Of a DNA stretch of 64,000 nucleotides, positions 1 through 64,000 are shown in pieces; the first letter of the stretch is position 1, and each line of letters starts with the position of its first letter. The notes under the pieces are model-generated. The model was not told the DNA's origin, searched no databases, and saw only the letters and a list, made by a program, of their open reading frames with translations. The position numbers and the translations under genes were made by a program. This stretch comes from Diplonema papillatum (Eukaryota; Euglenozoa; Diplonemea; Diplonemida; Diplonemidae). Location of the stretch: contig JAPJBO010000134.1 of assembly GCA_030068145.1 (NCBI GenBank), positions 186,001 to 250,000 on the forward strand, given 5' to 3'.

Positions 1-509
1 CAGCGCCCAGCGCCTCGGCACATCATTGTAAATACGACTGTCCCCTGCTGGAAACGTTGTCTTTTTAGCGTTATTTGTGGATTAGAAGGTCCGTTTTCTT
101 GTTTCCCAACATTTTCACCCCACCGGACGACCCCGGTTTGCAGATTTAGAGCAAAAACTAATCCGCTGCTGAGTCAGCACGCGCGACTGCAAACAGCCTA
201 TTCACTGGTGGCCTTCGAACAGAATGATGTGTTTGTGGAATCGGTACGAGAGAGCGCAAGGTTCAACCTGACTCGACACATGCATCTATTTTTTTGCACA
301 ACGTGACACTTCGCGTTGCAACGCAAGAACCTCCGTTTCTGGATACACAGCGCAAAGGGTGCAAGGTTACACCTTTCCTCTGCTCAAGTATGCCGGTCAA
401 GGTCCAGCCGGAATGTTCTGCCGGATTCAACCAGTTGCCGGAGAAAGAAAGACGACGTACTGGGTTCGATAATAGGAAAATAAGGGGAGGGGGGGAGGGA
501 ACTTAGGAA

Positions 510-640
510 CTTCGTTTTGTTTGTGCCAGTTGATCGACTTTCCGCTTGGGAATTCTGATCAACCCCAAAAAACACGCCACCTGCGTCTTTTTTCTGCCTG
601 CACAATACACTGTAGGGCAACCCGCAAGGTATGACGAAGA
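510..640 (+). repeat. Dispersed repeat, copy 1 of 3
   Basis: It shares an ordered set of blocks with copies at about 41818-41967 and 42215-42376: a cttcgttttgtttgtg block, a gatcgattttccc-like block, gaattctgatcaacc, and a block ending gcaacccgcaag. The copies differ by substitutions and small insertions, so they are old. The family and its ends are not known. Confidence 0.6.
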
Positions 641-1575
641 CCCGCCGGGCTCGAAACTTCAAAACAGAGACCAACCAATATTTTTTCTCGTTTGCGCCAC
701 TTCCTCCTACGTTCTGGGACAGCTTCGTAAATATGTTTGGTGGTGGTATTCAACAAATCCGTACCCGAATCCTACAGAACCCTTAGTTCTTACATTCTTT
801 TTGGGCCACAACCTTTGCTGATAGCCCCAAAAGAAACTGTAGAAGCCTTGCGATTGGAATAACACCATTTTCTGTGCATGCACCAACGCCAGACGAAAGT
901 TATCACGTCGCTCTATCAAAGGGCGACCCGAGCCGATTCTTCCCGCAGCTGAGGGGCTCACGCACACTTGCTTCGGCAAGCCAGGCCTGACGGCGGGCCC
1001 GGATGCCAAGAGAGAAAACGACCAGCGCCGTAGAACCGGTTCAGAAGGCAGAGGCGCACCGCACCATGTGCCAGACGGGAGGGCGTTCGGGGGCCACCAG
1101 CTGGGGCGCATCGGCCGAAAGAGCCGCGCGAACGTGTTCGGGGGCCCAAACGCCGTGTCCCGGTCCTGCGATCCATGGAAACGCTAGGCGGACCTGAGTC
1201 TTTGCAGAAGGGGGGAGGGAGGCGATTCTTCAGGCCCGCCGATACGGCGGGTGCTCTCCCCTATAGGGTACATACGGCCGTGCGGACGCCTTTGAGAGCA
1301 CAAACGTGGTGTGGTGGCTAAAGGTCGTGGTCATCGAAGAAAAGAAGGGAAAGCGGTGCGAGTGGGTGCTTTGGCAACCCATGCAGGGTGTAAAAGGCCT
1401 TCAGGTACGAACAGCGCAGGTGAGTAGACACTCTCGCCCAGCCGAGTGTCAACAAACGACAATCAATAACAACAACACCAACAACAACAACAGCGGTTGT
1501 AGTGTTTACAAGCTCATGCTTATGCAGCAGGTGCAATTGTACCAATTCTGCGCAACAATCACTGAGCGCACGCAG

Positions 1576-1603
1576 TACATCAGCACGCATGCGTGCTGAT
1601 GTA
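1576..1603. repeat. 28-bp perfect palindrome
   Basis: The 28 bases read identically on both strands, centred on GCATGC and flanked by CAGCAC/GTGCTG. The sequence could extrude a cruciform or fold as a hairpin. No function is evident. Confidence 0.8.
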
Positions 1604-2512
1604 TATCCATAAGTCACCCCACCACAGGAGGTTGCAGTGCGACAAACCCTACTTGCACCTCGACATCCTCTCTCTCAACGAAAAAGGAGGACAAGAGCTC
1701 AGGTGTGGGGGGAGCTTGAAGGTCGGACTTTTCGTGATGCCTACTGTATCCACAGGGCGGAACAGAACGAGACCCCCTATTTTCTCCCGTACAATCTTTG
1801 CCCCCCTCTCCCCGTGAAGTTTCACCACCACGACTTCGCAGTGTGGTTGCCGTTGTCCTCCGGTTCCCCTCCGCCCGGATACATGAAACAATCTTTATGG
1901 GGGTCCATCCGGTCTCCTGTGCCGCTTCTGATTCTTCCTGCCTGGGTTTGATTGGGCAACTATGTCGTTCTGTACCCACCCCCGTAGGACATTGCCTCTG
2001 CAGGAAGAGGAAACCATGCGTGGTGTCGAACGCTGGCCCCTTGCCTGAACGAAGACGGACAGAGGGTTGCGCCTACAGTTTCGGTTTCGGCCTGAACATG
2101 CCCGGGTTGCCCCGAGTCTTCACAACGTGTTTGGCCTGTGGGTTATACAGTTTGAGTTGTAAGAAGGTCTGGGTACGGAACTAGGCTAAACAGACAACCC
2201 CCAGACAAAGTGCGGACGATAGCCAGTGCAGACTACCTTCAAGTTGAACTGACTGACGTCGGAGAAAAACAGCACAAGCCACGTCCAGGCTGCACAATGC
2301 AGACCATTCAGCAAAGCTGAACAGACAGGTCAGATGAATTCACGTTCGACGCAGATGGGGGACAGATGGGCTTCTGGGTCAAGTCGGTACTAGTCGCAGA
2401 GATGCGGAAGCTACCCCATCCCACATACCCACCCCATTTCTCACAACTCCCTGCTGCATTGACACACGCACTGGTCTAGATTCAGAATTTCTACCACGGT
2501 AGCAGCACGGTC

Positions 2513-4880
2513 AATCGTGGGGCGGTGGGGTACAGTCTGTCCTTTTCGCGAAATGCAAAGCGAACTACTGCGATTCACCCCCCTGTTCTCATGGAATGAA
2601 GACGAGCAATTGTGGTGCAAAGCAGTGAGTTTTGTCGAGGCGGAGTTGTCGCTTGGAATCTTGGGGCGATGGGGTACAGTCTGTGCTTATCGCGGAATGC
2701 AAAGCGAACTACTGCGATTCACCCCCCTGTTCTCATGAAGTGAAACCGAGCAATTGTGGTGCAAAGCAGTGAGTTTTGTCGAGGAGTTGTCGCTTGGAAT
2801 CTTGGGGCGATGGGGTACAGTCTGTGCTTATCGCGGAATGCAAAGCGAACTACTGCGATTCACCCCCCTGTTCTCATGAAGTGAAACCAAGCAATTGTGG
2901 TGCAAAGCAGTGAGTTTTGTCGAGGAGTTGTCGCTTGGAATCTTGGGGCGATGGGGTACAGTCTGTGCTTATCGCGGAATGCAAAGCGAACTACTGCGAT
3001 TCACCCCCCTGTTCTCATGAAGTGAAACCAAGCAATTGTGGTGCAAAGCAGTGAGTTTTGTCGAGGAGTTGTCGCTTGGAATCTTGGGGCGATGGGGTAC
3101 AGTCTGTGCTTATCGCGGAATGCAAAGCGAACTACTGCGATTCACCCCCCTGTTCTCATGAAGTGAAACCAAGCAATTGTGGTGCAAAGCAGTGAGTTTT
3201 GTCGAGGAGTTGTCGCTTGGAATCTTGGGGCGATGGGGTACAGTCTGTGCTTATCGCGGAATGCAAAGCGAACTACTGCGATTCACCCCCCTGTTCTCAT
3301 GAAGTGAAACCAAGCAATTGTGGTGCAAAGCAGTGAGTTTTGTCGAGGAGTTGTCGCTTGGAATCTTGGGGCGATGGGGTACAGTCTGTGCTTATCGCGG
3401 AATGCAAAGCGAACTACTGCGATTCACCCCCCTGTTCTCATGAAGTGAAACCAAGCAATTGTGGTGCAAAGCAGTGAGTTTTGTCGAGGAGTTGTCGCTT
3501 GGAATCTTGGGGCGATGGGGTACAGTCTGTGCTTATCGCGAAATGCAAAGCGAACTACTGCGATTCACCCCCCTGTTCTCATGAAGTGAAACCGAGCAAT
3601 TGTGGTGCAAGGCAGTGAGTTTTGTCGAGGAGTTGTCGCTTGGAATCTTGGTCTGTGCTTATCGCGAAATGCAAAGCGAACTACTGCGATTCACCCCCTG
3701 TTCTCATGGAATGCAGACGAGCAATTGTGGTGGAATCTTGGGGCGATGGGGTACAGTCTGTGCTTATCGCAAAATGCAAAGCGAACTACTGCGATTCACC
3801 CCCCTGTTCTCATGGAATGAAGACGAGCAATTGTGGTGCAAGGCAGTGAGTTTTGTCGTCGCTTGGAATCTTGGGGCGAGTCTGTGCTTATCGCGGAATG
3901 CAAAGCGAACTACTGCGATTCACCCCCCTGTTCTCATGAAGTGAAACCAAGCAATTGTGGTGCAAAGCAGTGAGTTTTGTCGAGGAGTTGTCGCTTGGAA
4001 TCTTGGGGCGATGGGGTACAGTCTGTGCTTATCGCGGAATGCAAAGCGAACTACTGCGATTCACTCCCCTGTTCTCATGGAATGAAGACGAGCAATTGTG
4101 GTGCAAGGCAGTGAGTTTTGTCGTCGCTTGGAATCTTGGGGCGAGTCTGTGCTTATCGCGGAATGCAAAGCGAACTACTGCGATTCACCCCCCTGTTCTC
4201 ATGAAGTGAAACCAAGCAATTGTGGTGCAAAGCAGTGAGTTTTGTCGAGGAGTTGTCGCTTGGAATCTTGGGGCGATGGGGTACAGTCTGTGCTTATCGC
4301 GGAATGCAAAGCGAACTACTGCGATTCACCCCCCTGTTCTCATGAAGTGAAACCAAGCAATTGTGGTGCAAAGCAGTGAGTTTTGTCGAGGAGTTGTCGC
4401 TTGGAATCTTGGGGCGATGGGGTACAGTCTGTGCTTATCGCGGAATGCAAAGCGAACTACTGCGATTCACCCCCCTGTTCTCATGAAGTGAAACCAAGCA
4501 ATTGTGGTGCAAAGCAGTGAGTTTTGTCGAGGAGTTGTCGCTTGGAATCTTGGGGCGATGGGGTACAGTCTGTGCTTATCGCGGAATGCAAAGCGAACTA
4601 CTGCGATTCACCCCCCTGTTCTCATGGAACGAAGAAGCAAAGCAGTGAGTTATGCCGAGGCGGATTCTTCGCTTGGAATCTTGGGGCGATGGGGTACAGT
4701 CTGTGCTTATCGCGGAATGCAAAGCGAACTACTGCGATTCACTCCCCTGTTCTCATGGAATGAAGACGAGCAATTGTGGTGCAAGGCAGTGAGTTTTGTC
4801 GTCGCTTGGAATCTTGGGGCGAGTCTGTGCTTATCGCGGAATGCAAAGCGAACTACAGCGATTCACCCCCCTTTCTTCAT
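2513..4880. repeat. 141-bp tandem repeat array, about 17 units
   Basis: Successive copies of ggaatcttggggcgatgg start 141 bp apart (for example 2655, 2796, 2937, 3078). The left and central units are nearly identical; those between about 3600 and 3900 and at the right end carry deletions. Because 141 is a multiple of three, a 47-codon frame recurs, but many units carry in-frame TGA from a shared tgaagtga block, so this is not a convincing protein gene. It reads as a satellite homogenised by unequal exchange. Confidence 0.9.
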
Positions 4881-5635
4881 GAAGTGAAGACTGGCAAGTT
4901 TGCGGTGTGGAAAAAAAGTTGCTAACTGCTGCGCTCGTGGTTATGCAAACCAAACACAATTTACAAACGCAAAATGAAAACGCAATGGGGCATACTCTCG
5001 GCTTCGCCTGCCCTGTTAAAGAGGCTGGCATGCCCGTTGCCTCGCAAGTACGCTGCCAGATTGAAGAGTGAACGTTGACCTGTCAGGTTTTTGGAGCTGT
5101 CAAAAAAGGCCGTTGGAAGCATGCCGGCGCATGCTTTCGAGACACCATCGTTATCTTGCTTCCGTCCATCCACACATTACCGAAACCCCTTTCTCTAAAA
5201 GAGTGAACCGAAACACGGCGCAGACGGGACCAGTGCAGTGTTGAGCGCACACCCAGCAGCGGCCGCCAACTTGCCGCGACACCTATGATCAAAGTAAAGT
5301 GGAAAAGAGAATAGAAGGTTTTCGAAGAGAAAGGGGGGTGGTGAATAATTTTGACCTCGTAGCTCGCTGGGTCAGGCGCGCCAGGCGGGGAAACTAAGAA
5401 AAATTAACGTGCTGGAATCAGTACGTTCAGCATGCTGAACGTAAGGCCGGCGGGCAACCCGCACTCGTGGCTCTTCGTCCCCCCCCAGTGTCTTCGTGTG
5501 GCAGCCAGGTAGGGGCAGAAGCGGCCCCCTATTCGATTATTTGCCCATATAAAAGCAGTCCATGCCTCTGAAGTGTGCACCGCACGAGACTAGACAATTT
5601 TGGAAGGTTCAGGTCGGGCAGGCCACCTTCCTGTC
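4881..5635. other. Unique spacer with a 22-bp palindrome, no gene seen
   Basis: No supported coding region. A perfect 22-bp palindrome centred on AGCATGCT lies at 5422-5443. The right edge, 5636-5643, is the left copy of a target-site duplication. Confidence 0.5.
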
Positions 5636-5643
5636 TCCGCAAA

Positions 5644-5775
5644 GGGGCTAATTCCCATTCTAGAACTGTTTTTTAACTTTTTGCCCATTATAGAACAGTT
5701 TTTAACTTTTTGCCCATTCTCGATAACTTTGTGCCCATTATAGAACATTCGCTAAGTTTGTGCCAATGACCGGTA
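5644..5775 (+). repeat. Left terminal inverted repeat of the 2.64-kb element
   Basis: It matches the reverse complement of 8135-8284. It has an internal substructure of repeated taactttttgccca and gtgcccattatagaa blocks, which could be subterminal transposase binding sites (inference). Confidence 0.85.
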
Positions 5776-6180
5776 TAGAAGATTCCGCTAACTTTTTGCC
5801 CATTATAGAAAATCACCAAATCGTCTCCTCTGGGACTCGATACCCCAACCTCCAGGCTGCGTTTTCGGACCAAAATGTTGGGTCAGTTTTTTTGGTTCCC
5901 AACTCGGGTCCAGGTTGGTCCAAGTTTTGGGTCAGGTTTTGGGTTCAAGTTTCGGTCCACGCGGGCCCGGTCTGAAGTCTGGGCCTAATTACTGGTAGCG
6001 CCAGGCCAGTAATCTGGTAACCAGACTGGTCCTGGACCTGGACTATGTCATCATGCCACGGAAACGCCTGGAACAGACCGGGCGGTCTGCTCAGACTGCT
6101 GTCACTGACAGTGTCAGGCTGCGTGCAGTCTGACAGTGTTAGTCTGGCCCTCTGGGCCTCTGGCAGCTGGCGCTCTATTG

Positions 6181-8130
6181 ATGACCAACCCAAGTTTGGG
6201 GGACCCAAGTTTGGGGACCCGACCCAAGTTTGGGACCCAAGTTTGGGACCCAAGTTTCGGACCCAAGTTTGGGGGACCCAAGTTTGGGGGACCCAAGTTT
6301 GGGACCCAAGTTTGGGACCCAAGTTTCGGACCCAAGTTTGGGGGACCCAAGTTTGGGACCCAAGTTTGGGGGACCCAAGTTTGGGGGACCCAAGTTTGGG
6401 ACCCAAGTTTGGGGGACCCAAGTTTGGGGGACCCAAGTTTGGGACCCAAGTTTCGGACCCAAGTTTCGGACCCAAGTTTGGGGGACCCAAGTTTGGGACC
6501 CAAGTTTGGGGGACCCAAGTTTGGGACCCAAGTTTCGGACCCAAGTTTGGGGGACCCAAGTTTGGGACCCAAGTTTCGGACCCAAGTTTGGGACCCAAGT
6601 TTCGGACCCAAGTTTGGGGGACCCAAGTTTGGGACCCAAGTTTGGGGGACCCAAGTTTGGGGGACCCAAGTTTGGGGGACCCAAGTTTGGGACCCAAGTT
6701 TGGGGGACCCAAGTTTGGGACCCAAGTTTGGGACCCAAGTTTCGGACCCAAGTTTGGGGGACCCAAGTTTGGGACCCAAGTTTGGGACCCAAGTTTGGGG
6801 GACCCAAGTTTGGGACCCAAGTTTGGGACCCAAGTTTCGGACCCAAGTTTGGGGGACCCAAGTTTGGGACCCAAGTTTGGGGGACCCAAGTTTGGGGGAC
6901 CCAAGTTTGGGACCCAAGTTTGGGGGACCCAAGTTTGGGACCCAAGTTTGGGACCCAAGTTTGGGACCCAAGTTTCGGACCCAAGTTTGGGGGACCCAAG
7001 TTTGGGACCCAAGTTTGGGGGACCCAAGTTTGGGACCCAAGTTTCGGACCCAAGTTTGGGGGACCCAAGTTTGGGACCCAAGTTTGGGGGACCCAAGTTT
7101 GGGACCCAAGTTTGGGACCCAAGTTTGGGGGACCCAAGTTTGGGACCCAAGTTTGGGGGACCCAAGTTTGGGACCCAAGTTTGGGGAACCCAAGTTTGGG
7201 GGACCCGACCGAAGTTTGGGGGACCCAAGTTTGGGGAACCCAAGTTTGGGGGACCCGACCGAAGTTTCGGGGACCCAAGTTTGGGGGACCCAAGTTTGGG
7301 GGACCCAAGTTTGGGACCCAAGTTTCGGACCCAAGTTTGGGGAACCCAAGTTCGGGACCCAAGTTCGGGACCCAAGTTCGGGACCCAAGTTCGGGACCCA
7401 AGTTCGGGACCCAAGTTCGGGACCCAAGTTCGGGACCCAAGTTCGGACCCAAGTGTGGGACCCAAGTGTGGGACCCAAGTGTGGGACCCAAGTTCGGGAC
7501 ACAAGTTCGGGACCCAAGTTCGGGACCCAAGTTCGGGACCCAAGTTTCGGACCCAAGTTTGGGACCCAAGTTTGGGGGACCCAAGTTTGGGGGACCCAAG
7601 TTTGGGGGACCCAAGTTTGGGACCCAAGTTTGGGGGACCCAAGTTTGGGACCCAAGTTTCGGACCCAAGTTTGGGGGACCCAAGTTTGGGGGACCCAAGT
7701 TTGGGACCCAAGTTTGGGGAACCCAAGTTTGGGGGACCCGACCGAAGTTTGGGGGACCCAAGTTTGGGGGACCCAAGTTTCGGACCCAAGTTTGGGGAAC
7801 CCAAGTTTGGGGGACTCAAGTTTGGGGGACCCGACCCAAGTTTGGGACCCAAGTTTGGGGAACCCAAGTTTGGGGGACCCAAGTTTGGGACCCAAGTTGT
7901 CGGGACCCAAGTTCGGGACCCAAGTTCGGGACCCAAGTTCGGGACCCAAGTTCGGGACCCAAGTTCGGACCCAAGTGTGGGACCCAAGTGTGGGACCCAA
8001 GTGTGGGACCCAAGTTCGGGACACAAGTTCGGGACCCAAGTTCGGGACCCAAGTTCGGGACCCAAGTTAGGGACCCAAGTTCGGGACCCAAGTGTGGGAC
8101 CCAAGTTTGGTACCCAAGTTTGGGACCCAA
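6181..8130. repeat. GGGACCCAAGTTT minisatellite (13/15-bp units)
   Basis: About 2 kb of head-to-tail units of 13 bp (gggacccaagttt) and 15 bp (two extra g), with variants cggacccaagttt, cgggacccaagtt and gtgggacccaa. A block of variant units at about 7340-7545 recurs at about 7895-8090, which shows a segmental duplication inside the array. The very long ORFs on both strands here (over 600 codons in several frames) come from the repeat lacking stop codons and are not genes. Confidence 0.95.
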
Positions 8131-8134
8131 GTTG

Positions 8135-8284
8135 TCGGTCATTGGCACAAAGTTAGCGAATGTTCTGTAATGGGCACAAAGTCATCGAGAATGGGCAAAA
8201 AGTTAAAAACAGTTCTAGAAGTGGGCACAAAGGTGGCGAATAGGCAAAAAGTTAAGAAGATGTGCTATAATGGGAATTAGCCCC
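8135..8284 (-). repeat. Right terminal inverted repeat of the 2.64-kb element
   Basis: Reverse complement of the left terminal repeat, with small indels. It ends next to the right copy of the octamer tccgcaaa. Confidence 0.85.
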
Positions 8285-8558
8285 TCCGCAAAGACCGGTG
8301 TGTTTTATAATTGGAGCTTGACGGGATTGAGTCACTCTGTCATGGAACCTTAAAATGTACCCTAGATGGGGACCTAAATGCATACCCGTCGTGTGCCTGA
8401 TGCGACGAGTTCCATCGGGATCATAACCATGTAGTCGTGGATGGCGCCAACGCAGACACCGCTGTATCCACGCATTGCAGCGTGCACTGCTTCGTGTGAC
8501 ATTCTGCAGCAGAAACTGTGTGAGGGAGGGATGTAGTGGTTGGATCTGATCCTGAGGG

Positions 8559-8876
8559 CAGGGCTTACGCTCCGTTTCCGGTCTCAGAGAAAATACGTGT
8601 GGTCCACATGTGGGCGCTTAAGGTTCGAGGGGGAAAAAAACCTTTCCCCTCATGTGCGACGGCAAAAAAAAAAAATAGCGTCGCTAGGTAGCTACTGGAC
8701 TTGGCGACACCTGGCTGTGCGGCCTTGACCACTAGTGGGCCTAGACTCCCCCTGCATGTGGACCAATAAATCAAAATCCACATGTGGTACCTGTGGATCC
8801 ACACGTGGGGGAACAAAATCCAAAAAGAATTAACGTGTGGAAATCCACACGTTCCACACGTGGAGCGTAAGCCCTG
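8559..8876. mobile_element. 318-bp MITE with CAGGG ends (hAT-like)
   Basis: It begins CAGGGCTTACGCTCC (8559-8573) and ends with the exact reverse complement (8862-8876). CAGGG-type termini are typical of hAT elements. Both arms are rich in CACGTG/CCACATGTGG-like palindromes. I could not see matching 8-bp flanks, so the target-site duplication is absent or eroded. It holds no coding capacity and would depend on a transposase in trans. Confidence 0.75.
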
Positions 8877-8884
8877 AGTCAACG

Positions 8885-9555
8885 TCCAATTTCAGATCTC
8901 AAAATTAATTAGACTTGGTAGTCGACGTCTCGCCACCCACCACCCTTTGGCCCTCCCGCCCCTGCCCCTCCTCCCTCCTCTTCCACCGCCTCCTTTTTAC
9001 TCATCCTGCCCATGGCTTCGCCATGGCTTCGCCATGGCTTCGCCCCTTGACCCTCCTGCCTCGGCTCCCCCCTTTATCCCTCCCCTGCCTTGGCTCACCC
9101 CTTGCCGCTGATCCCGGTTGGTAGTGACCCGGCTCTACCCCAACCCCCAGCCCAAAATGAATTCAATTTTCCGAGTCTAGAGGTTGGTAAATTGAAATTC
9201 TCAATTTAGCTCTCTAGCGAGCTATCCCACTTTTCTGGGGCAGGCCGTGACCCCGGGCTTTTTTTTACCGTTTTTTCATGGTACTTTTTGAGAATTCACA
9301 ATTCGTCGAAAATTTTTCTCGCGGCGGACAACGGCGTGGCACAGTCGTCAGTTGACGACGTTCCTTACCTACGGGTGGGAGGTTCGGTTCCCGCCGGTGG
9401 ACTTGTTTCCGGGTCTGCACTCAGCATCAAAGATTCACCAGGGGCGGTCCGGAGGGGCCCTCCCCCCTTAATAAGGGCCCACAACTTGCCATCATCAAGG
9501 TTTTCCGGGGGGGGGGGTCCGGGGTACGCGCCCCGAACTTGCTATCATCCCAACC
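8885..9555. other. No gene seen; short 12-bp microrepeat
   Basis: Pyrimidine-rich, low-complexity sequence with a threefold repeat of atggcttcgcc at about 9010-9046. No supported coding region. Confidence 0.4.
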
Positions 9556-9559
9556 GAAC

Positions 9560-9835
9560 TTGCCATCAGGGTTCAACGGGTTCGGGTTTTCACAAACGCC
9601 GAACTGGACAAAAAGGTTCGGGTTTGCACCAACGCCGGACCTGGGCAAAAGGTGCGGGTTTGCACCAACGCCAGGCTGAGCAAAACAATTCGGGTTGGAC
9701 AAACCGGACCGGCAAAAAGGTTCGGGTTTGCACAACGCCCGACTGGGCAAACGGTTCGGGTTGCACAAACGCCGGACTGGGCAAAAAGGTTCGGGTTTGC
9801 GCAAACGCCGGACTGAGCAAAAGGTTACCTCTAGA
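9560..9835. repeat. About 36-bp minisatellite
   Basis: Degenerate tandem units each contain aaaggttcgggtttgca followed by caacgccggactgggc. About seven or eight units are present, with deletions in the middle. Overlapping ORFs on both strands are explained by the repeat. Confidence 0.85.
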
Positions 9836-10065
9836 CTCGCTAAGGGTGGTCCTAACACCCATGTACTTTTTTTTCGCACTCGGGGTGGCCCCGAGCTCCA
9901 GACCCATATATAAATCACTGGCTTCGGTTCGACGCTGGGGCTGCTTCCGACATCGCTTGTCGTGTCTTCGATAGGAACCAACTTCTTCTTTTTAGCACTC
10001 TTATGCAGAGCTCCCGCTAACCTCACTTTTGGTGAGGAATTCCAAAACCTGCTTAAAAATTTTTT

Positions 10066-10290
10066 GTGCCTCCATTTTTTTTCCCTCCGTGCTGCGTAGG
10101 TTTATTAGCTTCGTTTCTGCCTCGGTTTCTCGAGCAACTTTCTGAGACCGAGAAGCTTTTCTCCAGGGGAGCACCAGAATCTTTCAAGGGGGGTCCGGGG
10201 GGGTCTGCCCCCCGGCGAACGGTACGGTACTGGTGGAGAAAGTTTACACTTCTCAGTCTGTTTGTCACAATAAACACTGCACATTCCTGA
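10066..10290 (+). repeat. Dispersed repeat, copy A, with GC-rich module
   Basis: Diverged direct duplicate of 10600-10880. The shared order of blocks is: a T-rich start, ttattagcttc, tctgagaccgagaagctt, aatctttcaa, a GC-rich palindromic module (about 10188-10232), then gtttacacttctcagt and gtttgtc. The GC-rich module recurs elsewhere in the window. Confidence 0.7.
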
Positions 10291-10559
10291 AGGCAACAGC
10301 CCATTTCAAATTCAATCCCCACTCGATACTGTGTGTGCTGGTAAATCATTGCCACGAGTAGATGCAGACCAGAGATCACATGGAACAAGGCACTTGTGTC
10401 GACTCGGAGAGAATCTGTCAAGAAATCCGGGGCTGCTTCTGAGCCTCGACTCTCTTTCTCGGCTCCAGCCCCCAACTTCTACCCGCCAGCCCACCATGCC
10501 CAGCAGAGAGTAGACCGTGATGCAGTGCTTTGGCTACACAATACCACCAATGGGAAAAA

Positions 10560-10591
10560 GGTGAGGAATTCCTCATGAGGAATTCCTCACC
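10560..10591. repeat. 32-bp perfect palindrome
   Basis: A perfect inverted repeat without spacer, made of repeated GAGGAATTCCTC blocks and flanked by A-rich sequence on the left and T-rich sequence on the right. It lies between the two copies of the dispersed repeat at 10.07 and 10.6 kb. Confidence 0.85.
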
Positions 10592-10599
10592 CTCTTTTT

Positions 10600-10880
10600 T
10601 CGAGCCTCTTTTTTTGAAGAATTCCTCGCACTTTTTCGTTAGCGGGAGCACTGCTCTTATGTGGGGGCCGTCCTGCTGCAGGCTATTAGCTTCATTTTGC
10701 CTCAGTTTTCCAAATTCCGTCTCAATAACCAATTTGCTTTTCTCGCTCTGAAACCGAGAAGCTTTGTTTAGGCCTCCCGAATCTTCCAAAAGGGGGGGGT
10801 CCGGGGGGAGTCTGCCCTCGGCAAACGGTTCGGTACATTCAGAGAGTTTACACTTCTCAGTCCGTTTGTCGCGTTAAACA
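10600..10880 (+). repeat. Dispersed repeat, copy B, with GC-rich module
   Basis: Second diverged copy of the repeat at 10066-10290, in the same orientation. Its GC-rich module lies at about 10790-10836. Confidence 0.7.
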
Positions 10881-11099
10881 CATCGACCAACGTACTGATG
10901 GCACTACCACTGCCAGCCAGCTTCCTGGCACAGCGGCCTCCACCGGACCCCCACGACTTTTTCCATCGAAGGTCGTTTTTTGCACTTTTCTTTTATTTGT
11001 TTCCGGTCGCCGATTTCCAAATTCGGTCAGCTGACGTAATTAGGAGTGGGAAGCTAGCCCTGTCCTGCTGCCTAACACTTCTTTCCGTTCGTTCGCCAT

Positions 11100-11165
11100 T
11101 GCTCAGTAGTAGTAGTGGTTTGAACTTGTTATGCAGCAACAATCTGTGACGATTGACTGCACAAG
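11100..11165 (+). repeat. Dispersed repeat fragment, related to 55852-55915
   Basis: Both places share cagtagtagtagt, gtttgaactt, atgcagcaac and gacgat-gactgc in the same order and orientation. The adjoining segment at about 11210-11290 (acaaacaaacaagtgac, gagcgcacac) resembles 44885-44960. These may be pieces of one old family. Confidence 0.45.
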
Positions 11166-11899
11166 TAGTAGTATGTGCCATCCTAAGCCGGGAACAACTC
11201 AGGGAGAAGAACGGAGCAATCTTTACAAACAAACAAGTGACATAAGGTGGCCGCTTGAGCGGTGCCAATCCGAGCGCACACAGCAGCAGTGACGCGTCGG
11301 CAGTATTTTGCACTTCAGGATGGGGCTGCCGTCATGAGCGTCGACGGCCAGCGATTGTCGGCAGAGGGTGCAGTGGTCGGAGCGAGCTTGAACGTGGCAG
11401 GTCGGTGCCGCACAAATGAGTTGGTCGATGTATTGTGCGCGTTCACCTTGCGCATGCGTCGCGCAGCCTGCCAGCTTGGAAAGAAATGCTCGACGAAGCT
11501 GCCAGACAACGAACCGAAGGAATCCCGTAAATGCTGCAACTACCGAACCACGTGTTGCATTTGAATATCACGGGTTATCCGGCGAAGATGGAGGTAATCC
11601 CATGCAGTTCAAAGGGAGGGGTCGACCGGCGTGCGCCTCAGGCAGACCATCATCCCGAGGGGCGACGGCGGGCGCCTCGTCGAGTCAGCATGCTGTTCAT
11701 CCACGCCTTGCCGGCGACGAGCATGGTCCTCGTCATCAGCTCAGTGCCCGAAGCCACTGCAGCTCCGACGCCGTCCTACCTGCTGTCGGACACGCTAAAA
11801 ACGAACCTCACCGTCGTCAAGCTGCCCAGCAGCTGACTTTTGTGTGCGCTGCGAGATCACGCGCTTCCGGGGGTCGTCCGGATCCGTTCCCACGTGCCT

Positions 11900-12484
11900 T
11901 CATGCCTTTCCGCGTCTTGCGGCGGCTACACTGGACCTTCGCGTGTTCGACATGCCGAGGTCGCGTTGGAGCACGTCGAGATAGGAACGCGGAGGTCGTG
12001 CAAGAAGCACGCTCGACGCGGGCTGGTCCGCCCTCAGGCAGTGCCCACCGAAGCGGAGCCGCTGCATTCTCTGCAACTCCACTTCAATCCTCGGGAACTG
12101 ATCCGCAAAGAGGTCAGTATTGCTACAGCGCGCTTCGCGACTATAGACCTTAATGCCTCGAACAAACCGAACAAGGCAAGTGCAAACTCCCGTGATCTCA
12201 GGAAGCAGGGAAGTGCCAACGATCCAAGTTTCGGCGCCTGACAGAAAGACGGGAACCACGAGCGTTTTGAAAAACAAAACCTTTAGGTCGAACGCCTGAT
12301 CGTGGACCGCCAAACAGACTTCAGCCTGTGTACTGCTACCCAGGCCAAAGACTTGTCCGTAGGAAATCCGCTCTGCTGCTGCTGTCCACGAGCATGGAGC
12401 CGAGGTATTTGTAGTCCGGAACCTCACGGAGGGAGGCCCCATCAGGGTGGAACATAAGATCTGGGCCTCGGGGCCAAGGGCCAA
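11900..12484 (-). pseudogene. Non-LTR retrotransposon (LINE) ORF2 C-terminal fragment
   Basis: The minus-strand frame contains FFKTLVVPVFLSGAETW, the familiar stretch downstream of the reverse transcriptase core in LINE ORF2 proteins (lfk.lV.pvLlyGaEtW), followed about 70 residues later by LRFGGHCLRAD, another recurrent C-terminal motif. The catalytic reverse transcriptase core is not present and no long upstream frame joins it, so this is a truncated relic. The plus-strand ORFs across the same interval are shadows. Confidence 0.65.
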
Positions 12485-12520
12485 GCAGGGGTTTTAGGTT
12501 TTTTTTGGGTGGACACCAGA

Positions 12521-12653
12521 TTCTCTAAGGTGAAATGGTCAAAACCTCCTGGGAAATTGGGGCGAAAAAAAATTTACGAAGCGCGGTTTTTAGGTCATTC
12601 CGGCACTCAAAAAAATTTTTTTTTCGCTGACTTTTTCCCTACAGACCACCTTC
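12521..12653. mobile_element. Small MITE copy, ctctaaggtg family
   Basis: It starts ttctctaaggtgaaatggtc and ends near gaccacctt. The AT-rich core holds two A/T runs. A better preserved relative lies at 36926-37065. This copy has lost part of its right end. Confidence 0.5.
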
Positions 12654-12738
12654 GCCGCCAGGTTTTACCGGTAGGTAGGTTTCAGTAAAAATGCAAGTAC
12701 ATGGCCCTACCCGCACGACTCCGGGTCCGAGCTTCACC

Positions 12739-12816
12739 CCCCGCCGAACGGTACGGTAAATCAAACTGCTTGCATGGGGGGTCCGGGGGGCAGCCCCCCC
12801 GGGGCACGGTACGGTA
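12739..12816. repeat. GC-rich palindromic module ending in ggtacggta
   Basis: Two adjacent motif copies: a ccgccgaacggtacggta end at about 12741, and a full module at about 12776-12816 with ggggggtccgggggg, a short loop, cccccc and cacggtacggtac. Related modules occur at 10188, 10790, 29088 and 29817. Confidence 0.65.
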
Positions 12817-12839
12817 CACAACAAACAGGTGGCCTTACA

Positions 12840-13640
12840 GGCTTACACTCGAATTTGGCGGTTTGTGACGGTCGAATTTGGCCTGGTTACGTCGTGTGAT
12901 GCTGTGTGACGGTCGATATTGGTCTTTTTACGCCGCGTGATGCTGTGTGACAGGGGAAGGTCCGGGAGGGCTCCATCCGGCGCACGGTAGAAGGGATGCT
13001 GGCTTGGCAAGCTAGCTGAGATTTCCAGCAGAATTGTCCTGTTAGCCGTTTATGGTACGAAATGTCCTTCGCTTGACGAGTCATTAGCACGTCTGAACTT
13101 CACCAGGGCTTTCGATATTGACTTGTCTCTAGGTTTTTGCAGAAAGGTATGCTCGCTGGAACACGGGACAGGCGCGATGACCCGCAGACAATACTCGAAG
13201 CTCATGCATGTTCATCGGCTCTACCTCATGAAGGGCTCAGACACACTTTGTAGACGAGCCTGCCACCCTCGTTCGCCACTGGCCAAGGCTCACTGCTGTA
13301 GCTCGGTTGGTTGCAAATTAAGCTCATCTGCACCATCGGGGAGTGGATGTGTTTGGTCGTTCCATGCCTGTACAGGATGGTCTTATTGCACCTTGCTAAG
13401 AGCTAAGAAAAAAACGGCGAGAGCACGAAGGCTTCTGCGTCATCAGACGAGACTGTCTCCCAGCGTCGGGCTTGCACAAAAAGTATGCCGCGGTTAGTAC
13501 GTGATCGTGAAGCTAGTTTCCTCCAGAATACGCTAGCAAAATCATTTGTTTTTGTTTCTGCAATAACAGAACCCGAGCTGAACTCAAGGGATGTCGTTTG
13601 CTCGACACTAACGTTCTTGCAACGAGAAATCTCTGCGTCA
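12840..13640. other. Intergenic DNA downstream of the giant ORF
   Basis: No supported gene. A short degenerate direct repeat (gtgatgctgtgtgac) lies at 12893-12953. I searched by eye for a terminal inverted repeat matching the other side of the giant ORF and found no convincing pair. Confidence 0.4.
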
Positions 13641-13647
13641 CCTCTGC

Positions 13648-16600
13648 TCATTCGTCGGACCGGGACGAAGACGGGGACGAGGACGAGGACGAGGACGAGG
13701 AAAGGGAAGAGGAGGACGAACCGCAAGACGTAGAATCTTCCTCTGTCTCTTCTTCATCTTCTTCAACTTCTTCAACTTCTTCTTCTTCTTCAAATGCAGT
13801 CAACACTAAAACTGCCTTCTCGAAGAGAGTCTTTCCGTCAGCGGCAAACCTGACATTAACTGCCTCCAGTTTTTCCCACTTGGAATCTGGAGCCGGTTCT
13901 GTCTTCTTCCGGCTGTCACCAGCGGCCCGTCGACGTTTCTGCGCCCACCAAAGTCTACTTCCGGTCTCGATGAGCTCCCTTGCAGCAGCATCATCCCTCG
14001 GACCGTTTTTCACCAACATCAGCTCTGCACTGACGCTTGGCACTTTCGTCCGGTTGCGTACTGAGGGCAGTCGCGCCCGCATCTGACCGAAGTCACGCTC
14101 TACGCCGGCGCTACTAGCGCACGTGCAGCAGATGGCAACTTGCACCACGCGCGGGACATTTTCTGTCATGTCCGCGTACGAGGCCAGTCGCTCCGACCAG
14201 AACTGCAATGGGTTCGGTGCGCCCGAACTCTTCTTGAAGGCTATGGCTGCAGCCTTTAGAGTCTGCCACTCCTGCAACAGACTCTTTGGCGGTACGTCAG
14301 CAAAGGAGCACAGACTCTCCCACGCGTCATTCCTGAAGCCTGGTTGCCGTAGTTCCGCCTCTTTGCAGAGAACACAGCTTACGACCAGGTTCGCAAGCAC
14401 CACGTGTTCCGAAAGGACTACTTCCGGGACCATAAGTTTGGTTATGTCCTGGTGAATAGCCCGAAACCTTTTCGGAACGGTGTTGTCGATGGCCATTTTG
14501 CACAGTCGCATTTGAGTATTGCGAACGGCTCCTTCTATCTCGCAAGCCAGTCCTGCTTCAAGCTGGGCAACAAGCTGCGGGGAGGCAATTGTACGAAACA
14601 ATTCGTGCAAATACTTCAGATCCGAAGCGAAGGAGGCTTTCTGCAAGCGGTCACAGAGCTTTCCTCTTTTCAGAAGCTTTACCTCCATGTCTGCAGCTTG
14701 GCTTTTTTTTTTTGATTTCTTCGTCTTCGCCCGGCTGAAGAGTTCCCTGTCACTCAATACAGCCAGCCATCCCTCCCGCATGCCAGGGGTGCAAGCGTTG
14801 GCGAAAGACCTCTCCCACTTCTTCATCCAACGAATGCGCCAGCTCGCGTCCGGCTTTGGCATCTTATGGCCCATCGCGTCCTCGAGAGCCCGGCGAAGAA
14901 GATTGCTTCCCCGAAAGATGCTGTTAATCTGGCGGAGCACAGACGTCATGTCTTTAAACGCTGGGCAGTCTAGCAAGATTTTCATCTTGACCTGCATTCT
15001 GTGTGCAGCGTCCATGCTCATCGCCAGAGACCGCCCAGCCGCCTTCCCCATCAACGCCGCGGCACCGTTGTCGCAACCTGTCATCGTCGATCCGTCGTCC
15101 GAGCTCCACCCATATACGTGACGAGGATGCAGGCTCATCTGCTTCAGCACTTCGTCTATGGCGGCAAAGGCTGCCTCTCCAGTTGCACCAAACTTCTTCT
15201 TTTTGTTCGTCTTCTTCGTGGCTGTCGGGGCGGATGTCTGCCCCTTAGCAGTTGAGCCCTTCGGAGCTGGCTTGGCAGCAGCTTTTCTGTTCGAGCTTTG
15301 CACTTTCGGGGTTGGTGCCGGCTTGGCAGCAACCTTCTCGCTCGACTTCGAACAGCGCGCTTTCGAGGTTGTCGTTGCTTGCCCCTTTGCAATTGTCGGC
15401 TTGACAGTGACCGCAGGCTTGTTCGCGGACGAGGGCTCCGACGCAGATGGAGGTGGCAAGGGTCCTCTGGCAGCGAAGAACGCGGTGATGGGTTTGACGC
15501 CTAAAGCAGCTGCGACGGCAGACGGGGTTTGTACCGCCGCCTTCGGTGTCTTCGCCGTCGGTGGAGCAGCTGCGTTCTTCTGCTTTGGGATCCTCGTGCC
15601 CTTAAGCCTCGGTTTTCGTGCTGGGAGCGCGACGGCCGATACTAGGCCGACGAAAACTTCCTTCACCAGTAGTGGCGACGACAAGTCTACCCACCGCAAC
15701 CGGACGGCCAAGACTTCATCACCACAATGCGGCAACGAGGAACCGTCGACCACAACGAACAAAGGCGGTACGCACTTCGGTCCACGTGACAGTAGATCCT
15801 GTCGTAGCCGAAACAAGAGCAGTTTCGCCCACACGCCGATGAGCTCCCGGATGTCTCGTCGGAGCCCGTGCCTCTTTGTGACGGCGGTTCCTTGCAGCTG
15901 CTCGCCCCACAATTGGTGAGCGATCTGGCGGTGGCTGAGACCACCCATGACACCGACATAGGCACGGGCATTGAGATTGTAGAGTGGTGTCTCAAGCCTT
16001 TCGTCTGTACGCAATGGCAAGATGCGGTCTTCGGTGTTTGAATGCCGCTCGGGCCGGGAGGGTACGCCCGCTACCGCAGTGCGGACGCTTCGAGCTTTCA
16101 ACACCGTGAGCGCAGCGACGTGGCCACACTTCTTCAAGTGCTTCGTCCGCGACTTCTTGGCGGGCGGAGCCGACCAGTTCTGCTCTACCCCGAATGCGTA
16201 TGCAGCCGCCTTAGCACTAGTCGGATAGGGGACGGCCTTCAGGAGGATAGCTGTTCTGCACACTTTGCAAAACGTTGTCTTCCCTTCCACATCGAAGCAG
16301 TCTTCTCCTGTCAACTCATACAGAGGACTCTGCGAAGCCGTTGGGTTGACGAATCTACCCTCTGATATCGTGAGCTCCTCTTGGCAACGAAGCTGGGACA
16401 GTTTGCAAAGTCGAACAACGAAACAGTGATCGCCCTTGAACACGCAGAAAGCTTTGGACCGGTCTTGCAGCTTGTCGACTTTCTCGAGGAGAGATGCGAC
16501 CGAAAGGGCACCATCGATGTCCACGGCACTAAAACTGTGAAGGTTCAGCTTCTCCCGGAATTCGGTGAACGACTTCAACAAGGGAATGTAAGAGAGGGGG

Positions 16601-19600
16601 GTGAGACACTCCGTTGCTATGGCGTCGGCGTATGACTGTCTGTCCCGTTCGTCAACGATGAACTGACCGGCACGTGACCACCACTCCGCCAGCATGGACG
16701 TGTTTGGGTTCGCAATAGGTCTTCCTTCCTGCAGTGCGTTCACAACGTAACCCACAACGTACGTGCTGGCATGCAGCCGAGGGTCGACAGCGGAGAACCC
16801 GTTATTGCCTGCAACGGCGCCGCGTTCACGTAAGCCATCAGCCACCGCTTTTTGCAATGCGCCGGGGCGCGAGTCGTACACGTGAAATTCCCAACCCTTC
16901 AATGAAGGGCCAAATTCACGTTGGTCGTTGGAGCGGGTTGGATCGGATTTCAACGCTGTCTTCTGACTTTTCCGCGGAGGACTTGTGTCAGGGTATGGGG
17001 GGCGGTCACCTGGACACAGGACTGTGGGTTCATCCTCTGCCTTTACACCCAGGCGGGCCCGGATCACCCCGAAACAGTCAGGACACGCACAACACGTGCA
17101 TTCTGAGCAGCGCCAGCCGTCTCTGCAGTTCTTGCCACAGACGTTACATATCCACAGACTGTCATCCGGGCACTTTCGCTTCGCAGAAAAGCCTCTCAAA
17201 CGGAAGTGGCCGTTGCATTCCAGACATCCGAACACCTTTTCTTCGGACGTGTTGGACTTTGCCTCAGGAAAAGGATGAAGCGAGTCTTCTGGACTGGCGA
17301 TAATATCCTCCTCCATCGCGACGACGGTAAGAGGTAGCTGTAACTCGGACGGCAAGCACACGTACATGTACTGATCACATGCCACATGGCCTGCTTCTGC
17401 GGAAATGCGCACGATGTTCCTCGCCGCAAATGTGGCAGTGTCGGATGGGGGACCTGTGAAAAGCAGGTGTAACAGCTGTGCGAAGTCCAGGTATCCCAAC
17501 TTATTGGCAGCCGCGAATTTCTGCACAATGTTGGCACTTGACTGGTTCTCCGAAGCGTAGCTGAAAAACTCTGCTACGTCTCGGATCTGAGTCCTCGTTA
17601 ACGCATGCGAATGGCAATGATGAGCTGCCACCGCACTGACCAACATGGACTCGCTGACGCTCGGACGTACGTCCAAGACCTCCACATCTACGACGGTCTC
17701 CAAGCGCTTTACCAGCTGATCGGCAGCTGCGCTTCTCCGGCATCCAATGGTGACCCGAACAGGTTTGGGTATCGGTACCGAAGTCGAGGTCAACAAGGTA
17801 TTGTCGGGGTCTGGACTGATCACATTTTTCGATGCGACGGTTGTGCTAGATAGCACACTTTGGCGTCTGTCTGAAGCGTTGAGGAAGCGTGGCAGTACTG
17901 GAACGGCCAAAATCTCCACCGTCTCTTTTCCAGTGTCGGCGTCGATACTCGAGCGAGTCAACTGAGTGAAATTACGCTCGAGACCCTGGACGAGGGTCGG
18001 CTGCATGCGGGAGCTGCCTTGCAGAGACGGCATTCTCACGTAGATGAAGTGCCCGGTGCGAGACTTCATCTCTGCCATAGACGGAACAAACACGATGTTG
18101 TGATTTGTTCGCCACGTCTCCTCACCTTTGAGTATGGCCCACAACTTCGCAAACGGCAGGTAACCAAGACCTCTTGTCGCCGCAAAGTTCCGCACATCAC
18201 GGCAAGGAATGCCGGCACCCGAGATGGTATCGAGGGTCAAGCCGTAATCAGCAGCACATGCGTTTAATGCTGCATGTGCGATGTCAGCAAGTTGGCACCG
18301 TTTCGTTGCCACAACACTTGCATATAAAGCGCACGTATTGCCCTGTTGCACGCTCTGAAAGCATGTCGCAGTGTCCCATGCCGAAGCCATGCACCGAGCC
18401 AGCTGCGAAGAGAAGTTATTTCCCCACTCTGGCAACGAGTCAACGACTGCGAACGTAACGTTCTGGTGCACCCGGCGAAGCATCACAACGTAGCCGTCTT
18501 CGCGGAAGCTTCGGACGCAAGTCTTCCATTCGACACACCTTGACTCTGCGTCATTGCGCATTACCCACTTTCCGTTTTCCTTCAGGAAAGCAACGTTGTG
18601 GCCACTGAGCAAGTCCCTTCCAAGATGCGTCACAAACCCAACAACCTCAAACTCGTCTTCTGGGGCCACGGTCACGGTCTGAGTGAGGGTCACGGGTGTG
18701 CACCTCTTCGCTGTCCCTTTCGCAGTCAAGGCGTACCGCTTCAGCATGACGAAAACGGTATCTTCCAATGTAACTTTGTCTGTTACATTTGTTGTGGAGT
18801 TTTGCTTGCACGCAGGACACGTATACTCTTCCAACAACGTCGGTAGAGTTGAAATGCAACCTTTGAGGTGCCATTCAAAGGTTCTCGCGAAACCGGAAGA
18901 TCGTTCGAGCGCGATTTGAAGCTCCGTGACCGGTTCAGGAGTCACGCTTGCATGTGTACAGCTTGAGCAAGACTTCGTGCTCAAAAGCGTGTTTGCGAAG
19001 CGACCGTCGGTCTGCTGGCGAATCCTGGTCAGGATCTCGTGCGCATCATGCATCGCGTACTCCGTGCCTGCCGGGAACATGACTTGCCGCAAGTCAAGAG
19101 CTCGTGTCTGAACTTCGGTGTCAGTCTTGTTTGACCGGTATGCCTCAACTGTCTTCCTAATTACGGCTGCCAAGGGGGTCGGAGGCTGGGTCTGATTGGT
19201 TAGCTGGTTCAAATAGCCAGTGTCCCTGATCAGCAGTTGGAGAATGGCATTGATGCAACACGTGTTCTTTGTGTTTGCAATGCCCCTCCCGGCAGTGGCT
19301 TCAGGATCGTAGGACCCTGATTCATCAACGCCGGGGTAAACGGCAGAAGGCCTGTCTGTGGTAGCCCGACTTTCAGGGTTGTGGCTCGGCGACTTCTTCA
19401 ACGCGGTAGCTGTAGCAGAACGCTGCGCACTGACACCCATCGAAGGGCGAACTGCTTCAGGCACCTCGATGTTAGGCGGAGTCCATGTGCGGGCTTCGGC
19501 ATCGTTGGCAAGCTGCTCGTACGCGACCGAATACACCACAGTGGCAGCTGCAGCAGCAAGGTCCGGACTTGAAGCTGAAGAGTCTGAGGTCGACTTTGCC

Positions 19601-21195
19601 TTCGATGTGGATATGACATCGCGGGGCGGCGTCATCGCACCTGGTGTTGGTGCAGTCTTGGGCAGTGTATCGACAGGCGAGGAAGGGGTGCTCTGGGTGG
19701 ACAGGGAAGCAGCCGTATTGGGGCTACCTGTATTCGAAGTTGGTGCGACGAAAGCAAATTCGGGAAGTGGCTCCGGTGAAAGGTTGCTTATGTGCACTGG
19801 CGACTCTGCTGTGCTGAGATAGCTTTGCAAAGCAGCAGGCAAGGTGAGAAGTCGAAGGCCGAGGAGGTGCTGAAAAATGGCAACCTGAGATGTACTCGTA
19901 GGCCCCTGTACAACTCGGTTCAGCGTCGCAGTAGGCGCGTCGAAAAGCCAGGCGTGACTATTAGTCAACTCGGCGCAAAGGCGTAACGAGTTCACTTCGT
20001 CGTCCGTGAAACGTTCAACACCACTTCCCTGCAAGGAACAGCCGGAAGGGGGCACAGCTTTGTAAACGGCTGTCTGCAAGTTCGTCCGGTCCGGGAACAA
20101 CACCTCGAAACCCTCCACGATGCTCGAGACAGGAACGAACGAGCCTTCAAGCCGCATCCATTCGGCATCGAAGAAAGCGACGAGGTCGACCGGACTTGTC
20201 GGCCGGACAGCGGTACAAGGAGTGGCTGATGCACCTGTCACACGAGCAGCATCGCCGTTCATCGATGGAGCATCGGTGGTCGGTGTTCTCAGCGCGCAGG
20301 CGGGTGCAGTCGGTGCAGGTGTTGCAGGTGCAGCCGGCGCGGATGCAGGTGCCGTCGGCGCAGCTGATCCACCACGATCGCATCCCGAGCTGGCACTGAT
20401 CGAAATTTCGGACCCTGACACCTCCGTCAGCGGCAAAGTGAGCACACTTAGTACACTCGACACTTGGTCGACGGAAACACTTCGCGAAGACGGCGGGCAC
20501 ATGGAAGCATCGCATGGCATCACGTCGTCAACTTGCACCAGTTCCACCTCTGGGATATCGAGAGGCAAGTCGGTTTGGGTCCCTACATCCCTTGCGCACA
20601 CCAACTTTTCGGCATTCTCATGCAGTTTCGGTTGCCTTGTGGCTTTGTCCAGAGCATTGTGTAGGTGCCGCAGCTCCTCCTCTTGTCGATGTACCGTCGT
20701 CTTCAGCGCCGCCACAGCCTTCTCGAAATTCTCAAGTACTTCACCGACTCTTCCCGTTGCAGAGCCGCCGACACGGTCGGTGTCCAATGCGACAGGACTT
20801 GTGCGGCGTCTTTTGCACGGCGTTTCCGGCGAGCTCTGCGTTGTGCAGGGTAGCCGAAGGCTCTCCACCGACTGACGCAACGCTGGTGATCGGTGAGCCA
20901 CCAGTAGGAGGGCAGCGAGCTTGGCGGGGGCCGGCACGACAGAGGTCGTGACTGTCTCCCCTAGCACCGTCGACAGGCTGCTGCGCAGGAACTGATCGTC
21001 GCCCCGCAAGCTCCCGCAAAACCGGGTGCTCCACTCTTCGATTTCTGAGTGGCGGAGCTTCCTTCTTGAGAACGCCGACCCCGTCAGCTTCTGCCAAGTA
21101 CTGCCCAACTTTGCAGGCAGAGACACAAGCCACGGATCGGTGTAATCGCCGAAGTTCAGTCCTGAGTTAAGACCTAACTCAACATTGTTTGGCAT
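13648..21195 (-). CDS. Giant hAT-like transposase fused to a USP deubiquitinase (2515 aa)
   Basis: One unbroken frame. Approximate layout: coiled coil 145-190; USP (peptidase C19) domain 638-907 with a Cys box (NTKNTCCINA, nucleophile near 645), Zn-ribbon CxxC pairs and a His box (GHNVAFLKENGKW, near 865); two diverged copies of another domain at about 945-1056 and 1140-1270, sharing LGYLPFAKL / LGYLDFAQL and an NIV stretch; a Cys-rich finger cluster 1323-1375; a BED-like finger about 1635-1690 (FCKVC...KHLKKCGH); an RNase H-like core with VVVDGSS near 1815, a low-complexity insert, SSDDGSTMTGCDNG near 2033 and DAAHRM near 2063; a hAT-type C-terminal region about 2340-2400 (SSAGVERDF, then RNR). 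The tail is acidic and Ser-rich. hAT transposases are usually 600-900 aa. The start Met lies about 50 bp below a TATTTAAA box. DNA transposition and ubiquitin removal are inferred from the domains. Confidence 0.85.
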   Translation of the reverse strand: MPNNVELGLNSGLNFGDYTDPWLVSLPAKLGSTWQKLTGSAFSRRKLRHSEIEEWSTRFCGSLRGDDQFLRSSLSTVLGETVTTSVVPAPAKLAALLLVAHRSPALRQSVESLRLPCTTQSSPETPCKRRRTSPVALDTDRVGGSATGRVGEVLENFEKAVAALKTTVHRQEEELRHLHNALDKATRQPKLHENAEKLVCARDVGTQTDLPLDIPEVELVQVDDVMPCDASMCPPSSRSVSVDQVSSVLSVLTLPLTEVSGSEISISASSGCDRGGSAAPTAPASAPAAPATPAPTAPACALRTPTTDAPSMNGDAARVTGASATPCTAVRPTSPVDLVAFFDAEWMRLEGSFVPVSSIVEGFEVLFPDRTNLQTAVYKAVPPSGCSLQGSGVERFTDDEVNSLRLCAELTNSHAWLFDAPTATLNRVVQGPTSTSQVAIFQHLLGLRLLTLPAALQSYLSTAESPVHISNLSPEPLPEFAFVAPTSNTGSPNTAASLSTQSTPSSPVDTLPKTAPTPGAMTPPRDVISTSKAKSTSDSSASSPDLAAAAATVVYSVAYEQLANDAEARTWTPPNIEVPEAVRPSMGVSAQRSATATALKKSPSHNPESRATTDRPSAVYPGVDESGSYDPEATAGRGIANTKNTCCINAILQLLIRDTGYLNQLTNQTQPPTPLAAVIRKTVEAYRSNKTDTEVQTRALDLRQVMFPAGTEYAMHDAHEILTRIRQQTDGRFANTLLSTKSCSSCTHASVTPEPVTELQIALERSSGFARTFEWHLKGCISTLPTLLEEYTCPACKQNSTTNVTDKVTLEDTVFVMLKRYALTAKGTAKRCTPVTLTQTVTVAPEDEFEVVGFVTHLGRDLLSGHNVAFLKENGKWVMRNDAESRCVEWKTCVRSFREDGYVVMLRRVHQNVTFAVVDSLPEWGNNFSSQLARCMASAWDTATCFQSVQQGNTCALYASVVATKRCQLADIAHAALNACAADYGLTLDTISGAGIPCRDVRNFAATRGLGYLPFAKLWAILKGEETWRTNHNIVFVPSMAEMKSRTGHFIYVRMPSLQGSSRMQPTLVQGLERNFTQLTRSSIDADTGKETVEILAVPVLPRFLNASDRRQSVLSSTTVASKNVISPDPDNTLLTSTSVPIPKPVRVTIGCRRSAAADQLVKRLETVVDVEVLDVRPSVSESMLVSAVAAHHCHSHALTRTQIRDVAEFFSYASENQSSANIVQKFAAANKLGYLDFAQLLHLLFTGPPSDTATFAARNIVRISAEAGHVACDQYMYVCLPSELQLPLTVVAMEEDIIASPEDSLHPFPEAKSNTSEEKVFGCLECNGHFRLRGFSAKRKCPDDSLWICNVCGKNCRDGWRCSECTCCACPDCFGVIRARLGVKAEDEPTVLCPGDRPPYPDTSPPRKSQKTALKSDPTRSNDQREFGPSLKGWEFHVYDSRPGALQKAVADGLRERGAVAGNNGFSAVDPRLHASTYVVGYVVNALQEGRPIANPNTSMLAEWWSRAGQFIVDERDRQSYADAIATECLTPLSYIPLLKSFTEFREKLNLHSFSAVDIDGALSVASLLEKVDKLQDRSKAFCVFKGDHCFVVRLCKLSQLRCQEELTISEGRFVNPTASQSPLYELTGEDCFDVEGKTTFCKVCRTAILLKAVPYPTSAKAAAYAFGVEQNWSAPPAKKSRTKHLKKCGHVAALTVLKARSVRTAVAGVPSRPERHSNTEDRILPLRTDERLETPLYNLNARAYVGVMGGLSHRQIAHQLWGEQLQGTAVTKRHGLRRDIRELIGVWAKLLLFRLRQDLLSRGPKCVPPLFVVVDGSSLPHCGDEVLAVRLRWVDLSSPLLVKEVFVGLVSAVALPARKPRLKGTRIPKQKNAAAPPTAKTPKAAVQTPSAVAAALGVKPITAFFAARGPLPPPSASEPSSANKPAVTVKPTIAKGQATTTSKARCSKSSEKVAAKPAPTPKVQSSNRKAAAKPAPKGSTAKGQTSAPTATKKTNKKKKFGATGEAAFAAIDEVLKQMSLHPRHVYGWSSDDGSTMTGCDNGAAALMGKAAGRSLAMSMDAAHRMQVKMKILLDCPAFKDMTSVLRQINSIFRGSNLLRRALEDAMGHKMPKPDASWRIRWMKKWERSFANACTPGMREGWLAVLSDRELFSRAKTKKSKKKSQAADMEVKLLKRGKLCDRLQKASFASDLKYLHELFRTIASPQLVAQLEAGLACEIEGAVRNTQMRLCKMAIDNTVPKRFRAIHQDITKLMVPEVVLSEHVVLANLVVSCVLCKEAELRQPGFRNDAWESLCSFADVPPKSLLQEWQTLKAAAIAFKKSSGAPNPLQFWSERLASYADMTENVPRVVQVAICCTCASSAGVERDFGQMRARLPSVRNRTKVPSVSAELMLVKNGPRDDAAARELIETGSRLWWAQKRRRAAGDSRKKTEPAPDSKWEKLEAVNVRFAADGKTLFEKAVLVLTAFEEEEEVEEVEEDEEETEEDSTSCGSSSSSLSSSSSSSSSPSSSRSDE

Positions 21196-21749
21196 TTTGT
21201 TACATGGAGTTTAGAAGCGGTGACTGAATTTTGTTTTTTCGTTGTCTTTAAATACTCAAGTTCGAAGCGCAAACAGAACCCGAACTTTTTCCAAAACACG
21301 AACTGACAATGATGGGACAGCTTTCTGAATTGTGGGCATCATGCGTGTGATGGGACAGCTTTCTGAATTGTGGGCATCATGCGTGTATGTATGTGGTGGG
21401 CTTGCAGTGCAACTTGGCACTAACTCTTGCGACTCGGAATCCGAGTCCCGACTCAGCGGACTCTCTCTAAATTGCTGGGGGCAGTGAAGAGGTTTCAGCT
21501 TCTTACGTTCGTAAGAAAATGCATGCAACCGTCAGGCTGGACCCAAAGTTTGGACACCGGAGCCCGGGCACGGAGTTCTGGGCGCACGCTGATTCGCGGC
21601 TGACATTTGCTGTTTACGAGGAAACGGGAAGAGATGCGTAGTTTTGTTGAGAAGTGGCTTTACGTTGGCGGACAAATAGTTTCGAGCGGCTGCTTAAAAG
21701 TGCGCTTCTTGACTTCCCGAGACTGGACAACTGGTTTCTGTGAGATTTT
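21196..21749. promoter_or_regulatory. Upstream region of the giant ORF with 38-bp tandem duplication
   Basis: Read on the minus strand, a TATTTAAA box lies near 21250, about 50 bp before the start codon. A 38-bp unit is perfectly duplicated at 21310-21347 and 21348-21385. A 17-bp palindrome gactcggaatccgagtc follows near 21431, and a ttcttacg/cgtaagaa hairpin lies near 21500. These could be promoter or transposase-binding elements; this is inference from position only. Confidence 0.45.
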
Positions 21750-21963
21750 TGTTTATTGCGGAAATTAACTTCGCCGAACTTTACGGTTTCCCGAACTATA
21801 ACTACTGCCTCCAGTTTCGCCCCGCGCCGGCCTTTAGCCGAGCACGTACTTCTTGCTGCGGTAACTGCCGGACGTTTTCCGTCATTTTCTGGTGGAAGAA
21901 GTCCTGGCAGGCGGCCCGAAGCAGTCCGGTCCGGTCCTCGGACTCCGGGTTTGCGGGCGGCGG

Positions 21964-22396
21964 TTATTTTTTTGGAGCGCGGGACACTGGATTTGCCATT
22001 TTGGTACAGCGGGGTTGCCTACGTCCGGTTGCTTTCCCGGAGCGGTAGTCCCAATGCATGCTTCTTCAGCACAGTGAACGCCACCTTCACTGTGACCTGG
22101 CTGGCCTGCTTTACAGGGCAGGTCCGACCAGGCGAAGAAACTCTACCACGACATTTTAAAAATTGTCTGAAGACCACGCGCTGTCGCATTTTTCCTCTCC
22201 TTTCCTTTTTGTTCTCCAAAGAAGACAGGATAGAAGGAAAAGGTGCCTCATCTAAAAAGAAAAAAAGGGCTGGCGTTCACTGTGTGCTGAAGAAGCATTT
22301 TTTTGGGCTCCCGCTCTGGAAGCAACCGGATACCGGTAGCCCCGCTGTACCAACATGGCTTGTACAGTGTCCCGCGCTCCAGAAAAAAAAAATTAT
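21964..22396. mobile_element. Foldback element, arms of about 120 bp
   Basis: The left arm (about 21964-22083) matches the reverse complement of the right arm (about 22268-22396). Shared blocks include ggagcgcgggacact, ttggtacagcgggg, tccggttgctt and cttcttcagcac. The 185-bp spacer ends with a LINE-like A-rich tail (22213-22266), so the foldback may carry a nested retro-insertion. Confidence 0.75.
22213..22266 (+). repeat. A-rich retroelement tail, copy 1
   Basis: It shares aggatagaaggaaaaggtg, cctcatct and a following A-run with 24357-24412, in the same orientation. A conserved segment ending in an A-run is typical of a LINE or SINE 3' end. Confidence 0.55.
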
Positions 22397-22399
22397 CAC

Positions 22400-22895
22400 C
22401 CGGTACTTTACGGGGTATAGGAGCCTCCCGGCCTCAGAGCAGGAGCAGTACTTCCGACCCTGCCCCCTCTGTGGACACCGGGTCCATAACTTCCTTCCAC
22501 ACATTTTCATCTCGTGTCGGCACGCGGAGTCGGGAGCAGCACGGGCAGCTATGTGGGACGCAGTTGGATTCGACAGGTCAGCCGCGATCGAAGTTCGCCT
22601 ATGGGAGCTGCTCTTCAAGCACCCGGAGGCAGCCCTGCGCTACTTGCAGCGGATCGATGTCATCCCGACATATGCGATACTGCGCAAGGACGCGGAGGCG
22701 GCTCGACCCCCATCTCTGGAGAGTCAGGAGCGAGAAGAAGAGCCCTCCCCGTACCTCTCCACTCGCACACCGGTCTCGTCCCCTGCGATGTCGTCGTCGT
22801 CCTCCTCGACGGAACCTGGCAACACGGGGGATGACGAACTAACTCCTCTCCCCAGCCAGTGGCGGCCGCGGGAGAGCGACTCTGAGTCCGGCTGA
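22400..22895 (+). pseudogene. Retroelement ORF C-terminal fragment with CCHC-like finger
   Basis: The frame ending at 22895 contains CPLCGHRVHNFLPHIFISC, a C-x2-C...H...C pattern found near the C-terminus of several LINE ORF2 proteins, followed by a Glu/Ser/Pro-rich tail. No reverse transcriptase core is visible upstream, and the foldback element interrupts the frame. The region to about 24412, with internal near-duplicate segments (for example 23232 and 23458), may be its 3' untranslated part. The assignment is tentative. Confidence 0.4.
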
Positions 22896-24356
22896 CGCAC
22901 TGAAGGCCGAAGGCATTGCACGACGCCGCATTCGAAGTCGACGCCGACGTGCCCGCACGGGCTTTAGCCACCTTCTTTGGGGAAAGATGGGGAAAAGTGT
23001 TTTGTTTCATTGAAAGAAGACCGCTCCGCGGTCGAGCCGCGGTGCTCCAACGGCCTTTCCTGACCACCCCGTACCGGGAGAGTCAGACTGTGCCCGGTCA
23101 CAGACCGCTGCAGAAAGAAAACTGCAGGAGAGTTGGGACTTGTGCGAGAGGCACACAACTAGTGTCGGACCTTACACGGTCCAACCGCCGACGACACATT
23201 GCCCCTCCAATGTCGGGCCCGTAGCCCGCAACAACCAACGTCTTTTTTTTAACGAACTCGGTGCATCGTGGCAGCCCTCCTGACCAACAAGCACAAGGTC
23301 AAAAACTGGGCGAGGCAGCTTATATCCGATCACTGGGTTGCAGATGAGATCCGTCGCGGGCACTGCCGTCACTGACGGCTTCAGGAACGGGCAACAGCGC
23401 CAGCGTCGACAACCAAAAAACGTTCTCACCAACTCCCCGTGCCCTACCTCTCGGTCCACAACCAACGTCTTCTTTCTGACTGGAACCTGATGCACCGCGG
23501 CGGCTCTCCTGACCACTCAGCTGAAGGTCAAGAACAGGAGAGACTGCTTGTTACCGGTCACCGGGTAGCGGGTAGGAAACCGCAGAAGAGCATCGAGTTG
23601 ATGCGAGTGGCGATCGACTGACACAGCCAGAACCACGTTCGTGAACAACGGGCACCATAGTCTGGCACAGAGCAGACCAAAACCCCACCACCGCGCCCTT
23701 CTTGTGTTTACCGCCTCCCGAAGTAACCACCCTCAAAAACAAGTGCCCCAGGGCCAGGCGGCCGCACACAGCGCCACCCGGAGCGAGCACGAAAGCGGCC
23801 ACGGCAGACACGCCACAGAGCGACGCCGCCGGCCGGGCGAAACGACGACGGCCCCAGAGACCAGGTGGTTACTTCGCGGAAGTACCAGCTCTTCTTCTCC
23901 ATAAAAGTCTTGAGTTCCATCATCTTTTCTCTTCCCCAAGGCCGGGGAGGCGGGGCGTGAAAACAGCCCCACTGTTCCCCCCAGCCAAAAACTGGCGAAA
24001 CGGGTGAGTCAACTCCCTGAGAAGACCACCGACACACCGCTGTGCCTGCGCTGAAACGAGTGCGGGACACGGCCCAAGCCACTCTGACAGCCCCCCAGAC
24101 GCAAACGCCCTGACTCAAACTCAGGGCTGGAGTCAAAAACCACCAGAAGAAGGCTGCAGAGCAGGCTAACCCTATGTTATCATAGCCATCCCTTGTCTTT
24201 CGTTACTTCCCCCCCTACCCACCCTTTCACCTGTTTTTCATTATCTTCCCGGCATAAGCAGCCCAGTAAAGCTGGCCTCTTCCTCTCCTTTCCTTTTTTG
24301 GGTTCTTCCTTTGATGACGGCACCACCGTTTGCGTTTGTGTGTTCTCATGTCTTCA
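22896..24356. repeat. Non-coding stretch with about 226-bp internal duplication
   Basis: Segments starting near 23232 and 23458 share acaaccaacgtctt, ctcctgacca, aaggtcaa and nearby blocks, which suggests an old tandem duplication. No supported gene. It may be the 3' untranslated part of the retroelement whose tail ends at 24412. Confidence 0.4.
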
Positions 24357-24412
24357 ATTTGTTTCCAAAAAAGAAAGGATAGAAGGAAAAGGTGCCTCAT
24401 CTAAAAAAAAAG
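24357..24412 (+). repeat. A-rich retroelement tail, copy 2
   Basis: Second copy of the aggatagaaggaaaaggtg / cctcatct tail, followed by an A-run at about 24402-24410. Confidence 0.55.
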
Positions 24413-24426
24413 ATTTTCGCAACACG

Positions 24427-24497
24427 TGGCAACGTGGTTGAGTCGCAAGGTTAGCGACTTCGAAGACACTGACGCGGGTTCAAACCCCGACGCCCGA
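24427..24497 (+). other. tRNA-like sequence (possible SINE head)
   Basis: Contains TGGTTGAGTCG, which fits a Pol III A box, and GGGTTCAAACCCC, which fits a B box / T-arm, at roughly tRNA spacing. The 5' and 3' acceptor strands do not pair and the anticodon arm is poor, so I do not call a functional tRNA. It sits between a retroelement tail and a satellite array. Confidence 0.4.
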
Positions 24498-24544
24498 TTA
24501 TTTTCAAAATTCCGTCGAATTTTTTCGCAGCACTCATCGAGCTG

Positions 24545-27500
24545 CTCGCAAAGGGCACTTTCTCCGCCCGGCGGCACAAGCGTGTTCTCGGCAAGAACAC
24601 ACGTGTGCTGCCACAATTTGGACGGAGACGTCAAAGTTCTGTCACTTTGAGAGGTGCACACGCGTGATCTCGGCCAGAACACGCTTGTGCCTCCACCTGA
24701 CTAAAATGGAAAAACGTCCAGCTGCCGGGATTGAACCCGCGTCTACAGCACCAAATTGCATCCAACAAAATTGCGACCGGCCAGAATACGCTTGTGCGAC
24801 CAGCTCGCACCCGGCGGCACAAGCGTGTTCTCGGCAAGAACACACGTGTGCTGCCACAATTTGGACGGAGACGTCAAAGTTCTGTCACTTTGAGAGGTGC
24901 ACACGCGTGATCTCGGCCAGAACACGCTTGTGCCTCCACCTGACTAAAATGGAAAAACGTCCAGCTGCCGGGCACAATTGCATCCAACAAAATTGCGACC
25001 GGCCAGAATACGCTTGTGCGACCAGCTCGCACCCGGCGGCACAAGCGTGTTCTCGGCAAGAACACACGTGTGCTGCCACAATTTGGACGGAGACGTCAAA
25101 GTTCTGTCACTTTGAGAGGTGCACACGCGTGATCTCGGCCAGAACACGCTTGTGCCTCCACCTGACTAAAATGGAAAAACGTCCAGCTGCCGGGATTGAA
25201 CCCGCGTCTACAGCACCAAATTGCATCCAACAAAATTGCGACCGGCCAGAATACGCTTGTGCGACCAGCTCGCACCCGGCGGCACAAGCGTGTTCTCGGC
25301 AAGAACACACGTGTGCTGCCACAATTTGGACGGAGACGTCAAAGTTCTGTCACTTTGAGAGGTGCACACGCGTGATCTCGGCCAGAACACGCTTGTGCCT
25401 CCACCTGACTAAAATGGAAAAACGTCCAGCTGCCGGGATTGAACCCGCGTCTACAGCACCAAATTGCATAACAACAAAATTGCGACCGGCCAGAATACGC
25501 TTGTGCGACCAGCTCGCACCCGGCGGCACAAGCGTGTTCTCGGCAAGAACACACGTGTGCTGCCACAATTTGGACGGAGACGTCAAAGTTCTGTCACTTT
25601 GAGAGGTGCACACGCGTGATCTCGGCCAGAACACGCTTGTGCCTCCACCTGACTAAAATGGAAAAACGTCCAGCTGCCGGGATTGAACCCGCGTCTACAG
25701 CACCAAATTGCATCCAACAAAATTGCGACCGGCCAGAATACGCTTGTGCGACCAGCTCGCACCCGGCGGCACAAGCGTGTTCTCGGCAAGAACACACGTG
25801 TGCTGCCACAATTTGGACGGAGACGTCAAAGTTCTGTCACTTTGAGAGGTGCACACGCGTGATCTCGGCCAGAACACGCTTGTGCCTCCACCTGACTAAA
25901 ATGGAAAAACGTCCAGCTGCCGGGATTGAACCCGCGTCTACAGCACCAAATTGCATAACAACAAAATTGCGACCGGCCAGAATACGCTTGTGCGACCAGC
26001 TCGCACCCGGCGGCACAAGCGTGTTCTCGGCAAGAACACACGTGTGCTGCCACAATTTGGACGGAGACGTCAAAGTTCTGTCACTTTGAGAGGTGCACAC
26101 GCGTGATCTCGGCCAGAACACGCTTGTGCCTCCACCTGACTAAAATGGAAAAACGTCCAGCTGCCGATTGAACCCGCGTCTACAGCACCAAATTGCATCC
26201 AACAAAATTGCGACCGGCCAGAATACGCTTGTGCGACCAGCTCGCACCCGGCGGCACAAGCGTGTTCTCGGCAAGAACACACGTGTGCTGCCACAATTTG
26301 GACGGAGACGTCAAAGTTCTGTCACTTTGAGAGGTGCACACGCGTGATCTCGGCCAGAACACGCTTGTGCCTCCACCTGACTAAAATGGAAAAACGTCCA
26401 GCTGCCGGGATTGAACCCGCGTCTACAGCACCAAATTGCATCCAACAAAATTGCGACCGGCCAGAATACGCTTGTGCGACCAGCTCGCACCCGGCGGCAC
26501 AAGCGTGTTCTCGGCAAGAACACACGTGTGCTGCCACAATTTGGACGGAGACGTCAAAGTTCTGTCACTTTGAGAGGTGCACACGCGTGATCTCGGCCAG
26601 AACACGCTTGTGCCTCCACCTGACTAAAATGGAAAAACGTCCAGCTGCCGGGATTGAACCCGCGTCTACAGCACCAAATTGCATCCAACAAAATTGCGAC
26701 CGGCCAGAATACGCTTGTGCGACCAGCTCGCACCCGGCGGCACAAGCGTGTTCTCGGCAAGAACACACGTGTGCTGCCACAATTTGGACGGAGACGTCAA
26801 AGTTCTGTCACTTTGAGAGGTGCACACGCGTGATCTCGGCCAGAACACGCTTGTGCCTCCACCTGACTAAAATGGAAAAACGTCCAGCTGCCGGGATTGA
26901 ACCCGCGTCTACAGCACCAAATTGCATCCAACAAAATTGCGACCGGCCAGAATACGCTTGTGCGACCAGCTCGCACCCGGCGGCACAAGCGTGTTCTCGG
27001 CAAGAACACACGTGTGCTGCCACAATTTGGACGGAGACGTCAAAGTTCTGTCACTTTGAGAGGTGCACACGCGTGATCTCGGCCAGAACACGCTTGTGCC
27101 TCCACCTGACTAAAATGGAAAAACGTCGGGATTGAACCCGCGTCTACAGCACCAAATTGCATCCAACAAAATTGCGACCGGCCAGAATACGCTTGTGCGA
27201 CCAGCTCGCACCCGGCGGCACAAGCGTGTTCTCGGCAAGAACACACGTGTGCTGCCACAATTTGGACGGAGACGTCAAAGTTCTGTCACTTTGAGAGGTG
27301 CACACGCGTGATCTCGGCCAGAACACGCTTGTGCCTCCACCTGACTAAAATGGAAAAACGTCCAGCTGCCGGGCAAATTGCATCCAACAAAATTGCGACC
27401 GGCCAGAATACGCTTGTGCGACCAGCTCGCACCCGGCGGCACAAGCGTGTTCTCGGCAAGAACACACGTGTGCTGCCACAATTTGGACGGAGACGTCAAA

Positions 27501-27555
27501 GTTCTGTCACTTTGAGAGGTGCACACGCGTGATCTCGGCCAGAACACGCTTGTGC
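24545..27555. repeat. 243-bp satellite, about 12 units, with minus-strand tRNA-like T-arm
   Basis: Recurring landmarks are spaced 243 bp (for example 26311, 26554, 26797, 27040). Single-base insertions give 244-bp units, and 7-22-bp deletions over the T-arm block give shorter ones (near 24970, 26165, 27125, 27372). Most units carry, on the minus strand, GCGGGTTCAATCCCGGC, a good T-arm / Pol III B-box match, preceded by ttggatgcaatttgg. The parallel ORFs on both strands arise because 243 is a multiple of three. The array probably grew from a tRNA-related SINE (inference). Confidence 0.9.
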
Positions 27556-29058
27556 CACCTCGGGAAATTGTCCAAATAGGTTTTCCGACCTCGAAACCCA
27601 GCATTGGAAAATTGTCCCACCTCGGGAAATTGTCCAAATAGGTTTTCCGACCTCGAAACCCAGCATTAGAAAATTGTCCCACCTCGGGAAATTGTCCAAA
27701 TAGGTTTTCCGACCTCGAAACCCAGCATTGGAAAATTGTCCCACCTCGGGAAATTGTCCAAATAGGTTTTCCGACCTCGAAACCCTGCATTGGAAAATTG
27801 TCCCACCTCGGGAAATTGTCCAAATAGGTTTTCCGACCTCGAAACCCAGCATTGGAAAATTGTCCCACCTCGGGAAATTGTCCAAATAGGTTTTCCGACC
27901 TCGAAACCCAGCATTAGAAAATTGTCCCACCTCGGGAAATTGTCCAAATAGGTTTTCCGACCTCGAAACCCAGCATTAGAAAATTGTCCCACCTCGGGAA
28001 ATTGTCCAAATAGGTTTTCCGACCTCGAAACCCAGCATTGGAAAATTGTCCCACCTCGGGAAATTGTCCAAATAGGTTTTCCGACCTCGAAACCCAGCAT
28101 TAGAAAATTGTCCCACCTCGGGAAATTGTCCAAATAGGTTTTCCGACCTCGAAACCCAGCATTAGAAAATTGTCCCACCTCGGGAAATTGTCCAAATAGG
28201 TTTTCCGACCTCGAAACCCAGCATTGGAAAATTGTCCCACCTCGGGAAATTGTCCAAATAGGTTTTCCGACCTCGAAACCCAGCATTAGAAAATTGTCCC
28301 ACCTCGGGAAATTGTCCAAATAGGTTTTCCGACCTCGAAACCCAGCATTGGAAAATTGTCCCACCTCGGGAAATTGTCCAAATAGGTTTTCCGACCTCGA
28401 AACCCAGCATTGGAAAATTGTCCCACCTCGGGAAATTGTCCAAATAGGTTTTCCGACCTCGAAACCCAGCATTGGAAAATTGTCCCACCTCGGGAAATTG
28501 TCCAAATAGGTTTTCCGACCTCGAAACCCAGCATTAGAAAATTGTCCCACCTCGGGAAATTGTCCAAATAGGTTTTCCGACCTCGAAACCCAGCATTAGA
28601 AAATTGTCCCACCTCGGGAAATTGTCCAAATAGGTTTTCCGACCTCGAAACCCAGCATTGGAAAATTGTCCCACCTCGGGAAATTGTCCAAATAGGTTTT
28701 CCGACCTCGAAACCCAGCATTAGAAAATTGTCCCACCTCGGGAAATTGTCCAAATAGGTTTTCCGACCTCGAAACCCAGCATTGGAAAATTGTCCCACCT
28801 CGGGAAATTGTCCAAATAGGTTTTCCGACCTCGAAACCCAGCATTGGAAAATTGTCCCACCTCGGGAAATTGTCCAAATAGGTTTTCCGACCTCGAAACC
28901 CAGCATTGGAAAATTGTCCCACCTCGGGAAATTGTCCAAATAGGTTTTCCGACCTCGAAACCCAGCATTAGAAAATTGTCCCACCTCGGGAAATTGTCCA
29001 AATAGGTTTTCCGACCTCGAAACCCAGCATTGGAAAATTGTCCCACCTCGGGAAATTG
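27556..29058. repeat. 62-bp satellite, about 24 units
   Basis: Highly uniform units ggaaattgtccaaatagg...cccagcattrgaaaattgtcccacctc. Positions alternate between ttgga and ttaga, so neighbouring units form subtypes. The array directly abuts the 243-bp satellite: a truncated 243-bp unit runs into the first 62-bp unit at about 27553-27560 through shared cacct. The long minus-strand ORFs here are by-products of the repeat lacking stops. Confidence 0.95.
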
Positions 29059-29087
29059 TACAGGGGGGAGAGGGGCAGCTGAGGCTC

Positions 29088-29135
29088 AATGTACCGTACC
29101 GTCTCCCGGGGGGCGGTGCCCCCCGGACCCCCCCC
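29088..29135. repeat. GC-rich palindromic module
   Basis: Reads gtaccgtaccgtctcccgggg, a short loop, then ccccccggacccccccc. It is the same module as at 10188, 10790, 12776 and 29817, here in opposite orientation to the first three. Confidence 0.7.
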
Positions 29136-29309
29136 TATATTAAAACTCGCGAGAGAAAACGGGGTTGGTGTCTATTCTGAAGGGAAAAACGGGCTGCATA
29201 AGGTTCTGGCCCCAAACCCCGCTCGCAAAAAAAAAAAAGAAATCGCCGCTGCGCGGGCCACCGGAGGAACACCTATAATTGGGGGTGGCGTTCGGCGTCC
29301 GCTTATTTC

Positions 29310-29757
29310 GACCCAAGGCGTTACATGTCGAATTCGACTCCAAAGTAGCGTGACACGAGCGTGACATGTCAAATTTGACTGTAACGTAGCGTTACACGAG
29401 CGTGACATACCAAATATGACTGTAAATTAGCGTTACCCGAGCGTTACCTGCCCAATTCGACCGTAAAGTAGCGTGACACGAGCGTGACATGTCAAATTTG
29501 ACTGTAACGTAGCGTTACATGAGCGTGACATACCAAATATGACTGTAAATTAGCGTTACCCGAGCGTTACCTGCCCAATTCGACCGTAAAGTAGCGTGAC
29601 ACGAGCGTTACATGTCGAATTCGACTCCAAAGTAGCGTGACACGAGCGTGACATGTCAAATTCGACTGTAACGTAGCGTTACATGAGCGTGACATACCAA
29701 GTATGGCTGTAAACTAGCGTTACACGAGCGTTACCTGCCCAATTCGACCGTAAAGTA
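29310..29757. repeat. 41-bp tandem repeat with 123-bp higher-order pattern
   Basis: Units follow gtagcgtgacacgagcgtga, then catgtcaaatttgactgtaa. Three subtypes alternate (catgtcaaatttgac, cataccaaatatgac, cctgcccaattcgac), giving a repeating trio of about 123 bp, of which three or four are visible. No gene is supported. Confidence 0.85.
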
Positions 29758-29816
29758 CCTGCTGGAACGGGTCGCCGAGTGGTGTGGCCCCCGGACCGCT
29801 CATTTCGAGCAAACTC

Positions 29817-29866
29817 ATGTACCGTACCGTTCGCCGAGGGGCGAAGCCCCCCGGACCCCCCCCATT
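29817..29866. repeat. GC-rich palindromic module
   Basis: Starts atgtaccgtaccgttcgccg and continues to ccccccggaccccccccc. It is a direct repeat of the module at 29088, and the pair flanks the 41-bp tandem array. Confidence 0.7.
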
Positions 29867-30124
29867 GTCGTGAGGCTGGTAAGGCCACCAAAAAAAACCC
29901 CCAAAAAGGACCTCACCGTAGGCGGGGGTCAAGGGCCAAGCAAAGTTCCAGGCTGGGCCCCATCTGGACGCGCCATTTCTCAAAAAAATCTTACGTTCTT
30001 TCTCAGCTTTTCAATTGGTAGTCATGCCAAATGGTCCGAGAAATACTCGAGGGGAATGAAAAAAGGGACGGGACATCAGTCCCGATCACGCTCTTCACCC
30101 AGCTCACCGCATCCGACCTATCGA

Positions 30125-30285
30125 GCTGCTTCAGCATTTTTTGTTGAACGCTTGCGCCCGCCACTAAACCCAGATTTACCTGTGTTTCGTGTGGGCTACA
30201 GCACATTTACCTCCTTTGATCTATCGCAACTGGCAGTCTCCTCAAGAATTTCTTACAAAGCAGGTGCTTATACAAGAAAACCTTT
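30125..30285 (+). repeat. Dispersed repeat shared with 46612-46757
   Basis: Starts tttgttgaacgctt and runs through gggctacagcacatttacct to tacaaagcaggtgc. It is about 85-90% alike to the copy at 46.6 kb by eye. On the minus strand both copies lie just downstream of an exon's splice donor (about 165 and 12 nt away). The region from 29870 to 30444 otherwise holds no gene. Confidence 0.75.
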
Positions 30286-30444
30286 TCCCAGCCGGTGCAC
30301 TACAGTGAAACCCCCCCGACTTCCCCCGATTTTCAAGGTTTTAGCCCCCGATTTTCTCCGGTTTCCCCGGTTTTCCCCGTCGGGGGTTACATGTATGTAC
30401 TACGCTGCAACTGGTAAAGAAGGAAAAGGGACAAGGCCATACAC

Positions 30445-30924
30445 GTTGTCCACATGGGTAGCCGGAACCGAACGAATCATGTAGGCCGGGTCGATGAAGA
30501 AGCACCGCCCCCCGCACGTCTTCTGGAGGTGCTGGTTGACCCTGTCCCTGAGCAGGACGCCGATGTCGCCGTAGACGGTGTGGCCCGTCGTGTCGTGTTT
30601 GCCGGTCGAGCAGAATCGCTGGCCGGCTCCTTCTGCTACAACAACGACGCAGTGGCCCTTGCGCTTGAGGCGGTATTCGACGTGCGCCAAGAGACCCCCT
30701 GGGCCATCAAAATCGAAGTCGACTTCCGGGATGAGGACTGCATCGGATAGGTTAGATGCGAGCGCCGCATTGCGCGCAACGAAGCCGCTGTCTCTGCCCA
30801 TCAACTTCACAATGCCGACACCGTTGAAGCACGAGGACGCTTCGTTGAACCCCGATTTGATCGCGTTCACCGCAGCGTCTACGGCGGAGTGGAACCCGAA
30901 ACTCCGGTCAAAGAACAGGATGTC
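30445..30924 (-). CDS. ATP-dependent 6-phosphofructokinase, exon 3
   Basis: This 160-codon exon starts DILFFDRSFGFHSAVDAA after an acceptor at 30925-30926 and continues the PKTIDN of exon 2 without phase change. It contains GVGIVKLMGRDSGFVA, the fructose-6-phosphate-binding MGR motif of the family, and ends IRSVPATHVDN before a gtgtat donor at 30444. Family members continue for roughly 50-80 residues after this point (YC..LA.NAVHGA.AG-type sequence). I could not find that piece in the remaining 30.4 kb. Confidence 0.85.
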
Positions 30925-31271
30925 CTATTTGTGTACGTGTGTGGGTGTCTGGGAGTTTCGACAGCTACGAAAGGAACTCCCGTGCCGGTAGCTGCGGTTG
31001 TTCGACCGGACAGCGCGGGGATGATACACTGGATGTACTACGGCCAAACGCCTCCAAGCCAGAACCCAGTCTAGAGATATGCGTGAGTTGCTCAGGGCAC
31101 ATCAGATGCATCAAGCCACAAGTTTGCGAACAGCAACTTCAAAAATTCACATCCAGATCCGTGACTCTGGACACATTTACGCCCGCCTTCCGCTACGTGA
31201 CTCCGGAAGGGCCAGTTTGGGCGCACTTTCGTGTATGGACCGTGCGCAGTGAAAAAGGAAAGCATCCATAC

Positions 31272-31331
31272 GTTGTCAATGGTTTTAGGAATGCCGATGA
31301 TGGCGAACTTCAGTCCTCGCTCCTTCACAAC
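31272..31331 (-). CDS. ATP-dependent 6-phosphofructokinase, exon 2
   Basis: A 20-codon exon, VVKERGLKFAIIGIPKTIDN, bounded by a ttcgcag acceptor (31332-31333) and a gtatgg donor (31271). Both junctions are phase 0. It carries the PKTIDN catalytic loop; the following Asp is supplied by exon 3. Confidence 0.85.
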
Positions 31332-32649
31332 CTGCGAAAGGTGGATATTCGGGGTTTCGTTGAAAGGCGGGTTCCGTTTGCTATGTTTGGTGTTCCTTTG
31401 TTTGTTTTTCGTTTATTTCCATGACGGCAGCAGCACTGTCAGGCTAGCCCACCCGAAGGCAGTTGTTTTTCCATGCATCCCGCCAACCGTAAGATCAGGT
31501 ACTAGCGCTGACATCGGCGACGGAGCGGAGAACTGGTTATCTCGTTTTGCTGGCCCTGTCTCACAATCTGGCTACCACTGGTGGAAGGAAGAGTGCGTTG
31601 GCGGCAGGAATCCCCCAGGCGAACGCAGAGCGCAGAACTTGGGGGTTCTTCAGTGTCACGTACACGCTTTCCTCTTCCTAGCTGGAGAAGTACAGTGTAC
31701 GTACCCCGAAACGCATCTTCTTCTGTGTTGCTGTCGTCCCTGCCTCTGGGACAGCCTCCGTTGAACATGCCCATTCAACGACAAAACTAGTTCTGACCTC
31801 GTCGTGCAAGGACCTTTACCAGCAGACATTGAGCATCGTATTGCTGGCCTTGTCGTCTCTGAAACGGGGATACGTTCTGCAGAGCACATGATTCCAAGGA
31901 CGTCGGCTTGAGGTTCAAACACGAACTCCTCCAGAGACTCCGATCCGCTTCGTTTGATCTCGTCAAGGCACCGTTCAAGTGCCGTTTTCACTGGTACCAC
32001 GTCGCGGAATCCTATCTTGCTGCACACACCTTCCTAGTGAGTGGTTCGTTACGCGCTTAGCATTCCCACGATGAATCGACAGTCCCTCCTGAATCAGCCA
32101 TAACCTTTTCTTTTCGCTGCAGTGTTGTCGGTGGGTATCGGCTTCGGACGTAATTAGGTAGGGCGGGGGTAGAAAGCTTGAGAACGAAAAGGCTTTGCCG
32201 AGCTGGCCGTTAACAACAAGGAACCCCTGGCAACAGCTGCCGCCTCATATTCGAAGAGGATGCGAGGGTCCTTATACCGATGCCTGTTCCGTCCCCGTGT
32301 CACCCTTTTTAGAGTTAAAGTTCGCTTGAAATTCGGGAGGTTTAGGGTCTCCGCGTGACCGTTGTTAAATGGGTTCTCTTAGCTAGAAAGGGCCATATGA
32401 TTACGGGGTTTTTATGCAGGTTTTTTGTATTGCTGACAGGGCGCGCGCATGCATCACTCTGGTCCCAGGAAACAATGTCCGGGCAGGCAGGTAGGGCCTG
32501 CCCTGGCTGAAGTAGGGTCGCTGCCCTATCTGCCTGCCCTGACACGGCAACACTGCCTTGCTTCGGCTGGGAAAACGCCCCCAAGCTAATAGCTTGCGTG
32601 AAACCGATGTTCGACCTGAGCTGGAGCAAGCACAGGTGTGTTGCCAGCT

Positions 32650-32945
32650 CGCAGAAAAGAAGAAAAAGAAAAAGAAAAAAAGGCCGCTCTGACGGTCAAC
32701 CACAGCTTGCAAAGCTTGAGTCGGAAGAGCAGTGCTACAACCCCGTCCGTTCTGCCCTGTGGCTGACCGTCTCGACGAACTTGTGTTCAGCGCAAGCGCC
32801 AAGCCCCAAGGTGCGCCACGCCTTGATGCTTTAGTTTGGGAAATCGGTAGCCACTTGACCCGCAGGCCCGTGGCTCTGCAGTACCGTCGAGCCCGTGAAG
32901 TTTGGCTCCCGTGTAGCAGGCTTTCCCTGGTATCTAAGCCTTCTT
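32650..32945 (-). repeat. SINE-like dispersed repeat within PFK intron 1
   Basis: About 270 bp shared with 50440-50735 in opposite orientation. Shared blocks include ccagggaaagcctgctacac, ggtactgcagagccacgggc, tcaagtggctaccgatttcc and gcttgcaaagcttgag. One end carries a purine-rich (A/G) tract of about 30 bp in both copies, as in a retroposed SINE tail. It occupies the 5' part of the intron. Confidence 0.8.
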
Positions 32946-32979
32946 AAACCGCCGGATAGCTCGCAGAAGAAATAGAAAC

Positions 32980-33615
32980 CTGGAACAGGACATCTGCAGC
33001 CCACTGGGTGCCGTCACCACCGACGACGTACAGGTGGTTGATGCCGAGGGCCACGCAACGGTCGATGATGAAGTCGGGCTTGAAGCCGCCGCGGCCAGCG
33101 CCGAGGATGGACCCGCCTTTTTGATGGATCTCCTCCACGACCGCCGGCGTCAAGATGACGGGCGGGTACTTCTCCGTGTCGAACCCGTTGTACCCGAACC
33201 GGATGCCGAGCACCTTGCCGGGGGTCCTCACGCCGTAGTTGTTGTACAGGCCGATGGCCACGTCGCGGATGACGCTGTTCAGACCGGGGCAGAGCCCGCC
33301 GCAGGTGACGATGGCGGCCTTGATCTCTTGGGGGTCCCACAGGATTTTCCGGGTGGGCCCCGCCCGCAGGACGGTGTACGAGCTCACGGCCCGCGAGCCC
33401 GCGGGGGCGAGGATGTTCGTGAACACTGACTCGTCGTCCTGGTGGAACTTCATGCCGGGGAACTTCTTCATCATCGGGTTCTCCTGCACCGTCGCTTTGG
33501 CCCAGTTCGACACGAGGTGGTTCTTCAGAGAAGTGCTGCCGAGCGCGTCGGCTGCGTGCACTGGGCTCGCGTTCCCATCGATATCGAACGCGAGCTGCGA
33601 GTAGAGTGCCTCCAT
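32980..33615 (-). CDS. ATP-dependent 6-phosphofructokinase, exon 1
   Basis: Phosphofructokinase phosphorylates fructose 6-phosphate to fructose 1,6-bisphosphate in glycolysis. This exon starts MEALYSQLAFD and holds AAIVTCGGLCPGLNSVIR (nucleotide-binding glycine loop), GIRFGYNGF and GGDGTQWAA. GGDGT rather than GGDD, together with PKTIDN in exon 2, points to the ATP-using plant/trypanosomatid group. Splicing 33615-32980, 31331-31272 and 30924-30445 gives 392 residues with GT-AG junctions all in phase 0; introns are 1648 and 347 bp. Complete relatives are about 440-550 residues, so the C-terminus is missing. A Met upstream on another exon cannot be excluded. Confidence 0.88.
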
Positions 33616-35015
33616 CTTCGTTTCTTTCGGTATTCTCTTGAGCGGTAGGTCCGCCCCCTCGCACCACGCCTTGTTGATGATTATGCTGGACTTCCGGGGT
33701 GCTGAACCCCTACGTTGAGCAGCAGACGTAAAGACGTGTCACCCGACAGGTGGCACGGGTGTCCACATACGACAAAAAGCAGGGAATTCTTCGTCGGCTA
33801 TTCACTCCTCCTGCATTAGGAGCTTGCAGCTACTGCTGTAATGGGGGGTTAACGTACGATGGGGTGGCCCCCCGAGATAGCCACCATGTGTGAGAGAACA
33901 GGCCATCCCAGGATGGTCACTCCACCAGACCCAAAAGGAACCTGGTGGGCGTTCGTAATGCCTGGTGGAATTCCCTCGGTGAGTCGCAAGACTGCTCCGC
34001 TGTCTCCTGTAGTGAGCGTCTTCTGCTGTTCTTCTTCGCAGGTGGTTCGAAGTTGGCACCAAGGAACGAAAAGAACGCGCGACGAACAAAAAAACCCGCG
34101 GCGCTTTCCGCGGCTTTCCTAGGAGAAGAGAAGCAGGGCTGGCGTTTTGCGAACCTTGTTAAAGGGTTGAACGAGCTGCCTGGGGTGTGTAACTGAGAGC
34201 AGCAAAGAGGTTAAGGCTAGCGGCACGCGTGATCAGACTCTTTTCTTTGTGTGAAGGTCCGCTCGAGAATCCGGGATTATAAAGCCTCCCTGGTGCCCTT
34301 CGTCAAAGGGTTTTTTCGTAGGACAGTAAAGAGGTGTTACGTGGGACATTGGATGCAGGTGCGGGTCTTTGTGCTCTGCTTGCTGACCGTTCATTTGTTT
34401 TGGAATTCGGTGCATCGGTGGGCTTCGTTGGCCCGTTCTCCAACATTGTTCCCCCGGAGGACACAACCTGGGGTCTATGACACGGCAGGGTCGGCCGGAC
34501 TTGCATACCGGCTCGAATGGAAAACGGCCTCCTAGCAATCTCTGTGTGGGAGCTTGAAATGCAACAGCTTTAGCTCCAGCTTGTAGTACCGGCAATGCTG
34601 GTTCCGAGCTGATGACATCCGTCGAAACTCCGCTTCTGACCCCTTTTTTCCGGATTTCTGGAGCGTTTCGGGGCCACCTCTCGGTTGGTTTCAGTTTTGG
34701 GTTTCAGATGACCTCCCTTCTCCAGTTCCCGTGTGGGTCAACAGTGGGTCCTGGCCGTTTGGTGAGACGTTTCCGGCCGTTTTTCAGAGTGCAAGTTCGC
34801 TTGGGGATCCGGGGTTTTAAAGTCTCCGGGTGACCATTGTCGTAAAGGTTTCTGTAAGGTATAGTATGTTAGTGTGCGTATCGTATCAGCTGTAGTGGCA
34901 GTACGTGTACTTGTGCGTGTATCTTTGCCGCCTATTCGACTTATTTTCGCGAGCTTTCTGCCCCTGGTGTTGCCGGCGCGTTTGCGTCGTCTTCCCTTTC
35001 CCGCCGGGCAACCTC
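33616..35015. other. Intergenic, no gene recognised
   Basis: Short overlapping ORFs with no recognisable motif. The interval contains pyrimidine-rich stretches and two near-identical phrases (tccggggttttaaagtctccgg near 34808 and a similar one near 34270), which suggests an old duplication. No supported gene. Confidence 0.4.
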
Positions 35016-35019
35016 AGCA

Positions 35020-35815
35020 GAAATTAGTACAGCTCGCTTCCTTTTGCTTGCGCGCGCATGAGCGGAACTCGCCTGCTTCGGTAAGTTGCATGTAGCACGC
35101 TGCCAACTACCCATTTTTAGCCACCAAACCACTGCATTGTTAAGCCCCGAAATACAGCACGCCCAGGACATCGTCGGTGAACATTAGTAAGGGCGCTTTC
35201 TTTTGCCTGCGCGAGCACGAGCGGAACTCCTGCTTTCGGTAAGTTGCATGTAGCACGCTGCCAACTACCCATTTTTAGCCACCAAACCACTGCATTGTTA
35301 AGCCCCGAAATACAGCACGCCCAGGACATCGTCGGTGAACATTAGTAAGGGCGCTTTCTTTTGCCTGCGCGAGCACGAGCGGAACTCCTGCTTTCGGTAA
35401 GTTGCATGTAGCACGCTGCCAACTACCAATTTTTAGCCACCAAACCACTGCATTGTTAAGCCACAACAAATGACAGCACGCCCAGAACTTCGTCGACGGA
35501 CATTAGTACGGGCGCTTCCTTTTGCTTGCGCACGAGCGGAACTCGCCTGCTTCGGTAAGTTGCATGTAGCACGCTGCCAACTACCAATTTTTAGCCGCCA
35601 ACCCACTGCATTATTAAGCCCCAAAAGACAGCACGTCCAGGACTTCGTTGATGGACATTAGTACGGGCGCTTTCTTTTGCCTGCGCGCGCACGAGCGGAA
35701 CTCCTGCTTTCGGTAAGTTGCATGCAGCACGCTGCCAACTACCAATTTTGAGACACCAAACAGCTGCATTGCTAAGCCACGAAAGACAGCGCGCCCAGGA
35801 CTTCGTCGACGGGCG
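35020..35815 (-). repeat. About 158-bp tandem repeat derived from the coiled-coil gene's end
   Basis: Landmark gcccaggacwtcgtcg recurs at 35161, 35319, 35480, 35634 and 35793 (spacings 158, 161, 154, 159). The last unit overlaps the final codons and stop of the coiled-coil gene (VDEVLGALSFVA then TAG). Other units repeat that end with changes, for example DDVLGVLYFGA then TAA. On the gene strand each unit also contains gtactaatgt, which resembles a branch point. Confidence 0.85.
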
Positions 35816-35998
35816 ACGTGCCGGCGAGGCTCGCGTTGTCGGCTTCGCGGGGCAAGCCGGGGTCTTGCTTTTTCCGGAGCAGCGCCGATGCCGCCCGTTT
35901 CCCCGGCCCGAGCGCAGCAACAGTCCCCCGACCCCCTCCCGCAGACAGCGCGGCCCCTTTGTTGCCGCCGCCGCGGCTGGCGCTTTTGTCGTTGCTGG

Positions 35999-36030
<32 letters not shown>

Positions 36031-36038
36031 CCGTTGCC

Positions 36039-36072
<34 letters not shown>

Positions 36073-36408
36073 CGGTGGGAGGCCTCGGCAGGTTGTTCGG
36101 GGGGATCTTGCTGTGCTGGCGTCAGTTGCTGAGTAGTGAAGGGGCTGCCCGCTCGAGTTGGAGCCGCCGCGGTGGAGGGCCGCCGCGTCGCGAACGAGGC
36201 GCGGGGCACGACGGCGGCGAGGGGCGTCGTGAACGACGCCGACAGGGGCAGCCGGGCTCGACTGTGCAGCTCGGCCTTCACCCGCTCCTTCTCCAGGCGC
36301 GCCGCCAGCAGCTGCTGGGCCCGCACCGCTTCGAACTCCGCCAGGTGCCGCTTCCTCGTCGTCTCCCGGTGCTCGTCTTCCGACACCTTCACCGCCGCGA
36401 GCGCATGT
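35772..36408 (-). CDS. Coiled-coil protein, last exon
   Basis: Begins with one base that completes an AGA (Arg) codon with exon C, then HALAAVKVSEDEHRETTRK. The first 60 residues are charged and helical, a likely coiled coil (HLAEFEAVRAQQLLAARLEK). A Ser/Asn/Gly-rich low-complexity tract follows, encoded by CTG/GTT-type triplets at about 35993-36075, and the frame ends at TAG (35774-35772). The acceptor is aaacgacag at 36409-36410. The exon end overlaps the 158-bp tandem array, so the terminus may have changed recently. Confidence 0.7.
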
Positions 36409-36692
36409 CTGTCGTTTTGTAAAGCGTTATGCAAACAGGGAGAGAACCCGTGCTGAATCGAACCTGGCGCCCCCTTAGGATCAGGGGGGGGGGGGACGGC
36501 GTTCTATAGCTCGTTTTCATGTACTTTGCGAAATGGATGCATTCCGACCTCGATCGGGCATGGCGCCCCCAGGCTTCGATGCCCTCCGGCCGGATGCTCT
36601 CGGCCCATTGCCAGCTCCGAGGCTTTTTGGAACCGGAAAGTCTTTTGAGCGTGTGCCGCTCGTTTTGCGGGTCGGAAAACTGCAGTACCGAC

Positions 36693-37175
36693 CCCCCCCA
36701 GGCATCTTGTTAAGAACCATCCATCCATCCATCAGCCGGCTGACCCCCCCCCCTCCCCCAGGGTGCGCACTAAGGGACGTTGCCCCCGTTGCACGTTGCA
36801 CCCCCCTTCTGGGGGGGGGGGGGGCAGCGCTCTTGTTAAGGATCAGCCACTTTGGCCGGATGGCCGGATAAACCAGACCCCCCCCCCCTCTACAGTGCAG
36901 TTGCCTTGGAGGCTGGGTGGTCAAATTCTCTAAGGTGAAATGGTCAAAATTCCCTGCCAAAAGTGGGCCCACAAAAATTTTCCAAAGTGTGGTATTTGGG
37001 GTATTTGGGGCAAAAAAAAATTTTTTTTTTTCTGACCGCCCACCGTGGTGACCACCTTAGAGAGTGACAGGTAGCGTCTCCCCCCTCCACAGTGAAAATA
37101 GCCTGAGGGGGGGGGGGGGTCAGCCGGCTGATGGATGGATGGATGGTTCTTAACAAGATGCCTGGGGGGGGGGGG
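36693..37175. mobile_element. Foldback element bounded by poly-C/poly-G tracts
   Basis: The left arm (about 36693-36755) and right arm (about 37103-37175) are inverted copies: C/G runs, a cttgttaagaaccatccatc block, tcagccggctgac. Inside lies a second related arm at about 36810-36890 (cttgttaaggatcagcc, ggataaaccagacc), whose inverse copy is at 41019-41100. A separate small MITE (36926-37065) sits in the interior. Confidence 0.7.
36926..37065. mobile_element. 140-bp MITE, ctctaaggtg family
   Basis: Left end ttctctaaggtgaaatggtc; right end gaccaccttagaga, the imperfect inverse. The core is A/T-run rich. A relative lies at 12521-12653. Confidence 0.6.
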
Positions 37176-37189
37176 GGGTGTGGGGGTGT

Positions 37190-37525
37190 TTTATTTCTGG
37201 AAGGGTTCGGTTTTGGGGTCGGTTTCGGGTTCGGTTTCCAAATCTAATTCTGGAAGGTTCGGTTTCGGGGTCGGTTTTGGGGTCGGTTTTGGGTTCGGTT
37301 TTCAGATTTAATTCTGGAAGGTTCGGTTTTGGGGTCGGTTTTGGGTTCGGTTTCCAAATCTAATTCTGGAAGGTTCGGTTTTGGGGTCGGTTTCGGGTTC
37401 GGTTTTCAGATTTAATTCTGGAAGGTTCGGTTTTGGGGTCGGTTTTGGGGTCGGTTTTGGGTTCGGTTTTCAGATTTAATTCTGGAAGGTTCGGTTTCGG
37501 TTTTTCGGTTCGGTTTTCGGTTCGG
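37190..37525. repeat. About 54-76-bp tandem repeat of ggttcggttttgggg units
   Basis: Units consist of tctggaaggttcgg, one to three ttttggggtcgg blocks, and gggttcggttttcagattta. The variable number of inner blocks gives variable period. The open plus-strand frame is explained by the repeat. Confidence 0.85.
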
Positions 37526-37700
37526 TTTTGGGTCCAAAATTTGGGTCCAAAATTTTGGTCAAAATTTTTGGTCGAAAATTTTTGGTCAAAATTTTTAGTC
37601 GAAATTTTTTGGTCGAAAATTATTGGTCAAAATTTTTGGTCGAAAATTTCTGGTCAAAATTTTTGGTCAAAAATTTTTGGCCAAAAAATTTGGGAAACTT
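37526..37700. repeat. GGTCAAAATTTTT microsatellite
   Basis: About ten units of ggtcaaaattttt / ggtcgaaaattttt. The same repeat lies beside a related foldback at 39675-39768. Confidence 0.85.
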
Positions 37701-37960
37701 ACAAATATATGCGCGATAAACTGCCGAAAAAACTGTGCGCATACGAAACGTATGCGCGAAAAACTGTTTTTTTTACAAATATCTGCGCGAAAAGACTAAA
37801 ATTAACAAATATATGCGCGGTGCATATGTTTGTCAGTTTTAGTTTTTTCGCGCATATATTTGTAAAAAAAACAGTTTTTCGCGCATATATTTGTAAAAAA
37901 CAGTTTTTTCGCGCATATATTTGTAAAAAACAGTTTTTTTGCGCATATGCCACAATTCTT
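37700..37960. repeat. Foldback of tacaaatatatgcgcgaaaa units
   Basis: Forward units of about 30 bp (acaaatatatgcgcgaaaa-act-gtttttt) are followed, after a short centre near 37825, by the same units in inverted orientation. The single strand would fold into a long hairpin. Adjacent to the ggtcaaaattttt repeat. Confidence 0.85.
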
Positions 37961-38230
37961 GTTGGGAGACCCTTTCAAAAGAATTTCCCCCCAAAGTGCC
38001 TATTTCGAGTGTTTAGCCTCATTAAAGCCATCAAAAGTGAATTCAGACGGGTTTTTGACGCCAAACACAGCATCGCGAGAATATAGGGTCCACAATGAAT
38101 GTACTGTACAAAATGACATACACTCACACATTTGTAAAAATGCCATGAAGTTCGTATCCTAATGTAGGGCCCACAAAGTGACTATTTCGGGTGTATGATG
38201 CCAAAAACAACGAGAGGTTCCACAACGGAT

Positions 38231-38330
38231 GTACCATGCAGGGTCAAAACCTTGTGTCTTTTTGGAAATGGCCAAAAAAAAATTTCCGGAAAAAAATTGG
38301 GGTTTTTGAATTTTAGAGACTCTGCAGTAA
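38231..38330 (-). mobile_element. Truncated copy of the 213-bp MITE at 61945
   Basis: Starts gtaccatgcagggtcaaaac and matches the right end of the full element on the opposite strand, through tttccggaaaaaaattgggg. The other terminus is missing. Confidence 0.65.
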
Positions 38331-38339
38331 TTATTGAGA

Positions 38340-39450
38340 AAGTGCCCCCCCTTCTTTTTCTCCCCCATTTCTTTTTCCTTTTTTCATCCCCTAATCCGGT
38401 GGGCAGCAGTCAGTTGTGAGACTGGCAGGTGAGCAGCGTCACCTCCCCTAGCGAGCTCTCGGATCAAGCTGCGTCTGATGCAGCTGTTGTATGGATCGCC
38501 TACATACACTCAGCCGCGCGCTTTCATTGCGAAGGTTACTGCTGCGGCCTTCTGGGTGGCAGCTGTGTCGGGTCGAGTAGCGAGATCTGAGGCCCTGTGA
38601 TGGCTGAGTGCACACCTAAGCAGGGTTGCATCCTCGTGTTGTAGCCGTGTTGTGTATAAGGCTTCGTGGGGGCCTGGTCAACCACCTCATCACTATAGGG
38701 CACAAACCTTTCTCGACAGTGATTGGACAGTCGGGATTGCCGGGGGCGGGTCTCCATGAAGAAGAGAATTGTAAAGCAAGACCTGCCCCCTGCGCCTGCT
38801 GTCTCCGGCTGCTTCGGCAGACGACACATACTACTACTACACTACATCCCCTAATCCGTGCCTCGTAACACACAGCCGCCGATCAACACGAAACCACCCA
38901 GAAGAAAAGCCAGGCACCGGGATCTTCCTGACGAGCAACCCGGTGAACTTAATCAAGAGTCGAAGATTAGCGTCGAAACTTCCTGGCTTTTCACGCCGTA
39001 GCAGAACGACCACACCCTACCAATCCCAAGCACCCCCTAAACGCGTTAGGGGACTTCACAAGGTTTCACAACGGAGTGACACAACACCCGAAACGAGCTG
39101 CACCCTCTCACTTTTCTCAACCCCCCGCCATACTCAAGCCTCTACGGTCAACCGGAGACTTTAAAATACCGACCTTCTAATCCACAAATAACGCTTGAAA
39201 GCGAAGCCACGCAAAGCTCCCGGTGAGTGCGGGGTCGTACAACTGTGCGATTTGCCTACTGTTCGCGAAGAAACCCCCCATTGCAGATAGAAACAAGCTG
39301 GAGTGAAGTGAAGGCGCCATTCCCGCAGGTTCCGGCCTGGACAGCTGCGGAGTACCAGCTGAGCTGTTGAGTGCACCCTGGCTTGCGGATTATCCGAAAA
39401 AGTAGTTTTTTTTCGTTAAACTGCTTTTTTGTTGCAAAGAAAACGTATTT
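38340..39450. other. No gene recognised
   Basis: No ORF with recognisable features and no strong repeat seen. Mixed composition with a C/T-rich stretch at 38346-38395. Confidence 0.35.
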
Positions 39451-39459
39451 GTAGTGCGC

Positions 39460-39770
39460 GAAAAACCCCTGTTTTTTTTTTACAAATATATGCGCGAAAA
39501 AACTGCTTTTTACAAATATATGCGCGAAAAAACTGTTTTTTTAACAAATATATGCGCGAAAAAACTGTTTTTTTTTTACAAATATATGCGCGAAAAAACT
39601 AAAATTTACAAATATATGCACCGCGCATATATTTGTAAATTTAGTTTTTTCGCGCATATCCTGGTATATTACCCAAAAATTTTGGTCGAAAATTTTTGGT
39701 CAAAATTTTTGGTCAAAAATTTTTGGTCGAAAATTTTTGGTCAAAATTTTTAGTCGAAAATTTTTCCGCC
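39460..39770. repeat. Second foldback of acaaatatatgcgcgaaaa units
   Basis: Four forward units of tttacaaatatatgcgcgaa with spacer variants, a centre near 39618 (tatatgcaccgcgcatata) and one inverted unit, then six ggtcaaaattttt-type units to 39768. Same family as 37526-37960 but with different arm balance. Confidence 0.85.
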
Positions 39771-40209
39771 TACCAATTTCTGCTTCCCTGGAGACAGTAT
39801 TTGTTACAGCTAAAAAGAACGTTGTTGGCAGCGGTTTAACCAGAACCCAGGTGTGTAGGTTAAATCGCACAAACAACAAGTGAAGTTAACCGTGCCTCCA
39901 TCCATCAAGAGCTGCGCCTCAACCATTCTTCGAACCTTTCACTTGGAACGTGTAGTGCAAGGTGAACATCACGAACCCGAACTTGAAACGTTGCGCGCCC
40001 CCCTAGCAAACTAAAACTGGCTGCATGTACGGATCAGTCAGTTCCCTGGCTCAGTACACAACTTTAGAACGAAGGCGCAACCATTGAGAAGCAATTCTCC
40101 ATCGTCAACTTATGTGCTGAGGTACCTGGCTTTAGAAAACCCGCCAGATGACATCAAACCTACTCCAGAGCAAACAGAAACTGAACAGAGCTACTGAAAA
40201 TTAGTTTGT

Positions 40210-40845
40210 ACTTTCTTCTAGCTTTCATTCGATACGTTTTGCAATAGTCCCGCAAATACACACAGCAGATCAAAGAAAGGGGGGCAAGGTGGAAAATGCA
40301 GATCAAACGGGAGTAGAATGTGAACACGCTTATCCGACTCTTGACTTACTATGCCGTGTTCTGAAAGCTGTCGAGGGGCCCCTCCATAGGTTCTCGCATG
40401 ATTCGTTCGCCTTTGTAACACTATCCGTTTGTAGTACGCTTCGCAATTGTGTTCTTGCACTCTAGCCGAATGGCGGGTGGCGGATTTCCGCGCTCGGGCG
40501 CAAGACACAATTATGCTGCTTTTGCAGTGCAAGCCGAACCCGGTTCGCGACTTCGGTTGCGGTAAAGTGTTACAAGGTCTTCGGCTTTCAGATCCGGATA
40601 CGCGTATGCAACAGATAGTTAGAGGTCACTTGAAGGATACCCGTGTGCAGCATTCGAAAGAGTTTGCGTATCTGGAGTCTTTTTTTTGGGGGGGGGAAAC
40701 CCTTTTGACCCGATATTTTAGTGTTATTTTTTGAGAAGATTTTCGAAACATCCCGAAGATATTCGTCGTCGTCGAATCCTGATATTCGTCCAGCATAGTT
40801 GTCGTCCAGGTTACTGACCGTGAGAAGGGGTTCCAAGTACATGCT
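40210..40845 (+). mobile_element. Dispersed element, inverse copy of 45925-46450
   Basis: About 600 bp shared in opposite orientation with 45.9-46.45 kb. Blocks include gatcaaacgggagtagaatg, tggcgggtggcggatttccg, aattatgctgcttttgcag, aaggatacccgtgtgcag, and at the right tactgaccgtgagaaggggt. Both copies hold a G/C run next to an A/T run. No coding potential is recognised. The stretch 39771-40209 shows nothing. Confidence 0.8.
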
Positions 40846-41018
40846 GTCAATTCTGTCTGAGTGCGCGACGCAGTTTACTGATAGCCACCGCGTGCCTTCT
40901 GTGCCAGGGGTCGGATACGTTTACTTGCTGACCGGTGCTAACGTTGTAGAAGGCCCACCTATCAGCCTGAGTTCAGCTCCACAAGGTTCGTTTCGTTAAG
41001 GCAACTCATGATCACTTC

Positions 41019-41100
41019 GGGGGGGGGGGGGGGGGGGGTCTGGTTTATCCGGCCATCCAAGTGGCTGATCCTTAACAAGAGCGTTGACCCCCCCCCCCTT
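41019..41100. repeat. Poly-G/poly-C bounded module
   Basis: A run of about 20 G, then tctggtttatccggccatcc, ggctgatccttaacaagagc, then a C run. It is the inverse of 36815-36890. Confidence 0.75.
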
Positions 41101-41817
41101 AGAATTCCTCTCCAGGGGCACATTTTGTTCTTCGCTTACGCCCGTGTGTTAGTATTTTTTCACCCAGGACCTTGTTGTGTTTGTGTGCCTTGCCGGGCAG
41201 GCATGGGGCGGCTTGGCGGGCTTCATAGCAGGGCTGGGCACGGCGCCGAGCAGGGGGGGAAATCTTAGTTTAATGTTTAGGCAGAGCACTGCCTCTCATG
41301 CATGGTTGATGCTAGCATCAAGTCTTCTTCGAGGAAGATGTTGTCTAGGAAAGGGATGCAAAATAGAAAGAGGTTAAAAGGGGGCTGTGGTCGGGCGCCG
41401 GAGGGAGTGTTGCCAGGAGTCCAGGCAGAGTGAACAGGTAGCATCGAGGCTGAACTGGGGATGCTCACGGTGGTCGGGGCAGTCCACGTTCATTAACCCT
41501 TTACGGACGGGTCGAATAAAAGGCAGAACGAGCTGAAGTTCGGACACTGCGTCTACAAAGTGAAGACACCGTCACTCAGAATCCATGTTTGCTCAATAGA
41601 TTTGCTACGAAACCTTTCCCACGAGTCGCGGGTTCGTTCCCCTGTAGCGGAGTCGCAAAACTCTTGTGCTCGACCCAGAGTTTCCCAAGAAAGCTTTTTC
41701 GCTCTCTGGATAGCCCCGTCTGTAAGGGTAAGAGAAGCGGCCTTCAAAAAATATCACGGATACTTTGATTTGTTTCGTACTGGTTGCTGGAGTGGAGAGG
41801 CCAAAAAAGACAGGCGC

Positions 41818-41967
41818 TTCGTTTTGTTTGTGCGTGCCGGTTGATCGATTTTCCCACTCGTATTTACCCCGTGTATATCCAGGTAAGGAATTCTGATCAA
41901 CCACCAAAACACGCTGCCTACGTCTTTTTAGCCTGCACAACATTGAAGCAACCCGCAAGATTGTTAG
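41818..41967 (+). repeat. Dispersed repeat, copy 2 of 3
   Basis: Matches 510-640 and 42215-42376. It contains aggtaaggaattctgatcaa and ends gcaacccgcaagattgttag. Confidence 0.75.
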
Positions 41968-42214
41968 AAGAAATGTGAAAACGGGTTGTGAAAAAAAAAA
42001 AACGAATGTATGGTGTGACTGTAACACAATGGAGTACAAGGGGGCGGTAGAGGAATCTTTCCTAAAGCTTAGGATTGCATTTGCCGTCTTGCGCCGAGCC
42101 GTATGCAGCGTCAGCTACACGGCGCAGCCAGACCAGCAGGCAGAATTTCTCTCTTGTGGCGTGGCTCCCCGGCGAAATGCAATCCTTGACAGCCGCCCTT
42201 GTTTGAAAAAGACA

Positions 42215-42376
42215 GATGCTTCGATTTGTTTGTGCGTGCCCGGTGATGGGTTTCCCACTTGTATTTACCCTGTGGATAATATTATTCAGGTAAGGAATTC
42301 GGATCAACCACCAAAACACGCTGCCTATGTCTTTTAGCCTGCACAATACATTGAAGGGCAACCCGCAAGATTGTTA
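42215..42376 (+). repeat. Dispersed repeat, copy 3 of 3
   Basis: Close relative of copy 2, 400 bp away in the same orientation, sharing aggtaaggaattc, gatcaaccaccaaaacacgc and gcaacccgcaagattgttag. It lies just beyond exon C of the coiled-coil gene, in its intron. Confidence 0.8.
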
Positions 42377-42423
42377 GTACTAAAAAGTGGCGCCCCGCGC
42401 GTGATTGTAAGCCGTAAACACAC

Positions 42424-43163
42424 CTATGCTCGCGGATGTTGTCCAGCCTTTGCCGGTTCTCGGTGACGACGAGCTCGGTATGAAGGCTGGTCTCGACGCG
42501 CAGGGCGTTGCGCAGCTCGAGGCGCTGGGCCAGGTCGACGGTGCGGGCCTCCTTGAGGAGCAGCCCCCGCAGGATGCAGTTGGCCCTCCTCTCCCGATCC
42601 AGCGACAGCAGCCGGCGGTTCCTTGACGCTGTGTCCTGCGCGGCGGACCCCGCCCGTTTCGAGCGGGCGGCTGCCCTCCGCACCTTGGCCCGCTGCCGGC
42701 CCAAAAGAACCTCGGCCTCCTCTTCCTTCCGCAGCACGTCCGACGCCTTCAGCGAGTCCGCTTCGGCCATTGCCGCGAGCGTCATCCGCCGGTTGATGGC
42801 CCTGCACGTCTTCTCATACCGGGTCTCCTCCTTCTGGCAGGCGTTGTGCAGCCTTCTGTTGGTCACCCGTGCTTCGCAGACGGCGAGTCTCCGCGTCAAG
42901 GTGTCGCGCTCCAGCTTGCCGGTGAGGTCCGTCGCTTCGACGAAAGCGGCCTGCCGGTGCTGGAACAGCAGCACGCGCTCTTCGGACGCGTCGGCGCGCT
43001 CCCTCGCGAAGCGGGCCCGGTGGCGCTCCTTCTGCCGCTCCCGCTCGTCGTGCGCCGCCGTCCGCGCCGCGGCGCGGTCGCCTTCCGACGCCTCCGCAGC
43101 GGCGCGGTGCCTCTGCATCTGCTCCAGCTTCGCCGCTCGTCGGTCCCCTCGCATGACAGACAA
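42424..43163 (-). CDS. Coiled-coil protein, exon C
   Basis: 246 codons plus two bases, almost entirely charged heptad-like helix: LSVMRGDRRAAKLEQMQRHR, then long stretches rich in Glu, Arg, Ala and Lys (ERQKERHRARFARERAD, ASDVLRKEEEAEVLLGRQRA). The acceptor is ttcacag at 43164-43165 and the donor gtgtgt at 42423. The dangling AG joins the A of the last exon to make Arg, which supports a 6.0-kb intron. Long coiled-coil proteins of this sort are common in flagella and cytoskeleton, but I see no motif that identifies the family. Confidence 0.75.
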
Positions 43164-43209
43164 CTGTGAAGGGGTTGCGGTTGACTTTAGCTACTACGTT
43201 GAAGGCAGC

Positions 43210-43500
43210 TGAGTCGCAAATGTTGATTAAAGTTTAGTTTCGGGAGACTTCCGCCACGCAGCGACAAGGTAGTCATATGGTTCGTTGCAAAGATCTTCGG
43301 GGGATTTTCGCTGCGTTGGAAGCAGTTGTGTCGCAAATCTTGTCGATTCGGTAAAAGATGGTTTCGAGAGACATTCGCCACGCAGACAAAACGGCCATGC
43401 TGAGATCATCGGGGTATTTTCGCCGCGTTGGACGCAGTTGAGTCGCAGCTCTTAGAGCAATTAGAGAAAACATGGTTTCGGGAGACTTTCGCCACGCAGA
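43210..43500. repeat. About 115-bp tandem repeat, three units
   Basis: Landmark gtttcgggagacttycgcca recurs at 43237, 43361 and 43471, each followed by a gcgttggaagcagttgagtc-like block in the next interval. It separates exon C from its partial duplicate. Confidence 0.7.
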
Positions 43501-43668
43501 GCCGGCGACTCCCTCGCGAAAGCTGCCCCGGTGGCGCTCCTTCTGCCGCTCCCGCTCGTCGTGCGCCGCCGTCCGCGCCGCGGCGCGATCGCCTTCCGAC
43601 GCCTCCGCAGCTGCGCGGTGCCGTCGGATCCCTCGCACGACGGACAACTGCAAAAAGGGGTTGCGGTT
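43500..43668 (-). pseudogene. Partial duplicate of coiled-coil exon C
   Basis: Reads LSVVRGIRR and then HRAAAEASEGDRAAARTAAH as in exon C, but lacks the DRRAAKLEQMQ part and degenerates after ERQKERHR. It retains a good acceptor (ccttttt then gcag) immediately upstream. It could be a dead duplicate or an alternative exon. Confidence 0.65.
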
Positions 43669-43877
43669 GAGGCTTTAGCCACTACGTTGGCTACGTTGGC
43701 TGACACAAAAATGATATTGATGCTGATGGGAAGAGTGGGTTGTTTCGTTGGACCCAGTGCTTGATCGTTTTTACGTAAGCTGAATTCAGAGACACAAGTG
43801 GACACGGTTTGCGGCGGCGAGCTTTTCATTTCCTCCAACATTGCATGCTTGGTAAAGAAGGACGAAACCGAACATAC

Positions 43878-44123
43878 GACGTGCAGTTCGCGCTTCCGAA
43901 CGGCTTCGATCTTCTCCCGCCGGCGCTCACGCCGCTTGGACGAGGCGTGCAGCAGATTGCTCATCTCGACGAAGTGGAACTCTTTGTCCGCCTTCCGCCG
44001 CTCAAGCTCTTGGAACTTTTCGGCGTCGGTGGTATACTTCGCCACGTCGACCGATCCGAGGCTGGACGCGACGTTGCTTATCTGTGTGAAGTGTGGCCGG
44101 CGTTCGAATCGCGCAAGCGGCAG
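43878..44123 (-). CDS. Coiled-coil protein, exon B
   Basis: The frame reads LPLARFERR, ISNVASSLGSVDVAKYTTDA, then a charged helix KFQELERRKADKEFHFVEM and RRERRREKIEAVRKREL. The donor is gtatgt after ELHV, phase 0, which joins exon C's first codon in frame (HV-LSVM). The 5' edge is less certain: an acceptor at ttgaag gives 44123, and cacacag about 42 bp further in is an alternative. Both are phase 0 and compatible with exon A. Confidence 0.65.
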
Positions 44124-44379
44124 CTTCAAGTCTTCTCCTCGAGGAAAAGTGAGAGTGCGCAAAAAGAAATGTGTAAAATGGGGCTTCGCCTCGAGGCTTT
44201 TCGAAATTTATGCTGTTAGCCACGCTGGTGAAAAAAGAAGGGGGCACAACTCCGAGGAGTGGGTGACTGGGGCATTGGTTCGGCTTGGGAAATTGGTGGC
44301 CCCTGACCCAAGAGCTCTGCGGTACTGGGCACGTGAAGCTTTGCTCCTGTGCCTCGACTTGTCCAAACACGGTCGCGAA

Positions 44380-45290
44380 GACTTTGTGTGGTGGCGATGA
44401 GGAGCTCGACCAGGTCCCTGAGCCGCCGTATACACACTGCCACACAGCTGGCACCAGGGTGCGGCTGCAGCAGCAACCTCGCAATACAGGCGCGCGAAAC
44501 TAATACGCAGGCGATGCCATGCAACAGGGGGCAGCGCTACCTCCATAAGCGAGCTATAATGGGGTGCTACCGACCCCACCGTCTAAGCAGCACGGGGAAT
44601 CCGCAGCACGACTGCGGATGCGGACAAGCGGATTGAGAGTCTCCCGATCTGGCGAAACGCGGGTGCTCTCATCTCGGCACCGCCGAGGGGCAATATTAAG
44701 GTTGGCTAACGCCGCCACCCCACGCCAGTTAGGCACGCTACCAACGATGGCGGGATATCTGCTGCCTTCCTGTTCAAGGGGCGAAGCAGGCAAAAAAGCA
44801 CAAACCCCAAGAACAGACCGAGATACAACAGGATGAAGGGCAACGAGTAGTGGCAGTTGTGTCGTTCTATCCAGAGCAAGTCTAGAGAACGGAGCCGTAT
44901 TTACAAACAAACGAGTGACTTTAGGTAGCCTGGGCGGCGCCGAGCGCACACTGCAGCAGGAACGCGCGTTCCAGGTGGCCACCTTCGTCACTCGGTTTAC
45001 AGTGAAAACCGCCAAACCCTGCCTTTCGTGCTTCTTCGCTTCTCTGGCGCGGCAAGGATCAGATACTGCCCAATGGCTGCTAAACACCCCCCGACCGGTC
45101 AATTTGCCACTCTTGTGGCCCTCTATTCGCCGGGCGGTGCTGTCGGCACTTCGTTCCGCGTCACGTCAAGTACATGATGCTGGCGGCTGGGGGATCGGCG
45201 ACCGCAGCTCAATTAAGGCGCGGTCAACAGTGAAGCCCCCCCCCCATGACACCTTACTGGAGGGCATCAGAAGAAATGCGTAGTTTTGTT
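44380..45290. other. Non-coding, with pieces of older dispersed repeats
   Basis: Segments near 44395-44475 resemble 55960-56040, and 44885-44960 resembles 11210-11290. No supported gene; opposing ORFs here overlap and lack motifs. Confidence 0.4.
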
Positions 45291-45304
45291 TTATTCTTGG
45301 GTCA

Positions 45305-46505
45305 CCTACCTTAGGGACCTAAGAACAAATTTTACTGGCCTTAGGGGACCTTTAGGTCCTCAAAATGATTTGAGAATTTGTTGCCCATTGGGAACTTGTG
45401 CCGAAATTGTACTTGTCAAAAGAAAAAAAAAACGGCGGGAAAATCCAACAAATTTTCCGAGGAAAAAATCGGGGAAACCTTTTGGGATTTTTTTCCAAGA
45501 AATTAGGTGGAACGTGAGGAACTCTGGCTTGATGTGAAAGGTTTCGGTAACTGTGGCGACCAACAACCAGAGGGAATTGGAACGTTTCAGCCTAACCGGT
45601 CACTCAGATGCATACATGTTCTCTTTTACCACGCTGTAACATCGGTGTACGGATAGTTCCTGGTGTGCGAACCTTTCCACAACTAGAAACCAACCTTCCA
45701 AGACTAGAAGCGAACCGTTCCAAAACTTGCGAACCTGCGACGACCGTGGGCTAGCAACTCAGGCGTCGGTACGCGGACGAGGACGAACGCGAAGGACGGT
45801 ACCCAGAATGGCCACATACAGGGCCTCCGCTTGCGTACACAGGTAGCGCGAACTGAAGCAAGGACCTTCCAATGTGGAGTGCATACGTGGGCCTTCACAA
45901 CGAAAGCACGGTCAGCAAGTAAACACATGTACTTGGAACCCCTTCTCACGGTCAGTAACCTGGACGAAAATTACGCTGCACGAACGCAGGAAATGACGAA
46001 TATCCTCGGACTGTTACGAAAATCTTCTCAAAAAAAGCAGGGTCAAAAGGGCTTCCCCCCCCCCCCAAAAAAAAAAGACTCCAGATACGCAAACTCTTTC
46101 GAACGCTGCACACGGGTATCCTTCAAGTGACCTCTAACTATCACGTTGCATAAAGCGTATCCGGATCTGAAAGCAAAGACTTTGTAACACTTTACCGCGA
46201 CCGAAGTCACGAACCCGATTCGGCTTGCGCTGCAAAAGCAGCATAATTGTGTCTTGCGCACAAGCTCGGAAATCCGCCACCCGCCATTCGGCTAGGTATT
46301 GCAAGAACAATTGCAAAGGCGAACGAACGTCGTGCGAGAACCTATGGAGGGGGCCCTCGACAGCTTTCAGACCACGGCATAGTAAGTCAAGAGACAGATA
46401 AGCGTGTGCACATTCTACTCCCGTTTGATCTACATTTTCCACCTTTCCCCCCGATTAGGCTCCTAAGGTCATTTAAATTTGTTCCTAGGCCCCTAAGGTA
46501 CTTTT
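45305..46505. mobile_element. Possible 1.2-kb element with about 50-bp inverted termini
   Basis: 45305-45360 (ctaccttagggacctaagaa, caaatttta, ccttagggg) and the reverse complement of 46458-46505 (taccttaggggcctaggaac, aaattt, ccttagga) match imperfectly. The interval holds the dispersed element at 45925-46450. The terminal match may mark an element that captured or carries that repeat. Confidence 0.45.
45925..46450 (-). mobile_element. Dispersed element, inverse copy of 40210-40845
   Basis: See the partner at 40.2 kb. In this copy, a C run and an A run lie together at about 46055-46075. Confidence 0.8.
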
Positions 46506-46611
46506 CTCTTTATTCTTTTACTTGTTAGTTGTCGACAACTTACTCGAGGGACTGCCTTGTGCTCATTTCGAAGGAGGCTAGAGGGGGAGAAAACAATACA
46601 ACTACAAAGTG

Positions 46612-46757
46612 GGTCTCTTTTGTTGAACGCTTACGCCCGCCACTAACCCAGTTTTGCGTGTGTTTCGTGGGCTACAGCACATTTACCTCCTTTGATCTTT
46701 CGCGACTGGCAGTCTCCTCAAGCATTTCCTACAAAGCAGGTGCGTATACAACAAAAA
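46612..46757 (+). repeat. Dispersed repeat shared with 30125-30285
   Basis: Starts tttgttgaacgcttacgccc and ends tacaaagcaggtgcgtatac. It lies 12 bp beyond the splice donor of exon A of the coiled-coil gene. Confidence 0.75.
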
Positions 46758-46769
46758 ATAGAGCCGCAC

Positions 46770-47108
46770 CTTCTGCTGCTTCGCGCGAATGGCGTCGTTG
46801 ACGAGCTGCTTGGCCGCCGCTTCCTCGTTGAAATCAAGGAACGGGCACCAGCCGTCGACGTCCGCCGCGGAGAGCAGGACAGGGTCCGCCCGCACCGCCG
46901 AGGCGCACTGCAGGAGCAGCTCCGACATCAACGGGGCGTCGCCGCCGCGCGCGATGCGGCCGACCAGGTGGCCGCGCTCGGAGCGGAGCATGCGCAGCTT
47001 CGCCTGCCGCCGGGACTCGAAGACCTCGGCCCGCAGGGCGGCGTGCGAGGCCTCCAAAGGCCGCGGCGACACGCTTTCGATGGGCAGCAGCTCGCGCACT
47101 GAAATGCC
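46770..47108 (-). CDS. Coiled-coil protein, first visible exon (A)
   Basis: 113 codons, GISVRELLPIESVSPRPLEA through RAEVFESRRQAKLRMLRSER and MSELLLQCASAVRADPVLLS to AKQQK. The acceptor is gcgcggcag at 47109-47110 and the donor gtgcgg at 46769; both ends are phase 0. No start codon is evident, so at least one upstream exon is expected beyond 47.1 kb. Joined with B, C and the last exon it gives about 650 residues. Whether A and B belong to the same gene rests on matching phase and order only. Confidence 0.65.
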
Positions 47109-47110
47109 CT

Positions 47111-50100
47111 GCCGCGCGCAAGCGAGAAGCGTGAGCTGTTCGTGTTTGTGTGTGTGGGCGTGGAATTCACACCTAACGCGGAGTATAGCCCAGGTTTTCA
47201 GCTACGTTACGTTGTGTGTGGGCGTGCGTACGCGTATGTGTCGAAGTGCATGGGTAACGGCTGAAGCGAAGTGTGGCTCACATGTCACTTTCACCAGTCG
47301 GTCGAGAGTTTCTGATACGCTGCTTTTGGTCCCTGTGACACCTCACCGAAGTGTGTGGGTGAAGCGGGATCCTGGGAGGCTGTCAGCTTCTCCATTCGGC
47401 ACTCGCTCAAGCCTTCCTGGTTTCATCTTGCGGTGTTCGCTGGCAACGTTGGCAACCGTCAAAGATGGCACCAGGACTCAAAAATTCTGACCCAGGTGGC
47501 GACTGCCGACCATGACGGGTGTTGCATCAAGGAGTTTGGATGAGCTAGCCAGGCCAAGCTCATTCGCACGGAGAGAGCTTGCCACATCCTCGGGTGAGAT
47601 GCGCCGCCTGTGTAAAGATATTCAGCGGGTGCACGGAGCCGAAACCCCTGGGAGCTAGTGTCAAGTCTCTGAACAGCTATTCAACTGCCAAGAGCTGCGA
47701 CTCGACTATCTTACTAATACGTGGTGAAACCGGATGCACTTCGACAGGCTCTGCAATTTCTGTTGAAAACACCCGGGGTATCCGTGGTGCCCCGCAGACT
47801 TGCGTTCATTCCACCAACGCGGGGTGTCTTCAACTCTGTTTGGCAAAGAGACTTGCCTTGAGTTTAAAAAACCAAAAAATAAACGGAGACCTGGTCGCTG
47901 AGAAACATCGGAAGGTCGTCCTCATCGCAGCCCCCGTCTTGAGACTGGGTCTCGCTTTCATCAGACATCGCTGGAGGGGGTGCTGGCCGAGCGTAATGCA
48001 CTGGTTCGTCGACGCTTCTTGCTTCAGCGCCGAGCGCGGGCGGAGCTCATTGCCTTTCTCTGGTTACCGGTGCGCTTGAGTCTCCGGTCGGGCGAGATTG
48101 TGGCGGGTTCGCAGGGGTGCAGGGGAGGGGGGTCTGGTGGTGTCCTGTTTGTCCTGCTCCTTCGGTTTGGTAGAGCTGCCTGCTGTTGTCGGCAATTCGC
48201 ATACCTTCAGACGTGCACAGCCAGCCACGATGGTTTTCACCACCGGTTTTGCCATTCCATTGCGGCGACATGCTTCGCTCTATTAAGCCTGCCGTTCGCA
48301 TTCATCTTTACAGCGGACTTCGATACTGGAATGCGTCACACTGCTGACCGTCAGTGAAATGCTTCGTTCTTTTGAGTCGGTCCGGTGTTCAGAAATCCAT
48401 CTTGCAGAACTACGAACACGTGGTAAAACAAGTTTGAAAGCCTTCTGGCCACAGGTCTTGAAGACGATAGGAAGATTTTTGAACTGGCGTCGCAATGGCG
48501 ATCGATAATTGCTCTTCTCCCTGAACGAAGAACCCCGCCCAGCATGCGCAGGGTCGCTCTTGCACACTCCTAGCGGGAAAACACGTTATTCTTACGATTC
48601 CGCTCGCTGAAATGGCCGAACAATCTGAAGCTGTCGCATTTTTTTCTCCCTCGGAGGGGCGGTGGCGCGCAACCTTTCGTAACGAAGAGAAGAAATACAA
48701 CGGACGCAGAAAGAAGCACTCCTCCCCCCCCCCCCGGGAGGGCCAAAAGAGAGAGAGAGTGTGTGTGTGTGAAAGAGGGTCGCTCGCCATGGCGCTCATA
48801 GTCTGTTGGGCGAAAAAAGAAAAGACAGCAAACCAGAAAGAAACCAAAAAAGCGGCAGCTTCCCTCCACCTTCTCCCCGACGGGGGCCGCCGTCCTCAAT
48901 GCCCTGCTCAAGCAGGCGGGCCGACACAATAATAGTGTGCTATTCCGCGAACCTGGAACGAGGCATGAAGAGAGAGAGAGGGGAATGAAACAATTACTCA
49001 TTTGCATCACTCAAACACTGGCTTGACGGAAGCTTCTGGAAGTGGCTGGAATCACGTTGAAGGAGACGAGTTGTAGATTAGCGGTGCTACGACACTGAAG
49101 TGGTCTTGCGCTGAAACGAAGAGCCATGACCGAAGGCAGCCCGGAAAACGGAAATTCTGCGCCCCAGCCACCAGCACGACGAACTCAGATTACGTGGTGC
49201 GTTCGCTCTGGGGAGTCGTGCTCCTTGTGACCTCACGCAAAAGGGAAGCCTCTGTCTTAGAAGGAGGGAATGCGTAGATTCAGCAGGCAAGCTTGACAGG
49301 GGAGCGATGTGAGTTTACGTAGCTGTTCGTACCCCGCCACTACCCATGCTCCTAGAACGCAGGCCCTCCTGCTGTCATTTAAAGGGGGGCGCGTTGAGTA
49401 CGGTGGGTACTTCGGATGCTACGGTCGCCACACTCGCAAACGCGTGAGCGCCGATTCGTCGCTGGAAATGCTTGCTTGTCGTCCGCACCAGACCCCCCCC
49501 CTGCCGGGAGGTCGTCGATTTGCTTTGTTGCCCCTTTGAGCTTCCTGGTTCCTCAGTCCTCATCATCTTCCTCCGGGCCGTCCTGTCCCCATTCGTCGAC
49601 TCTCCACTGACCGTCGACCTGTGATCGTGTGTTGCGGTGAAGCGGATGCGTTCGTGTAGAGACTTGGATGAGGCCAGGGCAGTGGCTTGCATTTCCGATG
49701 AAACTCGGTCAGTGACGAAATGCTGTGTTCGCGCGCCCACGTGTCCCTCCCGCCACTACCCGCACCCTTCTTCTGCCCTTCTTTCTTTCTTCTCAGTGGT
49801 ACATATGGGTCAGACCAAGCTGCAGACGTACCGCAGGGAATCATGCGCACATGGCAGTTTGGACGGTTCCCCTCTTGCTCTCATCAAAGATGACGGCAGT
49901 GAACAGCAAGGACAGACGGTCTTGCAAAGGTTTGTCCGTGTGGTGCAATGTCAGGCTTGGGCATAGACGGCTGCTTCGTCGCTGGTGATGTCCTCCACTT
50001 GGCTCCACGGCCATGCTTGCCAGCGGTGCAAAGGTTTCGCCAGTTATTGCAGGGTTCAAGCCCGTTGCGCAGCTTGTGTCGTGCTTGTGCCTCCAATAGA

Positions 50101-50435
50101 GCCACGCCGAAGTTTTACCTGCCCACCCAGGTGCGTCCGCAATCTGTCTTGTCAGCGTTTCTTCACCTCACCCCAAGGAGGAACAGCACTGCGCAGATGC
50201 CCAGCACCTGTGCCGCAGACCTATCTAGCACGCCCGGCAAGTTGATGCCCGTTCACCACCCTCATCTGGAGCATGCAGAGGGTTCAAAGATTCGTTCCCC
50301 GCGCCTCACTCCCTCACCACCCACCCGTCCACTTCCACCCCTAGTCAAGCTCAAAAAAAGAAGAGAAAGGAGCATGTCGCTGCGCTGTCCTGTATATATT
50401 TTTTCTAGCGTTATTTATTTATTTTCGTTCGTCCG
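47111..50435. other. No gene recognised
   Basis: Long stretch without supported coding sequence apart from a possible short minus-strand exon near 49617-49722 (flanked by aacacag and gatcacag/gt) whose phase does not fit its neighbour. A C run with a gagagagtgtgtgtg microsatellite lies at 48724-48771. Confidence 0.35.
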
Positions 50436-50439
50436 GGGG

Positions 50440-50735
50440 TAGGTACCAGGGAAAGCCTGCTACACGGGAGCCAAGCTTCACGTGTTCGGCGGTACTGCAG
50501 AGCCACGGGCCTACGGGTCAAGTGGCTACCGATTTCCCAAACTAAAGCATCAAGGCTTGGCGCACCTTGGGGCTTGGCGCTCGCGCTGAACACAAGCTCG
50601 TCGAGGCGGTCAGCCGCAGGGCAGAGCTGACGGTGTTGTGGCAATGAGCTGCCTCCGACTCAAGCTTTGCAAGCTGTGGTTGACCGTCACGTACCTGGAC
50701 CAGGAGCGGCCTTTTTCTTTTTTCTTCTTCTTTCT
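50440..50735 (+). repeat. SINE-like dispersed repeat, inverse of 32650-32945
   Basis: Here the element reads from accagggaaagcctgctaca to a pyrimidine tract (ggcctttttcttttttcttc), so the purine-rich tail is on the other strand. Confidence 0.8.
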
Positions 50736-51019
50736 TCGTTCGTCCGGTTCTGCAGTTGTCTTCCTTTGTGCGTGAAGCAGAATCACATGCGGGTGTGATG
50801 CTCCGGCATTACACAATGTACAACTAAGCCGTTCTTTTCGTATTTCCGCCGATCCCGTGTGGGCGTACAGATTGTTTTATTTCCGCACGTTATAAGCACA
50901 AAGCAAAGAAGAAAGAACGCAAAGATGAAGCGTTGGGCTGTCCATCATCAGAAGGAAAAACAGTTCAGGGTTCGGGGTTTGGGATTTTGGGGAGGCACGC
51001 ATGTGCCGATCCTGTGATG

Positions 51020-51345
51020 TGCACGGGATCACCCCCCTTCCCATGGCGGTCAGCAGCACAGCGGGCTGCTTGCGTTGTTGTAGCACTGCGGGCTGCCAAA
51101 CTCAGCTCTGCAGGCTGAGGCTCCGTTTGCAGCACTGCGGGCTGCCTTCTCAGCTCAGCGGGCCGAGGTGCACAGCACTGCGGGCTGTCTTCTCAGCTCA
51201 GCGGGCCGAGGTGCACAGCACTGCGGGCTGTCTTCTCAGCTCAGCGGGCCGAGGTACAGCACTGCGGGCTGTCTTCCCAGCACTGCGGGCCGAGGTTCAC
51301 AGCACTGCGGGCTGTCTTCCCAGCTCTGCGGGCTGAGGTTGTTCG
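51020..51345. repeat. About 40-bp tandem repeat
   Basis: Units of cagcactgcgggctgtcttc then tcagctcagcgggccgaggt, about eight copies with shortened ones at the edges. The plus-strand ORFs across it are repeat by-products. Confidence 0.85.
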
Positions 51346-51559
51346 GGTTACCTGCACTGCGGGCAGGAGCATTCTTTTGCACTACCTGTGCTGAACACAG
51401 GCAGTTTTCGCCGCGCGACCGGGGGGGTCTTTGTTTTTTTTGTGCGAGAAATAAAATGAGAAGAGCACGCCTGGTTGTTTGGATAATAAAACCTTCTCAC
51501 AAAAAGCTCGCTGCGCTCGGTTTTTGCTATCTCAGTAAAAAAGTTTCGGCCTTTTTCTT

Positions 51560-51690
51560 TATTGCGTTACGACCAGTGTGCGCGCGATCAGCCGGCTTGC
51601 CGGCTGATTAAATTTCGAGCCTTTTTTTTGTACCAGCAGACCAGTGTGCACGCTAACAGCCGGCTTGCCGGCTGATTAAATTTCGAGCAT
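51560..51690. repeat. Direct repeat, two units of about 75 bp
   Basis: accagtgtgc, cagccggcttgccggctgat and taaatttcgagc followed by a T run occur twice. The ccggcttgccgg core is a small palindrome. Confidence 0.7.
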
Positions 51691-52729
51691 TTTTTTTTTT
51701 ATTTGCCGGCAAACTCGTACAAAATCAGCCGATTTTCCACAGTGACCGTATGCGGGGGCTTGCCATCACGCGTACCGCTGACCATGATTGGCGCTGATGC
51801 GCTCGATTCAATTGTACCTGCGGTGAGGCAGTTTCCCACTGTTGGTGGATGGAAGGTGACCTCGTCCAAGCTCGTTTCTCCGGGTTACTGGGGGGGGTCG
51901 GGCTAATTACTATGGAACAGTAAGCCCCCTACTGGTACTATTTAGGCAGTCGTAAAGGGCGGGGGGGGTCGAATAATAACAGTTATTGGACACACGTCTG
52001 GTTGTCTAAAAACACTACCACTATTTGATCCTGCTACTGTTCGGCTACCCGGAACTTTTTTTAGTATTCGACAAATCGAATAATAACACAGGGTGTTATT
52101 ATTTGACCTCCCCCCCCCCCCTTTACTATGTAGGTAAAAGTGTTGTTTTTCAAACGTTTCAAGTGGCGCCCCCAGCCGCGGCGACTTTTAAGTTTGAGTT
52201 CTGGCGGGGCTGGAGGCGAGGCTGTGGGCTGGCCTACGGCACTTAAGTCTTGTGGTTCCGCGGTCGCCTTCATTGTCCTCTGTTCGATCGGCCGCATCTT
52301 GCATTCCACAGATCTGCACGAGTCGCTATCGGGGTCAAGAGACGTCATCAACGCCCTCGATAACAGTGACAGTCATGTCCATGTCCAAGAGCTCACGCTC
52401 GCTGGACACGGTCCCTTCCCCGTTTTCTCTTTGATGCAGGCGATCACTGGTTCGTCAAGTTTCACCTTGCATCTTTATTCTTTGCAGCAGCACGTCTCCT
52501 CTTCGCGCGTCTCGAGGACTACAGCACATGAGATCTGCTGGGCAGTAAGCTCGTTGGACTCCGGCAGACCTTCTTTTTCCCTCGCTCCCCACCCTGGTCG
52601 TCTTCGTTCGGATGGCTAGGTCAACCTGCCCGGCCGAGACGTTTTGCCCCTTGGCTTCTTTATTGTGCGTCCGCTTTCCGTTCACAAGATGCAGTTCCCA
52701 GGGGGCACAGATTGGTGTTCACAAAAAAG

Positions 52730-53080
52730 CTTCGGACCGGCAGACTTTCCAAAAATCAGCCAGCTTCCTATCAACCGGCCAGTTTTCCAAGAACTTTTTT
52801 TCCGGCTGAAATCAGCCGCCTTTTTCCTTAGCGCGAACACTGCAGCAGACACGCACGAAATCAGCCGAGTTCAATAGGTGTAAGCTTTGGCGATGCCGCC
52901 CGTGGAGCGGAATCAGTTTGATGCACAAACCGAGCAAGATGCGAATCAAGATGTTGTCGTAAAACCCTTCTGATCGGCAGACCTTCCAAAAAGATCGGCC
53001 GGCTGAGTATCAGCCGGTCAGTTTTTCAAGAATTTTCCGGCTGAAATCGGCCGCTTTTTTCCTTTAGCGCGAACACTGGT
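52730..53080. repeat. Direct repeat, two copies of about 105 bp
   Basis: 52735-52850 and 52975-53078 share ggcagactttccaaaa, ccggccagtttt, ttttccggctgaaatc and ccttagcgcgaacact. Confidence 0.75.
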
Positions 53081-53788
53081 TACGCCGTGCTCAACGACGC
53101 CTTTTCCTTTAAGGGTTTTATACGGCTCAGACTCCAAACGTGTGAAGGCCCATGGATCAGAGAGAAATAGTCGAGGGCATACACGCATGCAGCTAACAAA
53201 GTCCTCCATTCCGAGTCCGCCTTCTTGCACGACGTGAACGAGGCACCTGTTGGTGGTTGCGGTTTCCCACTTCGCTTTCAGGGAGCTTGAAATGCGAGTG
53301 CCACAAGTACAGAACCCAGCCTTCGTTTAAGCTAGCGACAGCAATGCCAGCCGAGGACGGACAGACATTGACGACAAAAGGCAGAGCAAAAGGTACAGGC
53401 GTGCTTGCGTATTCTCGCTGGAGGCCTCCTGGTGTGCATGGCCATTTCTGGGACCGACAGCATGCCGCAAATGGCGCGCATGGCGGGACCCCCGTTTGTA
53501 GTCTTGGGGTCCTAGAAAGCAAAAGAATTGGCTGGGCGCTAGTTCAGTCGACAACACAGACACGCACAGACCTGTTGCCAACGACACTTCCCGGGACCAA
53601 GGAGCAGCAGACCGTGCCTTCGCCAAAAAGCATCATCTGCTTACCGATGGCTCCGGTAAGCTCGGACTCGGGGATTCTTGCAGCCGAAACGGAGTTGATC
53701 GCTTCGAGATCCTTCGCCAAGAACCCTTGAATCTGCCGTTCCACCGCGCTGGGCGCTTCGATGTCCGCGGAGTTCATTGGTTCGGTGT
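53080..53788 (-). CDS. Candidate small multi-exon gene of unknown function
   Basis: A frame starts MNSADIEAPSAVERQIQGFL at about 53777 and runs to VVGN. A possible 60-nt intron (gtctgt...tgctttctag, about 53527-53586) joins phase 2 to a downstream frame containing FVVNVCPSSAGIAVASLNEG and VLYLWHSHFKLP. A third segment (SEWRTLLAACVYALDYFSLI...) lies in another frame and ends with a stop near 53091; a further intron or a one-base error would be needed to reach it. I recognise no domain. The exact start, ends and even existence are uncertain. Confidence 0.35.
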
Positions 53789-53846
53789 TTTTGCTTGCTT
53801 GGTCGTGTTGCCTCCTTTCTTTGCGGTTCCCCCCCCTTTTGCATGG

Positions 53847-54752
53847 TTATTTTGGCAAACTGGGTGGCTCAGCACGTGAAGTGCCATGGTTTCGCCTCTT
53901 CAGCCGGTCGTCGCGTTCAGGCGCGCTCTTGACATTTTTCTTTACCATCGTCTGCTCAGCCGGCTTCATCGATTGCGCGTCGGTTGTTGCCTCCTTTCGC
54001 CGCTTGGGCGATGGTCGGCCAAACAAAGGGGAGAGGTCGGCCTGCGGTTGAATCCTGCTCCGGAAGATCGACCGCCTAGGGCAGGTATCTTCGGGAACGT
54101 GTTTTCGATCTTCGCTCCCCTGCCGGCGCTTTTTTGAACGGAGCTCAAAGTATTGGCGGGACAGCGGCGTGTATTTTTTGCTCATCCACGACCAAAGAGT
54201 GGGTTCCAGACATGTTTTGATGGGTGTACAAAAGGCTGGCCAACAAAGACGAATAATGAAAGTTCGGGTTCCGGACAAAAAAAGGGCCTGAGTTGGCACC
54301 CCTAGACGTGCAGTGCAGTGGAAATGGAAATCCACGAATTGCCACGTTCCACTGCCCGCGTCGGTGAAATTATGGGTGAGGGTTGCAAGGCTGCTGCAGG
54401 TGTTGCGGGAAATTGATGCGGAGGGTGTGAGAACGAGGTGGTGAAGCCCTGGTGCAAAGGGGCGACGCACAGTTTGATACCGCTGGTGGGATGGAATGGC
54501 TCGGTGGCGGTTGGCGACGTCCTCTCCCTCTTCTGTTGAAGCCGTCTTCTTCGCGTGCTCTACATGCCCTTCAGTGTGTTCGAAACTGATGGCGGCATCG
54601 ACCGTGAGTGCAGGATTGTCCTGGTTTTGAAAAAGAAACTGAAACAAAACGGGCTGCGCACTTTGTTTCCGGATTCGCTTTTCAACGCGGGGATGGTGCG
54701 AAGCCCGTGTGCTCGGTCCACCGACCCCCATGTTGGCACTGCCGCCACTCAT
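53847..54752 (-). other. 301-codon open frame, unclear
   Basis: An uninterrupted minus-strand frame with fairly protein-like composition (for example HNFTDAGSGTWQFVDFHFHC) directly upstream of the candidate gene at 53.1-53.8 kb. I see no recognisable domain or splice evidence. It might be an exon of that gene or a chance frame. Confidence 0.25.
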
Positions 54753-55183
54753 TTTTTTTTTTTTTGAGTCTTTTTTTCACAAGAGCTAGAAGAAGAAATG
54801 CGAGTACTATCTAGGTTGCAGAGGATGTCCCTTCTTCTGACGCCACAGACATGTGCCGCCGGCAGTCAGAAGTCGAAGGTTCCCCTGCATCTACGGGTGT
54901 GGAGGGATTTGGATGAATGTCTAGGACGTGGATTGGCGGATGTCATCCGGTCATGTGTGGAACCTGACCGTCCGACAGTTCGTGCAGAGACTAATTTTTT
55001 TGTCGTTCGTGGAAATACTGGCTCAGGAGGAAGATAATACGGGTATGCGGAACGACCTCCCCCTTTGCGAGGTTGCGGAGGATTCTCCCCGCGGGTGCCG
55101 CGGTTGCCGCGTACGAGAACAACGAGGGATGGTCCCGTGCAAGCGACGCATGTTACAGGCCGTTCTGCGAAAGCAGCCGGGCG

Positions 55184-55468
55184 TCACTCGTTGATTTCGA
55201 AGAGGTCCTGCAGGTTGAACAGGATGCGCTTCTCGCGCTGGATGTTGAGCTGGCCGGTCTGCTTGAGGGCGGCTTGGATGGTGCGCATGTACAAGAACGA
55301 CAACGGAATGTTCGACGTCTCCTTCAGCCGACGGCGCGTCTTGCTGTTTTCCCTGCGGAAGCAGCTGGCCAAGGAGTGCTCCAGGTTGTCTATGTAGCCT
55401 CCGCACTCTTCCTTGAGCCCGTTCAGCATGTCCTGACTGATGTCGAACAGCTCTTCTTCGCCGTCGTC
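55184..55468 (-). CDS. Small protein of unknown function, exon 2
   Basis: Acceptor accgacag at 55469-55470, then DDGEEELFDISQDMLNGLKE, ECGGYIDNLEHSLASCFRRE and a helical stretch ending FNLQDLFEINE with TGA. 94 codons plus stop. The phase (0) matches exon 1. Confidence 0.65.
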   Translation of the reverse strand, partial: DDGEEELFDISQDMLNGLKEECGGYIDNLEHSLASCFRRENSKTRRRLKETSNIPLSFLYMRTIQAALKQTGQLNIQREKRILFNLQDLFEINE

Positions 55469-56115
55469 CTGTCGGTTTCTTGAAGTAAAAATTTGCTTGA
55501 AAAACGAAGGGGCTTTTGAGTCTTCGGGTGAACCTTCAGCAAATGCTATTGAAATGGGGAAAAGTCTCGTTTTCAGAACAGGTACGAGCAGAAAGGGTGC
55601 CGGATAGTACTTCTCGGTTTTCATTGTTGTGTGGCCTTCATGTTCACCGTTGAATATTCGTACTACGACCAAGATCTGCACTCATCCATGCGCCATCGAG
55701 GCTCACACCAACGACATCGCGGCTTACTCCTACGCACGCCTGGGGACAGGAAGAACGTAGTGTCGTTTTTACGCAAAGCTAGATTCAGGACGCAGAGGTG
55801 AAAACGACATCGTACTTTCTCAAGTACTTCGAATATCTTGCGCAAACGCGGGAACAGTAGTAGTAGTAGTTTGAACTTATGCAGCAACGAAACGCGACGA
55901 TAGACTGCGCAGGTCGCTACCGATTACCTTTTAGCACGCGTCGCGTCGTGCTTCGGCCGGAGGAGGTTGATCAGGTCCCGAAGCCACCTGATACACACCA
56001 CGGCTAGCACGAGGATGTAGCCCTGCTTAGGCGTGCGCTCTGCATGTTCCTACAGGTTGCCTGCTTCCGTACGCGCGAAGGCGGGAACAAACAACAAAAA
56101 ATAGTCTACTCGTAC

Positions 56116-56307
56116 CTGCTGCAGTGAAACGCCTTGCGTGGCTGTTAGGTTGAAAGGAATGATAGGCGGCTCGTCGATGTTGAAGTCACTGCTCGCAAGG
56201 TCCCCCATCGCACGACCGCCTCTCTCTCTGAGCACGCCGTCAACCCGATGCAGGTCCTCCATGATGTTGTCGGCCTCATCTTCGAACGCGGATTCGAGGA
56301 TGCTCAT
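56116..56307 (-). CDS. Small protein of unknown function, exon 1
   Basis: Starts MSILESAFEDEADNIMEDLH and ends TATQGVSLQQ at a gtacga donor (56115). Spliced to 55468-55184 (intron 647 bp, phase 0, GT-AG), it gives 158 residues: an acidic, helix-prone N-terminus and a charged helical C-terminus. I do not recognise the family. An in-frame extension upstream of this Met (RKRAYE) leaves the start slightly open. Confidence 0.65.
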
Positions 56308-56309
56308 TT

Positions 56310-57750
56310 CGTATGCCCGCTTTCTTCTCCCTCCCCCTCCCAACCGTTTTTGCTGAAGCGGTATTGGATTGGGATTGGATCCGCAGTGTGCCGAGGGACC
56401 AGCCAGACAGAGGATGCTTCTACCTGCAGGACTCAGCGGCAGTTCTCCTGCTCGTCGCAAACGCCGCGACCCGGGTGTGCAGCTTCGTGCCCTGTCTAAA
56501 TTATCTAACCGCGGCTCGGACGAGGCCAGGGTTTCCACAACGCGAGGTTGGTGTACAATCGACTGTCGAGGCTCACGCCAACGACTTCGCGGCGTGGATC
56601 ACGCACTCCTACGCACGCGATTTTGTGATACCAGTACGCGGCCAACGATGCTTCTCATCCATTTCGGGACCGATGAGGACTTCCTGCAAGGGGACCCCGG
56701 ACCTACAGTCTTGCGCGCGTTGCCCCCGCAATGGTTTGTGAAGGCCAAACAGGCGCAGCTCCGAACTCCGAACCTGGCGACCAAGAAAAAGAAGAAAGTC
56801 GATGAGCCGCCAGGAGCTTGATTCAAGGAGCCAGCCAGCCAGCACCGCGTGGTGCGGGCTTCGGGTACGCACCATTGTGCCTCCAATTGTTGCCCACTAG
56901 AAGCACCGAAGGCAGGAGCGTACCAGTGGGTGTATCTACTGCTACGCCCTCCATTATGGTACCCATTATGGTACCCATTATGGGGCATAAAGGGCTGCAT
57001 ATCCTCTGCACGAGGGTATGGGGATAAGCCTGCTTAAGTCCACAGATGACTCTTTGCCAGCTGCCTTTGAAGGCATGGTTGGGAAGGGCGGCCGGTTACC
57101 CTCCCAGCACCCCCATATGGAGCCTCCTGCTCCCTGTGGAGGCATCCCAGGGCCTGGGATGGGCAGGTTATGTCGTAGCCTTGGTCCCTGGATAATAGAA
57201 AGTAGCTGTTTCTGCCGTGTTCAAGACCTCGGAGTTCCAGGTTCCGCGGTGAGCATGCCCTTGCCGGCGCCCACAACCGCCCGTCCCCGGGGGCCTCCCC
57301 CGTTCGGGCTGAGTGAAAGTGTGCCGCAAGATTCGGGGCAGAACCCTTTTCGTCTCTTCAAGCCCTTGGATGTTGCTGTTCTGTTCGTTCGGAGGGGAAT
57401 CGATATTGCCTGAGGTTCGAAGGATTGCTGAAGATGTGGTGAAACGTTGTACGACCAAGGTTTGGCAGTCGTGAGACGTGGAAGAAGCGGCGTGAGTGTT
57501 TTTCGTGCTGGCTGCGCGGAAGAAAAAGGTCGCTCTTGCGGGGAGCGTAACAGCCAAGCCCTAAGCTCCTTTCGACGGACGTTTGTTGCGCACAAAGCGC
57601 GGAGCCTGGCAAGATCGCCACACCCACGCTCTGTTCGGGATCTGGAAAAATATGACTTTTACATAAGCCGTTTTTTGTACGCATGTGCCTCAGCGGGCAG
57701 CAGGCGCAACTAGGCAATGGATACGATCTGACCTGTAAAGCAAGCCTTGA
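56310..57750. other. No gene recognised
   Basis: Overlapping ORFs on both strands without motifs. A short repeat of attatggtaccc lies at about 56953-56985. Confidence 0.35.
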
Positions 57751-57757
57751 AGCGCAG

Positions 57758-57926
57758 AGCCCAAGCTTTCAAAAAGAGAACGCCTGTGTAGGCAAATAAT
57801 ACGGGGCCGGACACTGTTGGGTGCAACGGGGGCCCCGGGTGCTTGCATCACGGGGCCAAGCACCACCGAGGCACCCGTTACACCCCGTATTCTACGCAGG
57901 CGTTCTCACTTTGAAAGCTTGGGCTG
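57758..57926. repeat. Foldback, about 169 bp
   Basis: The left arm (cccaagctttcaaa, gagaacgcctg, gtagg, taatacgggg) and right arm (ccccgta, ttctacgcaggcgttctc, tttgaaagcttggg) are inverted copies around a ggggccccgg-rich centre. A diverged relative of one arm lies at about 58022-58110. Confidence 0.75.
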
Positions 57927-58292
57927 GATTTCAAGGCTCATGCTTTCAAGGCTCGTGGATTTACTTGAGGCCGGTATCTTGCAGAAGAAGAAGCAGAACC
58001 TCACCGTTTCGAGCTTCTAAACGCAGAGGCCAAGTTTTCAAAGAGAACTGAGTGGTCGGACTGTTGGTCACGGATGCATCACGTGGCCAATCACCACCTG
58101 AGAGGACACTGTTGGGCGGAACACGGTCCGCGCCACAAAGGAGCGGCGTCCCATAAAAGCCCGTGAACGCAACCTGCACACGAGAGACCGCCAGCCCGTC
58201 AACTGGTTTTGGGGGGTCTTCTTTCTTCTTTTATTTTGTAAGAACCTTCTTTGCAAACGTTGTTTAGCGCATGCATGCCCCCCGTGCGTGCC

Positions 58293-58405
58293 TTCCCCGC
58301 ACGGGCCATCACCCTGCTAGCTGCAAGGCGGCAATCCGCTCCGCTGTTTCGCCGATCAGCCTGTTCTTCACCCCTGCGCGCTCGCACGCCGCCACCGCGT
58401 CGGCG
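58293..58405 (-). pseudogene. Duplicate of the DUF4470-TPR gene's last 113 bp
   Basis: Nearly identical to 58544-58656, 251 bp away in the same orientation, and it keeps the same frame (AVAACERAGVKNRLIGETAE ... stop at 58309) with Asp changed to Asn once. The duplicate could serve as an alternative last exon or be a non-functional by-product. Confidence 0.7.
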
Positions 58406-58559
58406 GGCAGGTTCGAACCTGTCCTTCCCCTCTCAAAAAAAGATAACGAAGGTACGCACTGCAGGTCTGCCCGACCTGCCCAATGGTTCGCCCTGCCTCC
58501 AACAGGGTGGCCTGGTGTGGCGTGCGGACCCTCGCGCATGCTTCCCCGCGCACGGGCCA

Positions 58560-61500
58560 TCACCCTGCTAGCTGCAAGGCGGCAATCCGCTCTGCTGTTT
58601 CGCCGATCAGCCTATCCTTCACCCCTGCGCGCTCGCACGCCGCCACCGCGTCGGCGATGCTCGCTGCAGCCAGCTCGCCGGCCCCCCGCAGCTCGTGGGC
58701 GAGGGCCTTGCGGTAATGCAGTTTGTGTACGCCATCTTCGCGACAAGCCGCCGGTTGTCGCTCTTTTCGAGCAGCTCGAGCGCCTCATCGCAAGCGGCCA
58801 CACCCGTGTCGTGGGCGATGCCGCCAGGCACGTTCACGCTGCGGTGTGCAACGTTTGCGAGACACTGCACCTTCAGTTCCACCCGCTCCGGTGTCGGAGG
58901 CAGGCCGTCCAACGCACGCAGTGCGGTGCGGTATCCTTCGATGGCCAAGGAAAACTCCTTCTCTTTTACCCAGACGTTGGCGAGTTCCTTGAGCTGCTGC
59001 GGGTCCTTGGACAGGGCTTCTTCCGTGAGCGTGTCGCTCCGGTACAACAACGGAGGCATCAGCACCCGGGTGAAGTACTTAACGGCTCGGGCAGGCACAT
59101 CGCGGTGGGGCTCCTGAACCTTGAGGCACCGGGCGTGGCAGGCCATGTATTCCCGCAGGTGCTGGACTTCCGGCTGGGTGGCTTTGATACGGCGCACGCC
59201 CGCGCTGGTGTCCTCGAAGGAGGGGACCACCTCGTGGAGAAAGCTGTGTTCCAGGTAGCAGTACGACAGGTCCACGAACGGCACGCCCGTGCGCGCGTCG
59301 CACCGCACGCCGTGCCCGCAAATAATGGCAACTGTCCCCTGCTCCTCGGTCACCAGGTGGTACACGCGGTCCGCCGTCTGCAGGAAGACAACGATCGTGT
59401 TCTTCATCTCAAGCGGGGCCGGCGGGGTCTGGACGCGGCCCCTCAGCACCAACTTCTCGTTCTCCGTCAGCTGCATCCCCGAGTACACAACCAAGTCGCC
59501 GGGAGGTCCCGTGAAGACCGGGAACGCATCGTAGTCGCTAGCTACCCCCCGCGTCCGGAAGCCGCAGTGCAGGACCGGGTACGGCGCGGATCCGAAGCAC
59601 AGCGTCACGTTACACCGCTTCCGCGACAGCAGCATCCGCTGCAGCACGACCGGGATCGGGGTCGGCAAAAAGAGGCCCGGTTCTTTACCACACGACAGGG
59701 TGGCCCCGTAATGGGCCGCAAACGGGCCAGGGGTACGCAGGGGGCACCTCGAACAACTGCTGCGACGCGTACGGCGTGGCTTTCAGGGTGGCGCCGCCGT
59801 TGAGGCATGCCATCCAAGACGCCGAAAGGCCGACCTCAAGCCGTAGCGCCCCCTTGCTGTCCAATGACCACGATCGCAATGCCGTCGCACCGGTGACGTG
59901 GGCCCCCACTGCCGCGTACAGGTGCATCTCCTTGGTTTCTCTGCAAAGCAGCGCGGGCATGCCGCACAGCCTGCCCCCCAGCGCCTTCCGTTCCACCACC
60001 AGGTCCGAATCGAGGGCGACACCCTGCGACAGCAACTCGCCGCCGCGGTCTCCGTCCCCCTTCTTCGCGATCCAATGCAGCATAGACGTCTTCCGACGGT
60101 GCGCGTCCACCGTGCCCCACACGGCGCTGTACACGCGCCGGCTAGGCGAGGCACGCACCTGCACAACGGGCTGTTCGGTGCTGTCCAGGGCTGTGTATTC
60201 TGCCTTGTAGGGCAGGATGCCACCTCGTAGTCGTTGTGCGCTGTGTCGCTGCACACCAGTTCGGCCAATGCACACAGCTCGTCGCTCGGGTAGGGCGCGC
60301 TCTTCAGTAAGGCCAACGCTTTGTCCAGAGGAAGCAAGCGCAGCATGCACAGCAACGGCGCCGCGGTTCTGGGATTGCCGGGGCGGCACTGCTGGGCCAG
60401 TATCACCCATAGGATGCAGCTCACGATCTCCGAAGCATCCGAGTTGAACAGGGCACCAGGAAGCAGGGTACACCAGTACATGTCGTGCCGGTGCCGCCCT
60501 TTGAGCATGTTCGGGTTCATCTGGACCGCGGGTGGAGTGCGTTCCCACTGTCCGTCGCACGCAACTGGGGTTGTTCCGCGTTCAGGGTGCTCGATGCAGC
60601 GCCAGCCGAGGATAAACGGCCACAGCCCCGGAGGCATGTGGAGCTCGTGCCCCAGGTACTGCTGGGGGGTCTGATCGGTGGCGTTAAACAGCGTTTCCAG
60701 TAACGCGTACCCTGTCTCGCGGAGCAGCGGCCGGACGTGGCACAGCAAGGCCAAGATGCCCACCACGTCTGCCACGTTCGATGTGGTCACAACGTCGTAC
60801 AGCCCGGACCTCGACCCGACCAGGTTCTGGCACAGCAGCAGAGCGTCCGACACGTCGAACTCGCACAGCACGGCGGGCTTGTCCGTGTTCACCTTAAGCA
60901 CCTCCCGCGACGACGCGACCCACCGCTCAAACTGCGGGTACACGCAACGGGTCAGCGGCCGTTCCCCTCCCCCGGCTTTGAACGTGTTCAGCGAGAAGGC
61001 GGTCCACACGCAGCTCCCGTAGTGCAGAGTAAACTCCGAGTCGCTTGTAAACATCGTCACGTTTCCGCAGCAGCATTCCGTTGCACCCACCGAAACCCCG
61101 GGCGCTTGGACGGTGAAGTTTCCACAGTAGGCGGCCAGTTCCTTCATCAATTCCGAGTCCTGCAGCTGCGAGAGCGCGCCTAACCCACCACCAGTGGCTA
61201 GCATCATGAACAGCGAGTCGGCGTTCGCTCCCTTTGCGTACGCGCTGCGCTCTTTCCGGCCTTCGTTCATTGTGCGTGCTTGCTCCCACGAGATATCCCA
61301 GCGGAGCCAGTCTTCGAACACCCTTTTGACGAGCGCCCAGGTCGCCCGAGTGGCGGCGACACTCAGGCGTCTTTCGATGGTTTCACATTCGGACGAGACC
61401 AACTCTCGCAGGGCGTCCTTCAGCTGTTTGTTCTGCGGCTGCGTAAGGCCGAGGGAGAACCAAATCGCGAAGACCGTCTCCGGCGCGACCGCCTTTGTCG

Positions 61501-61613
61501 CAAGCATTTGGAGCAGCAAGATGTTCCGCGCGACAACGTGGGGCTCCACGTCGTTGCACGTGAACACGATACGCTTCGGCAGGCGTCCGCGGTTCGTGTG
61601 CAACGTGAACAAC
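58560..61613 (-). CDS. DUF4470 domain protein with C-terminal TPR-like repeats
   Basis: The visible exon opens after a atgcag acceptor (61614-61615) with FTLHTNRGRLPKRIVFTCND, VEPHVVARNILLLQMLA (the lND....ARNilLL signature of DUF4470, related to the N-terminus of the dynein assembly factor DNAAF3) and later LYDVVTTSNVADVVGILALL, the characteristic SN.aD..G segment. The end holds TPR-like helices (LKELANVWVKEKEFSLAIEG, YRTALRAL) and stops at TGA 58562-58560. The frame changes three times, near 60224, 59731 and 58727; each is repaired by one base in a short homopolymer (ggg, ccc, cc). This looks like base-call error rather than decay, because the protein reads well throughout. N-terminal exon(s) lie beyond 61.6 kb. 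The large plus-strand ORF across 58.3-59.8 kb is an antisense shadow. Confidence 0.72.
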
Positions 61614-61944
61614 CTGCATTTTAAGTTCGTTCTACTACCACTTGCATACACAGCTCAACCGAAGGCTCTGGGTAGCCAGCTACCGGTAGCCCCTTCTGTC
61701 TCGCGGCCTTCAGGTGGGGGCCTTGTGTTTAGCAGGTGCATTCGATCGCCCTGTCGTGAGCGCGTTGGTCGGTAACGGCGAACATGGCGACGCCGTCGGT
61801 GATGATCGCGATGATGATGATGTTGATGAGGTTGTCGTGCCCGCCTGCTGCGACAATTCCGACAGCCTTCACATTCGTGATGGCTTGTGATGAGGGTACG
61901 AGGTGGACATCCCAAGATCCCGCGAGGTGGTGATTCCGAGGTAT

Positions 61945-62157
61945 GTACCATGCAGGGTCAAAACCTTGTGTCTTTTAAACGCTGCCGCGGGGCCGATCCC
62001 AAAAAAAAAGTTTGGGAAAAGAAATTGCTCAACTTCATCAAAAATCACCGCAGTTTTTGTTCCGAAATTTTAAAATTTAAAAAAACCCAATTTTTTTCCG
62101 GAAAGAAAGGATTGGCCATTTACCAAAAAGACACAAGGTTTTGACCCTGCATGGTAC
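61945..62157. mobile_element. 213-bp MITE with perfect 32-bp inverted ends
   Basis: 61945-61976 and 62126-62157 are exact reverse complements, starting gtaccatgcagggtcaaaac. The core is A/T rich. If the end is read at CAGGG, the element is hAT-like and the two adjoining octamers (gtaccatg, catggtac) are inverse rather than direct copies, so no clear target-site duplication is seen. A truncated relative lies at 38231. Confidence 0.85.
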
Positions 62158-62159
62158 CC

Positions 62160-64000
62160 CTTAGAGCACCCATTCTGGTACCTGTCCTGGAGGTGTGATA
62201 CAACGTGCTGTACACTTATGTACACCACGTAACACCACGCGCACCATCTAAGGCCCAGGATGGGTACCTTAGGGCTCGTTTACCTCCTGGGAGTCATCCG
62301 CCCACTGTGTAGCAGACGTATCAAGGCCTCATCGGTTCCCTGTACCGCGACTTGGACGCCTGCTTACCGACTAGTTCAGCAGGAAACCCTTGGCTCAGCT
62401 TGACGAGTCGACGGGAGAGCATCCGGGATATGACTTGGCTAAAATAGAACGAAAAGAGGGCAGACGAAAGATGTTTCTTGTTCGGATCACGCGGTTCCTG
62501 CGCATTCGTGTAGGTATCGAATGGGAAAATAGTTCAGCCGAGCGGTACCACTGGCTACCGGAGTGTTCTGTTGTTGAAGTGAATGGCGCCTTATCCCGTC
62601 CTGGGACCGGCAAATACTGTCAAGCAGACGGATCGTCAAAAGCAAAGCCGGCCTCCGCTGTGCACGGTTTACCGGAGTGACACAAAAGACTCACACACTT
62701 TTTGCCGCACGCGACACTGGGCTTCCTAACACGGTTCAAGAACGTTGACGCTGGCACGGCGTCTTTCACTTGGAAAAGAGATACTCACACCCGCCGGCAT
62801 CGTGGACGCCAGCAGGATTCGGCATCAATTGCTCCTGTTGCAGGGCTCACACAGGCACGCTTAGTGGACTCCACAAGGATCGTCCGGGGCACACACACCG
62901 GCACATCCGGCGTAGTTGACGCCGAGGCGTTTTTCATCTATTGCTCCCGTTGCAGGGCTCGCGTGGACGCGCCCTGTGCCCGGTGAGAATCGTTCACTTC
63001 GTTCATTGCTCGTGTTGTCGGTGCTTGCACACAGACGCGCGCATGACCAGCCCGTTCCTTGAAACGTGGCCATATAAGCGTCAGTCGACGGCGGTTCGGG
63101 GATGCACCCGTAGCTCTTGCTCAATCAGGGCTCGCATCGAGCTGCACTGGCGAGGAATGGCTCAAACGCGAAATACCCTGGACACGACACGGAGGTGGCT
63201 GGCGAGCCCAGCCCTTGGGTTTTTGAAGCGGTGTATATCTTCACTAAGGGAGAACGACGGAGCAGACAGTCAATGGCTCGTCGTAGATGCACGTACTGTC
63301 GTTGCGGTGCTTGCCGTGCAAGCCGAGACGGTTTCCCCTCGCGACCACGACTAGCTGCGGCGAACGGCAACTTCCAATTTCGCATCCAGATCAACCGGGT
63401 TTTAACGAGTCCGAATGGACCGTGATGCAACCACAGGTGGCAGAACGCCCTTTAAGCCGGAATACAAGAGGTATTCAAGGTGCATCGGATGCATCGGTCC
63501 CTGAGACCCCGCCAGCTCACCCAACGAGGTCGGTGACGCAGGTCTCGAACACGTCCGCTGGCTGCTTCGGAAAGGCGCGTCGCTGGGGCTGCGGACTCTG
63601 TTGTTAGGTGGTTTGACCCGGCGTTCATTCTTGGAGTCTGGGGGTTCGAGCCGGGCGTTATATTCACTGAGTCAAGCTCAGTTTCTCACTCATTCCGCTG
63701 CAGGGCTAACGAGGCGAAATTTAGCTCTTCCCCTTTCAGTGCAATGACCACACTCGCCGTGCTGTGTCAGTACGATGCAGACACCGCTGTTTTCCGATTG
63801 TGCAGGGCCTGTATTTACTAATATTTTAGCATTTCGATGCATAGTCGGGCCACAGGCTTCCTGAGAGCCGAAATTTTGAAAGTTGTTGCCGCTTCCCACT
63901 GGAGTTGGCGAAACGAGGACACGTAGCGGGGATCTTGGATGAGTTAGAAAAGGTGTACCTCCAGGACAGACAGTAAGTCGGCTGGCCTGCACCACTGTAC
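62160..64000. other. No gene recognised; about 121-bp direct repeat
   Basis: Positions near 62809-62850 and 62920-62970 share gacgcc, ttgctcctgttgcagggctc and flanks, with a weaker third at 63004. A possible B-box-like gggttcgagcc at about 63646 lacks a matching tRNA fold. No convincing N-terminal exon of the DUF4470 gene is found here. Confidence 0.4.

Follow-up and report, generated by a model that had tools for sequence, protein, structure and literature searches.

A giant hAT-type transposon of Diplonema papillatum with a ubiquitin-specific protease domain in its predicted transposase protein

Introduction

Does a ubiquitin-specific protease (USP) that shares one open reading frame with a hAT-like transposase form part of the transposon's own protein, and what might such an element gain from a deubiquitinase-type enzyme? 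This question is raised by a 2515-codon frame in a 64,000-nt window (the whole stretch of DNA analyzed) of contig JAPJBO010000134.1 of the marine flagellate Diplonema papillatum. Coordinates given below are those of the window, and residue numbers are those of the 2515-aa protein. hAT transposases of the Ac, Hermes and Charlie types usually comprise 600-900 residues, and a BED-type zinc finger is common among them, yet not universal. The transposons of the KDZ group (Kyakuja-Dileera-Zisupton) are large, and some of them carry Ulp1. The locus described here joins a deubiquitinase-type domain to a hAT-type transposase, and this pairing was kept while two families diverged. With the protein encoded in one frame and both ends defined, the system lends itself to a simple assay of two components, the ends and the protein.

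Results and Discussion

One frame joins a USP domain to a hAT-type core

The 2515-codon frame that the initial annotation had described at 13648..21195 lies on the minus strand and runs from ATG to stop without an internal stop. When the 2515-aa protein was compared with Pfam, UCH/PF00443 was the only family at E<=1. The match (E 7e-13; 49.2 bits against a curated cut-off of 23.9) marks a USP (peptidase C19) domain at residues 637-903 (18487..19287, minus strand, as for all further parts of the protein). The annotation had reported USP Cys and His boxes together with zinc-ribbon CxxC pairs, and had proposed the UCH profile search that gave this match. Indeed, the catalytic residues are in place (Cys646 in NTC, His866 in SGH, Asn881/Asp882), the CxxC pairs of the zinc ribbon are C743/C746 and C793/C796, and the boxes align with those of USP36 and USP5, which together with USP21 are the solved structures closest by sequence. 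The domain shares the catalytic boxes and the zinc ribbon with the USP family at large. A protein database search with the USP part returned no match at E<=0.001 among the best 7987 candidates by shared words that were scored.

Next in the chain comes a second Cys/His domain (residues 915-1109; 17869..18453), followed by a weak second match to it (residues 1176-1291; 17323..17670; 25.8% identity, E 6.5e-5). The translation then reveals a cysteine-rich, zinc finger-like stretch at residues ~1321-1385 (17041..17235), which has no Pfam match at E<=1, and a conserved domain at residues 1432-1640 (16276..16902) that aligns with a related family of the same genome, termed family 2. Pfam gave no match at E<=10 for residues 1366-1649. 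The C-terminal part is formed by a BED-like zinc finger (residues 1643-1692; 16120..16269) of the pattern C1643-x2-C1646...H1686-x5-H1692 and by a hAT-type core (residues 1805-2449; 13849..15783) with D1817, D2033/D2034, DAAH 2062-2065, RW 2122-2123 and E2366 (in VERDFG). In the NCBIfam search P0001 and P0002 had no match, and the Rfam search of the window yielded none at the gathering score. As far as sequence can tell, we consider the anatomy of the protein and of the surrounding element, as described here and below, to be very probably correct.

A second Cys/His domain follows the USP

The second Cys/His domain carries the motif VQxGx(T/S)C...GHFIY and is papain-like by motif only. Compared with a frame in another repeat of the genome (L015), it showed 32% identity over 195 aa. 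Its Gln, Cys955 and His1049 are kept in all three aligned frames, family 2 among them. For this domain Pfam gave nothing above cut-off, and the PDB gave nothing at E<=10. The initial annotation had left out this domain, as well as the element ends and the USPs in retroelements of the same genome that are described below.

Two Cys/His domains N-terminal to the core, in a protein far longer than ordinary hAT transposases, could be processing proteases that cut the 2515-aa chain into parts, including a free transposase. Against this role, USPs cleave after ubiquitin or its relatives, and the Pfam comparison (E<=1) brought up no domain of the ubiquitin type anywhere in the chain. Moreover, it is by its motif only that the second domain resembles a peptidase, and the searches yielded no relative of it. 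We regard self-processing as quite improbable.

Further repeated families, with frames of 1791 and 1815 aa, were seen to carry the second Cys/His domain as well. They occur on contigs C3, C29, C394, C590, C2462 and others, and at L015:7680-9899.

The ends of the element

The whole transposon spans 17,513 bp (12443..29955), with the minus strand as coding strand. Its left end is set by the loss of homology, as similarity among core-bearing copies drops abruptly at 12443, and its right end is common to the copy on contig C270. The octamer GGCCCCAT stands directly before the left end (12435..12442) and again directly after ...GTTCCAGGCTG at the right end (29956..29963), forming a target site duplication. 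The terminal inverted repeat CAGGGTGGAACAT (12443..12455, plus strand) pairs with CAGCCTGGAACTT (29943..29955, minus strand), and 10 of 13 positions are equal between the two ends. The 5'-CAG start of these inverted ends is hAT-like. In the C270 copy the same right end is followed by GTGGGGGT, which also precedes its left end. A perfect 8-bp duplication was therefore found in both copies for which the two flanks were compared (window and C270), with one of the octamers being of low complexity.

Left ends were compared at 17 of the 20 loci L018-L037, leaving out L028, which starts inside the element, as well as L029 and L034, which are without an exact anchor. The left end starts with CAGGGTGGAACATAAGATC in all 17 loci, among which L019 is the window itself.

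Both ends carry subterminal 41-bp repeats, identified with TRF: about 2 copies at 12864..12951 (plus strand) and 10.7 copies at 29318..29757 (minus strand). The two arrays are similar in inverted orientation, with a local score of 33, where 2000 shuffles gave scores of up to 22. Further inward lie a 243-bp tandem array (24511..27556), common to the copies on C72, C270 and C238, and a 62-bp tandem array (27550..29059; TRF) common to the C270 copy.

Some additional features of the window were recorded. The C72 copy lacks the segment 22263-24411, position 22397 being joined there to 24404. It has no full-length match in four other copies examined and is flanked by a 48-bp repeat of 94% identity. 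About 3 kb from the element, a phosphofructokinase-like frame (32947-33615, minus strand; PF00365, E 2e-16) is probably a host gene. A frame at 59786-61651 (minus strand) matches DUF4470 with E 1.8e-6.

Assignment to the hAT type

The BED-like finger, the acidic RNase H-like motifs and a hAT-type C-terminal region had all been named in the initial annotation, and they fared differently. The motifs D, D, (C/D)xxH, RW and E, a set (D-D-(D/C)xxH-RW-E) that we take to be the hAT RNase H-like core, are all present and are invariant in family 2. For the finger, the C, C, H and H of the pattern C-x2-C...H-x5-H are invariant in three aligned rows from the two families, but the Pfam zf-BED profile matched neither the whole protein (E<=1) nor its parts (E<=10). 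For the C-terminal region, the proposed search with PF05699 gave no match for the 801-aa core at E<=10, nor did any other Pfam family. The hAT reading of this region draws instead on the motifs, the 8-bp duplications and a hAT-like best foreign protein.

This protein emerged from a database of 5.8 billion proteins, of which 7995 candidates were scored. The core sequence alone found one Diplonema gene model; the core profile found the gene model and, among these 7995 candidates, one foreign protein, P0007 (E 1.8). P0007 itself matches Dimer_Tnp_hAT with 19.1 bits (cut-off 21.4) and DUF4371 with 17.2 bits (cut-off 32.1), both below threshold. In the C-terminal hAT region, hhalign aligned the core with P0007 at E 2.6e-5, a value for a single pair in which P0007 had been chosen beforehand as the best match. 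With the same prior choice, the score was 24.7 bits, and shuffling P0007 2000 times gave no more than 5.7. Against the PDB, phmmer found for the core one unrelated match (E 0.66) and the alignment profile found none. Likewise, the core profile revealed no similarity to L052, another hAT of the same genome (E 0.23).

With the hAT superfamily, the element shares the 8-bp duplication, short inverted ends starting with CAG, subterminal repeats, the D-D-(D/C)xxH-RW-E order and, by pattern, a BED-like finger and a C-terminal ...SSxxxER.F... region. It is unlike the superfamily in the 2515 aa of its protein, its length of 17.5 kb, the USP and the extra domains, and the lack of a Pfam Dimer_Tnp_hAT match. 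Duplications, ends and motif order mark it as hAT-type, with the finger assigned by pattern only.

Among the candidates scored, the sole strong match to the hAT core in the protein database is P0006, a D. papillatum gene model annotated ClpB1, the second half of which is part of the core. This is perhaps an insertion into a gene or an annotation error. Contig C386 also has a copy of the element.

Copies and recent movement

All copy counts given here are lower bounds. Among the matches listed for the 801-aa core query, 13 rows were 100% identical (rounded) over the full length and one further row, on contig C592, was 96% identical, the window's own row being included. Seven of these 14 full-length rows lie in frames of at least 2520 aa, while the other seven lie in frames of 1279 to 2417 aa. 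The USP query (316 aa) similarly gave 14 stop-free rows at 100% among the matches listed, one of them being the window itself. At least 22 contigs (from 40 rows per end), including that of the window, have a left and a right end in matching orientation. The end-to-end spans range from 1568 to 24,180 bp on 21 of these contigs and reach 55 kb on C518, where they probably do not delimit a single element. Three short forms with both ends measure 1568, 1568 and 1570 bp, as expected for internally deleted elements that were moved in trans.

The near-identity of so many copies points to recent movement of the element. The D. papillatum assembly may contain artificially duplicated repeats, according to PMC10161547, and assembly duplication may contribute to the near-identity of the copies. 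The same concern bears on the frame itself, which could be an artefact or a chance product in which two neighboring genes were fused by error; the identical flank of L020 and L027 would fit such a view. However, the flanks otherwise differ in the 17 loci compared, the frames of at least 2520 aa recur in half of the full-length core rows, and family 2 has the same domain order. In view of the copies with different flanks and of family 2, an assembly fusion was rejected, and we hold it to be very improbable. The pairing of a hAT-like transposase with a USP in one frame, as initially annotated, finds support in the ends of the element, in its copies and in family 2.

Between the window and the C592 copy, 945 codons gave a dN of 0.016 and a dS of 0.048 (31 synonymous and 31 non-synonymous codon changes). 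Since the C592 copy is a mosaic that is nearly identical to the window upstream of the core, the ratio bears on the 3' part of the ORF only, and it indicates that this part has been under constraint.

A second family keeps the domain order

The initial annotation had suggested a search for paralogues, and in the same genome this uncovered a second family that combines a USP with a hAT-type core. Family 2 is represented by contig C637 with a frame of 2794 aa, of which 2647 aa (L046) were used in the comparisons. It has the USP, the second domain and the core in one frame and in the window's order. By BLAST, the window and family 2 are 24% identical over 482 aa in the USP stretch (second domain included), 33% over 455 aa in the region before the core and 37.9% over 459 aa in the core, for which the genome search gave 41%. 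The UCH match of family 2 (28.3 bits, E 1.6e-6) is above cut-off, and the Cys, the His and the Asn-Asp of its USP are conserved. Since domain order and catalytic USP residues are both kept in family 2, the fusion appears to be old and maintained.

These data bear on the idea that the USP is a catalytically dead module that binds ubiquitin. Some USP folds lack activity, and the activity of the one described here is a prediction. On the other hand, the catalytic Cys, His and Asn/Asp and the four zinc cysteines have been kept in two families that are 24% identical in this stretch, which makes a dead module improbable. That two families so far apart have retained the catalytic residues is the strongest argument for the USP being of importance to the element.

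Other fragments in the genome are ~41% identical to family 2, which suggests that more families of the giant hAT-type element exist.

A possible role for the USP in transposition

The best explanation of the findings as a whole, which we would put at a probability of about one half, is a hAT-type transposon with a USP that acts in cis. It would be a recently active, giant and autonomous DNA transposon of the hAT type, encoding one long protein in which a USP and a second Cys/His domain are followed by a cysteine-rich region, a BED-like finger and a hAT core of the DDE/RNase H-like kind. Finger and core would bind the element ends with their 41-bp subterminal repeats, and would excise and insert the element, leaving 8-bp target duplications. 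The USP would strip ubiquitin in cis from the transposase and its complex, and would so keep them from being degraded by the proteasome or extracted until the element has been excised and inserted. In this way, the USP would protect a very large protein at work. Movement by the ORF protein, binding of the ends and USP activity are predictions of this model, and the choice of the transposase and its complex as the substrate is, taken by itself, a tentative proposal. Such an arrangement suggests that the element interferes with the protein-tagging system of its host. The same idea of a protective deubiquitination has been put forward for the VTDs of Helitrons in PMC9741609 (accessible part).

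The main rival to protection in cis is an action of the USP on chromatin or repair factors, such as ubiquitinated histones, PCNA or Ku, at the sites of excision and insertion. USP36, a protein with nuclear roles, is the closest solved relative by score, but the similarity is weak (E 1.1e-5), and no targeting feature was seen beyond the putative DNA-binding half of the protein. For transposases with Ulp1 or OTU domains, Bao et al. (PMC2836005) propose that these domains may serve to activate repair factors downstream. We consider an action on chromatin or repair factors to be rather unlikely, if well worth keeping in mind.

Relation to known protease-bearing transposons

KDZ transposons are likewise large elements, some with a protease, but theirs is of the Ulp1 class and that of the window element is a USP. 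A KDZ assignment was rejected: no Pfam match was obtained to the KDZ or CxC domains, whose names we take to mark this group, for the whole protein at E<=1 or for three parts of it at E<=10.

Cysteine proteases of the ubiquitin/SUMO world are encoded by other mobile DNA as well. The accessible parts of PMC2836005 and PMC9741609 describe Ginger1 and Mutator elements with Ulp1 or OTU and Helitrons with OTU or VTD; both the protease families and the transposition enzymes differ from those of the window element. Closer to it is the Trichomonas protein XP_001314237.1, reported in the accessible part of PMC2836005 as transposase_11 plus peptidase C19. As in the window element, a USP-class peptidase is fused to a DNA transposase; the transposase is, by this published description, transposase_11 instead of a hAT-type enzyme. 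In view of the Ulp1, OTU, VTD and C19 transposons in print, the window element is a variant among known protease-bearing transposons.

The initial annotation had been aware of no USP in any standard hAT family. For hAT families this agrees with the open-access PMC papers listed in the literature search, none of which showed a USP in an element of the hAT or the Penelope-like type. It has to be qualified by the published fusion of C19 with transposase_11. The main text of PMC10161547, as far as accessible, does not contain the terms hAT, Penelope or ubiquitin, and the DNA transposons that it names include TATE, MULE and Helitron. Similarly, hAT and ubiquitin are absent as whole words from the accessible main text of a review of giant transposons (PMC6431247). 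Within this literature, the presence of a USP in one chain with a hAT-type transposase is new, while ubiquitin/SUMO-type proteases in other transposons are known.

USPs in other mobile elements of the genome

A genome profile search with UCH, in which 149 rows were scored, led to USPs in a second class of mobile elements besides the DNA transposons, an unexpected distribution within a single genome. As many as 112 of the 149 rows have one profile span (1-240 or 2-240) and rank below the top 34. A reverse transcriptase (RT)-like match lies less than 1 kb upstream on the same strand in 64 of the 112, and the other 48 are without one among the 81 RT-like rows scored. Nine of the 112 rows were examined (L009-L017): five (L009-L012 and L017) have frames of 1562-1585 aa and four (L013-L016) are cut. 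In those of the frames that were scanned or read, RT-like motifs stand between GIY-YIG, close to the N-terminus, and a USP at the C-terminus. The GIY-YIG profile (cut-off 22.6) scored 26.4 bits with the N-terminal part of L009, 22.9 with the whole L009 frame and 22.4 with the L011 frame. RVT_1 reached 12.6 bits in frames of the L009 type, against a cut-off of 29.6, and the PDB gave no match at E<=1. The translation of the USP-bearing frame contains GIPMGANASP and FIDDLL, which we take to be RT motifs. Penelope-like elements with an N-terminal GIY-YIG are known (the Chlamys/Naiad groups), and we read the L009-L017 type as Penelope-like elements with an N-terminal nuclease.

We compared 13 USP rows in a tree: two hAT, three Penelope-like (two further ones were left out) and eight termed host-type, these being the rows that matched UCH best (L001-L008). 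A branch (89/98, not starred) divides the host-type rows from the USPs of mobile elements. The latter stand on very long branches without a resolved order, and the two hAT USPs are not together. In this weakly resolved tree, the long branch of the window USP, apart from the eight host-type USPs, distinguishes it from its family, as does the fusion to a transposase.

It is conceivable that at least two giant hAT-type families and two Penelope-like families either captured their USPs separately or exchanged a USP cassette, because these enzymes counter a ubiquitin-dependent defense with which the host restrains mobile DNA; we consider this scenario unlikely. Together, the USPs of hAT-type elements and retroelements make the old idea of a ubiquitin pathway in transposition testable, and they raise the question of whether diplonemids restrain mobile DNA via ubiquitin.

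USPs that are 26-28% identical to that of the window were also noticed in repeated frames of 1513 aa (C9, C24 and C61) and 1448 aa (C510, C10 and C74). On C510, three USP-bearing repeated frames lie in a row, 5726 bp apart.
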